Shown here: in pieces, positions 1-64,000 of the stretch
Position numbering within the stretch: the first letter of the stretch is position 1
Layout: every line of letters begins with the position of its first letter
Assembly: GCF_902167145.1 (NCBI RefSeq)
Contig: NC_050098.1
Span: forward strand, 115,668,207 to 115,732,206
Reading direction: 5' to 3'
Length of the DNA: 64,000 nucleotides
Source: Zea mays
Lineage: Eukaryota > Streptophyta > Magnoliopsida > Poales > Poaceae
The notes under the pieces: generated by a model
Seen by the model: only the letters and a program-made list of their open reading frames with translations
The model's database searches: none
Told to the model about the DNA's origin: nothing
Made by a program: the position numbers and the translations under genes

Positions 1-780
1 TAGAAAAACTTATGTAAATTTATGAATACCTTGTAATATATCTTTTCCCCTTTATCCGTGTACGATCTGCTTTGCTGTGGACGAAATTTCATTTTTGAGC
101 TGAAGGCGAAAAACACCTTCCCTTCTTTTCGTACACAACGAAGCATGAAAATTTCCTCTTTCTCCGAAGTTTTTCCTCATAGCCGAAGCATCTGCCTTTT
201 CTGTATGGTATGATGATGATGATCCTATATATGTCTAAATGAATGTTTATGAATGCAAATGTCATGATGTAATGTATTGTGCAAATGATTATCCGAGTGT
301 ACATCCAAAACCATAATCATAGCCTTCATTCCCTTGGGAATGACTCAAATCTTTTTGCCGTTTATTTTTCGGCTTCACCGTTTACTTTTCGGTGTATCAG
401 CGCTGACTTTTCGCTGTAAGCCTCCCTTAGGAGCTTCTTCGTCTTTTACTTTCAGCGGAATCAGCGTTTATTTTTCGCTGTAAGCCTCCCTTAGGAGCTT
501 CTTCGCCTTTTACTTTCGACGGAATCAGCGTTTATTTTTCGCTGTAAGCTCTGCATTCCCTTAGGAACGACTTTTGAGCTTCTCCCCGTTTTCTTTTCTT
601 TTTTCCTTTGCACTCGATGGTGCGTTCTCAGCTTTTACATTTACATCTTTGGGGGATATCGCTCTTATAGAATTGAAATAAGGAAAAGAAAAATTACATG
701 TTGTGGCCCCATTAAAAACCTTTCTCCCCTTTGGAAAGGAAAAGGGTGCCACAAGAAAGAATAGAAAAAATTACATCAAG
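1..780 (-). other. 3' non-coding region of the Cinful-like element
   Basis: The sequence after the integrase stop codon has no coding capacity that I trust. It is dotted with CTTCGG/GAAGC motifs like those in the 5' LTR. It holds a short tandem repeat, listed separately, and an A/T-rich left part. No polypurine tract or LTR end was found, so the 3' LTR must start left of position 1. Confidence 0.7.
411..570. repeat. 64-bp tandem repeat, about 2.3 copies
   Basis: The phrase TCGCTGTAAG begins at 411, 475 and 539, giving a period of exactly 64 bp. Each unit contains CCTCCCTTAGGAGCTTCTTCG and an AGCGTTTATTTTTCGC stretch. The third unit decays after about 20 bases. The repeat lies in the 3' non-coding region of the Cinful-like element. 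Confidence 0.85.
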
Positions 781-1650
781 CTAAACATAATATTGCCGAA
801 GCTCGTCCGCATTCCATGATCTAGGAATGTCGTTGGCGTCCATATCTTTCAATCTGTAGGAATCGGGTCTTGACGAAGATACTACCAGAAAAGGTCCTTC
901 CCACTTCAGCTGTAATTTGCCTACTGTCTCTGGGTTGGCTACTCTTCGAAGCACCAAATGTCATGGTTCAATGTTCTTTAGCCTAACCTTTCTATCACGT
1001 CATTTTATTGTTTCAGCTTGGTATTTGTTGATGTTTTCCACATCCTGAAGCCTGATCCCCTCTATAGCATCTTTTTCCACAGAGTAATTAGCTTCAGCTT
1101 CGTCTTCTATCGAAGCTACTATTCTTATTGATCCTGCTTTGGCTTCTTCCGGAGTTATTTCTTCGTCACCAAACAATAGTTTGAATGGTGTAAAGCCTGT
1201 TGATCTTGATATTGTTGTGTTGTGGCTCCACACCACTTTGATTAATTCGTCTGGCCACTTTCCCCTAGGCTGATTGAAGATTAACTTCATTATTCCTGTC
1301 ATTATGATGCCATTAGCCCTTTCAACAAGTCCATTCGACTCCGGATGCCGAACTGATGCAAAATGGATCTCCGTGCCAATTTGTTCACAAAATTCTCTGA
1401 ACGCTTCGGAATCAAACTGCGTTCCATTATCCACAGTAATAGCCTTCGGCACTCCGAAACGACAAACAATATTTTGCCAGAAAAACTTTTGAATAGTGAC
1501 CGAAGTTATTGTGGCTAAAGGCTTTGCCTCAATCCATTTAGAAAAATATTCCACTGCCACTACAACATATCTTAAGTTCCCTTGTGCTGGTGGTAACGGA
1601 CCTAACAAATCAAGGCCCCACCTTTGCAACGGCCAGGTGGGTTGTATTAA
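781..1650 (-). pseudogene. pol: Cinful-like pol: integrase core and C-terminus
   Basis: This is the catalytic part of a Ty3/Gypsy integrase, which would insert element cDNA into the host chromosome. The visible triad is D in GLDLLGPL, D in TVDNGTQF and E in NGLVERAN. The C-terminal region ends with the typical WNADELRQYY stretch and a stop at 781-783. The frame is closed by in-frame stops near 1000 and near 1650, so no functional protein can be made from this copy. It continues upstream into the zinc-binding part of integrase at 1651-1900. Confidence 0.9.
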
Positions 1651-2538
1651 CTAGGTTAGAGACAAAGGTTGTTTTTGATCTCTTGCACATTTCTGACAAC
1701 CTTCGCACTTTTGGACTAATTCCGCTGCATCCGAAGCTGCCTTTGGCCAATAAAATCCTTGACGAAAAACTTTTCCAAGCAAAGGCCTAGATCCAATGTG
1801 AGATCCACACAGGCCTGCGTGTATTTCCTTCATCAATTCTATACCTTCGGCTCTGGATAAACACTTGAGTAATGGAGCACAGACTCCATGCTTGTACAAC
1901 TCCCCTTCTATTATAACATATGGTCGAGCTCTTGCCTCTATCCTCCTGTTATAAGCTTCATCATCTGAAAGAAAGTTACCCTGAAGGAAAGAGATGATCT
2001 CAGTTCTCCAGTCTTCACTATAGACAGGGGATATATTGAGGACTGCTCTTTCAAGAAGTTCAACCGAAGGTGCTTTTATTGTCTCGAAAAATACTTCCGA
2101 AGGTAAGGGCAGCCCCTGTGCTGCTGACTTGGCTAATAAATCAGCATATTCATTTTCTCCATGAGGAATATTTTTAACAGAAAACCCTTCAAAGGAAGCC
2201 TCAATCCTTCGAGCCGTGTCTAAATATTTTTCAAGCTTCGGATCCCTTGCTTTATAACTTTTGTCAATATGACCAGAAATAACCTGGGAATCAGTTTTAA
2301 GAACCGCCCTTCTAATTCCCATCGCCTTTAACTTCCGAAGACCCAAGAGCAAAGCTTCGTACTCAGCAATGTTATTTGTGCAACTGAAATCAAGTCTTGT
2401 TGCATAACAAGTTTTGACTTTGGAAGGTGCGACCAACACAGCGGCTGCTCCTGCTCCGAAGGTTCCCCAAGATCCATCGCAAAATACTGTCCAAACGTCG
2501 GCATCTTTACTCGTTTCTTCTTCCTGAGCCTCTGGCGT
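1651..2538 (-). pseudogene. pol: Cinful-like pol: second RNase H and integrase HHCC domain
   Basis: The upstream half shows an archaeal-type RNase H: NNIAEYEALLLGLR, then TDSQVISGHI, then ENEYADLLAKSA. The Tat lineage carries this in addition to its ordinary RNase H. The downstream half has the integrase zinc-binding pattern HAGLCGSH followed by CEGCQKC. The stretch is bounded at both ends by amber codons that fit single transitions, TGG to TAG after ALADFIAD and CAG to TAG after PLSLT. Both fit decay of methylated cytosines. Confidence 0.88.
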
Positions 2539-3599
2539 CTAGTCAGCAATGAAGTCTGCCAACGCTTGGGACTGAATCGAAGATCTATGCACATAATCAA
2601 TACAAAATTCATTGAGTTCCGCAGCCCATTTTCTAACCCTTCCAGTAGCTTCTCTATTTCTCATAATATCCTTCAACGGTTGTGAAGAAGGAACAACTAT
2701 ATTGTATGCTTGAAAATAATGCCGAAGCTTCCTTGAGGCCATCAAAACAGCATACAACACCTTCTCCAATTCTGTATAATTTTTCTTTGATAAACTAAGA
2801 ACTTCGGATACAAAGTATATTGGGGCTTGCTTTTTGACTTGGCCTTCAAGCTTCTCCTGGACAAGTGCTGCACTTACCGCTGAGTGCGAAGCTGCCACAT
2901 ATAACAACAGAGGAGCCCCTGGCGTTGGTGGAGTTAATGTTGTTAAGTCTATCAAATATTGCTTCAGCTCTTCGAAGGCTCTCTGCTGGACTGGTCCCCA
3001 TTGAAAAACTTCGGCTGACTTCAGCACTTCGAAAAATGGTAAATTTCTCTCTGCTGATCTAGATATGAATCTGTTGAGAGATGCCAGTCTTCCTGTCAAT
3101 CTTTGAGCCCCCTTCTTTGTACTTGGTGGTTCCATTCGAAGGATAGCTTCGATTTTATTTGGATTAGCCTCAATCCCTTTTGTTGAAACTAGGCAGCCAA
3201 GAAATTTCCCTTTCTTCACTCCGAAGACACATTTTTCTGGATTCAACTTTAAACCGGCCTGTCTAAAATTAGCAAAGGTCTCCTGCAGATCAGTAATGTG
3301 ATTATCTTGCTTCGTGCTTTTTACAATGATATCATCAACATAAGTTAGCACATTTCTGCCTATCTGAGAATGAAGAACCTTCGCTGTCATTCTGCTGAAG
3401 CTTCCTCCAGCATTCTTGAGCCCCTCAGGCATCCAAAGGTAACAATATGTTCCACTAGGGGTTATGAAGCTAGTTTTTGGCTCATCCTCCTTCTTCATCC
3501 AAATTTGATGATAGCCTGAATAACAATCCAGCAGACTCATAAGCTCTGATGAAGTTGCTGCATCAACTAGAGAATCTATCCTTAGCAATAGAAACTCGT
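2539..3599 (-). pseudogene. pol: Cinful-like pol: RT palm/thumb and RNase H
   Basis: This is the C-terminal two thirds of the reverse transcriptase followed by RNase H. The RT shows SGYHQIW, FITPSGTYCY, MPEGLKNAGGSF and the active-site YVDD (about residues 83-86 of the open stretch). RNase H follows with LLLYVAAS and FEVLSL..KNYTELEKVLYAV. The N-terminal end was cut by the Huck insertion: 3595-3599 (CTCGT) is its target duplication, and the missing RT residues lie at 30989-31095 and 41943 onward. Near the cut, two prolines of the usual FPLPRIDSL motif read as leucine, again C-to-T changes. Confidence 0.92.
3595..3599. other. Target-site duplication of the Huck element, left
   Basis: CTCGT immediately precedes the TGTCGG terminus and is repeated at 30989-30993 right after the other terminus. 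This marks a single insertion of the whole 3600-30988 block into the Cinful-like RT. Confidence 0.95.
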
Positions 3600-5384
3600 T
3601 GTCGGCGTTTCGAGACCGGGGGGTCCCTAAGCCGACGACTGAGTGTGCCGCGTGCCCCAGCCCAGATGGGTCGAGCGCATGGGCGAGCGCGAAGGGGGGA
3701 GAGCGAGGTGGCCAGAGACGGGCGTGAGAGAGGTGGAAATCCCGAGGCCTTCGTGTTCGTCTCGCGCCCAGGTCGGGTGCGCTTGCAGTAGGGGGTTACA
3801 AGCGTCCACGCGGGTGAGGTAAGCGAGCGGCCCCAAGAGAGCGCCTGTCCCGTCCTCGTCCCGCGCGGCCAACCTTCTCTAAGAAGGCCCTGGTCCTTCC
3901 TTTTATAGGCGTAAGGAGAGGATCCAGGTGTACAATGGGGATGTAGCAGAGTGCTACGTGTCTAGCGGAGGGAGAGCTAGCGCCCTAAGTACATGCCAAT
4001 GTGACAGCCGGAGAGATCTTGGCACCCTGCTGGTGTAATGTCGTGGCTGTCGGAGGAGCAACGGAGCCTGGCGGAGGGACAGCTGTCGGAGCGGTCGAAT
4101 CCTTGCTGACGTCCCCCTGCTTCCGTAAGGGAGTTGAGAGCCGCCGTCGTCACAGGGCTTGCGGGGCGCCATCATTGCCTATCTGGCGGAGCTAGCCAGA
4201 TGGGACACCGGTCTTGCTTTCTGCGGCCCGAGTCGGCTCGGGGTAGGGTGATGATGGCGCTTCCTGTTGACGTGGCTGGCCTGCGCCCTAGGCTGGGCGT
4301 CGTGGAGGCTCCTCCGAAGCCGGGGTCGAGTCTGTCTTCCGTGGCCGAGGCCGAGTCCGAGCCCCTGGGTCGGGCGAGGCGGAGGTCGTTCGGCAGAGGC
4401 CAGGGTGGAGTCCGAGCCCTGGGGTCGGGCGGAGCAGAGTTCGTCATCTTCTGGGGTTGAGCCCGAGTCCGAGCCCTGGGTCGGGCGGAGCGGAGTTCGC
4501 CGTCTTCCGGGGCTTAGCCCGAGTCCGAGCCCTGGGTCGGGCGGAGCGGAGTTCGCCGTCTTCCGGGGCCTAGCCCGAGTCCGAGCCCTGGGTCGGGCGG
4601 AGCGGAGTTCGCCGTCTTCCGGGGCCTAGCCCGAGTCCGAGCCCTGGGTCGGGCAGAGCGGAGTTCGCCGTCTTCCGGGGCTTAGCCCGAGTCCGAGCCC
4701 TGGGTCGGGCGGAGCGGAGTTCGCCGTCTTCCGGGGCCTAGCCCGAGTCCGAGCCCTGGGTCGGGCGGAGCAGAGTTCGCCGTCTTCCGGGGCTTAGCCC
4801 GAGTCCGAGCCCTGGGTCGGGCGGAGCGGAGTTCGCCGTCTTCCGGGGCTTAGCCCGAGTCCGAGCCCTGGGTCGGGCGGAGCGGAGTTTCCTATGGCGC
4901 CTTTGGCAAGGCCTGACTGCCTGTCAGTCTCACTCTGTCAAGTGGCACTGCAGTCGGAGTGGCGCAGGCGGCGCTGTCCTTCTGTCAGACCGGTCAGTGG
5001 AGCGGCGAAGTGACGGCGGTCACTTCAGCTCTGCCGGGGGGCGCGCGTCAGGATAAAGGTGTCAGGCCACCTTTGCGTTAAATGCTCCTGCGACTCGGTC
5101 GGTCGGTGCGGCGATTTAGTCAGGGTTGCTTCTTAGCGAAGGCAAGGCCTCGGGCGAGCCGGAGATGTGTCCGCCGTTAAAGGGGGGCCTCGGGCGAGAC
5201 GGAAATCCCTCGGGGTCGGCTGCCCTTGTCCGAGGCTAGGCTCGGGCGAGGTGTGATTGAGTCGCTCGTATGGACTGATCCCTGACTTAATCGCACCCAT
5301 CAGGCCTCTGCAGCTTTATGCTGATGGGGGTTACCAGCTGAGAATTAGGCGTCTTGAGGGTACCCCTAATTATGGTCCCCGACA
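3600..5384 (-). repeat. Huck 3' LTR
   Basis: This is a 1785-bp copy of the sequence at 29205-30988. It is bounded by TGTCGGCG and CCCCGACA on the plus strand. It is the 3' LTR because the element runs on the minus strand and pol lies to its right. It contains the 56-bp tandem array listed separately. Confidence 0.95.
4461..4889. repeat. 56-bp tandem array in Huck 3' LTR, about 8 copies
   Basis: GCCCGAGTCCGAGCCCTGGG starts at 4461, 4517, 4573, 4629, 4685, 4741, 4797 and 4853, an exact 56-bp period. A more diverged copy lies just upstream at about 4408. Units are GC-rich and differ by one or two bases, for example CAGAGTT for CGGAGTT. Confidence 0.95.
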
Positions 5385-5400
5385 GTAGCCCCCGAGCCTC
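5385..5400 (-). other. Huck polypurine tract
   Basis: Immediately inside the 3' LTR the minus strand reads GAGGCTCGGGGGCTAC, a purine-rich run in the place where plus-strand DNA synthesis is primed in LTR elements. The call rests on position and composition. Confidence 0.6.
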
Positions 5401-6120
5401 GAAGGGAGTGTTAGCACTCGCTTGGAGGCTTTCGTCGCACTTTTTTGCAAGGGGACCAGCCTTTCTCGGTTGCATTTTGTTCCGGTAGGTGCGCGCGAGC
5501 GCACCCGCCGGGTGTAGCCCCCGAGGCCTCGGAGGAGTGGTTTCACTCCCCCGAGGTCTTAATGCCTTGCGTAACGCTTTGGCTGGTCTGGTTGTTCCCT
5601 CATGCGAACTGGCCGTAGCCCGGGTGCACGGTCGGGGCCCAAGCTCTCGGGCTGGTATGTTGACGCTGTCAACGGTTCGGCCGGAGCCGGGTTTGCGAGA
5701 GCAGCCCCCGAGCCTCCGCACAGGGCGAGAGGGCGATCAGGGACAGACTCGGCTTTTTTACATACGCCCCTACGTCGCCTTTCCGCAAGGAGGAGGGGGG
5801 GGAGAGCGCCATGTTACCCTCGATGGGCACCGAACATGGTGTCTCCGGTGAGCTGCAAGCGGGTAATCCGAGTGGACATCTGTGCCCCGTTCGTTGGGGG
5901 TTGGCTAGGGGCCCAGAGGCACGCCCAAAAGTACCTGCGGGTGATCTGCCGGACCCGGTCCCCTGGCGACGGGGTCCGAGGGCTCGATGCCTCCCTCCGA
6001 TGGGATTCCGTTACAAGATCGCTCCCGCTGGTCTCGGAAATGTCCTAGGGTACCTCGGGAGCGCAGCCCGATCCTTGGTTATGTATCGAACGTACCCCTG
6101 GTCATCCCTCGCTCGGCGTC

Positions 6121-6345
6121 TGAGGCGACTGTGAACCCTTCGGGGGCCAGCCTTCGAACCCCTGATCAGTAGTGGGCGCGGAGCCCGAGTAGCCTGAGGC
6201 GGCCATGGAGCCCTTCGGGGGGCCGGCCTTCGAACCTCTGACCAGTAGTGGGTGTAGGGCCCATGCGATCTGAGGCGACTGTTGAACCCCTCGGAGGGCC
6301 AGCCTTCGAACCTCTGATCAGTAGGGGGGGCTCGGAGCCCGGTTC
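6121..6345. repeat. Tandem repeat, three units of 74-76 bp, Huck 3' region
   Basis: Units start at 6121, 6195 and 6271 with TGAGGCG. Each contains GCCTTCGAACC.CTGA.CAGTAG and a GGAGCCC or GGGCCC stretch. Divergence between units is visible but modest. Confidence 0.85.
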
Positions 6346-8080
6346 CTTCACAGGGAAGGATCCTTTTCGGGGTATCCCCCTTTCCCGGTCCCTGTTGCAA
6401 GAGATAGAGAAAGAGGAAAAAAGGAAAAGGATACAAAATCGAACGACGTGGCGTACCTTTTTTGGCGCGGTTATTACGGCGAAGGCGAGGCGTCGCCCGC
6501 TTCTCCTGCCAGGAGCGTCGCCTGTCCCGCCGCGGAGTTAAGGCGACGGGGCGAGTGGTTGGCGGGGCGGCCGTTGCGCGTGCGCGAGCCGTTCGAGGAA
6601 CGGATCATGGGCGCGTCGTCTTCACGCCGTGAGAGGAGGCTCTCTTGCTGCCCCTGGATGGGACGTGAGCCTGGCTGACGACGTGACCGCTGCTCCCGCC
6701 CGCCTGCCACCGTCATTACTGCCGCCCTACTTTCGGCTGCATTGACCGTCGCGCCAGGCTGGCGCTGCTGGGTCGTGCGCTGGGCCGCCTCGAGTCGCGG
6801 TATTGGTTCCGCAACCGAAGAGGCGCGGTGGTGGCGCAAGTGGCGGTGCAGTTGCTTGCATGCAGCATCTGGCGCGCCGGTTGCGTGACGCGTGGGCCTG
6901 GGCCTCCATGCTGGCGTGTTGGGAGTCGGAGAAGCGCGTCCACCTGGTGCGGTTGCATGCCGCCTGCATGGCTGCCCGCCCCTTCCGCCCGTTGGTCTGG
7001 GCAAAAGTGGGGGGTCGCTTGTAACCGCTGGGTGGTTGTGTGCGCCACGCGCGGCGGTTTGGCTTCTTCTGCTCTGAGCCGGTTTGCATGACATGCGGGA
7101 TCCAGCCCCCGCGCCGCAGGGGAGGGCCTTGGAGCGTGTTGGAGAAGACTCAGCCCGTGGCGTTTGGGGGCGCACGTAGGGAGAGTTGCCTTTAAAAGGA
7201 GGGCGACCCCTTTCGGAAGGCGACCATGTCTTCTCCCTCCCTTATGCCTCGCGTCTTTCCACCTTCCAAGCCCCCGGATGGGGGGTACCCGCCGTCTTTT
7301 CGCCTTATCGTTGGAGGAACGCAACTCCGTGGGAGTTGGTACCTTTCAGCCATCGTTCGGCTTCAAGGATTTTCATCATGCAGCCCGGCTGTATCCCCCC
7401 GCCGGTGGTCACCCAAGATGGTGACCTCCAGTTTGGCGGTGGGGAAAGCGAGCCAGGCTGCGGCCTTTGCCCCTCCCTCGGCCTCAAGGATTTTCGTCAT
7501 CCAGGCCAAGATGGAGGACGAGGCGAGTCGGGGGCTGTCCCCACGTGGGTCGGCTGCCCTTTTCTTCCCCTGGCGTCTAGGGGAGAATGGCATCCTCCAG
7601 TTTCGCGGGGACTTCCTCCAGCCATGCCGGGATAGGTGGGTCGCCGTCACTCGGCTAGGGCGCCAGTAGCCCTGGGTCTCCGTCTCCCGGCCTGAATGGC
7701 TGGTTCTCGTCCTCTGCAGGTGAGAGCCCTCCTGTCGTAACACCTGCCCCGAAGCCACTGCCGAAGCTGCTTCGCCGCCCGGGGCGAGGGTGGTTGTCGC
7801 TGCTGCCGGATCGGGCGGCGGCGGGCCGCCCGTTGGTTCGCGATCGCTCCGCGGGTTCCCCGATCTTGTGGGGTTATTCGTACCCGCGGGGATGGAACTG
7901 GAGTTCCGTTGGTAATGGCACCTTGAATGCCAGTGTTTTTGTTCATCGTGGCTGTCGAGGCCTGAACATGTATGTAATTTCGGCACGGAGCCGTGTTTTT
8001 TCCTTATTTTCGAGCACTAAGTCTTGCCTGTTGATTATCTGAACCGCTTCACCAAGCATGAGTCGCCCCGTGTCAAAGTG

Positions 8081-8137
8081 ACGAGTGAGGTATCCGTATC
8101 CCGGAGGCGTAGGAGTCCCTCGGCTCGATCGACCTTG
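8081..8137. repeat. Spaced repeat module, copy 1, Huck 3' region
   Basis: GAGTGAGGTATCCGTATC, then GGAGGCGTAGGAGTCCCTCG, then a CGGCTCG.TC.ACCTTG tail. The module recurs at 8681-8742 and 8893-8955. The later two also share about 25 bp of upstream sequence ending GCGGAAGGTGATGAG or GCAGAAGGTGATGAG. Confidence 0.8.
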
Positions 8138-8680
8138 TTGTCTGAGGCTCCTCTAGCTTGGTTAAAGAGACCCCTTGGCCGCTCTTCGACGAGCCGAGGC
8201 CGGGGGTAGCGATATCAGCGCGAACAGAGGCGGAGTTGGCTCGAAAACAAAAACCTGGTTGGCCGGAGCCTAGCCGGGTTGTCCGTCAGCGGGACCGACG
8301 CCGGAGTTGACCAGCCGAGGCCTCGGACCGGGCTGGCGCCCTTGGAAGATGGTTAGCCGAGGCCCCTGGGGTAACCGGCCGAGCCGCCTGCTCGGGCCGG
8401 ATTCCCGGAGAAGTTCCTGGACCGCGTCGCCGTCCGAGGCTGGGTCGGATCTCGCTGAAGGTGTCGTCGATGCCGAGGGTGCTAGCCCCCTTCCAGCGTG
8501 AAGACCCGAGCCTGCAGGATCAGATTGTCTTGTAGCGTGTGCCTTCTGCGGCCGCTGAGGCCAGAAAACACACCCTCGCTGCGTTGTAAAGTTGCGTCTC
8601 CTTTCCTCTTATTTCGAGCATCTGGACTTTTTGTCGGTAACAGGGATGTTTGTGTGAGCGAGAGTTGCTTCTCGCGGAAG

Positions 8681-8742
8681 GTGATGAGTGAGGTATTCGT
8701 ATCCCGGAGGCGTGGGAGTCCCTCGGCTCGGTCGGCCTTGCC
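8681..8742. repeat. Spaced repeat module, copy 2, Huck 3' region
   Basis: Same module as at 8081 with a few substitutions (ATTCGTATC for ATCCGTATC, CGTGGG for CGTAGG). It lies 600 bp from copy 1 and 212 bp from copy 3. Confidence 0.8.
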
Positions 8743-8892
8743 GCTTACGCGTACTTTCACCCGTCCATGAGGCCCTGTCACCGATTCAGTCGAGAAGGCT
8801 TGAAGGACCGCTTCGGCAGAAGAGCTTCCGAACGTAAAGACTTGTTCGGTCCGCGGAATCACTTTATCCGAACGCGAGTTACTTATCGCAGA

Positions 8893-8955
8893 AGGTGATG
8901 AGTGAGGTATCCGTATCTCGGAGGCGTAGGAGTCCCTCGGCTCGGTCAGCCTTGG
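8893..8955. repeat. Spaced repeat module, copy 3, Huck 3' region
   Basis: Third copy of the module, with ATCTCGGAGG for ATCCCGGAGG. It ends about 230 bp from the integrase stop codon. Confidence 0.8.
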
Positions 8956-9184
8956 CTGCTTACGTGTACTCCGTCGTTTTCAGGATCCGCTTTTCGAAGT
9001 AGTCAAAAAGCACGAAAGATATTCTGCTAAAAGAGATCTTTTTTTGAGGAAAATTTCGACGCAGAGGGGGTCCCCCCCCTTTTAGCCCCCGAGGGAGGGT
9101 CGGGCTTTGCCGAGGCGAGGCCGACCCTTCCTTGATGACCAAACTTTGCGTGGGTGCGAGGTATATGAACAACTTGAAAACATC

Positions 9185-9673
9185 TTAAGGGTAGAAGTGA
9201 CGTAGCTGTTTGATGTTCCAAGCGTTGCCGTAGATCTCGCCTTGATTGTTGGCCAGCTTGTATGTTCCAGGCTTCAGAACTTTGGCGATGACGAATGGCC
9301 CCTCCCAGGGGGGCGTGAGCTTGTGCCTCCCTCGGGCGTCTTGCCGCAGCCGAAGCACCAGGTCGCCCACCTGGAGGTCTCGGGGCCGGACCCCTCGGGC
9401 GTGGTAGCGTCGCAGGGACTGCTGGTACCGCGCCGAGTGTAGTAAGGCCCTGTCCCGAGCCTCTTCCAGCTGGTCCAGCGATTCTTCTCGGCTAGCTTGG
9501 TTGCTTTGATCGTTGTAGGCCCTCGTCCTCGGGCAGCCGTATTCCAGGTCAGTGGGCAAGATGGCCTCGGCCCCGTAGACCAGGAAGAACGGCGTGAAAC
9601 CCGTGGCTCGGCTTGGCGTTGTCCTCAGGCTCCAGATCACCGAGGGGAGTTCCTTCATCCATCGCTTGCCGAA
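9185..9673 (-). pseudogene. pol: Huck pol: integrase C-terminal part
   Basis: This is the C-terminal portion of the Huck integrase. It opens with FGKRWMKELPSVIWSLRTTP and GFTPFFLVYGAEAILPTDLE, and continues with VGDLVLRLRQDARGRHKLTPPWEGPF and ends WNIKQLRHFYP plus stop at 9185. Its catalytic half lies 13.5 kb away at 23132 onward because the inner Tekay element landed between NKFG and KRW; CCGAA (9669-9673 and 23132-23136) is the duplicated target. The stretch itself has no internal stops. Confidence 0.93.
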
Positions 9674-12600
9674 TGTCACACCCGGTTTTGGAAGGCAAAC
9701 CGAATGCGAACTATGTACGTGCCAGGATCAGAACTCACATACACAGCGATTACATAAATGAACATCATCGCACAGTGCTCGAATAATAACATAAAAGAGT
9801 ATTAACTTATTACATCACAGAGTCATAGACATCCACAAAGTCATCGTCTTAACAGATAAATCAAAGTACTAGCGAAACGCAGTAAAGGTAAGGCCTTCAC
9901 AGGCAGCTGACTAGGGGTTGCCGCCAACCCACACCTAGAATTCGTCGTAGTCTTGGAACTCCTGGAAGTCTCCTTCCACGACTTCACCTTCTCCTGAGCA
10001 GTGGTTACAATGCGGACAACCTGGTGTTTTGTGGTAAAGCAAGGATGAGTACACATCAACGTACTCAGCAAATGCCCCGTTTGGCTGAAGTGGACTAGCT
10101 TTATGTGGGGTTAGGCTCAAGCAGTTGCTTTTAGTTGGTCAGGTATTTATCATTAGTAGAAGCCAGATTTTAGCATTTACCAACCCGTAAACCATTTCCT
10201 CATCGAGGAACAACATCATCATAGTCGAACCATAACCATAACATAATCCTTGTATCTCGAACCATCTGTATCTCTAATCAAAGAGGATCCCAAGGCTGCT
10301 CTTAACCGTGAGCACGGCTGATATATCAGTTTCACTACCCTCTGCAGAGGTCGCACACTTTACCCATGAGTCATGATTCCCTTTCTACCCGGGGAGAGCT
10401 AATCCCCATTGACCACTACCTAGGTGGTCCGGCAGGGCATCACTATGTAGCTTTTAAAAAGATTCCCTAGAGATCATAGCTGCCCGTTAGGTTTCTCCAG
10501 TTTGATAAACACAGTACCCCTCCCCGCAGGAGAGTGACTAACAAAAAGCAAAACGAAAGAACCTCGGCACTCAGCCTCGGCAGAGCAAGCACTGTGCCTG
10601 GACCCCATTGACGGCACGACGGCTAAGCAACTACACCTCTAGTTCCTCTAATTAATTAGCTAAGGGCATCCCATTTCACCCTCATGGTTGCACTGTTATC
10701 CCGGGTGGTCTCTCAACGAACAGGTCCTTACGGAGAGGTACTCGGGAAACAGCCCGAGTCCCCTTAAATGCCACAAGTATATCATCATATCCAGAATAAA
10801 ATCATAGTATCATCATTGTATCTCATCATGTTCATTGATTAAAGTAAAGCGCTAGCATGTAGCTAACCATAGTAGCCCAAAAGGTAATCAAGGACCAGGT
10901 AAATAGAAAGCTAGTAAATCCTTAGGTTGTTCATAGTATGCGGGACAGTGTATTATAAAGTAAATGGGACATAATGGGACAGAGGACACTTGCCTTCACC
11001 AAACTGCTGATCAGGGTCTTCCTCTGCAACTTCCTCGGGAAACACAGACTGCTCGTTGTCTACGTAAAGTAATCATACACACTATGCACTTGGGAAATAA
11101 CAAACAAAAGCAATATACCAAACATATGCAGCATAGAGATCACAAGCTCATAATAGAAAAGGATTGGTACTCTGGTATTCCCTAGGTCTAGGGTAGAGGG
11201 CTATACAAAGTGATTCATTATCCACTAATCAGGTTTAAGTCAGTGGTGGGGTTAAATCATTACATGGTTTTAAGCCCCTAAACTTAGGTGCTTAAGTCCA
11301 TAAACTTAAGTGCTCCAACTTTTATTAAAGTCTATTATCTTTATTTTATCTCAAATAGGGTTCCCATAACCTTAATCCTATCCTAATGATCAACTTCTAA
11401 TTGGTACATGGAAACAACAGGGAAACATTGTTTAAATAGATAGACAAAAATACTATGAGCATTTTGCAATTTGAAGCACCTAATTTGTAGTTCATATGAC
11501 AAAGTTATGAATTTTACAAGGTTGGGGATTAAAAATATGCTTTAAATACCTATTTTGGATTAAATAAAAGGTCCGAGGACCTAACTGCGAAGTTCCAGGG
11601 ACGACAGGTTAAATTTCAGAAAACCGGGGGTCTCTTTAAGAAAACACGCGGGCGAAGGGGTATCGGGCTCTAATAGCCGTTGGATCTCGGATCAATGCCC
11701 GAGATTAGATCCGCGGGCGGGTGCGCGAGCACGCGGCGGCCTGAGCGGCTGACAGGCGGGGCCAGGCGGGCAGCGCGGGGCGGCGGCCTGACAGGCGGGG
11801 CCGGGCGGGCAGAGCGAGCGCGAGCGGCTGACAGGCGGGGCCAGGCGGGCAGCGCGGACACGGGCGGCTGACAGGCGGGGCCCAAACGGCAGGGAGGCGG
11901 GGTGTGGGGGAAGCGGCCCTGGGCCGTTGGATCTCCGGTAGGCGGCCAGGATTGGGCCTGGGCTATTTAAAATAGAGCCGTCCGATCTAAGATGGACGGC
12001 GGGGATGGGGCGGCTGGCTTCTGTCCCATTCTCCAGCCAGCAGAGACGGCGGCGGCCGCACCCGCGGTGGAGAAGCTTGCCGGAGACGAGGGCGCGGGCG
12101 CTCTGTGGGTCCTTAGGGCGACCGGAGTGGCCTGGGAGGTTGGGGAAGACGCGGGGAGTCTTCTGGTGGGAGCTAGGTCGGGACAGGGGCACCGGAGGGG
12201 GGCGGTCCATGGCGAAGCGGCTCGGCGGCGGTGCTAAAGGGCTCCGACGAGCAATTAAACGCGACAGGGGGCAATACAAGGGTCGGGAGGGGGCGGGAGA
12301 GGTTCCTTACCTCAAGGCGGACTCCGGGGACTCCTCGGTGGCGGCAATGGCGCGACGGCGGCCCGGGTCGACGGTGGCGGACCTCTGCGGCGGCACGGAG
12401 GGCGGCGGGTGAGCGCGGGTAGAGGAAAATAGAGAGGGGGAGGGGAAATTAGAGTGTGTCCCGGGTTGCGGACGTCGAGGCGAAGCTCACCGTGGCAGAG
12501 GGCACGGCGGAGCTCCAACGGCGATGGAGAAACGGGCTCGGGCGGCGGCGGTTTAATGGCGGCGGCGCCCTGGCGTGTGCCCAACGCGGGGGAGGAGAGA

Positions 12601-13263
12601 GAGGGGTCTGCGGGTGCGCAAATGAGGGAGGGGGAGAGGGCGAGTGGGGTTCTGGGCTCAAGTGGCCAGGGGCGGGGTGGTTGCGAGCTTCACGCGCATC
12701 GTGGGCGCGGAGACCGCGGCAACGCGCAGCTCGGGCGGCAGTTACGCGAGGACAAGGGAGCTGACAGCCCGGGCCCGCGAGCAGAGAGAGAGAGGAAAGC
12801 GGGCGCGGGCGCGGAGAAGGCGGCCGCGCTGACGGGCGGGCCCGCCGGGGCAGAGAGAGGAGGGGGCGGGAGAGGCGCGCGCGCGGGATTGGGCCGGCTG
12901 GGCCGAAAGGCTGAGGGGGGGGCAGGGTTGGGCTTCTTTCCCTTTTTCTTTTATTCTGGTATCTGTTTTCCCTTTTCTTTTTATTTTCTCTATTTGATTC
13001 AAATCCAAATAAGCCACAAATTCAAATTAGACCTTCTAAGAATTATGCACCAAACAAAAGTAGGATTTAGGGTTTGACATGATGCAACATTTCATACTCC
13101 CTTGGAGTTTGAGCTAATAGACTATAATTACAAATAAAATAACCACTCTTCTTCTATAGAAATGAGAAAGAGAAGATTGGGGAAGGATGAGAAAAGAGAA
13201 GTAACACCTGAATTTGTGAATATGAGCAAAGAAATTTTATACCCCCAAATTCAGGGTGTTACA
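9674..13263 (-). repeat. Inner Tekay 3' LTR
   Basis: 3590 bp, direct repeat of 19545-23131, from TGTCACACCCGG to GGTGTTACA on the plus strand. The outer thirds are A/T-rich and the central part (about 11640-12930) is very GC-rich. It contains the two blocks shared with other Tekay-type LTRs at about 10306-10370 and 10681-10710. Confidence 0.95.
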
Positions 13264-13282
13264 AACCTATCCCCCTTAAAAG
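13264..13282 (-). other. Inner Tekay polypurine tract
   Basis: Just inside the 3' LTR the minus strand reads TTTTAAGGGGGATAGGTT before the TGTAACACC terminus. This is the standard position and composition for a plus-strand primer. Confidence 0.8.
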
Positions 13283-13298
13283 AATCTCGCCCCGAGAT

Positions 13299-13727
13299 TC
13301 AAGGTTGGTCAGCAAAGAGTTCAGGGTATTTGGCCTTCAGATCATCTTCTCGTTCCCAGGTTGCTTCTTCCTCCGAGTGGTGACCCCATCTGACTTTGCA
13401 CATTCTAATGGTGTTCCTCCGGGTGACTCTGTCTGCAAACTCCAGAATCTGCGTTGGCTTCTCTATGTATGTCAGATCCTCCTGGACTTCCAAGCCCTCC
13501 ACTGGCAACTGCTCTTCCGGTACTCGCAGACACTTCTTCAATTGCGACACGTGGAACACGTTGTGCACTGCTGACAAGCTCTCTGGTAGGTTGAGCTGGT
13601 AGGCCACTTCTCCACGCTTTGCTTGGATCTGATATGGTCCGACGTACCGGGGTGCTAACTTGCCTTTAACTCCGAACCTTCTGACTCCCCTGATAGGTGA
13701 CACCTTCAGATAGACGTAGTCTCCCAC
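13299..13727 (-). pseudogene. pol: Inner Tekay pol: integrase C-terminus and chromodomain
   Basis: This is the last part of the polyprotein. It starts in the integrase C-terminal barrel (VGDYVYLKVSPIRGVRRFG..GKLAPRYVGPY), runs through QLNLPESLSAVHNVFHVSQLKKC, and ends with a chromodomain (ILEFADRVTRRNTIRM, then KVRWGHHSEEEATWE). Two tryptophans of the chromodomain core are present; one position of the classic aromatic cage is not aromatic, as is common in plant chromoviruses. In the family this domain helps steer integration to heterochromatin. A single TGA (CGA in the ancestor, inferred) separates it in frame from the main pol stretch at 13767. Confidence 0.92.
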
Positions 13728-13766
13728 TTCAAAACTCAGTTCTCTTCTCCTTCTGTCCGCGTAGCT

Positions 13767-16067
13767 TCACTGCCTTGATTGTGCTATCTTCAGATTCTCC
13801 CGAACCATTTTGATATTCTCTTCGGCTTCAAGTAAGATGTCGGGGCCAAACACCTGTCTCTCTCCAGGCTGGTCCCAATGCAGCGGAGTCCTACAACTCC
13901 GTCCATAGAGTGCCTGAAACGGTGACATCTTCAAGCTGGCCTGGTAACTATTGTTGTAGGAGAATTCTGCATAGGGTAACCTTTTGTCCCATCCTGACTT
14001 GTCTTGCAACGCACAGGCTCTCAGCATATCTTCTAGGATCTGATTAGTTCTTTCAGTCTGATCGTCTGTCTGTGGGTGATAAGCCGAGCTGAAGTTCAAA
14101 TGTGTGCCCAAAGCTTCTTGTAGCTGCTGCCAAAAATGAGAGGTGAACTGCGTTCCTCGATCTGGCACTATCTTCTTCGGCACACCATGAAGGCAGACTA
14201 TCCGTGACATGTATAACTCCGCTAACGTCGCTCCGGTGTATGTTGTCTTCACAGGTATGAAATGGGCCACCTTTGTTAAGCGGTCCACAACCACCCAGAT
14301 GGAATCATAGCCGGCCCGGGTACGAGGTAGGCCAACTATAAAATCCATCCCGATCTCATCCCACTTCCACTGAGGAATCCGCAATGGCTGCAACAATCCG
14401 GCGGGCCTTTGATGCTCTGCTTTGGTTCTTTGACAGCTATCACAGATGGCGACATATTCTGCGATTTCTCTTTTCATGCCATACCACCAAAATCTCCTTT
14501 TTAAATCCTGATACATCTTTTCACTTCCAGGGTGTATGGAGTAGGCTGTCTCATGAGCTTCCTTGAGGATTAGTTCCCGAATAGGTTTGAGGCCGGGGAC
14601 ACACAATCGGTCCTTGAACCATATTACTCCCTCTTCATCCTCTCGAAAGTCTTTGCCTCTTCCTTCTAAGATCAGCTGCCGGATCTTGTTGATGTTTTCA
14701 TCATCCTTCTGCCCTTCTTTGATCTCCCGCTCTAGGGTGGGCTCTAATTCCACTATTACTCCTTGCGTACTGTTCAGGAAACCGAGGCTCAGTCTGTCGA
14801 ACTCCTTGGCTAACTCATACGGCATTGGGTACGTGGCCAACATATTGACTTGACTCTTCCTGCTCAGAGCATCTGCAACAACATTGGCTTTGCCTGGATG
14901 GTAATGTATCTCCAACTCATAGTCTTTGATCAATTCCAACCATCTTCGCTGCCTCATGTTTAACTCTGACTGGGTGAATATGTATTTCAGACTTTTATGA
15001 TCTGTGCAGATGTCACACTTCTGCCCATACAGATAATGTCTCCAGGTCTTTAAAGCATGAACCACTGCTGCCAACTCCAGGTCATGTGTGGGATAATTTT
15101 TCTCATGGATCTTCAGCTGTCGAGATGAGTATGCTACAACTCTTCCTTCTTGCATTAGCACACATCCCAAACCGGTGTAAGAAGCGTCGCAATACACTGA
15201 GAATGACTTGTGAACATCAGGCAGGACTAACACAGGAGCTGTAGTCAATCTATTTTTCAGTTCTTCAAATGCTTCTTGACACTTTTGGGTCCACTTAAAC
15301 TCAACTTTCTTCGCTAGCAACGCTGTCATTGGCCTAGCAATCTTTGAGAAGCCTTCAATGAAACGCCTATAATATCCAGCCATTCCAATGAAGCTCTTGA
15401 TCCCACGAACATCCTTTGGTGCTTTCCAGTTCAGGATATCTGCTACCTTCTTTGGATCCACTGCTAACCCATCTTGGTTTATGATGTGACCCAGAAACAG
15501 GACTTCATGAATCCAGAACTCGCATTTGCCCAGCTTGGCATACAACTGATGCTCTCGAAGTCTTTGCAATACCATCTTCAAATGCTCCACATGATCTTCC
15601 TCACTTTGAGAGTATATGAGAATATCATCGATGAATACTACCACAAACTTGTCTAGATAGTCCATGAACACGCTGTTCATCAGATACATAAAGAAGGCTG
15701 GCGCATTTGTCAAACCAAAGGACATAACTGTGAATTCATATAACCCGTACTTGGTGATGAATGTTGTCTTCGGTATGTCCGAGGGTCGGATTCTGAGTTG
15801 ATGGTAGCCTGACCTCAGATCTATCTTTGAGAATACGCTGGCACCTCTGAGCTGGTCGAACAAATCTTCTATCCTTGGCAGGGGGTACTTGTTCTTGACA
15901 GTGACTTCATTCAAGGCTCTATAGTCTATGCACATCCTTTTGATACCATCTTTCTTCTCTACAAACAACACTGGAGCGGCCCAAGGCGAGGTACTTGGCC
16001 TGATGTAACCCTTCTCTAACATCTCATCTATCTGCTTCTTGAGTTCCACCAATTCTGGTCCAGACAC
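13767..16067 (-). pseudogene. pol: Inner Tekay pol: RT, RNase H, integrase core
   Basis: A 766-codon open stretch. [40 protein letters not shown], and the active site FIDD at about residues 145-148. RNase [15 protein letters not shown] at about 290. Integrase: zinc-binding [18 protein letters not shown]...CDSCQ, then D in [10 protein letters not shown] in [10 protein letters not shown] and E in QTERTNQ. The usual SDRG and TDGQ motifs read PDRG and TDDQ, so activity is uncertain. It is separated in frame from protease (TGA at the 16067 boundary) and from the chromodomain (TGA near 13766). Apart from those stops it looks close to intact. Confidence 0.93.
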
Positions 16068-16790
16068 TCAATAGGCCCTTTTGGAAATGGGGGCGGTACC
16101 AGGGATAAGCTCTATGGCAAATTCAACCTTTCTCTCGGGTGGCATGCCCGTTAATTCTTCGGGAAACACATCCGGAAAGTCCGACACAACTTTGATAGCC
16201 TCGAGCGGGTTGGGCTCCTTACTATCAACTGAAATCTGGTGACAGACTCCCTCCGCTGATTTAGGCATCCTTAGCTCGGCCACTACCTCTTCTCCTGACG
16301 GGGACTTCAATGTTACGGTCCTCTTGTCACAACTAACATTTGCTTCATACTTCATTAACCAATTCATCCCTAGAATAACATCTATCCCAGGGGTGTCTAT
16401 TACTATTAAGTCACTGGGGAATCCTATCCCCCTTATTTCCACCATTATATTTGAGCATATTTTATCTGTTTGCACCTTGCCACCAACCGAATTAATCCTC
16501 ATGGGCGGCATCATTGCCTCTACTGAGATGTTATGCAATTCTACCCAGGTTGCAGTGACAAATGAATGAGTTGCACCAGTATCAAATAGCACTTTTGCGG
16601 GATGAGATTCGACTGAGAACATACCTACTGCCACATCTGGTGCATCCTGGATTGCTTCGGCCTCCAAGTGGTTCACCTTTCCCCGGTTGTACGCTTGGTT
16701 ACGATTGACTGCTGCCGGCTGTAGTACACCTTGCCTTGTTGGAGCGTTGGGGTTGGTCTGCTGCTGCGCCATCTTCTTCGGGCACTGCAT
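16068..16790 (-). pseudogene. pol: Inner Tekay protease region and RT entry
   Basis: This is the aspartic protease of the polyprotein, with the active-site phrase VLFDTGATHSFV, the downstream ILGMNWL motif, and the linker FPDVFPEELTGMPPERKVEF that leads into RT. It is in the same reading frame as gag upstream and RT downstream. The frame is closed by a TGA after ISKRAY that fits a CGA-to-TGA transition. Protease would cleave the gag-pol precursor during particle maturation. Confidence 0.92.
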
Positions 16791-17864
16791 CGCCCAGTGG
16801 CCTTGTTCTCCACAGTGGAAACATCCTCTGCCTCCTCCTTGTGCTGGAGCTGCTTGGTTGCTCTGATTTGTTGCTGGGGCAGGAAGGCGAGGTGCCTGGT
16901 TGCTCTGCTTCTGATACTGATTACCTCCCTGCTGGCTGTTCTGACGATACTGCTGCTGCTATGGGTACTGCCTCTGAAACTGCTGCTGATGCGGACGCTG
17001 ATTCTGATATCCCTGTGGGTGACCAGGCCTGCCTTGCTGAGATGAACTGCCTGAGAAACGTGGACGGCTGATGCTTCCGGACTGGGGTCCACTCATCTTG
17101 CGCTTCCGATCTTCCATATCCTTACGCTTCTTCTCAGTCATAACTGCCCTATCGATCAGGTGCTGGAAGGTGGGGAAGGTGTGATTCATCAGCTGGTAGT
17201 GCAGGGGATCCACCAAACCCCTCATGAACCTGTACTGCCTTTTAGCATCAGTGTTGACATCTTCAGGTGCATAACGAGACAGCTGCAGGAACTTGTCTCT
17301 GTATTCACTAACAGACAGGGGTCCTTGCCTCAGAGCCAGAAACTCCTCCTTCTTCACGATCATCAGTCCCTCTGGCACATGGTACCTACGGAAACTCTCG
17401 CTGAATTCTTCCCAGGTGATGGCTTCGGGGTCAGCATGTGTGACGAGGTAGGACTCCCACCAGGACTGGGCTGCTCCCCTTAGCTGACGGGGACCATACA
17501 GAACCTTCTCCCTGTCGTCACATTGGGCGGTGCGCAGTTCCCTTTCCACTGCGCGCAGCCAGTCTTCTGCATCCATGGGGTCAGCAGAATGGGCGAAGGT
17601 AGGAGGGTGCCCTCTCATGAACTCACCACGCTTATCCCGTGGCACCTGGGGCATCTGCACTTGCAATTGGGGTTGGGGTTGCTGTTGAGCTTGCTGTATG
17701 GCTGCCAGAGTCTGCCCAATGGCCTGCACTGCCTGAGTCTGCATCAAGAACATCTGCTCCACTGACATCGGGGGTGGTGGGGGAGGCTGCCTCTGATGTT
17801 CCTCCTGCCGGTCCTGCTGCTCTTGCTGAGCACGCCTGTTGCATCGGCGCCTGTTGTCAGACAT
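16791..17864 (-). pseudogene. gag: Inner Tekay gag (capsid and zinc knuckle)
   Basis: The gag start is set at the ATG at 17864 (MSDNRRRC), the first methionine with gag-like sequence. The N-terminus is Gln/Pro-rich. The capsid domain follows: DAEDWLRAVERELRTAQC, then AAQSWWESYLV, then WEEFSESFRRYHVPEG, then SVSEYRDKFLQLSRYAPE. The nucleocapsid CCHC knuckle CFHCGEQGHWAMQC lies at about 16780-16822. An amber codon at about 16957, in a run of CAG codons, interrupts the frame between capsid and knuckle; otherwise gag and protease are fused in one frame, as is normal for chromoviruses. Confidence 0.92.
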
Positions 17865-18266
17865 CTGTGGAAGACATTCATACATCAGCATTGATCTTAC
17901 AACCCTTCAGCATAAGAAAAGAGAATACAGAATTCTTCATGACACTGAGTGAACAAAGAGCTTCACTGATCCTCATTATGATTTAACACAACTTCTCAGA
18001 TAGAAAGGAAAATAGAAGTAAATGGTTTCCCAACTAAATAACTGATTTCATTAATATCACTAGCTAAGCCAAACTGCAGGGGAAACCCACATGTTGGCTA
18101 CAGTCATTACAAAGATTCAAATCCAGCACAAGTTCATCATAACAAGCATGTAAGCAACTGATAAGCAAACTAAACTAAATGGAAGCAACTGATAAGCAAA
18201 CTAAACTGACTATCTAAGACTGAGACATCTGACTTAAGAATTATTACAAACTCCAACGCTAACGAT
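17865..18266 (-). other. Spacer between the extra reading frame and gag
   Basis: About 400 bp, A/T-rich, with no coding signal. One short direct repeat (AAGCAACTGATAAGCAAACTAAACT, twice within 18147-18209) is visible. It could act as leader for gag translation or hold a splice acceptor, but neither is shown. Confidence 0.5.
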
Positions 18267-19286
18267 CTAAGGATCCAGATCTATCCTGGTCTTACAGGCA
18301 GGGGAACCATAAGTGTGGTGACCACGTGGCGGCGAGCGGTATGGGTGCTGAGTCCCAACAGGAGCGGGGGAACCACCCTCCTGGTGATGGCGCTCTGCCA
18401 GCTCAGCACGCAACTCCGCAATCTCCGTTCGAGCCCTGCTCAACTCGTCCAGAGAGTGATCCAGCTCAGTGTTAAGCACCGTGACTAGGTTGACTGTACT
18501 GCTCAACCTAGGATTAGCCTCACCAACAGGTGAGACAACCACACTCTCTGTGCTGCCAGTAGGGCGGCGGGGGTAGTACCGAAGGTTAAGACCGTCGGCC
18601 ACCCCACCGAACAAGGAACAGTACTGGGAGAGTGCACGCCGTGCTGCATCCTGCATAGCCGCCTCTGCAGTGTCCCTCTCGGAGATGGAATAGTGCTCCG
18701 AAACGGCCTCCGCACCCCGGAGGTCATCCTCCGGACGGCGAACTAGGCAGGTAGCCTCCCAGCGGTCCGGGTACCTCTCGCGACTGTGCTGGTAGACTAC
18801 ACAACGATACTCGATCGACCAGGTGTGCCGGTCGAAAGCCTGGCGCAGCAAGGTGTCGAGTGCGTCGTGGAAGTGACAACCGCGGGCGGCGTCACGGGTG
18901 ATGGGTCGGGCGACCCATCCTTCCGCCTCCTGTGGCTCAGAGGACTCCGTGCTGTGGTCTGAGTCGTCGTCGTCGGGGTCTCCTCCAGGACCTCCTCCAG
19001 TAGCTCCTCCAACAGCCGGGACGTCCCGCGGTGGTGCAGGGGGCGCCTCCAGCTGGGCAACAGAGGAACGGGGCCTCACGGACTCCACCTCTTGCTGGGG
19101 TGGGGAGGAAGAGCCCTGCTGCTCTCTGTGCTGGCGCCGGCGTTCCTAATCCTCACGCAGGCGGTGGTGCAGTCTCTCCAGGTGACTCGACTGACCGGAC
19201 ACGGTGCGGCGCAGAGGACGCTCCGCAAGTCGAGACGGCAGGAAAGGAATCACCGACTTACGTGCAGTGTGTCTAAGACGAGCCAT
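18267..19286 (-). pseudogene. Extra reading frame ahead of gag with histone H3-like tail
   Basis: Starting at the first ATG after the PBS (19286), this frame has 339 codons with one amber at codon 47 (19146-19148) and ends at 18267. After Met it reads ARLRHTARKSV, matching the histone H3 N-terminus at A1, R2, T6, A7, R8, K9 and S10. A charged and Gly/Asp-rich linker follows. Next comes a compact region (about residues 130-225) with strand-like EYRCVVY and RWEATCLVR and a helix AEAAMQDAARRALSQY, resembling a dsRNA-binding fold. Then comes a coiled-coil stretch (LDELSRARTEIAELRAELAER). No histone fold is present. The function is unknown; the protein is not a standard gag or pol product. The amber fits CAG-to-TAG decay. 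Confidence 0.75.
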
Positions 19287-19544
19287 CTACAAAAGACACC
19301 GTAAGCATAAGAGTAAGAGCAGAACTAATATGACAAGTGAATAAACCATTGACAGAATAAGATAAAAATTTTAACAAGGTATAATATAGTATATATATGT
19401 AGTAAAACATAGGGTTGGTCGAGGTGACCGACTTTTGAAGTAACAACAGAGGTCAAGGTGAGAGGGAAGGTCAATAGTCCTTAGTACGACCAGTGCTACT
19501 CTAGGTCAGCGGTCCTACAGTCAGCACGGCTTTGATACCACTTA
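19287..19544 (-). other. Inner Tekay 5' leader and primer-binding site
   Basis: On the minus strand, four bases after the 5' LTR end, TGGTATCAAAGC (19529-19540) matches the initiator-Met tRNA type of primer-binding site with one change from the common TGGTATCAGAGC. The remaining 240 bp before the first ATG are A/T-rich and carry no obvious gene. Confidence 0.88.
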
Positions 19545-22500
19545 TGTCACACCCGGTTTTGGAAGGCAAACCGAATGCGAACTATGTACGTGCCAGGATC
19601 AGAACTCACGTACACAGCGATTACATAAATGAACATCATCGCACAGTGCTCGAATAATAACATAAAAGAGTATTAACTTATTACATCACAGAGTCATAGA
19701 CATCCACAAAGTCATCGTCTTAACAGATAAATCAAAGTACTAGCGAAACGCAGTAAAGGTAAGGCCTTCACAGGCAGCTGACTGGGGGTTGCCGCCAACC
19801 CACACCTAGAATTCGTCGTAGTCTTGGAACTCCTGGAAGTCTCCTTCCACGGCTTCACCTTCTCCTGAGCAGTGGTTACAATGCGGACAACCTGGTGTTT
19901 TGTGGTAAAGCAAGGATGAGTACACATCAACGTACTCAGCAAATGCCCCGTTTGGCTGAAGTGGACTAGCTTTATGTGGGGTTAGGCTCAAGCAGTTGCT
20001 TTTAGTTGGTCAGGTATTTATCATTAGTAGAAGCCAGATTTTAGCATTTACCAACCCGTAAACCATTTCCTCATCGAGGAACAACATCATCATAGTCGAA
20101 CCATAACCATAACATAATCCTTGTATCTCGAACCATCTGTATCTCTAATCAAAGAGGATCCCAAGGCTGCTCTTAACCGTGAGCACGACTGATATATCAG
20201 TTTCACTACCCTCTGCAGAGGTCGCACACTTTACCCATGAGTCATGATTCCCTTTCTACCCGGGGAGAGCTAATCCCCATTGACCACTACCTAGGTGGTC
20301 CGGCAGGGCATCACTACGTAGCTTTTAAAAAGATTCCCTAGAGATCATAGCTGCCCATTAGGTTTCTCCAGTTTGATAAACACAGTACCCCTCCCCGCAG
20401 GAGAGTGACTAACAAAAAGCAAAACGAAAGAACCTCGGCACTCAGCCTCGGCAGAGCAAGCACTGTGCCTGGACCCCATTGACGGCACGACGGCTAAGCA
20501 ACTACACCTCTAGTTCCTCTAATTAATTAGCTAAGGGCATCCCATTTCACCCTCATGGTTGCACTGTTATCCCGGGTGGTCTCTCAACGAACAGGTCCTT
20601 ACGGAGAGGTACTCGGGAAACAGCCCGAGTCCCCTTAAATGCCACAAGTATATCATCATATCCAGAATAAAATCATAGTATCATCATTGTATCTCATCAT
20701 GTTCATTGATTAAAGTAAAGCGCTAGCATGTAGCTAACCATAGTAGCCCAAAAGGTAATCAAGGACCAGGTAAATAGAAAGCTAGTAAATCCTTAGGTTG
20801 TTCATAGTATGCGGGACAGTGTATTATAAAGTAAATGGGACATAATGGGACAGAGGACACTTGCCTTCACCAAACTGCTGATCAGGGACTTCCTCTGCAA
20901 CTTCCTCGGGAAACACAGACTGCTCGTTGTCTACGTAAAGTAATCATTCACACTATGCACTTGGGAAATAACAAACAAAAGCAATATACCAAACATATGC
21001 AGCATAGAGATCACAAGCTCATAATAGAAAAGGATTGGTACTCTGGTATTCCCTAGGTCTAGGGTAGAGGGCTATACAAAGTGATTCATTATCCACTAAT
21101 CAGGTTTAAGTCAGTGGTGGGGTTAAATCATTACATGGTTTTAAGCCCCTAAACTTAGGTGCTTAAGTCCATAAACTTAAGTGCTCCAACTTTTATTAAA
21201 GTCTATTATCTTTATTTTATCTCAAATAGGGTTCCCATAACCTTAATCCTATCCTAATGATCAACTTCTAATTGGTACATGGAAACAGCAGGGAAACATT
21301 GTTTAAATAGATAGACAAAAATACTATGAGCATTTTGCAATTTGAAGCACCTAATTTGGAGTTCATATGACAAAGTTATGAATTTTACAAGGTTGGGGAT
21401 TAAAAATATGCTTTAAATACCTATTTTGGATTAAATAAAAGGTCCGAGGACCTAACTGCGAAGTTCCAGGGACGGCGGGTTAAATTTCAGAAAACCGGGG
21501 GTCTCTTTAAGAAAACGCGCGGGCGAAGGGGTATCGGGCTCTAATAGCCGTTGGATCTCGGATCAACGCCCGAGATTAGATCCGCGGGCGGGCGCGCGAG
21601 CGCGCGGCGGCCTGAGCGACTGACAGGCAGGGCCAGGCGGGCAGCGCGGGGCGGTGGCCTGACAGGCGGGGCCGGGCGGGCAGAGCGAGCGCGAGCGGCT
21701 GATAGGCGGGGCCAGGCGGGCAGCGCGGACGCGGGCGGCTGACAGGCGGGGCCCAAACGGCAGGGAGGCGGGGTGTGGGGGAAGCGGCCCTGGGCCGTTG
21801 GATCTCCGGTAGGCGGCCAGGATTGGGCCTGGGCTATTTAAAATAGAGCCGTTCGATCTAAGATGGACGGCGGGGATGGGGCGGCTCGCTTCTGTCCCCT
21901 TCTCCAGCCAGCAGAGACGGCGGCGGCCGCACCCGCGACGGAGAAGCTCGCCGGAGACGAGGGCGCGGGCGCTCTGCGGGTCCTTAGGGCGACCGGAGTG
22001 GCCTGGGAGGTTGGGGAAGACGCGGGGAGTCTTCTGGTGGGAGCTAGGTCGGGACAGGGGCACCGGAGGGGGGCGGTCCACGGCGAAGCGACTCGGCGGC
22101 GGCGCTAAAGGGCTCCGGCGAGCAATTAAACGCGACAGGGGGCAATACAAGGGCCGGGAGGGGGCGGGAGAGGTTCCTTACCTCAAGGCGGACTCCGGGG
22201 ACTCCTCGGTGGTGGCAATGGCGCGACGGCGGCCCGGTTCGACGGTGGCGGACCTCTGCGGCGGCACGGAGGGCGGGGGGTGAGCGCGGGCAGAGGAAAA
22301 TAGAGAGGGGGAGGGGAAATTGGAGCGTGTCCCGGGTTGCGGACGTCGAGGCGAAGCTCACCGTGGCAGAGGGCACGGCGGAGCTCCAACGGCGACGGAG
22401 AAACGGGCTCGGGCGGCGGCGGTTTAATGGCGGCGCCCTGGCGTGTGCGCAGCGCGGGGGAGGAGAGAGAGGGGTCTGCGGGTGCGCAAATGAGGGAGGG

Positions 22501-23131
22501 GGAGAGGGCGAGTGGGGTTCTGGGCTCAAGTGGCCGGGGGCAGGGTGGTTGCGAGCTTCACGCGCGTCGTGGGCACGGAGACCGCGGCAACGCGCAGCTC
22601 GGGCGGCAGTTACGCGAGGACGAGGGAGCTGACAGCCCGGGCCCGCGAGCAGAGAGAGAGAGGAAAGAGGACGCGGGCGCGGAGAAGGCGGCCGCGCTGA
22701 CGGGCGGGCCCGCCGGGGCAGAGAGAGGAGGGGGCGGGAGAGGCGCGCGCGCGGGATTGGGCCGGCTGGGCCGAAAGGCTGAGGGGGGGGCAGGGTTGGG
22801 CTTCTTTCCCTTTTTCTTTTATTCTGGTATTTGTTTTCCCTTTTCTTTTTATTTTCTCTATTTGATTCAAATCCAAATAAGCCACAAATTCAAATTAGAC
22901 CTTCTAAGAATTATGCACCAAACAAAAGTAGGATTTAGGGTTTGACATGATGCAACATTTCATACTCCCTTGGAGTTTGAGCTAATAGACTATAATTACA
23001 AATAAAATAACCACTCTTCTTCTATAGAAATGAGAAAGAGAAGATTGGGGAAGGATGAGAAAAGAGAAGTAACACCTGAATTTGTGAATATGAGCAAAGA
23101 AATTTTATACCCCCAAATTCAGGGTGTTACA
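19545..23131 (-). repeat. Inner Tekay 5' LTR
   Basis: 3587 bp, paired with 9674-13263. It would contain the promoter for the element's minus-strand transcript. One 3-bp indel and about 50 substitutions separate the two LTRs; roughly 40 of these lie in the GC-rich middle (about 21470-22800). It is followed directly by CCGAA, the target duplication. Confidence 0.95.
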
Positions 23132-25659
23132 CCGAACTTGTTGAGGTCGTTGTAAATCCTGGGCTTGAGCCCTTGTAGAATCATGTCGTTGGCACGCTCT
23201 ACTTGCCCATTCGACATGGGATGAGCCACGGCAGCCCAGTCCACCCGGATGTGGTGATCCTCGCAAAAATCCAAGAATTTTCTGCCGGTGAACTGGGTAC
23301 CGTTGTCAGTGATGATGGAGTTTGGGACCCCGAAGCGATGGATGATGTTGGTGAAGAACGCCACCGCCTGCTCGGACCTGATGCTGTTCAGGGGTCGGAC
23401 CTCGATCCACTTGGAGAATTTGTCGATGGCGACCAGCAGGTGCGTGTAGCCCCCGGGCGCCTTCTGCAAGGGACCGACGAGGTCCAGACCCCATACAGCA
23501 AAGGGCCAGGTGATGGGTATCGTCTGTAGAGCCTGAGCAGGCAGGTGGGTCTGCTTCGCATAGAATTGGCACCCTTCGCAGGTGCGGACAATTCTAGTGG
23601 CGTCAGCCACCGCCGTTGGCCAGTAGAAGCGTTGCCGGAAAGCATTCCCGACAAGTGCTCGAGGCGCTGCATGATGGCCGCAAGCCCCCGAGTGTATTTC
23701 TTGCAGGAGTTCCTGACCTTCGGCGATGGAGATGCATCGCTGGAGGATGCCCGAGGGGCTGCGGTGGTAGAGCTCCTCCTCATCGCCCAGCAAGACGAAC
23801 GACTTGGCGCGTCGCGCTACCCGCCGAGCCTCGGCTTGGTCGGGGGGTAGCTCTCCTTGGCGGAGATATTGCAGGTACGGGGTCTGCCAATTTCGGTCAG
23901 GCGTGGCCCCGCTCTGCTCCTCCTCGACGTGCAGTGCCTCGGCCCCGGGGGCCGAGGGTACCTCGGGCCGAACCGAGGTCGCCTCGGGCTGAGCCGAGGG
24001 TGCCTCGGGCTCGGGCGTGTCGTCGATCTTGACGGAGGGCTGATGCAGATCCTGGGAGAAGACGTCCGGGGGAACCGTCGTTCGCCCCGAGGCTATTTTT
24101 GCCAGCTCGTCCGCAGTCTCGTTGTAGCGCCGAGCGACGTGGTTAAGCTCGAGCCCGTAGAACTTGTCTTCCAGGCGCCGAACCTCATCGCAGTAGGCCT
24201 CCATCTTCGGGTCGCGGCAGTGGGAGTTTTTCATGACTTGGTCGATGACGAGCTGCGAGTCACCGCGGGCGTCGAGGCGTCTGACCCCTAGCTCGATGGC
24301 GATCCGCAACCCGTTGACCAGAGCCTCGTACTCAGCCACATTGTTGGACGCTGGGAAATGGAGGCGTAGCACGTAGCGTAGGTGTTTCCCAAGGGGCGAG
24401 ATGAAGAGCAGGCCCGCGCCGGCTCCCGTCTTCATCAGTGACCCATCGAAAAACATGGTCCAGAGCTCCGGTTGGATCGGAGCCGTCGGCAGCTGGGTGT
24501 CGACCCATTCGGCTACGAAGTCCGCCAATACCTGGGACTTGATGGCCTTCCGAGGGGCGAACGAGATTGTCTCGCCCATGATTTCCACCGCCCACTTTGC
24601 GATCCTGCCCGAGGCCTCTCGGCACTGGATGATCTCCCCCAGGGGGAAGGATGACACCACAGTTACCGGATGAGACTCGAAGTAATGTCGCAACTTTCGC
24701 CTCGTCAGGATCACTGCATACAGCAGCTTCTGAACTTGTGGGTAGCGGATCTTGGTCTCGGACAGTACCTCGCTGACGAAGTAGACTGGCCTCTGAACGG
24801 GCAATGCATGCCCTTCTTCTTGCCTCTCGACCACAATCGCGGCGCTAACCACCTGAGTGGTCGCAGCGACGTAGACCAAGAGGGCTTCTCCATCGGCTGG
24901 GGGCACCAAGATAGGCACCTTTGTAAGGAGCGCCTTCAGGTTCCCGAGAGCTTCCTCGGCCTCAGGGGTCCAAGCGAAACACTCGGTCTTCCTTAAGAGG
25001 CGGTACAGAGGCAGACCTCTTTCGCCGAGGCGTGAGATGAAGCGGCTCAGGGCCGCGAGACATCCCATGACCCTCTGTACGCCTTTTAAGTCCTTGATGG
25101 GCCCCATGCTGGTGATAGCTGCGATCTTCTCCGGGTTGGCTTCGATGCCTCGCTCGGAGACGATGAACCCCAAGAGCATGCCCCGGGGCACCCCGAAGAC
25201 ACACTTCTCGGGATTGAGCTTGACTCCTTTCGCCTTGAGACATCGGAATGTCACTTCAAGGTCGGAGAGGAGGTCGGAAGCCTTCCTTGTCTTGACTATG
25301 ATGTCATCGACGTAGGCCTTGACTGTGCGACCGATGTGTTCGCCGAACACATGGTTCATGCACCGCTGGTACGTCGCGCCCGCATTCCTCAAACCGAACG
25401 GCATGGTGACATAGCAGTACATGCCGAAGGGCGTGATGAAAGAAGTCGCGAGCTGGTCGAACTCTTTCATCTGGATTTGGTGATACCCTGAGTAGGCATC
25501 GAGGAAGGATAGGGTTTCGCACCCAGCAGTGGAATCCATGATTTGATCGATGCATGGTAGAGGGTAGGGAACCTTCAGACATGCTTTGTTGAGACCAGTG
25601 TAGTCTACACACATCCGCCATTTCCCCCCTTTCTTCCTCACAAGCACAGGGTTGGCAAG
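23132..25659 (-). pseudogene. pol: Huck pol: RT, two RNase H domains, integrase core
   Basis: A continuous stretch of over 830 codons. RT: LVRKKGGKWRMCVDYTGLN, SGYHQIQM, MPFGLRNAGATYQ and YVDD at about 112-115. Ordinary RNase H: LLVYVAAT..VVSAAIVVE. Archaeal-type RNase H: MFFDGSLMKTGAGAG, NNVAEYEALVNGLR and GDSQLVIDQV. Integrase: HSGACGHH, then CEGCQ, then D in WGLDLVGPL, D in ITDNGTQFTG and E in NGQVERAN. The left edge is the Tekay insertion; its remaining C-terminus is at 9185-9673. An amber at 25660-25662 (Trp TGG in the ancestor, inferred) closes the upstream side. Confidence 0.93.
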
Positions 25660-26605
25660 CTATTCGGGATGGAATACCTCTTTGATGAACCCTGCTGCCA
25701 TTAGCTTGTGGATCTCCTCGCCTATCACTCTGCGCTTCTCCTCGTCGAATCGGCGCAGAGGCTGCCTGACGGGTCGGACTCCAGCCCGAATATCCAGCGA
25801 GTGCTCGGCGACATCCCTCGGTATGCTGGGCATGTCCGAGGGACTCCACGCAAAGACGTCGGCGTTTGCGCGGAGAAAGTCGACGAGCACTGCTTCCTAT
25901 TTGGGGTCGAGCCCGGAACCGATCCGGATCTGCTTGGAGGTGTCGCCACTGGGGTCGAGAGGGACGACCTTAACCGTCTCCGCTGGCTCGAAGTTGCCGG
26001 CATGACGCTTCACGTCTGGCACCTCTTTGGAGAGGTTCTCCAGGTCGGCGATGAGGGCCTCGGACTCGGCGAGGGCCTCGGCGTACTCCACGCACTCCAT
26101 GTCGCATTCGAACGCGTGTTTGTACGTGGGGCCGACGGTGATGACCCCGTTGGGGCCCGGCATCTTGAGCTTCAGGTAGATGTAGTTGGGGACGGCCATG
26201 AACTTCGCGTAGCATGGCCTCCCCAGTACCGCGTGGTAGGTTCCTCGGAACCCGACCACCTCAAACGTCAAGGTCTCCCTTCGGAAGTTGGAGGGCGTTC
26301 CGAAGCAGACGGGAAGGTCGAGTCGTCCGAGGGGCTGGACATGCTTCCCAGGGATGGTCCCGTGGAAGGGCGCAGCGCCTGCTCGGACGGAGGACAGATC
26401 GACGTGCAGGAGCCTGAGGGTCTCGGCGTAGATGATGTTGAGGCAGCTGCCCCCGTCCATCAGGACCTTGGTGAGCCTGACGTCGCCGACGATGGGGTCG
26501 ACGACGAGCGGGTATTTCCCCGGGCTCGGCACGTGGTCGGGGTGGTCAGCTTGGTCGAAGGTGATGGGCTTGTCGGACCAGTCTAGGTAGACTGGCGCCC
26601 CACCT
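25660..26605 (-). pseudogene. pol: Huck protease and RT linker
   Basis: The aspartic protease has LMDGGSCLNIIY, where the Tat lineage uses DGGS in place of DTGS, and the downstream AVLGRPCYAKF. The linker to RT contains FLRANADVFAWSPSDMPSIP and AEHSLD. An amber at 25897-25899 (after GLDPK) interrupts the frame. The frame differs from gag by one nucleotide: at 26598-26601 the minus strand has four Gs where five would keep gag and protease fused. The reading frame is therefore broken by a single-base deletion, or the element shifts frame there. Confidence 0.9.
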
Positions 26606-29144
26606 TCACCGAGCAGACCTCCCAGCGCTCTTGCTTGCGATGCCAAGCCGAGGCATTCGCCGCATGCCCACCGTAGATCATGAAGCAGTCGCGGACCTCG
26701 GGGTACTCTCCTGCTTGGTGATCTTCCTTCTTGTCGTCGTCGCGGGCCCTGCCACCCTCTGCAGGCGGCCCGGCCCTGTGGAAGTGGCGCCGAAGCATGA
26801 CGCACTCCTCGAGGGTGTGCTTAACGGGCCCCTGATGATAGGGGCACGGCTCCTTGAGCATCTTGTCGAAGAGGTTAGCACCTCCGGGGGGCTTCCGAGG
26901 GTTCTTGTACTCGGCGGCGGCGACAAGGTCCGCGTCGGCGGCATCACGTTTTGATTGCGACTTCTTCTTGCCTTTCTTCTTGGCGCCGCGCGGAGTAGAC
27001 GCCTCGGGAGCCTCTTCCGATGGGCGGCCCTGGGGCTGCTTGTAATTTCGGAAGATAGCCTCGACCGCCTCCTGGCCAGAGGCGAACTTGGTGGCGATGT
27101 CCATCAGCTCGCTCGCCCTGGTGGGGGTCTTGCGACCCAACTTACTCACCAGGTCGCGGCAGGTGGTGCCGGCAAGGAACGCGTCGATGACATCCGAGTC
27201 GGTGATGTTGGGCAGCTCGGTGCGCTGCTTCGAGAATCGCCGGATGTAGTCCCGGAGAGACTCTCCCGGCTGTTGCCGGCAGCTCCGGAGGTCCCAGGAA
27301 TTCCCGGGGCGCACGTACGTGCCCTGGAAATTGCCGGCGAAGGCTTGGACCAAGTCATCCCAGTTGGAGATCTGCCCCGGAGGCAGGTGCTCCAACCAGG
27401 CGCGAGCAGTGTCGGAGAGGAACAGGGGGAGGTTGCGGATGATGAGGTTGTCATCATCCGTTCCACCCAGTTGGCAGGCCAGGCGGTAGTCCGCGAGCCA
27501 CAGTTCCGGTCTCGTTTCCCCCGAGTACTTTGTGATAGTAGTCGGGGGTCGGAACCGGGTCGGGAACGGCGCCCGTCGGATGGCCCGACTGAAGGCCTGC
27601 GGACCGGGTGGTTCGGGCGAGGGACTCCGATCCTCCCCGCTGTCGTAGCGTCCCCCACGCCTGGGGTGGTAGCCTCGGCGCACCCTTTCGTCGAGGTGGG
27701 CCCGACGGTCGCGATGATGGTGCTCGTTGCCGAGGTGGCCCGGGGCCGCAGGCGCAGTGTTGCGCGTGCGCACAGTGTAGACCGAGGCTTCCCGCATGAA
27801 TCGGGAAGTCGCGGCATGAGGTTCCGAGGGGTATCCCTGCCTTCGGGAGGCAGAGCTCTCGGCCCGTCGGACCGCAGCGCCTTCCAGGAGATTCTTGAGC
27901 TCTCCCTGGATTCGCCGTCCCTCGGTGGTTGATGGCTCCAACATCGCGCGGAGGAGCATCGCTGCGGCTGCCAGGTTCTGACCGACCCCACTGGATGCGG
28001 GTGGCGGTCTGACCCTGACGTCGTTGGCGATGCGGTGCTGGAAACCCTGGGGCAGGTGACGTATTTCTCCGGCCGGGGGTTGGCCCGCCCATACCTGCCC
28101 GACGTCCCGGCGGATCGGCTCAAGCGCTCCTGCTCCCTCGTCGAGCCTGGCCTGCGCCCCGCGGACTTGCTCGAGCTGTGGGTCGTGACCCCCCGCCAGA
28201 ACGGGGACCACAGCTAGCTCCCGCGGGATGTCAGCGCGAGGCACCGGCCTAGGGAGATCACCGTCCTCCGGCATGCCAAAACGGTTGCCTTCGGAGGGAT
28301 CCCCTAGCTCGACGTGGAAACATTCGCGGCTTGGGCCGCAGTCCTCGTCGTCGAGGCTGCGGCTACCGTCGGAACAGTCGGAGAGGCAGTAGTCACATGC
28401 GGTCATAAAGTCCCGCATGGCACTGGGGTTGCAAAATCCAGAGAAATCCCAACAGATGCTGGGATCGTCATCTTCCTCGGACCCAGAGGGTCCGTAGGTC
28501 GAGACGTCCGCCAGCCGGTCCCAAGGCGACCGCATACGAAACCCCAGTGGGGTTGCACTCGCCTCAACGAGAGCGCCCGCCAAAGCAAGGTCGCTAGGCG
28601 GGTTGAGGCCGAGTCGAAATGACGTAGGATGGGAATTGGTCGGTACCTTTTGGTCGACGAGGAGCATCATAGTCGCGTCGGGGACTGATTGCACCGTCGT
28701 CTCAAGTACGAGAGCGACGTCCTGCAAGCTCTCCGCGAGCGCGCTGGTGTCGTCCACTTGCTCAGGATTGGCGTGTCGCGGGGGGACGGCGCTCGCCTTC
28801 GTCTCGAACGCGAGGTCGATGCCCGGCGTGCCTTCCGTTGGGGCGCTGGGGACGTCGATTCGCTCGACAGCCGACGAAGCGCGGCCTCCCGCTTGGCCTT
28901 GGTTGCTCCACCTCCTCCTCCGTTGGCGGGGGAGAGGACGGGGCGAGCTCGAATGTTGTTCTTCCACCACGCGGAGAAGATGTCGTCGATTCCGCCGCCG
29001 GCGGGCGGGTTGTCGGCCGCCATTGTCGTTGTCGCGCGGCGGTGGAAGGAGTATCATGTCGTAGCTGCCGTCGAAGGACATGAACTCAAGACTCCCGAAA
29101 CGGAGCACCGTTCCGGGCCGGAGAGGTTGCTGGAGACTGCCCAT
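26583..29144 (-). CDS. gag: Huck gag polyprotein
   Basis: An intact 853-codon frame directly after the PBS. The N-terminal third is low-complexity and Arg/Ser/Pro-rich. The capsid core follows: YSGETRPELWLADYRLACQ, then ARAWLEHLPPGQISNWDDLVQAF, then LRDYIRRFSKQRTELPNI, then DVIDAFLAG. A Lys-rich stretch (KKKGKKKSQSKR) and a Cys/His cluster (CPYHQGPVKHTLEEC) would bind nucleic acid. The start is not certain; MGSLQQ at 29144 is the first ATG after the PBS, and a later ATG could be used. It ends in a short out-of-frame tail after EVCSVKVG because of the G-run change at 26598-26601. Confidence 0.88.
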   Translation of the reverse strand: MGSLQQPLRPGTVLRFGSLEFMSFDGSYDMILLPPPRDNDNGGRQPARRRRNRRHLLRVVEEQHSSSPRPLPRQRRRRWSNQGQAGGRASSAVERIDVPSAPTEGTPGIDLAFETKASAVPPRHANPEQVDDTSALAESLQDVALVLETTVQSVPDATMMLLVDQKVPTNSHPTSFRLGLNPPSDLALAGALVEASATPLGFRMRSPWDRLADVSTYGPSGSEEDDDPSICWDFSGFCNPSAMRDFMTACDYCLSDCSDGSRSLDDEDCGPSRECFHVELGDPSEGNRFGMPEDGDLPRPVPRADIPRELAVVPVLAGGHDPQLEQVRGAQARLDEGAGALEPIRRDVGQVWAGQPPAGEIRHLPQGFQHRIANDVRVRPPPASSGVGQNLAAAAMLLRAMLEPSTTEGRRIQGELKNLLEGAAVRRAESSASRRQGYPSEPHAATSRFMREASVYTVRTRNTAPAAPGHLGNEHHHRDRRAHLDERVRRGYHPRRGGRYDSGEDRSPSPEPPGPQAFSRAIRRAPFPTRFRPPTTITKYSGETRPELWLADYRLACQLGGTDDDNLIIRNLPLFLSDTARAWLEHLPPGQISNWDDLVQAFAGNFQGTYVRPGNSWDLRSCRQQPGESLRDYIRRFSKQRTELPNITDSDVIDAFLAGTTCRDLVSKLGRKTPTRASELMDIATKFASGQEAVEAIFRNYKQPQGRPSEEAPEASTPRGAKKKGKKKSQSKRDAADADLVAAAEYKNPRKPPGGANLFDKMLKEPCPYHQGPVKHTLEECVMLRRHFHRAGPPAEGGRARDDDKKEDHQAGEYPEVRDCFMIYGGHAANASAWHRKQERWEVCSVKVGRQST

Positions 29145-29186
29145 CTGGAGCTTGACGGGAAGCTGTTCGTCAACACGCAGCAGGCC

Positions 29187-29203
29187 CCTACCTGGCGCGC
29201 CAA
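29187..29203 (-). other. Huck primer-binding site
   Basis: Next to the 5' LTR the minus strand reads TTGGCGCGCCAGGTAGG. It should pair with the 3' end of a tRNA terminating GCGCGCCA. I cannot name the tRNA from the sequence. It contains the palindrome GGCGCGCC. Confidence 0.75.
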
Positions 29204-29204
29204 C

Positions 29205-30988
29205 TGTCGGCGTTTCGAGACCGGGGGGTCCCTAAACCGACGAGTGAGTGTGCTACGTGCCCCAGCCCAGATGGGTCGAGCGCGTGGGCGAGCGCGAAGG
29301 GGGAGAGCGAGGTGGCCGGAGACGGGCGTGAGAGAGGTGGAAATCCCGCGGCCTTCGTGTTCGTCCCGTGCCCAGGTCGGGTGCGCTTGCAGTAGGGGGT
29401 TACAAGCGTCCACGCGGGTGAGGTAAGCGAGCGGCCCCAAGAGAGCGCCTGTCCCGTCCTCGTCCCGCGCGGCCAACCTTCTCTAAGAAGGCCCTGGTCC
29501 TTCCTTTTATAGGCGTAAGGAGAGGATCCAGGTGTACAATGGGGATGTAGCAGAGTGCTACGTGTCTAGCGGAGGGAGAGCTAGCGCCCTAAGTACATGC
29601 CAATGTGGCAGCCGGAGAGATCTTGGTACCCTGCTGGTGTAATGTCGTGGCTGTCGGAGGAGCAACGGAGCCTGGCGGAGGGACAGCTGTCAGAGCGGTC
29701 GAATCCTTGCTGACGTCCCCCTGCTTCCGTAAGGGAGTTGAGAGCCGCCGTCGTCACAGGGCTTGCGGGGCGCCATCATTGCCTATCTGGCGGAGCTAGC
29801 CAGATGGGACACCGGTCTTGCTTTCTGCGGCCCGAGTCGGCTCGGGGTACGGTGATGATGGCGCTTCCTGTTGACGTGGCTGGCCTGCGCCCTAGGATGG
29901 GCGTCGTGGAGGCTCCTCCGAAGCCGGGGTCGAGTCTGTCTTCCGTGGCCGAGGCCGAGTCCGAGCCCCTAGGTCGGGCGAGGCGGAGGTCGTTCGGCAG
30001 AGGCCAGGGCGGAGTCCTAGCCCTGGGGTCGGGCGGAGCGGAGTTCGTCGTCTTCTGGGGTTGAGCCCGAGTCCGAGCCCTGGGTCAGGCGGAGCGGAGT
30101 TCGCCGTCTTCCGGGGCTTAGCCCGAGTCCGAGCCCTGGGTCGGGCGGAGCGGAGTTCGCCGTCTTCCGGGGCCTAGCCCGAGTCCGAGCCCTGGGTCGG
30201 GCGGAGCGGAGTTCGCCGTCTTCCAGGGCCTAGCCCGAGTCCGAGCCCTGGGTCGGGCGGAGCGGAGTTTGCCGTCTTCCGGGGCTTAGCCCGAGTCCGA
30301 GCCCTGGGTCGGGCGGAGCAGAGTTCGCCGTCTTCCGGGGCCTAGCCCGAGTCCGAGCCCTGGGTCGGGCGGAGCGGAGTTCGCCGTCTTCCGGGGCTTA
30401 GCCCGAGTCCGAGCCCTGGGTCGGGCGGAGCGGAGTTCGCCGTCTTCCGGGGCTTAGCCCGAGTCCGAGCCCTGGGTCGGGCGGAGCGGAGTTTCCTATG
30501 GCGCCTTTGGCAAGGCCTGACTGCCTGTTAGTCTCACTCTGTCAAGTGGCACTGCAGTCGGAGTGGTGCAGGCGGCGCTGTCCTTCTGTCAGACCGGTCA
30601 GTGGAGCGGCGAAGTGACGGCGGTCACTTCGGCTCTGCCGGGGGGCGCGCGTCAAGATAAAGGTGTCAGGCCACCTTTGCGTTAAATGCTCCTGCGACTT
30701 GGTCGGTCGGTGCGGCGATTTAGTCAGGGTTGCTTCTTAGCGAAGGCAAGGCCTCGGGCGAGCCGGAGATGTGTCCGCCGTTAAAGGGGGGCCTCGGGCG
30801 AGACGGAAATCCCTCGGGGTCGGCTGCCCTTGTCCGAGGCTAGGCTCGGGCGAGGCGTGATCGAGTCGCTCGTATGGACTGATCCCTGACTTAATCGCAC
30901 CCATCAGGCCTCTGCAGCTTTATGCTGATGGGGGTTACCAGCTGAGAATTAGGCGTCTTGAGGGTACCCCTAATTATGGTCCCCGACA
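29205..30988 (-). repeat. Huck 5' LTR
   Basis: 1784 bp, direct repeat of 3600-5384. It is followed by the target duplication CTCGT at 30989-30993. It contains the same eight-copy 56-bp array as the other LTR (30065-30494). Confidence 0.95.
30065..30494. repeat. 56-bp tandem array in Huck 5' LTR, about 8 copies
   Basis: Units begin at 30065, 30121, 30177, 30233, 30289, 30345, 30401 and 30457. Copy number equals that of the other LTR. Most unit-specific variants are not shared between the two LTRs, so they arose after insertion. Confidence 0.93.
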
Positions 30989-31095
30989 CTCGTCCTTCGG
31001 ACTGGCCTTGTTGAGATCAGTAAAATCAATACACATTCTCCATTTACCATTGGCCTTTTTTACCATAACAGTGTTAGCCATCCACTCTAGGTATT
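30989..31095 (-). pseudogene. pol: Cinful-like pol: RT fragment between two insertions
   Basis: This 107-bp island encodes EWMANTVMVKKANGKWRMCI and then DFTDLNKASPKDE, the fingers of the reverse transcriptase. Its left side begins with the Huck duplication CTCGT and its right side ends with GTATT (31091-31095), the duplication of the defective Tekay element. Translation continues leftward at 3597 and is preceded by sequence at 41943 onward. Confidence 0.92.
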
Positions 31096-34000
31096 TGTCA
31101 CACCCGGCTTTAAGGAACAAAGCCAGGTGCATCTCATACATGCGCCAAGAAGACAACATATATAATAACAGAGTGTATAGAGATAAATGTCACAATAACA
31201 TCAGAGTATTTATTACATAGCGGAAGACTTATTACAAAATAAAAGAGTAAATATAAAACGAACTAAGGATCGTCGGCGCAAATGTCAACTAAGAATCGCC
31301 ACCTAGATCAGATCATACTCCTCGCCTTGTGGCTCCTCCTGAACCACCTGTTCTTCTCCTGTGGGGGGGTGTAAGACAGCAAGAGTGAGCTCACATACGT
31401 TCATCGCTCAACAAGTTGTGGGGAATAATGTGGCATGAACTCACCAAAGGTGGGAGTTCATGAAGTGTAAGGCTGATCAACAAAATAGAGGCTGAGGCTG
31501 AGCATTGCTTTTATAAGTTGGACAAAATTTTATTAGCAATTACTAAGTGTAAGTAAATACCAAACCTTAATAATAATAAAGAAAAGTAATAATAAAATAA
31601 TCCCAGATGCGATGCAAATGTCAAATTAAATTTAAGTTCCATAAATTAATCATGTGAGGGTCCGAGCCGCTCATGACCGTGAGCACGGCTAGTATACCAG
31701 TTTTACACTCTGCAGAGGTTGCGCATCTTTACCCACAAGTCATGTTACCCATTTGCCAAGAGATGGCCAATCCCATACACCTCTACCGAGGAGGCGAGGC
31801 AGGGTAACACTACGAGGCCTTTACAAAGTTCCACTAGCTTCAGAAATCCCGCTACTGTTTATAGGAAGCTCCAATGCAGGGTTCTTGCCTGACCGCCATC
31901 GCAGCAAAATCAACCAAGGACCTCCCTACACTGACCACTCCCCTACTGCCCTTGCCCCTTTCGGGTAAGGAAGACCTCCACTAGCTTTCCTAGTTAATCA
32001 GCCAAGGGCGTCCCATTATACCCTTGTGGTAGCACTGTTTTCCCGGGTGGTCGCTCCATGTTCCCATTAACATAATGATCTTAACATGAACAGTAGTAAT
32101 AACAAGATAATAAAAGACTAATCATGAATCAAGTATCTTCATACCCAAATCCACATTAAGCAATAGCATGTACTACCCAAAAATTTAGTAGTAAAACCAG
32201 TGGTGAAACAAGGTATAAAGATAGTCAAAATCTAGGGTAACCTATTGGGTCCCATCAAAATTAACCTATGCAGATCATTATAATTAACAAGAACATGGCT
32301 GGGAAAAGTAAGTGATCAAGGGCACAACTTGCCTTCAATGAGCTCCTGCTCAGCTACTTCTACTTGTTGAACCTCAGTTTCCACAGTGGCTTGCTCGTCT
32401 ATTCGCATCAACACAATACATACATAGTATAGCCAAAATCAACATCACACCAAACATGTAAATAAAATGTACAGTAAAAATCTACACATTAAAATGAGAT
32501 CATAAGAACTGGAATCACTAAATTTGGAGTTATAGAATTCAAGTTATGAATTTCCTAAGGTTTAATGTGCTTGAAATATGATTAAATGATAAATTAATTT
32601 TCTAACTGTTTTCATGTCAAAAAAGAGACACTAAATGGTAGAGAATATTATTACAAAATTTTAGAAATTTGAATGGCTCAATTTGGACTAAAAATGGATT
32701 TTCTATGATTTATACAAGTTCTAGGGTTTATTTTCATATTAAAAATCCAATTTCTAATTCATTTAATCGATTTAAAACAATTTCTGGATCGGGCCTCGAT
32801 TTCCAGAGAAGTCAGGGGTTAAACCAGAGTTTTCCCCAAGACACAACTTACTGTTACCGAGGATGGCGGGTTGTTTTCAAATAAACAGAGGGTCTCTTAT
32901 GAAAAAGTGCCTGGCCGAAGGGGTATCGGCCAACGTGAGCCGCCCGATCATCTATGGACGGCTTGGATTAGGTTTCTTCTACAAGCAAACCGGTACGCAC
33001 TTCAGGCCCTTGGATCCGAGATCCACGGACCGCAACACCCCATGCCCAGATCCAACCCAAGCCCTTGATCTACAGATCGGTGGTCACGATTTAACGCGGC
33101 AAGGGTTATGCGCAGCATCTAATCGTGGTTGTCCATTGAGATCTAACGGTGCACAACTCTTTCCCCAATCTGACATTGGGCACGGCGGCGCTCTAGTGCC
33201 GCACGGCGGAGGGCTCGTCGGCGATAGCCATGCCGGTGCGCAGATGCCCCAATCCCCGCTCCTAAGGGTGCTACGTGAAGCGCAGAACATAGGGAATAGG
33301 GAGGGGTGGTTCTCACCGACAATAGAGGTCCGGTCGATGCTGTCCACGGCGGATTGCGAGCCTGCGGCGGCGTTGAGGCTCCGGTAAGAAATTGCCTCCG
33401 CACGACTGCCGATCACGCCCCCAGATGTCCACAAGCGCCTTCGTGAAGACTTGGAGAAGCTTCGGGCCACGGCACACGGACCCCGTCAGCAGCGTGTGGG
33501 TGCAGTCGATGGCGGCGGACGTCTAGGCTGTACTGGCCATGGCGCGCGGCGGAAACGGTGGTTCGCCCATCTCTCTGATCTCGGCGGAGTGCTAATGGCG
33601 GCTAGGTTAGGAGGGGAAGAAGGACACCGCACCTAGGTCTACTACTTCTATAGCCTCAGAAGGCTGGTCCGAGTGCCAACGACGGCTTCCGCAATCCGCG
33701 GTGGTGGGCATGGCGTCTGGCGTCGTGGGGAATCAGGGCATATGCGAGCGAGGGCGAGAAGAGAGGAGGTCACGCGGTCTCGGCTAGCCAGCAGGGCGAA
33801 GTCAGCGCAGAAATGGCGGAGGCCGTAACGACTTCAGCTGGCGCCGGAGTCGCGCGATCGCGAAGATCCAGCCAGCGTGATCCGGTTCACGCGGGGAAGA
33901 AGAAGTCCGCGCCTGCAAGGTGGGTCCCACTGACAGTCCCACGGAGCAGCGCGAGTTGTTTTGGTGAGGGGATGACACGCGGGGTCCACACAGAGGTGGG

Positions 34001-34761
34001 ACGCAACAGACCGCGTGGGGAGGTCGGCCACTGGTTCTGTGACCCCACCGGTCGGTGTATGGGGCGAGAGGGCAGCACGTGGGCTGAGGGAGCATGGTGA
34101 AGTGGGCCTGCTAGAGGGATTCGGCCCAGGTGCAGGTAGGAGCCTTTTTTTATTCTTTCCTTTTTCTTATTTTCTTTTCTATACATTCATATTCTAATAT
34201 TTAAGCTTCAAACTTGAGTTTGTGGATCCATCGTAAAATTCAAGTGCATAAAATATACTCTTCATCAATATGAAATAGTATTTTTATTTATATATTCTAT
34301 TTATTTTTATTTAGTACTTACTAATGCTTCTCTTTCTCCATTTCTTTTTACCATTTCTGATTTATTTCCTTGATTTCAAATTTAAGTTTGAATTATGTCA
34401 TGATCCTCATATTTGAGTTAAGTATCCACATTTCAAATCCTAGTATGAGAAGAATATATTTATCTATTTATTTTCATTTGTATAACATTTTCTTCCTCCT
34501 CTATTCTCATGGTTTTGTTTTCAATTTAGAGGTTAAATTCCCTGGATCCATTGATATGCTATTAATGACGTATTTATTTTATTATCCAAAAATGCACAAT
34601 CAAGTAAAACTCAGCATGATGCAAGATTTACTTTGGTGTCTTTGGTTATTTACTTTTTTTTGATGGTATTCATTCACATGTGATAGTAAATGAATATAAC
34701 TCACACATATAGATAAAGGAAATATTCTCTTATCACATGATTTACAAATTTGGGTATTACA
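31096..34761 (-). repeat. Defective Tekay 3' LTR
   Basis: 3666 bp, from TGTCACACCCGGC to GGGTATTACA on the plus strand, paired with 38268-41942. It has a GC-rich core at about 32860-34130 between A/T-rich arms. It shares the GAGCACGGCT/CTCTGCAGAG block and the GCACTGTTTTCCCGGGTGGTC block with the inner Tekay LTR. Confidence 0.95.
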
Positions 34762-34782
34762 AATCCTACCCCCCTTAAAAAG
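34762..34782 (-). other. Defective Tekay polypurine tract
   Basis: The minus strand reads TTTTTAAGGGGGGTAGGATT next to the LTR, nearly identical to the tract of the inner Tekay element at 13264-13282. Confidence 0.8.
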
Positions 34783-35409
34783 AATCTCGTCCTCGAGATT
34801 TAGGAAAGTCTAGTGGAAAGATGGGAAAAATCTATGCGAAGCTCCTTTTTCTCTCTCTCCCAAGTAGCTTCATCTTCTCCATGATGGTTCCATTGTACTT
34901 TACACATCTTTATAACCTTATTTCTCGGAACACGAGGACACTTCTTAAGTTAATACACATGGAATACATTATGCCCATCATATAGATTATCAGGTAGTTC
35001 AAGTTGATAGGCCATCTTTCCAACTCGCCTAAAAACTCAAAATGGTCCAATAAAGCAAGGGAACAATTTGCCCTTGACTTTAACTCTCCTCATTCCACGA
35101 AGTGGTGAAACTTTGAGGTATACATGATCTCCTTCCTCAAATTCCAGTGGTCTTATTCTATTATCAGCGTAGCTCTTTTACCTGGTCTGAGCTACCCTCA
35201 ATTCTCTCGAATTATACGAACTTGTTCTTCTGCCTCTTGAATAAGTTCAGGTCCAAAGAACTATCTTCCCCTAGTTTGATCCAATATAGAGGAGTCATGC
35301 ATTTCCTGCCATATAGAGTCTCGAACGGTAACATCTTTAGACTGGCTTGGCAACTATTATTATATGAGAACTCAGCATAAGGTAGGCTCTTGTCCCAACT
35401 ACTACCATG
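34783..35409 (-). pseudogene. pol: Defective Tekay: integrase C-terminus with partly deleted chromodomain
   Basis: Translation in pieces shows DNLYDGHNVFHVY, a stop, then LKKCPRVPRNKVIKMCKVQW and NHHGEDEATWERE. Compared with the inner Tekay, about 40 residues between KKC.RVP and the MCKV.W core are missing. The chromodomain thus lacks its N-terminal strand region. Several stops and frameshifts lie between 35000 and 35400, where the integrase C-terminal barrel should be. Confidence 0.8.
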
Positions 35410-35970
35410 CTAAAGGGCACAAGCTCTCAACATATCTTCCAATGCTTGGTTAGTCCTTTCAGTCTGAGGGTGATAAGCTGTGCTAAAACTCAACTTCGTA
35501 CTCATATTCTCATGAAAGCTTCTCCAAAATCTTGAGGTAAACTGTGAACCTCGATCAGACACGATCTTCTTTGGTACTCCATGCAAACACACAATCCGAG
35601 CCATATATAATTCTGCTAGCTGAGAACCTTTATAAGTAGTCTTCACAGGAATAAAGTGAGCCACTTTAGTCAATCTATCCACGATCACCCATATAGCATC
35701 ATATCCTTTCTGGGTGCGAGGCAATCCAGTGATGAAATCCATACCAATCTCTTCCCATTTCCACTCGGGTATCTTCAATGGGTGCAATAGTCCAGCTGGC
35801 CTCTGGTGTTCAGCCTTAACTCTTTGACATACATCGCACATAGCCACATGTGCAGCCACATCTCTTTTCAATCCATACCACCAATACTTCCGCTTCAAAT
35901 CCTGATACATCTTAGTACTACCAGGATGAATAGAATAATCCAAGTCATGGGCCTCCTTTAAAATAGTCAC
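35410..35970 (-). pseudogene. pol: Defective Tekay: integrase zinc and catalytic fragment
   Basis: A 186-codon open piece with HDLDYSIHPGSTKMYQDL, CDVCQ, IGMDFITGL and VSDRGSQFTS. The third part of the catalytic site reads YHPQTERTNQ, lacking four residues present in the inner Tekay between PQT and ERTNQ. This shortens the spacing to the catalytic glutamate and should inactivate the enzyme. A stop follows [11 protein letters not shown]. Confidence 0.9.
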
Positions 35971-36719
35971 ACGAAGGCTTTCAATCTCGGGAACTCATAT
36001 CCGATCCTTGAACCATATTGTGCCTTGCTCATCGTCCGTGAATTCCGGACCTCTACCTTCTGTTATCAGATCCTTGATCTCCTGGATTTTAGCATCACCA
36101 ACCTGACCTTTACGAATTTCTTGCTCCAAGGTAGGTTCCAATTCAATAGTCACTCCTTCCGTATGTGTAACAATTCCCAGGTTGAGTCTCCTGAAATCCT
36201 CAACAATCTCTTCGGGTAGCTAGGCAACAACAACTGAATAAACATGCTCCTTTCGACTCAAGGCATCTGCAACCAAATTTGCCTTGCCCGGGTGATAATG
36301 AATTTCGAAATCATAATCCTTAATAAGCTCCAACCAACGGCATTTCCTAAAGTTGAGATCCTTCTGAGTGAATATGTACTTCAAACTCTTATGATTCGTG
36401 TATACTTGACACTTAGTTCCCATGATGTAGTGTCTCCAAATCTTAAGTGCATGCACAACTGCTGCCAGCTCAAGTCATGAGTGGGGTAGTTCAATTCATG
36501 TTTCCGCAGCTGACGAGACGCATAGGCGATGACATGTCCTTGCATGAGCACACATCCCAATCCTTGGCCACATGCATCACAGTAAATGTCAAATCCCTTC
36601 TGTAGATCTAGCATAACCAATACTGGTGGTGACATCAATCTCAACTTCAGTTGGTTAAAACTATCTTGGTACTTCTCATCCCACTTAAATTCTCTTCCTT
36701 TCTCCAGAAGTGAGCTCAT
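35971..36719 (-). pseudogene. pol: Defective Tekay: RNase H remnants
   Basis: Two overlapping frames carry RNase H pieces: [27 protein letters not shown] at about 36480-36620, then [30 protein letters not shown] and [17 protein letters not shown] at 36250-36456. A frameshift near 36470 separates them. The stretch 35971-36219 has linker-like sequence with stops and no domain. Confidence 0.85.
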
Positions 36720-37700
36720 AGACTAAGCAATCTTAGAAAATCCTTAAGTAAATCTCCGATAATATCCTGCAATTCCCAAGAAACTCTGGACCTCAGTAAC
36801 TGTAGTGGGTATGCTCCACACCACTACCTCCTTGACTTTAGCGGGATCCACTGCATTCCTCCACTAGAAATAATATGTCCAAGGAATGGCACCTTGTCAA
36901 TCCAAAACTCGCATTTGCTATACTTGGTGTAGAGTTGATTATCCCTTAGCTTTTGTAGCACTAATCTCAGATATTTCTCATGATCACTATCACTCTTGAA
37001 ACAAAAATATCGTCAATGAAACCACGATGAATCTCTCCAGATCATGGGCACCTTATTCTTCAGATCCATCAAATAGGATGTCTGATAGCCAAATCTTCAT
37101 TTGATGGTATCTCGATCAGAGATCAATCTTCGAGAATACCCTAGCATCTCTCATCCAATCAAATAAATCCTCAATGCGGGGTAACGGGTACTTGTTCTTC
37201 ACAGTGTCATCGTTAAGGAACCTATAATCCACGCACATCCCTTGCGATCCATCTTTCTTCTTTACAAACAAAACCGGTGCTCTCCAAGGTGAAGACTCGG
37301 ATGAATGTACCCAGCCTCTTCCAACTCCGTTAAGTGCTTCTTGAGTTCTTTTAACTCTTCTACATACATCATATATGTCCATTTAGAAATAGGAGCAGTT
37401 CCAGGTAAGAGATCTATGACAAACTCAACTTCTGTATTCGGTGGCATCCCTAGTAACTCCTCTGGAAAGACATCTGGAAAATCCTTAACCACATGGATGT
37501 TGTCACCAAAAAAACTTCCCATCGACTAAGAATGCCGCTAGTTTGGTGGCGGTAGTTACTGCAATTCCAACTTCAAATCTTTCTCCTTTGGAACTGGTGA
37601 GTTCTATGGTTCCTCTAACACGGTGTATAAACTGCCTTTACCTTTCTTAACCACGACATACCAAGGATCACATCTATAGTGTTCTCTTCTAACACTATAG
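36720..37700 (-). pseudogene. pol: Defective Tekay: RT and protease remnants
   Basis: Fragments are recognisable as [38 protein letters not shown] at 37116-37240 and, in another frame near 37010, the FIDDIF active-site core. The pre-RT linker [32 protein letters not shown] is at 37370-37500. Many frameshifts, a missing segment between the palm motifs, and only traces of protease sequence remain at 37520-37700. No functional product is possible. Confidence 0.85.
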
Positions 37701-38267
37701 GGGTAGCACATCTGGGTTAGAAACATAGGGTAAGAAAGGAAGAATTGTAGACAAGACGAGTAATTACGAGGAATGTTACTATGGGGGATTTATTAGCTAA
37801 GTAGATTAGTGTGTCACCCACTAAAGCTAATACATTATCTTATGGTGGTACATGCTAAGATGCCCAACTATAATGTTTCAATCAATCAAAGAAGCAAATC
37901 AAGCATTCATCATCAGAACAATCAACCAACATTTTTAAATATAGAAAATAGTTATAATTTTGTCTTAGGCCTCCTATCTCTTAAAAAGATCATAAGTGTA
38001 GGATTCCAAGGTGTGAAATCCATCATGTCTTGGAGTAGAAAAGATAAGAGTAATCAGAGTAGAACAGTAGAAGGTGAAACAGGATCAAGATAAGTATAGA
38101 GAGAATCAAAGTAAGGTAAGTATAGAGAGAATCAGAGTAAGGTAAGTATAGAATGAATCAGAGTAAGGTAAGTATAGAATGAATCAGAGTAAGGTAAGTA
38201 GGTAAGGGTTTTGTCCATTTCTATCTAGGTTTCGTCCTACAGTCAACATTTCCTCTGATACCACTTC
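37701..38267 (-). other. Defective Tekay leader region, gag absent
   Basis: Where gag and its leader should lie there are only about 570 bp of A/T-rich sequence without any gag motif. It ends in a tandem repeat (38091-38206) and the primer-binding site TGGTATCAGAGG (38252-38263, minus), which is the initiator-Met type. Confidence 0.8.
38091..38206. repeat. 26-bp tandem repeat, about 4.4 copies
   Basis: TAAGTATAGA starts at 38091, 38117, 38143 and 38169, and TAAGTAGG follows at 38195: period 26. Units contain GAATCAGAGTAAGG. It lies about 45 bp inside the PBS, in the untranslated leader of the defective Tekay. Confidence 0.9.
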
Positions 38268-41200
38268 TGTCACACCCGACTTTAAGGAACAAAGCCAGGT
38301 GCATCTCATACATGCGCCAAGAAGACAACATATATAATAACAGAGTGTATAGAGATAAATGTCATAATAACATCAGAGTATTTATTACATAGCGGAAGAC
38401 TTATTACAAAATAAAAGAGTAAATATAAAACGAACTAAGGATCGTCGGCGCAAATGTCAACTGAGAATCGCCACCTAGATCAGATCATACTCCTCGCCTT
38501 GTGGCTCCTCCTGAACCACCTGTTCTTCTCCTATGGGGGGGTGTGAGACAGCAAGAGTGAGCTCACATACGTTCATCGCTCAACAAGTTATGGGGAATAA
38601 TGTGGCATGAACTCACCAAAGGTGGGAGTTCATGAAGTGTAAGGCTGATCAACAAAATAGAGGCTGAGGCTGAGCATTGCTTTTATAAGTTGGTCAAAAT
38701 TTTATTAGCAATTACTAAGTGTAAGTAAATACCAAACCTTAATAATAATAAAGAAAAGTAATAATAAAATAATCCCAGATGCGATGCAAATGTCAAATTA
38801 AATTTAAGTTCCATAAATTAATCATGTGAGGGTCCGAGCCGCTCATGACCGTGAGCACGGCTAGTATACCAGTTTTACACTCTGCAGAGGTTGCGCATCT
38901 TTACCCACAAGTCATGTTACCCATCTGCCAAGAGATGGCCAATCCCATACACCTCTACCGAGGAGGCGAGGCAGGGTAACACTACGAGGCCTTTACAAAG
39001 TTCCACTAGCTTCAGAAATCCCGCTACAGTTTATAGGAAGCTCCAATGCAGGGTTCTTGCCTGACCGCCATCGCAGCAAAATCAACCAAGGACCTCCCTA
39101 CACTGACCACTCCCCTACTGCCCTTGCCCCATTCGGGTAAGGAAGACCTCCACTAGCTTTCCTAGTTAATCAGCCAAGGGCGTCCCATTATACCCTTGTG
39201 GTAGCACTGTTTTCCCGGGTGGTCGCTCCATGTTCCCATTAACATAATGATATTAACATGAACAGTAGTAATAACAAGATAATAAAAGACTAATCATGAA
39301 TCAAGTATATTCATACCCAAATCCACATTAAGCAATAGCATGTACTACCCAAAAATTTAGTAGTAAAACCAGTGGTGAAACAAGGTATAAAGATAGTCAA
39401 AATCTAGGGTAACCTATTGGGTCCCATCAAAATTAACCTATGCAGATCATTATAATTAACAAGAACATGGCTGGGAAAAGTAAGTGATCAAGGGCACAAC
39501 TTGCCTTCAATGAGCTCCTGCTCAGCTACTTCTACTTGTTGAACCTCAGTTTCCACAGTGGCTTGCTCGTCTATTCGCATCAACACAATACATACATAGT
39601 ATAGCCAAAATCAACATCACACCAAACATGTAAATAAAATGTACAGTAAAAATCTACACATTAAAATGAGATCATAAGAACTGGAATCACTAAATTTGGA
39701 GTTATAGAATTCAAGTTATGAATTTCCTAAGGTTTAATGTGCTTGAAATATGATTAAATGATAAATTAATTTTCTAACTGTTTTCATGTCAAAAAAAGAG
39801 ACACTAAATGGTAGAGAATATTATTACAAAATTTTAGAAATTTGAATGGCTCAATTTGGACTAAAAATGGATTTTCTATGATTTATACAAGTTCTAGGGT
39901 TTATTTTCATATTAAAAATCCAATTTCTAATTCATTTAATCGATTTAAAACAATTTCTGGATCGGGCCTCGATTTCCAGAGAAGTCAGGGGTTAAACCAG
40001 AGTTTTCCCCAAGACACAGCTTACTGTTACCGAGGATGGCGGGTTGTTTTCAAATAAACAGAGGGTCTCTTATGAAAAAGTGCCTGGCCGAAGGGGTATC
40101 GGCCAACGTGAGCCGCCCGATCATTTATGGACGGCTTGGATTAGGTTTCTTCTACAAGCAAACCGGTACGCACTTCAGGCCCTTGGATCCGAGATCCACG
40201 GACCACAACACCCCATGCCCAGATCCAACCCAAGCCCTTGATCTACAGATCGGTGGTCACGATTTAACGCGGCAAGGGTTATGCGCAGCATCTAATCGTG
40301 GTTGTCCATTGAGATCTAACGGTGCACAACTCTTTCCCCAATCTGACATTGGGCACGGCGGCGCTCTAGTGCCGCACGGCGGAGGGCTCGCCGGCGATAG
40401 CCATGCCGGTGCGCAGATGCCCCAATCCCCGCTCCTAAGGGTGCTACGTGAAGCGCAGAACATAGGGAATAGGAAGGGGTGGTTCTCACCGACAATAGAG
40501 GTCCGGTCGATGCTGTCCACGGCAGATTGCGAGCCTGCGGCGGCGTTGAGGCTCCGGTAAGAAATTGCCTCCGCACGACTGCCGATCACGCCCCCAGATG
40601 TCCACAAGCGCCTTCGTGAAGACTTGGAGAAGCTTCGGGCCACGGCACACGGACCCCGTCAGCAGCGTGTGGGTGCAGTCGATGGCGGCGGACGTCTAGG
40701 CTGTACTGGCCATGGCGCGCGGCGGAAACGGTGGTTCGCCCATCTCTCTGATCTCGGCGGAGTGCTAATGGCGGCTAGGTTAGGAGGGGAAGAAGGACAC
40801 CGCACCTAGGTCTACTACTTCTATAGCCTCAGAAGGCTGGTCCGAGTGCCAACGACGGCTTCCGCAATCCGCGGTGGTGGGCATGGCGTCTGGCGTCGTG
40901 GGGAATCAGGGCATATGCGAGCGAGGGCGAGAAGAGAGGAGGTCACGCGGTCCCGGCTAGCCAGCAGGGCGAAGTCAGCGCAGAAATGGCGGAGGCCGTA
41001 ACGACTTCAGCTGGCGCCGGAGTCGCGCGATCGCGAAGATCCAGCCAGCGTGATCCGGTTCACGCGGGGAAGAAGAAGTCCGCGCCTGCAAGGTGGGTCC
41101 CACTGATAGTCCCACGGAGCAGCGCGAGTTGTTTTGGTGAGGGGATGACACGCGGGGTCCACACAGAGGTGGGACGCAACAGACCGCGTGGGGAGGTCGG

Positions 41201-41942
41201 CCACTGGTTCTGTGACCCCACCGGTCGGTGTATGGGGCGAGAGGGCAGCACGTGGGCTGAGGGAGCATGGTGAAGTGGGCCTGCTAGAGGGATTCGGCCC
41301 AGGTGCAGGTAGGAGCCTTTTCTTTTTTTTATTCTTTCCTTTTTCTTATTTTCTTTTCTATACATTCATATTCTAATATTTAAGCTTCAAACTTGAGTTT
41401 GTGGATCCATCGTAAAAGTCAAGTGCATAAAATATACTCTTCATCAATATGAAATAGTATTTTTATTTATATATTCTATTTATTTTTATTTAGTACTTAC
41501 TAATGCTTCTCTTTCTCCATTTCTTTTTACCATTTCTGATTTATTTCCTTGATTTCAAATTTAAGTTTGAATTATGTCATGATCCTCATATTTGAGTTAA
41601 GTATCCACATTTCAAATCCTAGTATGAGAAGAATATATTTATCTATTTATTTTCATTTGTATAACATTTTCTTCCTCCTCTATTCTCATGGTTTAGTTTT
41701 CAATTTAGAGGTTAAATTCCCTGGATCCATTGATATGCTATTAATGACGTATTTATTTTATTATCCAAAAAATGCACAATCAAGTAAAACTCAGCATGAT
41801 GCAAGATTTACTTTGGTGTCTTTGGTTATTTACTTTTTTTTTGATGGTATTCATTCACATGTGATAGTAAATGAATATAACTCACACATATAGATAAAGG
41901 AAATATTCTCTTATCACATGATTTACAAATTTGGGTATTACA
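38268..41942 (-). repeat. Defective Tekay 5' LTR
   Basis: 3675 bp; near-identical partner of 31096-34761. Length differences come from homopolymer or pyrimidine runs, for example the T-rich run near 41320. GTATT follows directly at 41943. Confidence 0.95.
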
Positions 41943-42980
41943 GTATTTTACCTCTCTGATAACTCCGGCACTGAGGAGTCTTTTAACTTCATTCCGAGCA
42001 CCTTCGGCCTTGTCATCAGACATCTTCCGAAGCCTCTGCTTTCTGGGTCTAGAGGATGGATCAACATTGAGCGAATGTTCAATAACATCCCTGTTGACTC
42101 CGCAAAGATCATTGGCTGACCATGCAAAAACATCTTTGTTGTTGAACAGAAACCTTATTAAGGTCTTCTCCTGTTCTTCGGACAGTTGGGATCCCAATAG
42201 CACCTTCTGCTCTACTATGTCCTTGCATAAGAGCATGGGCTTCGGTTGATCGGCCGAAGCAGCTTTCTCCCTTCTGAACTTGTACTGCTCACAAGCTTCA
42301 GCTCCATCTATGTTATGGATTGCTTTTGAGTCTGTCCAGTTTCCTTCGGCCCTTCTGGCAGCTTCCTGACTTCCATGAATAGCAATGGGTCCTTGGTCCG
42401 AAGGTTTCTTCATGCAAAGATATGCTGGATGAAGAATTGCTTCGAAGGCATTAAGAGTACCACGACCAATGATTGCATTGTAAGGATATTCTATGTCAAC
42501 AATATCGAACACAACTTGTTCAGTCCTTGTGTTGTTGATAAATCCGAAGGTTACTGACATTGTGATTTCTCCGAGTGCTACAATCTGCCTTCCTCCGAAG
42601 CCACAAAGGGGATGTGTGGCATCATGGATCTTGTCTTCGGGCTCTTGCATCTGTCTGAAGGCCTTAGCAAATATGATATCAGCTGCACTGCCTGTATCAA
42701 CCAAAACATTATGGACCAGAAATCCTTTGATCACACAAGAGATAACCATAGCATAAATGTGTGGGTAATCCTTGAGCTGAAGATCCTCTTGAGAAAAGGT
42801 AATTGGGATGTGAGACCATCTTGATTTGATGAAGGGTCCTTGTACCCCTACGTGTTGTACTCTTCTCTGTGCCTCCTTCTTCTGTTTCTTGTTGGCCGGC
42901 TCTGAGCATGAACCGCCTGTTATCGGGAGAATCAGCTTCGGAGCCGGAGCAGTTCCAGCTTGATTCTTGATCGAAGCCAT
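41943..42980 (-). pseudogene. pol: Cinful-like protease and start of RT
   Basis: The frame opens at an ATG (42980) only 43 bp from the end of the 5' LTR. It encodes MASIKNQAG, a basic stretch KKQKKEAQRR, and a protease with VLVDTGSAADIIF and NAIIGRGTLNAF. The RT lead-in reads FLFNNKDVFAWSANDLCGVN, then IEHSLNVDP, then LLSAGVIREVKY. It is cut at 41943 by the GTATT target of the defective Tekay; RT resumes at 31095. This part has no internal stop. Normally gag would precede it, but there is no room for gag here. Confidence 0.92.
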
Positions 42981-43002
42981 CAGCTCAAAAAGTGGAAGTG
43001 AG

Positions 43003-43023
43003 TTCACCGGAGGTGGGTGCCAA
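43003..43023 (-). other. Cinful-like primer-binding site
   Basis: Next to the 5' LTR the minus strand reads TTGGCACCCACCTCCGG. TTGGCACCCACC is a primer-binding start I associate with Tat-lineage grass elements. I cannot identify the tRNA with certainty. Confidence 0.65.
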
Positions 43024-43654
43024 TGTTGGGGACTTGTTCTCAAATGCTATGAATCAAGAACAAGGCAACATAAAATGTTAAATATTAATGTCGTTCGTCC
43101 GCTGAAGCATTATCTCCCCAAGGATTTAATGAACTTCGGACGAAGACCATGAGCGAAATATCACGAAGGTCATACCTTCGTGATCAAACTTATAAAACAA
43201 TATGAAATAAAATATAAAAATATGAAGTATTAGAGAGAGAAATGCCTTAGATAGACAACATTATTCACATATTTTATTATATGAATTTAAATATCAAAAC
43301 ATAATGTTTAAGCATGTTTATACCTTGGCCTTGACAGAAAACAATAATTCCAGAGCAATACGTTTGCAATTACAGGATTCCGTGAACAGTAAAGGAATAC
43401 TGTTCACTATTTATAGGCACAGGACACAGCCTGTAAGGAATTACAATCATACCTCTTATAAAAGTTTACAACAATGACTCAGACCCTTATGGACTAAAAG
43501 GTCATTCTATCTTTAAGTCGGTTCGATCCTTCATCTTCGGATACGTTATAAAACCGAAGCTACATGAGTGGTAGCTTCGGCATCACGTATAAGCAGCTTT
43601 AGCCGAAGCTGATTCTTACTGCAGGACCTTCGGCGATGAAGCATGGTCCCAACA
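43024..43654 (-). repeat. Cinful-like 5' LTR
   Basis: 631 bp from TGTTGGGGAC to GGTCCCAACA on the plus strand, the inverted terminal bases expected of an LTR. Rich in CTTCGG and CCGAAG. It is placed as the 5' LTR because the PBS and protease lie on its left and the element is on the minus strand. GCAGG (43655-43659) should be the target duplication; its mate is outside the window. Confidence 0.88.
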
Positions 43655-44240
43655 GCAGGTAACTTTACTTAACCTGACAAATAAAAATAGATTTTTAAGG
43701 ATCCACTCATAGTAAGCTTTTCTGCAAAACAGAGTCTTTGATTTTTGATAAGCCATACCTTGAATCCCTCTAGCCAACATACCCTTGATAGTCTTTTCTT
43801 TAGTCGGGTAAGTCTTGCTGAGTAATTCCATACTCAGGGTTTTATTCTCTGTTGTTTTTCAGGTTATAGTTTTGTGCTGCTGATGATGGTGTTAAGTGCC
43901 GGTGGGCTCGGCCTTCTTATAAGTCTAAGTAACTCTTCTATACTTCTTATTGAGGATGGTCAATTAAGCTAGCATATATTTCAAAACTATAAATAATTTA
44001 TAACAGTTCAAAGTTATTTCTTTGAATCACTTTTGTAACCACTCTGATAAATACAATGTAAACTTGTCGTAACTTGTAAAATTTGGTAATAAGATTTCCG
44101 CTGCAAAAATGTTGATGTGTGATTTGTGTTACTTAATCTTGCGATCCTGGTTGTTCGTGGTTTATCCGGGGTCCTTGGGGCACACGCGGACGGATCCTGT
44201 TAAGTTATCTGTTGCACATGCATAGCAGTCTGAGGTCTTT
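43655..44240. repeat. Old LTR-like stretch, possibly chromovirus LTR remnant
   Basis: Contains TCTTGCTGAGTAATTCCATACTCAGGGTTTT and, further on, phrases such as TAATAAGATTTCCGCTGC and TTTATCCGGGGTCCTTGGGG. These resemble, from memory, the plus-sense 3' half of Tekay-type LTRs. No terminus, partner LTR or coding region can be seen. The Cinful-like element landed in it. Confidence 0.4.
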
Positions 44241-46585
44241 GAGACAAGGATAGTTGCATGTGTGCCCAATAATTTGGGAGGTCCTACCACACATATGAAG
44301 GTTCCAGATAAAAAAAGATATAAAATATTAGTCAATAGATCTACACTCTTATTTCTAACACGTGCGAATATGAATGACAATATGGTTTCATCAAGCACTT
44401 CTCCCCTTCAAAGGTTTCAAGGGGAGAAGGATTGGTTTATGCCTCGTGTGTGTGAAGAACATATGAATTGAGTGCAATAATTAACATATCAAACACAAGG
44501 GGTTGAACGATGTAACATAGAGTAATTAATGGCAACAAATTAATTTCATATATGCAAGTCAGGCTCACCCATCGAGTTACTTCGAATATCAGATACTGAA
44601 TGATAGAGGAGAAATATTTGAATTTACTTTGGCATTATAATACCTCTGGTGGGTTTAGAAAAAACCAACAAAAACCTAATAAGGCACAAAAAATACCTCT
44701 AGACTTCTAAAATTCTAAAAATAAATTCTAGAGTTAGTCTCTCTATCTATCTAAATAAATAGATTTCTAAAGTTGTCTGGGTCATTTTTAAAAAAAGCTT
44801 TAACCAAATTTTTAGAAAAAACGTTTTTTTGAATGGATAAAAAAATCAAAATTTTATGACATCAAATTAGTATGATTAGATATATCATAGGATATATTTT
44901 ATAATATGATCATTAGATTTATGGTATAGTTGTTTGTCTTTCTTATAAAGTAGTTAAACTTAAGATAGTTTGAATTGCATGAATTATAAAAAAAATGATT
45001 TATCTGGAGACAGAGAAGTGCATAGAGACATAAGATGCACAAACAAAATATCTAGAGGTCATATCAAGAGGTTTAAAAAACAGATTAGATTTTAGAAGAC
45101 GGAAACTATCAATAAAATGTGGAAGTTTCCTGATACAATTTAATCAACGTCTAAAGACATCTTTACAAATGTTCACCACAAAAACACGAGATAAAGAAAA
45201 CTAGCAATCATGAATCTTTTTTTATTAGAGCTGAATCTAGTTCTTGTAAGTTTCTAGATGTATTTGCACAAGAGGCTATGTGGAACTCTCAATCCATTTG
45301 GATATTTGAATTCCAATTTTTTTTACTATAGATGGGTACTAAACTTGGTCTAGCTGCTCGGTAGGTTGTCAAATATCTCAAAGTGATAAGAGAGATGGGC
45401 CACCGGGGAGACGTGCATTACAGCGGCCCAGCACACTCTACACTGTAACGTGGGCCCTAGGGGAAAAATAATGCTACCAAACCAAACACTTTGTTTTTAC
45501 ATGGTGGAGATAGTGACTTTCAGTACTTCAATTAGTCCAGTCCAGAACGAGAGGCAGGACCGTAGGCAGCGGCGGGCCAAGGGGTTTCATGAATATTCAT
45601 TGAATATCCAAGTTTTTAGTGTTTTATAGTAATTTATCACTAATATATTACACAAAATAGTGTTGGAACACTAATTTCTTTAATATTTTGAATTTTTAAT
45701 ACACAATCTTAAATGTCCGGCCCGTTTCTGACCGTAGGAGGAACGATGAAGTCCAGAGCAAAGAAAAAAAAGTTGGCGACGATGTGCTGCTGCATCTTCA
45801 GCTAACATCTCATTTTGGTGGTCAACTTATGTGCGTCTCTTGCTCAAAAATTTGTGGTCTGAATTCTTGAATATGTTCCGTGGATCCTTGTATGGATCTT
45901 GCTGCCGAGTTCTTCTTACCTGTTCATGAAGTAAAACCAGAACTGCGAAATTAGGTTTCAATTTGCATCTAAGGCTACTTTGATCTCCACAGTACATGTT
46001 CAAGTTTCGTAATAGTAAAAACATCCAGTTGGGCTGCAGTACCATTGTTTTCTTTACCGGCACTGAGCAAATATCAACCGCATATTGCCTGTATATTGTA
46101 TTATGCCATTTAAGTTTCTTGTGACCACATAGAAACAGAATTATTTTTTTAATATCAACACTTGGAAGCTGAGTTAACAATGGATTCCAGACGAAGGAAT
46201 TTTATTGGTTCCAGATACTCATTTTTTTGGGGGGTTTCATACCTTCAAAATATTCGGATTTTATTGTTTTCAGTTTAAGAATTTGCACGTAGATTTGTTA
46301 GGAAGACAGGAAAGGTAAGAGGACCCACACGCCAAGTAAAAAAAAAATTATTCGCAAAACTGATCAGTTTAGTTATTTTATATATTTATTCAAAAGGTTC
46401 TTCATAGAAGGAAACCCTGCTGTGCTCGATTAGGCAAGTCGATTTGACCCTAGCGATGGTGAATGCACATGCTCTCATGAGTGAGCTCGATGAGTCACAG
46501 AGCGTTGTGTCAGGCAGGTGGCTATATCTTGACCATGCTTTGGTTGTCATAAAACCATGGCACTTATGAGTTTGACTCAGTCTTA
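44241..46585. other. Unassigned A/T-rich intergenic sequence
   Basis: About 2.3 kb with no open frame that I believe, no terminal repeats and no RNA gene. Short frames near 44262-44471 (plus) and 45827-46180 (minus) show no domain and look like chance. It may be decayed transposon sequence or original intergenic DNA. Confidence 0.4.
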
Positions 46586-46763
46586 GGGGGTGTTTGGTTT
46601 ATAGGGACTAAACTTTAGTCCCTCCACTTTATTCCATTTTAATTTATAAATTGTTAAATAGGGAAACTAAAATAGAGTTTTAGTTTCTATATTTAGTAAT
46701 TTAGGGACTAAAATAGAATAAAATGAGGGACTAAAAATTAGTCCCTAGAAACCAAACAGCCCC
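46586..46763. mobile_element. Tourist-type MITE
   Basis: 178 bp with long near-perfect terminal inverted repeats (about 38 bp). The left end is GGGGGTGTTTGGTTTATAGG and then GACTAAACTTTAGTCCCT; the right end is its reverse complement with a few changes, ending CCAAACAGCCCC. It is flanked by TTA on both sides (46583-46585, 46764-46766), the target duplication of the PIF/Harbinger superfamily. It has no coding capacity, and it would need transposase from an autonomous relative. Confidence 0.92.
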
Positions 46764-47315
46764 TTACTGAGTCACTTTCATCCATAATTGCTGTGCACGC
46801 CAGTTTCCAACCGGAACACTAGCTTCGGGGATGGGTAACGGGCTGACGGCACACGGCAGTGTGAGACCGCGACACGGCAGTGTGAGACGGCGATGGCCTT
46901 CCAGCGGCGACGCGGCTTGCTTGTACTGGACTGGCTGGCTTGCATCTGCCTCTCTCTTGTCGTTCATTTGCTTGCATTAGATGCTGATTAGATGCTGCAT
47001 CAGCTGCTACAAAATTACATTTTGATGGAGTGTCAAATAATAAAAAACATATGATTGTAATCTTAGATTTTTTTAATCTTGTATTAGAAATCGGACACTC
47101 TAGATTTCAGATGAGAATACATGTTTCGTGTTACTCTGGCATCTAGTTTTCTTATTTGTAATATATGGTTCAACCATTCTAGCTGGAAAACTTTTGCATT
47201 CTGTTTGTAAGCCACATCAGGCTAATCGAAACAAAACAGGAAAAAGAAACTAGACACTATCATATGCGCTGGGCAGTGGGCCACGTGCCGTCCGCTGGTC
47301 TGACTCAGACATGTA
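46764..47315. other. Intergenic spacer
   Basis: Between the MITE and the Harbinger element. A short minus-strand frame (46764-46967) has no recognisable domain. Nothing else is seen. Confidence 0.4.
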
Positions 47316-49142
47316 GGATGTGTTTGGTTGCCTGGTGCAGCCTGAGTCTGGCTCAGTGAGAGAACCAGGCTCAAGAGAGCCCGCATGTGGTAAGCTAACC
47401 TAAGATGTTTGATTGGCTGGTCAAAGTAAGCCTGACCCATATGATATATTGTTTGGTTCTCATTTTTTATAGCTTGGCCCAATTGAGTTACCACCAATTT
47501 TGATGTGTTAGATGCCGTTACCGCCAAATTTCAAAATTTTAAGCATTATTAAACAAATTACAACAGATTTATATTTAACTAAAAATATGATTTTGACCCA
47601 TAAATTGAACTAATTACAATCATCTAAATATGATTTACACCCTAAACCTTTGATTATAACCAACATGTAGACATAAATTACAACAAATCCTTTGTAAACA
47701 GAAACAACATGTAGAAATAGATTATAACAGATTTTGAATAATACACCATCAGGTCTCTGTACAGTAGGAGCAACTTACATAAACATAAATTGAAATAAAT
47801 TACAACAGATCCTTTGTAAACAGTGATTTCTCATAAACAGAAACAACTTGATTGGGGAAACATAAACATAAACAACTTGAGAAGATTGTTAATTTCTCAC
47901 TGTTGATTGAACAAATGCATCAACAGAAACAACTTGATTGGGGAAACATAAACAGAAACAAATTGGATACACGCAAAGGACACAATCTACATCAAGAGTG
48001 ATTTCAACAGAAACAACTTGAGAAGAGAAGAAAGAACATAAACAGAAGGAAAAGAACCAACTTTTGACCATACATGGGGAGTGATTATCTAAGAGAAGAA
48101 TCTAGTTGACCATACTTTGCCTCAGAATTACATTAACTGAAACTGACTCAATAGCGCATTAAACAGAAATTCAGTGCTAACTGCCCAGTAAACAGAAACA
48201 ATTTATTTCTGGGCACCACTGCCCAGTATTTGCAGCTGTGTAAATATGAATAAACAGAACAGCTCCATTAGACAGTAAACTGAAACTATACCCACATCTT
48301 TGTTTTTTCTCTACCCTAGACAGAAATTATACCAGAAATTCAGTGCCAACATCCAGCTGTGTAAATATGAATAAAGTGAACCAGAAGTAAACCGAAATTA
48401 TACCAGAAACTGGGTCACTGCAATAGAAAGTGAAATAGAAATTGCCCTATGTTCCTTGCAGTGAACCAGGAGTAAACAGAAATAGAAAGTGAAACTATAC
48501 CAGGAGTAAACACCACTGGTTCCTTGCAGTGACCCAGTGTAAACAGAAACAGAAATTGAAACAGAAGAAAAGAGAAGGCAGTCATGAGAATTGTATGAAC
48601 TATAGTTTGCCTCAGAAATTATTATCAATTAAAATCACTTGATCAACTCATGAGAGTAATACAATAAATTGCCTCAGTTTTGTATGAATAAACACCTCAT
48701 TTGACCATACATGGGAGAACATAGGGCAAGTGGAGAAATCTGATTAAAGGATAGAGTATGTTTGGTTGCCTGACCCAAAATAAAACATAGACAGAAAGAA
48801 AACCAAGAGCAAGGAAAACAAAGCAGTAAGTCAACCTCCCATGAATGGTCATCAGTCAAATATATTTCATCACAGGCAAAATTCACAAAATGAGTAAGGA
48901 AAACAAAGCAACAAGTCATACTCCCTTGATTGATCATCATTATAAAACATATCATCATAGGCAAGTAAAGGCAACAGTTCAATATAAAATCATCACAGAC
49001 CGGTAGAAAAGTCTCAGAATTATTAATTATCATCCACAGTTCCAGATTCAGTGTCATAGGCATAGAGCAAAGTATTAGGCGTATATCAAAGTACTACGCA
49101 TCGAGCAAGGTATTAGGCATCATAGACATAGGACTGGTCTGC
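47316..49142 (-). other. Harbinger 3' non-coding tail with duplicated segments
   Basis: A/T-rich, with repeated phrases: CAGAAACAACTTGATTGGGG at 47838 and 47924, GTGTAAATATGAATAAA near 48239 and 48360, TGACCATACATGGG near 48065 and 48703, and GTTTGGTTGCCTG near 47322 and 48761. It carries no convincing coding frame. The repeats suggest local duplications inside the transposon. Confidence 0.5.
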
Positions 49143-50027
49143 TCAAATCTTTGCAAGGTGCTGCCTTAGCCAAAGCACACGGTGTTTAGGCTCCATCTTC
49201 ACAAAGCCATCACCTTGCCTTTTGTTGTCCAATAGGTAGGTAAGGCAAGTCATCAACTCCTCATCAGTGAAACCTGGAATACTCATGCAAATTTGATATA
49301 GATCAGGGTGGACATCTGTGGTCTGGACTACAACAGGTGCTTGGACAGCTTCAGCCAATTTGTTCACAGCTCCAGTAAGTCCTGTCATAATCCCAAGCTC
49401 TTCATCACTGAGTCTCCTTTTCTTTCCATTTGATCCATAGGAACTACCAGCACCAGCACCACTATGAGAAGGGCTGGCACCAGCAGAACCAGAGGCAGTA
49501 GCACCAGTACCAACAAGACATGGTTCTTCAGATGCACCAGCACCTTCAGTGATATCCGAGATGGTGCTAAGGGGCTCATTTGAGGCCATGGCATACTTGC
49601 CAGTAGCCTGCCCAGCTCCAAATATAATTTGCATCTGCATATAGTTTTCAATTGGCACATTGAGGAATTCAGCATCCTTTGGGTTGTCTTTTGTATGGCC
49701 CAGCAGGTGGTCATCATCAAGGATGATTGTGAATGTATTCTCATCCCAATGAGCACCGCTTAGGTCCTTGAGCCTACAAACCCTGATCCATTTTTGACAC
49801 CACTTCCTCAAATGATTGTAGACTTGGGTGCCTGTGACTTCTTGGCCACTGAATTCAGTCAGTGCCTTGGCAATAGAGTTGACATGGACCTCCTTGAACC
49901 CTTTATCCGTTTTTACTCATTGCCCAACCAAGTCTGCAAACTTCCTCAGGATATAGGCTGACATCACAGGGGTCCAGCGCATGGCAATCCTTGAGGTACT
50001 ACCAGCAGCAACTTGCTCAACGTCCAT
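49143..50027 (-). pseudogene. Harbinger Myb/SANT-like accessory protein
   Basis: The frame starts at the ATG at 50027 and runs 294 codons to a stop at 49143, with one TGA at codon 37 (49917-49919), which fits CGA-to-TGA decay. The N-terminal region (MRWTPVMSAYILRKFADLVG ... VNSIAKALTEFSG..VTGTQVYNHLRKWCQKW) has the three-helix tryptophan pattern of the Myb/SANT-like domain of Harbinger second proteins. The middle is Ser/Gly/Ala-rich with a basic motif GKKRRLS. The C-terminal part resembles the helical tail of such proteins. In the family this protein binds transposon DNA and helps bring the transposase into the nucleus. Confidence 0.85.
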
Positions 50028-50089
50028 AGTCTACATACAATTGATAAGACATAAGAAGAGGTAATGAAATGGCATCATAGCATAGGACC

Positions 50090-50350
50090 AGTTTTCTCAG
50101 CATATAAAAAATAATCAAGCTTCAAAGCAGAAAGTACAAAAAACATCACTGCAGATCACAATTTCTCTCAGCATATAAAAAAGGATACAGTTTCAAGACA
50201 ACAAACATAAAACATCACTGCAGATCACAATTTCTCTCAGCATATAAAAATAATTAAGTTCCACAAAAAACATCACTGCAGAGTACAATGTTTCTCAGAT
50301 TGTAAGGCTGATAACAAAAAACATCACTGCAGAGTACAATGTTTCTTAGA
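50090..50350. repeat. Degenerate tandem repeat between the two Harbinger genes
   Basis: Four to five units of 55-70 bp built from TTCTCTCAGCATATAAAA and AAAACATCACTGCAGA.(T/G)(C/T)ACAAT. Units begin near 50093, 50162, 50231, 50284 and 50340. It lies between the transposase stop (50368) and the accessory gene start (50027), so it would form the promoter region of the accessory gene. CATATAAAA occurs in the first three units. Confidence 0.8.
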
Positions 50351-50367
50351 AGAAAACCATAAAGAAA

Positions 50368-51461
50368 TTACACACGGCTAGACCCCCTATGCTGCCACAT
50401 TTGAGTTGATATAGCATCTCTTTGTTGGGTCCAAGTTTGGTTATCATGAACTGCATCAATGGCACCTTCCACATTGGCAATGTTTGTAGCCCAAGTGTTT
50501 TCCGAAGGAAAATGTGAATCCAGCCCATATCTAAGAATCTAGTTGTGAAGGATGGTGCATGCTAACACAAGCTTAACATGTGTCGGATACGGATGAAAAG
50601 GCTTGTTGTATAGAATCTTGAATCTATTCTTCAAGGCACCGAAAGCTCTCTCAATTGTTACTCGGAGGGAAGAATGCCTTAGATTGAAGAGTTCTCTTGG
50701 ATTGAGTGGATGATTTCCTCCACCAAATTCTCTTAGATGATATCTTGTGCTATGGTATGGAGGTAGAAATCCAGGTCTAACACCATAACCAGCGTCAACT
50801 AAATAGAATTTTCCTAGTTCAAAGAATTCTAGTTAGTTTGATTGCGAAGTAATTTAAAAGCATATTCAAACATGTTATGGAATTACTTGGTGGCACAATG
50901 AGGCCATCAGATCTTTCCAATGCATCCGATAGAATCAAGGCATCATGAGCTGAACCTTCCCAGCCAGCAAGAACATAGGTAAATCTCAAATCAAAATCAA
51001 CAGCTGCTAGAACATTTTGTGTCGTTGTGTGCTTTCTACCCATGAAGGCTGCTCTCATTGAACTAGGAACCCTAGCCAATACATGTGTGCCATCAATGGC
51101 ACCAACGCAATCCTAAATGTTTAAGTTAAAATGATTAAAACAAAGACAATACTAACATATTTCAATTAAATGGTTAATGTGCAATCCTAAATTGAATGGA
51201 AAGTACCTTGAAGTACGGGTACCATCTTCTACTAACATGAATTTTGGGATGGACATAGGTGGAAGGAGGGGTGATCATCTCAGTGCGTAGCTCACCAATT
51301 GCATTTAACACCTCGTGAAAATATCTACTAATAGTCTCAGTAGATCTTCGGAAGGTGAATTTGAGAACCCTAAACCTTTGATTATGACCAACAACATGTA
51401 GAAACATTGCAACTTGTTCTTTTATAGAACTGTGAATACTATCCCTTAGCAAGTGTCGAGA
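50368..51461 (-). pseudogene. PIF/Harbinger transposase, 5' end truncated
   Basis: Three exons can be traced: 51461-51207, 51112-50887 and 50813-50368. Introns of 94 and 73 bp have GT..AG ends and keep the frame. The protein shows the DDE triad: D in VGAIDGTHV, D in FYLVDAGYG and E in VTIERAFGALK. The N-terminal helix-turn-helix part includes FRRSTETISRYFHEVL. One amber lies after ACTILHN (Trp in relatives, inferred). The first part of the gene is missing because the Copia LTR starts at 51462. The enzyme would cut and paste the transposon at TWA-type targets and mobilise MITEs of the same type. Confidence 0.87.
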
Positions 51462-51855
51462 TGTGAATCATCTAGGCCCCTTTGGTGATGTTTTGGTAAT
51501 TAATGATAACTGCTTGTGGACTAACTGTTCTTGGAGGAATAAGAATGCAGGGTTGGACCACATAGAACAGCAAATGTTGGAGAATCATAACCATTGGTTG
51601 TGGATCAGATGAAGGCAAAGGTAAAATATAGGTTTTGTTTTTGCCGGTCTTGAGTTTAGTGAAGATACCTGACCGGATTAGTAGGCTAGATAGCCGTACT
51701 ATTAAGAGGGGTCAATGTCTTTTGATCTGTGTAAAGCTTAGTGCCTCATAGAGCATCAAGTAGTTGCATTTGCATGAGGACTAACAACGCTTCAAATTTC
51801 GTGAGTTAAAAGATCTTTCAAAAGCAAGTTTGAAGATTGCAATGTGTTGGATGCG

Positions 51856-52386
51856 CGGACCGTCCGGGTCTTAAGGGCGGACCGTCCGCGATACACCAGA
51901 GAGGTCCGAAGTCTAACCACTTGGGCAATCTCTTTGTTCTTTTGCACTGCGGACCGTCCGGGCCTTTGGGCCGGACCGTCCGCAGTCATGAACAGAGAAG
52001 GCTGGTTTCGGGCCAGTCCCTGAATTATAGCGCGGACCGTCCGGCTGTGTTAGGCGGACCGTCCGCAAGTGTCAAACATGTTTTGGACAGGGACTGTGTG
52101 ATTTTGTAGATTTGTACTACGGACTGTCCGGGGGTCTAGTCCGGACAGTACTATCTCAGGTCTCGGACCGTCCGAATTTATAGGCGGACGGTCCGCGCGT
52201 GTTAACTGTTCTTGGTCCGAGACTCAGGTGCTTCTTGCTGCCAGGTCGCGGACGGTCCGGCCTTGGAAGGCGGACTGTCCGGACCCACCTTTTCTGACAG
52301 TTCTGACAGTTCTGACAGTTTTCAAACGGGAATTATAGCCGTTATATGTATGGCGGACCGTCCGGCCCTAGGGCGCGGACCGTCCG
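51856..52386. repeat. Palindrome array CGGACNGTCCG in the Copia LTR
   Basis: At least 13 copies of the 11-bp palindrome start at 51856, 51878, 51950, 51972, 52033, 52055, 52120, 52164, 52185, 52249, 52271, 52354 and 52376. The central base varies (C, G or T). They come mostly in pairs about 22 bp apart. The block lies upstream of the TATA-like sequence at 52441. Confidence 0.93.
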
Positions 52387-52440
52387 CGTGTGCGCAGAAC
52401 ATGTGCTTTTTGCACATAACGGTTAGATTTTGATGGAGGG

Positions 52441-52449
52441 GTATAAATA
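52441..52449 (+). promoter_or_regulatory. Putative TATA box of the Copia LTR
   Basis: GTATAAATA, in GGGGTATAAATAGAAGGG, is the best TATA match in the LTR. It lies about 55 bp downstream of the last palindrome and about 700 bp before the LTR end. Transcription would start around 52475. This is inferred from sequence only. Confidence 0.6.
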
Positions 52450-53158
52450 GAAGGGTAGCTCGTGTGAGAGAGCTCTCTTGGCCATTCCTTGCACACATTG
52501 AGCTCATTTGTGATCCTCCAACTCACTCTCTCACACTCTTTGCTTGAGATTGCTTTCTAGTGAGAGATTGAGGGTTCCTAGTGCATTTGCATCATTTGGT
52601 GATTCTTGAGACACTAGGTGGTACACCGAGCAAGCGTCATTGGCTTGTTACTCTTGGAGGTTGCCGCCTCCTAGACGGCTCGGGTGATTATCTCCGTCGA
52701 GCTCTCCAAGAAGATTGTGGAGAAGCCGCGGTGTTGATTGTGAGGGGTTCGCACCTACCTCGCCGGAGCGGCAAAGGTGACATTAGTGGAATCGAGGTAT
52801 TGAGTGATTTCTTGTCCACTTGGCTCAAAGATCAAGTCGTGACTTGATAGAGGAGCAAGTGAGAGCTTGAAGTCCACCTCAACGTGGATTAGGGGTGATC
52901 GGCAAATCACCGATACCACGGGATAAATTTCGGTGTCTCTACCTTCTTGCATTACTTATTGCCTTGCAAGTAATTAGTGTTTTGCATATTGTTCCTCAAG
53001 TATTCAATCACTATAGTTGTTTCTCATACATTGTTTACTTATTGTCTCTAGAGAATTTATTCCTCTTGTTATATTGATTAAATTTACCTAGTGTTTTTGA
53101 TTTTAGTCAAAACCGCCTATTCACCCCCCCCTCTAGCCGGTGTCCTAGATCCTACAAG

Positions 53159-53170
53159 TGGTATCGGAGC
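53159..53170 (+). other. Copia primer-binding site
   Basis: TGGTATCGGAGC, two bases after the LTR end, matches the initiator-Met tRNA primer-binding site used by most Copia elements, with one change (CGG for CAG). Confidence 0.92.
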
Positions 53171-53217
53171 CGAGGACTCCATTGTTTGTGGATCTAATCA
53201 TCCCGGAGTGGAACAAA

Positions 53218-53847
53218 ATGGCTAGTAACAACAATGTGCACATTGGGAAGCCACCGCATTTTGATGGGAATAATTATGACTATTGGAAAATAAGAATGTC
53301 AATGCATCTTAGAGCAATGGGTGGAAAAATTTGGCCAATTGTCAGGGATGGATTTGTTGTGTTGAAAGAAGATGAACCATCCGTTAGTGATAATGAGAAC
53401 ATCCTCACAAATGATCAAGCCATGAATGTCTTTTATGATGCTCTTGATATAAATGAGTTCAATCGTATCAAGAATCTCACAACCGCTCATGAGATTTGGA
53501 TTAAGCTAATGGAAATTCATGAAGGAACTACAATTGTGAAGAGTGCCAAACTATATGTGTGCAAAGGGAAGTTTGAGCAATTTATTATGAAAGAAGATGA
53601 GAGTGTATCCGATATGTTCAATCGGTTAAATGAGATAGTAAATGAACTCAAGGGACTTGGTTTTAATGTACCAGATGTGGATTTCACTCACAAGTTCCTT
53701 AGATCACTTCCGGAGAAATATGAGACCATTGTGATAATGTTAGTAAGGAGTGATCTATCTACAACTTCTCCAACCGAAGTATTGGGAGAAATTCTCACTC
53801 AACATATATTTAAGAAGTCGCAAGCCGATGCTTTAAATTTGGCAAAG
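53218..53847 (+). pseudogene. gag: Copia gag, N-terminal part
   Basis: Starts at ATG 53218 (MASNNNVHIGKPPHFDGNNY), a typical gag opening for SIRE-type Copia elements. The body has YDYWKIRMSMHLRAMG, then ANE/ALDINEFNRIKNLTTAHEIWIKLMEIHEG, then YVCKGKFEQFIMKEDESVSDMFNRLNEIVNEL and FLRSLPEKYETIVIML, the UBN2-like capsid domain. It has no stops up to the solo LTR at 53848. It continues in the same frame at 55085, because the inserted LTR plus duplication is 1242 bp, a multiple of three. Confidence 0.92.
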
Positions 53848-55084
53848 TGAGAGCACCTAGAGGGGGGGTGAATAGGTGATCCTGTGAAACTTGAAAACTT
53901 AAGCCACAAAACTTGGTTAATTGTTAGCACAATAATTGCCAAGTGGCTAGAGAGGAGTCAAAACACAATAACCACAATAAATCAATCACAGAGATGGCAC
54001 GGTGGTTATCCCGTGGTTCGGCCAAGACCAACTCTTGCCTACTCCATGTTGTGGCGTCCCAACGGACGAGGGTTGCAATCAACCCCTCTCAAGCGGTCCA
54101 AAGACCCACTTGAATACCACGGTGTTTTGCTTGCTTTTTCTCAATCCCGTTTGCGAGGAATCTCCACAACTTGGAGTCTCTCGCCCTTACACTTGAAGTT
54201 CACAAAGAAATACGGAGTAAGGGAGGGAAGCAACACACACAAATCCACAGCAAAATGTGCACACACACGGCCAAGAATCGAGCTCAAAAGACTATCTCAA
54301 AGTTCTCACTAGAACAGAGCTCAAATCAATGAGAATGACAGACAAATGCGCAAAGACTGAGTGTGGATGATCAAGAATGCTCTAAGGTTGCTTGGTGTTC
54401 TCCTCCATGCGCCTAGGGGTCCCTTTTATAGCCCCAAGGCAGCTAGGAGCCGTTGAGAGCAAATCTGGAAGGCCATTCTTGCCTTCTGTCGTCTGGTGCA
54501 CCGGACAGTCCGGTGCACACTGGACAGTGTCCGGTGCCCGATTTCCTTCCTAAAATGGCGCAGCCGACCGTTGCAGATCTGGGAGCCGTTGGCGCACCGG
54601 ACATGTCCGGTGCACACCGGATAGTCCGGTGCCCCCTTCCGACCGTTGGCTCGGCCACGTGTCGCGCGCGGATTCCGCAGCCGACCGTTGGCCCGGCCGA
54701 CAGTTGGCTCACCGGACAGTCCGGTGAAATATAGCCGTACGTCGCCGGTGAAATTCCCGAGAGCGGCCAGTTCACTTCGAGTCAGCCTGGCGCACCGGAC
54801 ACTGTCCGGTGCACCACCGGACAGTCCGGTGTGCCAGACTGAGCTGAGTCTTGGCTGTACACAGCCAAGCCTTTTGCACCTCTTTTCTTTTCTTCTTCTT
54901 TCTGTTTCTAACACTTAGACAAGTATATTAGTACACAAAACCAATGTACTAAGGCTTAGAAACATACCTTTACTTTTGATTTGCACTTTGTCCATCCATG
55001 GGCATAGATTCACATTTAAGCACTTGTGTTGGCACTCAATCACCAAAATACTTAGAAATGGCCCAAGGGCACATTTCCCTTTCA
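53848..55084 (-). repeat. Solo LTR of a related Copia family, inserted in gag
   Basis: 1237 bp from TGAGAGCACCTAG to TTTCCCTTTCA, flanked by CAAAG (53843-53847 and 55085-55089). There is no internal region, so it is a solo LTR left by recombination between two LTRs. On the minus strand its 3' end carries CCTATTCACCCCCCCTCTAG, also found at the 3' end of the surrounding Copia LTR (53117-53136). This fixes its orientation and suggests a related SIRE-type family. It holds its own palindrome cluster at 54496-54836. Confidence 0.92.
54496..54836. repeat. Palindromes CCGGAC..GTCCGG in the solo LTR
   Basis: Copies near 54501, 54521, 54597, 54617, 54711, 54795 and 54817, most extended by GTGCA arms, for example GTGCACCGGACAGTCCGGTGCAC at 54496-54518. 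Some have a two- to three-base centre (CACCGGACATGTCCGGTG, CCGGACACTGTCCGG). The core arms CGGAC/GTCCG are those of the surrounding Copia LTR. Confidence 0.88.
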
Positions 55085-56409
55085 CAAAGAAGGTGAAAAA
55101 TGAATCAATTGCTCTCAAAGCTAAGGCCTCAAAGGCAATTGAAAAGGAAGATAGTAATGATGAAGAAAATGAAAGTGAGAGTGATGGTGACATGGCTCTA
55201 TTTGTGAGGAAATTCAATAAATTCATGAAGATGAAGAGAGGTCAACCTAGAAGAGGTCAAACATCTAGGAGAAATGCTTTCAATGATAGAAAGTGTTTTG
55301 AGTGTGGGGAACCCGGTCACATTGCCATGAATTGCCCAAGTAAGAAGAAGAAGGGCAAAGATGAAAGTGACAAGAAGAAAAAGAAATACTATAACAAGAA
55401 GAAAGATGGCAAAGCCTATTTAGTTGAATGGGACTCAGATGATAGCTCGGATGATGATGATGATGACACCTCATCCAAGCTTAATGCCGGAATTGCCATC
55501 AAGAAAGCTCCCTCACTCTTCTCATCTCCCCATTGTCTCATGGCAAAGGGAGATGCTAAGGTAAAAATCATCACCGATTTAAATGATATAAAAGATGATG
55601 ATGACATTGATGATGTTGATGATGATGGCTATTCATATGATGATCTTGTTAGAATGTTAGGTGAGGCCGATGACTACATGCACAAAGAAAAAGAAAAATT
55701 TAAGACCTTGAAGGAATTATATAAAAACCTCCAAGTGTCTTTTGAGGAGCTCAAGACCTCTCACAATGACCTAAAAGAAAATTGTGAGAAGCTTGCGGAT
55801 GCTCAAAAATCATCTATTGTGCATGAAGTTGAGGTGATCACTAAGGATGTTGGAGTCACTTGTGACTTACTTGAAAGTCTTACAAGTGAACCACTACCTA
55901 CTAACTCTATTTGTGATAAATGCAAAATTTCTCTCAATGATAACATTGCTCTTGATGAATCAAAAATTATTATTGAGAATGAAGTGTTAGTAGATAGAGT
56001 AAACACTCTAACTCATGACCTAGAAAAGGCATATGGTGGTAAGGCTAAATTGGATTTCATATTGGGAAGTCAACGGTGCTCTCTTAATCGTGAAGGTCTT
56101 GGATATGTTCCCAAGAAAGGAAAGAATGCTTTTGTAAAGCAAAAGACATTGTTTGTGAAAGAATGTGACAAAATGTGTCACAAATGTCACAAAAAGGGAC
56201 ATGTTAAGAAAAATTGTCCCATGTTCAAAAATGTATCCTCCACTTGTTTTGAGCATTGTTATGTTTTTTCTCATAATGCAAAAGGTGTTCATGCTAAATT
56301 TGTTGGTACTTCAATTGTTGGAAACAAAAAGAAAGCTATTTGGGTGCCAAAGACCTTGGTCACTAACATCCGAGGACCCAAGCAAGTTTGGGTACCTAAA
56401 AGAGATTGA
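55085..56409 (+). pseudogene. gag: Copia gag, C-terminal part with two zinc knuckles
   Basis: Resumes gag after the solo LTR. First CCHC knuckle: CFECGEPGHIAMNC at 55294-55335, with Lys-rich flanks (KKKKGKDE, KKKKKYYNKKK). An acidic run (DDSSDDDDDDTS) follows, then a long coiled-coil region (about 55670-55830: HKEKEKFKTLKELYKNLQVSFEELKTSHNDLKENCEKL). A second CCHC, CHKCHKKGHVKKNC, lies at about 56176-56217. It ends with a TGA at 56407. Protease is in a different frame further on, so gag-pol joining needs a frameshift or reflects a mutation here. Confidence 0.9.
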
Positions 56410-58452
56410 TTTTCCTTTTGTAGGTAAACTACAAGGCAGGAGGGAATCATTGGGTGTTAGATAGTGGATGCACTCAACACATGACCGGAGATATGAAAAT
56501 GTTTACCCAAATGAGTGAGGAAGATTGCTCAAATTATGATAGTATCACATTTGGAGATAATCGCAAAGGAAAGGTTAAAGGCTTGGGTAAAATTGCTATC
56601 TCAAATGAGCATTCTATATCAAATGTGCTCTTGGTTGAGTCTTTGAATTTTAATTTACTTTCTGTAGCTCAATTATGTGATTTAGGATTTTGTTGCAATT
56701 TCACGGTTGAAGATGTTATTATCTCTAGTGCTGATGGTAGCAATCTTAAGTTTAAAGGTTTTAGACATGAAAATCTTTATCTTGTTGATTTCTCATCTAA
56801 TGAGGCAAAGCTCACAACTTGCCTATTCTCAAAAGCTTCACTAGGTTGGTTATGGCATAGAAGACTTGGTCATGTTGGAATGAAGCAACTCAATCGGTTA
56901 ACCAAGCATGACTTAGTTCGTGGCTTAAAAGATGTGAAGTTTGAGAAGAACAAATTGTGTAGCTCTTGTCAAGCCGGGAAGCAAGTGGCAAACACTCATC
57001 CAAATAAAAGTCAAATGTCCACTCATCGACCTTTGGAATTACTTCACATGGATTTATTTGGGCCCACATCTTTTGTAAGTATTGGTGGTAATTCTTATTG
57101 TCTTGTGATTGTGGATGACTATTCAAGATTTACTTGGGTTTATTTTCTTCGAGACAAATCTAATGTGTTTGAAACATTCAAGTCATTTGCTATATTGGCT
57201 CAAAATCAATTTGATTTCGACATCAAAAAGGTTAGAAGTGATAATGGGTCGGAATTCAAAAATGCAAGAATTGATGAATATTGTGATGACAAGGGTATTA
57301 AACATGAATTCTCTTCCAAATATACTCCGGAACAAAACGGTATTGTTGAAAGACAAAATAGAACTCTCATTGATATGGCTAGGTCTATGTTAGCGGAATA
57401 TAGTATATCGGATTCTTATTGGGCCGAGGCAATAAATACCGCTTGTCATTCATCAAATAGACTATATTGTCACAAGCTTTTGAAGAAAACTCCATATGAA
57501 TTGCTCATTGGTAGAAAGCCAAATATCTCATATTTTAGGGTATTCGGTTGCAAATGTTATATTTTGAGAAAGGGAACCCGGCTTTCTAAATTTGAGAAGA
57601 AATGTGATGAGGATTTTCTTCTTGGATATTCATCAAATAGTAAAGCTTATAGAGTCTTCAACAAAACTCATGGTATTATTGAAGAAGCATATGATGTTGA
57701 ATTTGATGAAACAAATGGGTCTCAAGATGAGAGTGATAATCTCGATGATGTTGGGGGAACTCAATTGATAAATGCAATGAAAACAATGGCCATTGGTGAA
57801 ATAAAACCAAAGGAAGATGATGACGAAAATAGTGTGGTTGTCATTCCTTCATCCTCAACTCAAAATGAGGAAGATCACCAAAGCCAACAACATGATGAAA
57901 CCATGGATACTCATGATCAAGGTACTTCAAGACTTTCGGTTCCTCCTAATGCTTCAACTAGCAATTATCAAACGGTATCAAGAATTCATCATTCCATTGT
58001 GAAGGATCACCCGGTTGATCAAATTGTGGGTGATATTAGTAAGGGTGTTCAAACTCGCTCTCGCATAGCTTCTTTTTGTGAACATTTCTCTTTTGTATCT
58101 TGTATGGAACCTAATCGTGTAGATGAAGCTCTACTTGATGTTGATTGGGTGAATGCAATGCATGAAGAATTAAATAACTTCGCTCGAAATGAAGTTTGGG
58201 AGCTTGTTGAGAGACCAAAGAACCACAATGTTATTGGTACAAAATGGGTGTTTCGCAACAAGCACAATGAAGATGGTGTGGTAGTAAGAAACAAGGCAAG
58301 ATTAGTTGCACAAGGATATACTCAAATTGAGGGATTGGATTTTGGGGAGACATTTGCTCCCGTGGCAAGATTAGAAGCAATCCGGATTCTTCTTGCTTAT
58401 GCTTGTGCACATAATATCAAGCTCTACCAAATGGACGTAAAGAGTGCTTTTT
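56410..58452 (+). pseudogene. pol: Copia pol: protease, integrase, start of RT
   Basis: Protease active site [12 protein letters not shown] at about 56455. Integrase zinc domain: [10 protein letters not shown] with CSSCQ. The catalytic triad is D in HMDLFGP, D in VRSDNGSEF and E in GIVERQN. The GAG-pre-integrase and post-integrase segments are normal ([25 protein letters not shown]). The RT starts at about 58142 with [21 protein letters not shown] and reaches [10 protein letters not shown]. An extra T in the run 58448-58452 then throws the frame. Confidence 0.93.
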
Positions 58453-59643
58453 CTAAATGGTAAGATTAGTGAACTAGTGTATGTTGAACAACCTCTCGGT
58501 TTTGAGGACCCCAAAAGACCTAACCATGTGTTCAAACTTTCTAAAGCTCTTTATGGGCTTAAGCAAGCTCCACGCGCGTGGTATGAAAGGCTTAGGGATT
58601 TCTTGCTTTCCAAAGACTTCAAAATTGGGAAGGTTGACACTACTCTATTCACTAAAAGAATTGGCAAAGACTTATTTGTTTGTCAAATCTATGTTGATGA
58701 TATTATTTTTGGATCTACTAATGAATTATTTTGCGAGGAATTCGGAAAAATGATGTCAAAAGAATTTGAAATGTCTATGATAGGAGAATTGAGCTTCTTT
58801 CTTGGCCTTCAAATCAAACAATTGAAAGATGGAATTTTTATAAGTCAATCGAAATATTTGAAGGACATGCTCAAGAAGTTTGGATTAGAAAACGCAAAGC
58901 CTATCAAGACACCAATGGCAACAAATGGTCATCTAGACTTAGATGAAGGAGGTACTATGGTTGATCAAAAACTTTATCGTTCAATAATTGGTAGTTTGCT
59001 TTATATTACCGCATCTAGGCCCGATGTTATGTTTAGTGTATGCATGTGTGCTCGATTTCAAGCTTCACCTAGAGAGATTCACTTGAAAGCCGCTAAAAGA
59101 ATTCTAAGATATTTGAAGTACACTCCCAATATTGGTCTATGGTATCCCAAAGGTGCTCAATTTGAATTAATTGGATATTCGGATTCGGACTATGCGGGGT
59201 GCAAAGTTGATAGAAAAAGCACCTCCGGTTGTTGTCAATTTCTTGGTAGATCTCTTGTTTCATGGTCTTCTATAAAACAAAATTCGGTTGCTCTCTCTAC
59301 CGCCGAAGCGGAATATATATCGGCCGGAAATTGTTGTGCTCAACTATTATGGATGAAACAAACCTTATTGGATTATGGAATTATCTTCAAGAATGTGCCT
59401 CTCATGTGTGATAATGAGAGTGCGGTAAAATTGGCTACCAATCCGGTTCAACACTCAAGAACTAAGCATATTGATATAAGGCATCACTTCTTAAGAGATC
59501 ATGTTGGCAAGGGAGAAATCTCTATTTATTCCATTGGCACGGATGATCAATTAGCAGACATCTTTACAAAGCCTTTGGATGAAACAAGATTTTGTTCTCT
59601 AAGAAGTGAAATGAATGTGATCGATCTCTCAAATGTGGCTTGA
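58453..59643 (+). pseudogene. pol: Copia pol: RT catalytic half and RNase H
   Basis: Continues RT in the shifted frame: [19 protein letters not shown], then LSKALYGLKQAPRAWY, then the active site YVDDIIFGS at about residues 83-86, then LGLQIKQLKDGIFISQSKYL. RNase H: GYSDSDYAGCKVDRKSTSG, STAEAEYISAG, CDNESAVKLA and HHFLRDHV. It ends with a stop at 59641-59643. There are no internal stops, and apart from the one-base frameshift the enzyme looks intact. Confidence 0.93.
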
Positions 59644-60343
59644 AGTTGATCACGCATGTGTCGTGTTGCATCTCTGTTCTTCATATGCTCTTTATGCTTT
59701 TTATTTGATATTATTGATGCATTTTTCATTCTAAATTGCTCTAGATAGTTTAATGCAAAAATTTGCATAACTCAATCACATAATATGAATATGCATGCAT
59801 ACTAACTCTTGGATTGGTCGAAATGTCCATTTATGAGCACCAATTCGGATTTGAAATTCAAAATCAGAAAGTGGACAGACATTGGAAAACTGAGTATCAG
59901 GCCGCGGACCGTCCGCCCATGGACCGCGGACCGTCCGCAGCATCAGGAACTGGACAGTCCGATCAGCAATGCAGACTGTCTGAATTCTTCAGGGCGCGGA
60001 CCGTCCGCCGCCCCTGCGCGGACCGTCCGCGACAGGCAGTAAAAACAGGCAGAGACCGCAGACTTGTCATTTGTGTTGCTTGTTCCTTCTCTCTTGCTCT
60101 CCACTCGCCAAATAGTCTTCTTTGTCGATTGTGCGCGAACGGAAAAGTGACGTTGCGCACGGACAGTCCGACAGCTTGTGGCACCGATCGACCAACATGT
60201 CTTCATCACGGTATTTCATAAATCTTGTGGACTTCATCAAATTTCTTCAAGTTTTGAGATTATTTGGGTTTCCTCTCTGATCTGAAATTGAGCAGTAGTT
60301 TTGAAAATCTGATTGGTGGGATTGTTAGTCTTACTCACTATGA
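59644..60343 (+). other. Copia post-pol non-coding region
   Basis: 700 bp without a believable coding frame. It holds five copies of the LTR palindrome between 59905 and 60170. In SIRE-type elements this spacer separates pol from the env-position gene and may hold a splice acceptor. None is shown. Confidence 0.6.
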
Positions 60344-60522
60344 ATGCTATGCAAAATTTTGAACTCGGTTGGATGGGTATTCTCTGCACAATCATCACAT
60401 CAACATTTGTGGCGGCTAGGGTTCTTAGTCGCCCCTGGTCGGTCGTGGACCGTCCGCCTGGTGGGCGCGGACCGTCCGGGCCTCTGGCGCGGACTGTCCG
60501 GCCCCCTAGTGCGGACCGTCCG
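59905..60522. repeat. Second palindrome array CGGACNGTCCG, downstream of pol
   Basis: Copies at 59905, 59927, 59997, 60019, 60160, 60468, 60490 and 60512, plus less perfect ones near 59951 and 60446. The 22-bp spacing seen in the LTR occurs again (59905/59927, 59997/60019, 60468/60490/60512). This array is internal and does not come from an LTR copy. Confidence 0.9.
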
Positions 60523-62164
60523 GACCCTGGCAGAGCAATGCAGTTCTATTCCTTTCTATTGTGGTGGTTTGTATCAACTATTTATCTATGGATGTCTGTC
60601 ACATTATTGCAGTGGTTTTGGTAGTCTCCGCAAGAAACTTGCAGGTCGCTTTAAATCAAAGTGCCCCCGTGGAGATGATGATGACTATACACCGACCACT
60701 GATTCAGAGGCCCAATCCTCAGCTGGGGGCACTGAATCTATGGATACTGAAGACTTTCCCCATGTCCATCCTGATTATCCCATTGACACCTCTGGATGGA
60801 CCTTTCCAAAGCGAAGGTTTTCTATGGCTGAGTACTGCTCGAGGCGGACTGTGAACCAGTACACTCTGCCATCTGACACCAATATTCAATTTTTCCACAC
60901 TCAGCTGCAGTTTGATGTCTTTTGGGGCACCTTGGTGGATACAAATTTTCATAAGCATCAGGTGATTGATTGGTCCTTCTTGCTAAGTCAATCAGTAATG
61001 GAGGGTCTGATCCCTAAGTTTGAAACGTGTGGACTGTATCAGTTTATGGGGCAACACACCGACTTCAATGAAATGGCTGTTAAGCAATTCCTGGCTACCT
61101 CAGAGATTGATATAGAAGAAGAGTCTATCACTTGGATGACTGGCTTCAAGCGCTATTCTGCCTCTTTTGCTGACTTTGCCACTGCCAACAGTCTGGACTA
61201 TGGCACCATTTCTGCTGGGCTGGATCTTTACACTGAGGACAATTTTGAGGATTTTGTGCAATTCTATGAGCCAGCCAGGCTAGGAATACCCAGGAGGTTT
61301 GGAGAGACAGCAGGACTCAGGCATCATCCTGCTGTAATCAACAAGATTGCCAGAGTCACCATTCTTCCCAAGAGTGGTGATAAGAGTAAAATACGAGATA
61401 AATTCTGGAACATTATCCAGCACATCATGAATGGTGAAGTCATGAATATTGTTCTTTTCATGATGAGACAACTTAATGATTTGAAAATGGACAAGAATCA
61501 AAATTTAGCATATGCTCCTTACATTATGGCTCTCATCAAATCCAAGACAAGATTTGAGGGCCCCTGCGAGATTGTTCACACACCATTCAGACCTTTTAAG
61601 AATGAGATAGGGTTTCTCACCAGGCCCCTCACTCCCTTTCCAAATAATGAGGAAGACCCTGGATATGAGGGTGGAGCAGCTCCTGATGTTGAGGGCGCGC
61701 AGATGCCTCCTCCTCCACCTCCTCCTCAGCCTCAGCAATATTGAGAGCCTGGTCCAGGCTACTTTGATCCTTATTTTCACAATATGCAGCAGGGGCTTGA
61801 GACTCATATTGATACTCGCTTTGAGGGCATGATGACACAAGTGGATCACCGCCTCGATGACATGCAGTCTCGCTTTGACAGTAACTGGGATGCGCTCAAC
61901 TCTGAATTTTCTGAGTTTCGTGATCATATTCACACTAATGTCACTGACCCTATCATGATCAGGCTGAATAATATGCAACAGAGTTTTCAAGATAACATGG
62001 GCGCTCTCTCCAGCCAGTTTGACAATCTTTCTACAAATGACAGCATGCATGAAATCAGTCAGAGGCAGCAGCAACTCCAGCAGGATTTTGGCCAGTTCTC
62101 CTCTCTATTTGACACTTTCAGCACTCACTACTACAACATGCATCCTCCGCCCAGTGATCAGTGA
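60344..62164 (+). pseudogene. Env-position protein of the Copia element
   Basis: One frame of about 606 codons with a single TGA at 61742. The first 80 codons run through the palindrome array and are unlikely to be original coding sequence, so the true start is unclear; from about 60650 the composition is protein-like (KLAGRFKSKCPRGDDDDYTPTTDSE). A conserved-looking globular part follows (RFSMAEYCSRRTVNQYTLPS ... WSFLLSQSVMEGLIPKFE ... QFLATSEIDIEEESITWMTG), then a Pro-rich segment (PPPPPPPQPQQ). After the stop comes a coiled coil (THIDTRFEGMMTQVDHRLDDMQSRF). I see no clear signal peptide or membrane anchor. The position matches the env-like gene of SIRE elements. Its function is unknown. Confidence 0.7.
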
Positions 62165-62789
62165 GGCCTCTCCTTTGTGGCAATTGATGCCAAAGGGGGA
62201 GAGAAGTGATGAGAAGAGAAGTTGTCCGGTGTCTCCTTTAGGGGGAGTTGGTGGTCTATGTGGACATTAAGACCATGCATATGCATATTTACCTTTTTAT
62301 GTCGCATGCATTAGTTTATGTCTTACGCATTTGGAACTGGCTTGAACTATTAACTCTATGTCGTATGTCTATGTCGTATGTCTGTGGACTATTATCTGTA
62401 ATATTCTGTGGGTTGAACTATGTCTTAGTTCAAATTACTCTCTGTGTGGTTGATCGAGGATATTGCTGCGCTTACTCTATGGATCATCTCTTGTATGCTT
62501 TGATAACCATGATTTTAGGAAACTCTCCATCAAACTCCGATATATTATGTGTGTTATATCTTCAGCTTCAAATAATCCTGCACACACTTAGGGGGAGCCT
62601 TTCTTACATACTGAGTTTTTTATTGGGATTTATCTATCTCTCGGACAGAACTTCAAATCTAGATAAGTCCTATGAAACTCATCTCCAAAAATCTATCCTA
62701 TACCTTAGGTATGAGAGAGATTTGGAAAAACTAAACTTCTCTTTAATATATTATGTAGTGTTGCCATCAATTACCAAAAAGGGGGAGAT
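62165..62789 (+). other. Copia 3' non-coding region and polypurine tract
   Basis: Purine-rich GGGGGAG runs recur (AAAGGGGGAGAGAAGTG near 62192, TTTAGGGGGAGTTGG near 62236, TTAGGGGGAGCC near 62588). The functional tract is AAAAAGGGGGAGAT at 62776-62789, directly before the 3' LTR. Several GGGGGAG copies upstream are a known habit of SIRE-type elements. Confidence 0.8.
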
Positions 62790-63013
62790 TGTGAATCATC
62801 TAGGCCCCTTTGGTGATGTTTTGGTAATTAATGATAACTTCTTGTGGACTAACTGTTCTTGGAGGAATAAGAATGCAGGGTTGGACCACATAGAACAGCA
62901 AATGTTGGAGAATCATAACCATTGGTTGTGGATCAGATGAAGGCAAAGGTAAAATATAGGTTTTGTTTTTGCCGGTCTTGAGGAGTTTAGTGAAGATACC
63001 TGACCGGATTAGT
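62790..63013 (+). repeat. Copia 3' LTR, first 224 bp only
   Basis: Matches 51462-51682 with one substitution and a 3-bp indel, then stops abruptly after GACCGGATTAGT. The remaining approximately 1.47 kb of LTR, including its palindrome array, is missing. Confidence 0.92.
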
Positions 63014-64000
63014 CCTCATTACGTAAATGTTGGAAATGATCAACTGCATAAGGTACACCTACCGTAACCAACTTATAGTCCGGACCACAGGGTAAAGCTT
63101 TGGGAACTATGCCCGTATCCAATCTGCCTGAGTCGGTACTATAAGCGCTTGCCAGGTGCCCCCGTTCCTGGTCGACCACGACCAACACCCAACATAAGAC
63201 TTCCCTAGTTATTTAGCCAAGACCAGAGCCATGATAGTCCTCATGGTAGCACTGTTTTCCCGGGTGGTCACTCCATGTTCCAATTAATATGCAATAATCT
63301 TGTTTAACCATCGGGTTAACAACAATAATGTAAACTTACCATTTGGAACATTAATATCATAAGCAGGACTGACTGCATAAAGTTATGTTGTAGCAATAGC
63401 ATAGCTACAAAGGTAAAGTATAATTCCCAGGTTTGATCAAGAAATAAGGTTAGAAAGGTTATCTAAATAGGTAACCCGTCAAATTATGCATATATATCCA
63501 AAAGAATAAACTTTATTAAATGTATTGTTTGGGATCAAACAGAGTATGCAGAGGGAGAAGTCCACTTGCCTTGCTTATTGAAAACTTGAGGTTCTTCCAC
63601 GAAATATATCTTGATTCTCAACTATTAGATCAACCACTGAATATCACACAAACAAACAAGAAGAACAAACACCATTCAATAACATACAACAGTCACCATA
63701 CGTAGAGCTAAAAGAAAGCCTAACGAAAAGAGCATTCGCTTTTCAAAAACGTTGTAAGTAATGGTTATAATTAAGAAGGTATTCTTTTTAAAAATGTGTG
63801 ATCTATAATTTATAAAACAAGACATAAGTTTAAAAATATCTTAATTAAAATATACAAATATTATGTTCACCAAATTAATCTTTTATAAATCGTCATACGT
63901 GATATGTCTAATATTAAGGGTTTATAAGACGATAAAACACGTTATAACATTACTAAGCCTTTTTAACCTTTTAGAACACATATAAGTTATATCTAAGGTT
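63014..64000 (-). repeat. Third Tekay-type LTR, partial
   Basis: Unlike the Copia LTR. It carries CATGGTAGCACTGTTTTCCCGGGTGGTC (63241-63268), a preceding TAGTTATTTAGCCAAG, and later GCAATAGCAT and CCACTTGCCTTGC. These occur in the same order in the two other Tekay-type LTRs here. Orientation is as in those elements (minus). Neither end of the LTR is visible: the left side is the breakpoint with the Copia LTR and the right side leaves the window. From about 63700 it is simply A/T-rich. Confidence 0.65.

Follow-up and report, generated by a model that had tools for sequence, protein, structure and literature searches.

A histone H3-like start in the 5′ additional reading frame of a maize Tekay/Del-type retrotransposon, probably a coincidence within a basic N-terminus

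In the 64,000 nucleotides of Zea mays DNA analysed here (contig NC_050098.1, positions 115,668,207 to 115,732,206; the window), an additional reading frame of a Tekay/Del-like LTR retrotransposon starts with a peptide resembling the N-terminal tail of histone H3. The frame is best explained as ORF0, encoding an accessory protein, with the H3-like first ten residues most probably a coincidence arising in a basic N-terminus (probability of this reading as a whole roughly 0.6). The ORF0 product would be a nuclear, RNA-associated protein in which the basic N-terminus is followed by an acidic disordered linker, a dsRBD-like α-β-β-β-α domain, and a C-terminal helix that may form a coiled coil, and whose likely role is to bind RNA of the element or to disturb silencing by small RNAs. 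The copy at hand would yield no full protein, its frame being broken after 46 codons.

On the minus strand, the ATG at 19286 opens MARLRHTARKSV, and this ATG together with the following 11 codons (19251..19286) gives ARLRHTARKSV after the methionine. Identities with H3 residues 1-10 fall in register at A1, R2, T6, A7, R8, K9, and S10 (7/10), with R at position 4, exactly as the first-pass annotation had read them, and the likeness stops at residue 10. The frame continues as MARLRHTARKSVIPFLPSRLAERPLRRTVSGQSSHLERLHHRLRED and then meets an in-frame TAG (19148-19146), which that annotation had overlooked, so that 46 residues are encoded in this copy. The start codon had also been described as the first ATG to follow the primer-binding site (PBS), whereas it is the fourth, preceded by ATGs at 19410, 19349, and 19308 with frames of 45, 20, and 11 codons, respectively; the long frame has no earlier ATG, and the codon immediately upstream of this one is TAG. 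With the 46-residue frame as query, phmmer matched a single PDB sequence at E up to 10, that of ribosomal protein mL100 (E 1.3), and no histone, and no Pfam family was matched. Because so short a likeness is hard for phmmer and Pfam to detect, this absence of a histone match is weak evidence.

The frame belongs to a minus-strand LTR retrotransposon that is complete (LTRs 23131-19545 and 13263-9674; 5′ LTR, 19545..23131; 3′ LTR, 9674..13263), which is flanked by the 5-bp target-site duplication CCGAA (plus strand, 9669-9673 and 23132-23136) and carries the PBS TGGTATCAAAGCC at 19528..19540, starting at 19540. Its gag-pol region (13299..17864, minus strand) encodes gag, protease, reverse transcriptase (RT), RNase H, integrase, and chromodomain in a single frame that opens with the gag ATG (17864), closes with the stop at 13301, and has internal stops at 16961, 16070, and 13769. 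Pfam matches above the cut-offs were obtained for RVT_1, RNase H, Integrase_H2C2, and SH3_Tf2-1; RVP_2 and gag were also found, rve scored 31.8 bits, just under its cut-off of 32.6, and Chromo scored 21.6 bits against a cut-off of 25.1 (24.4 bits in a separate Pfam run). The order protease-RT-RNase H-integrase with a chromodomain at the integrase C-terminus is that of Tekay/Del chromoviruses, and this label, proposed in the first-pass annotation, fits the gene order and the chromodomain features. The two LTRs are 98.5% identical, with a K2P distance of 0.0141 (41 transitions and 9 transversions over 3,587 sites) that corresponds to an age of about 0.54 My at an assumed rate of 1.3e-8 per site per year; the copy is broken, yet little decayed. 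It is inserted in another LTR element (LTRs 3600-5384 and 29205-30988, duplication CTCGT), both LTRs of which contain 56-bp tandem repeats (4334-4889 and 29938-30493). One minus-strand frame of these repeats reads as repeated ARTRAKPRKT-like peptides that agree with H3 at 5/10 positions, indicating that partial H3 likeness arises easily.

The first piece of the candidate ORF0 occupies 19146..19286 (minus strand, 46 codons and the in-frame TAG), and the second continues in the same frame at 18267..19145 (minus strand, 292 codons and a stop, open to 18270). Third-position GC is similar on the two sides of the TAG, 0.64 after it versus 0.67 in codons 14-46, pointing to a single gene with a single break; the H3-like first 13 codons differ, with a value of 0.38 drawn from this small sample of codons. 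As an extra frame between the PBS and gag, broken by one stop in this copy, it is most likely the ORF0 of a Retrosat2/RIRE8-type Tekay/Del chromovirus, identified by its position and by comparison with published descriptions of ORF0. ORF0 has been described between the PBS and gag in Retrosat2, RIRE3, and RIRE8 and in maize, sorghum, and Brachypodium homologs (PMC3485330), and is also known as the 5′ additional ORF (5′aORF) of grass Tekay/Retrosat2-type chromoviruses (PMC3485330, PMC11728184). With the ORF0 of Retrosat2, RIRE3, and RIRE8 the present frame shares the PBS-gag position, LTRs of more than 3 kb with similar ends, and a grass-type Tekay element as its carrier, and with the reported maize and sorghum ORF0 it shares an alpha/beta domain and a long C-terminal helix. 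It departs from the published accounts in carrying a stop codon and in its H3-like start, which those accounts do not mention: the word "histone" has 0 occurrences in the main text of PMC3485330 and PMC11728184, and a review of additional ORFs (PMC7264820) contains neither "histone" nor "Tekay". An H3-like tail in a plant retrotransposon was not found among the titles and starts of abstracts of the papers listed in the literature searches, and the matches listed by a literature search with the peptide string were unrelated by title. Earlier notice of it is possible in Steinbauerova et al. 2011, which PMC11728184 cites for such additional ORFs.

The second piece would comprise an acidic, Pro-rich linker, a dsRBD-like domain, and a long C-terminal helix predicted at 18381..18494 (minus strand, residues 218-255 of this piece). 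Modelled alone, the 98-residue dsRBD-like segment (18600..18893, minus strand) folds as helix-strand-strand-strand-helix with a mean pLDDT of 71.9 and a pTM of 0.63, and the model of the whole second piece is poor (mean pLDDT 48.6). Folds weakly matched by the segment model include dsRNA-binding and hibernation-factor ones alongside unrelated folds, all with scores below the trusted level, and the predicted dsRBD-like fold is thus weakly supported. No Pfam family matched the segment at E up to 10, the dsRBD (PF00035-type) profile included; the best hit in a viral fold library had an E-value of 0.021, short of the 0.001 threshold, and the second piece searched against PDB sequences at E up to 10 had one match, ribosomal mS45 (E 3.3). 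A KKxAK-like motif is a feature of dsRBDs, and, unlike the dsRBD proteins HYL1, Loquacious, and DHX9, the segment has neither this motif nor a Pfam match, and its structural scores do not reach the trusted level. Weak structural similarity to a DRBM protein (TM 0.35-0.37) has been reported for maize and sorghum 5′aORF proteins (PMC11728184), whereas the homology models in PMC3485330, according to which the function of ORF0 is not established, propose a catabolic enzyme role that differs from the reading given here. Relatives were sought in collections of non-plant sequence. Against viral contigs, the second piece from 19088 on gave 27 pattern matches and pol gave 12, with 0 confirmed in each case, and the tail pattern and a degenerate RT pattern (the latter as exact matches) gave 0; pol gave 50 pattern matches in a genome-contig collection, 0 of them confirmed, and there was none for the second piece in plasmids or for 17864-19543 in E. 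coli genomes. Since these collections hold no plants, their silence is uninformative on conservation.

The likeness to H3 is notable, not decisive. When the 2,218 ATGs on both strands of the window were scored against H3 residues 1-10, the scores were 0 (1,243 ATGs), 1 (749), 2 (194), 3 (28), 4 (3), and 7 (1), ATG 19286 being the sole one above 4/10; over all 127,940 frame positions, five identities occur at 36, six at none, and seven at one. The probability of at least 7/10 at a given start is 3.3e-7 with the base composition of the window, 2.4e-7 with the composition of ORF0, 4.4e-7 with the composition of the first 45 residues, and 7.1e-7 with assumed proteome-like frequencies and Ala at 25% after Met. 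Accordingly, 0.0005-0.0016 such matches are expected per window at ATG starts if H3 is the only, pre-chosen target, 0.03-0.09 if the H3 match may lie free of an ATG, and 0.05-0.16 if some 100 peptides of equal fame (the number is an assumption) could have served. H3 was picked as the target after the match had been seen, and the windows read presumably number more than one. A degenerate-pattern search, with one match versus none expected, provides no evidence because the pattern had been cut to fit the sequence.

A functional reading of the same residues is mimicry of H3K9. The initiator methionine would be removed before alanine, and ARLRHTARKS would then be exposed; plant SUVH-type enzymes could methylate K9 and host methyl-lysine readers could bind it, so that silencing machinery would be recruited or titrated beside an RNA-binding domain. 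This is unlikely in our judgement, and slightly more doubtful is the broader proposal that grass Tekay ORF0 joins an N-terminal H3K9 mimic to a dsRBD-like domain and acts as a decoy where small-RNA and H3K9-methylation silencing meet, offering the tail to SUVH enzymes or H3K9me readers while holding the element RNA. The H3 register that a functional mimic should have, including A-R-K-S/T, is present: it is exact from the N-terminus, A1 would be exposed upon Met removal, and the T6-S10 core is complete. The intact frame that such a mimic should have is interrupted by the TAG in this copy, and the reading rests on one copy with a stop at codon 47 and nothing H3-like past residue 10. Grass Tekay 5′aORF proteins are predicted to be nuclear (PMC11728184), a setting exposed to silencing, and the average Ka of 0.2574 against a Ks of 1.6471 for ORF0 in four Oryza elements (PMC3485330) indicates constraint overall, but ORF0 diverges fast, as seen from the ORF1 Ka of 0.0783 and the roughly 10% similarity of ORF0 between Retrosat2 and Sorsat2 (PMC3485330). 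The A-R-K-S core is shared with the automethylated H3K9 mimics of G9a/GLP (PMC9768651, PMC10611923), in which methylated H3-like motifs form HP1 binding sites (PMC9768651); unlike those motifs, the present likeness is N-terminal, spans ten residues, is one of sequence, and occurs in an unrelated host and protein. That such a likeness is absent from the titles and starts of abstracts of the papers listed in the literature searches also counts against mimicry. The first-pass annotation further envisaged that the tail might be bound by the element's own chromodomain. This domain is indeed present at the integrase C-terminus (13302..13457, minus strand; the Chromo match, though below cut-off) and appears type II-like, with Trp at the second methyl-lysine cage position and, at the third and last, His where Clr4 and 2m2l_A have Tyr; the first position falls outside the aligned stretch, and no aromatic residue lines up there by eye. 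Type II chromodomains are defined by the absence of the aromatic residue at the first and, in most cases, the last cage position (PMC3059260), and those of seed-plant chromoviruses have been reported to have no aromatic cage (PMC3059260, PMC6317226). The idea of self-binding is thereby weakened, and the element is unlikely to read its own tail because its chromodomain has His at the last cage position; at least that cage residue is missing, which weighs against mimicry as well. On the sequence features at hand, the question of mimicry leans to chance.

Constraint at the nucleotide level would account for part of the likeness without any role for the peptide. A splice-donor-like CAC/GTAAGT (19256..19264, minus strand, 8/9 consensus positions) overlaps the A-R-K-S codons, so that ARKS could be conserved for RNA rather than protein; the donor might aid the production of a spliced gag RNA, and K9 and, in part, R8 and S10 would be by-products. 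It is the best donor-like site from the LTR end to gag. A U-rich acceptor-like stretch ending in TTTTGTAG (19287..19311, minus strand) lies directly 5′ of the ORF0 ATG, and the AT-rich ORF0-gag stretch (17865-18266, minus strand), ending in CTTCCACAG directly 5′ of the gag ATG at 17864, looks like an intron and mirrors the leader before the ORF0 ATG: GC is 0.27-0.43 in 60-base windows from 18240 to 17940, and T amounts to 0.44 and 0.39 over the 150 bases 5′ of the ORF0 and gag ATGs, versus 0.22 and 0.14 downstream. However, when the 1,676 bases of the region are shuffled 2,000 times, 30% of the shuffles contain GTAAGT at least once, joining the donor to the gag-ATG acceptor yields no fusion but a frame of 10 residues terminating just within gag, and in a pyrimidine ranking of acceptors TTTTGTAG is 11th and CTTCCACAG is not among the best 12. 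The splice-like signals may be chance too, and we hold this explanation to be improbable. Capture of the ORF0 start from a host H3 gene, with decay since, is far less credible still: it would explain the initial ATGGCTCGT and the in-register identities, but similarity ends after residue 10, phmmer and Pfam give no histone match, and codon 3 (CTT) is unlike any Thr codon at both of its first two positions. Descent of the full frame from a histone was rejected, since neither phmmer nor Pfam finds a match past residue 10. A coincidental likeness within the basic N-terminus of ORF0 is preferred.

A second Tekay-like element lies at 31096-41942 on the minus strand (LTRs 31096-34761 and 38268-41942, duplication GTATT) and, with an LTR K2P of 0.006, is younger by its LTRs than the ORF0-bearing element. 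Its interior of 3,506 bases contains seven minus-strand ATG frames of at least 40 codons, the longest of 166 codons and the first starting at 37726, more than 500 bases past the PBS, and with the two ORF0 pieces as queries it yielded no match (E up to 1); the element is possibly non-autonomous and mobilised by others. Just after the PBS, TGACTGTAGGAC is common to both elements (19512-19523 and 38234-38245, minus strand), and, apart from the PBS itself and one further match of 10 bases, BLAST detects nothing in common in the rest of the two leaders. The shared TGACTGTAGGAC is possibly a packaging, dimerisation, or splicing signal. Elsewhere in the window, an imperfect palindrome at 46573-46774 shows up as a self-match in inverted orientation (about 200 bases, 80% identity) with both arms on the same coordinates, and a direct duplicate of about 229 bases, 97.8% identical, occurs 11 kb apart at 51458-51682 and 62785-63013.

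Many Tekay copies are present in public grass genomes, which makes a test of conservation of the H3-like start cheap. Conservation would open the way to testing directly how a plant element encounters the H3K9me silencing pathway, and its absence would make this start an example of a ten-residue likeness arising by chance. Either outcome would concern an ORF0 found in a family of grass retrotransposons that is abundant and possibly active to this day.
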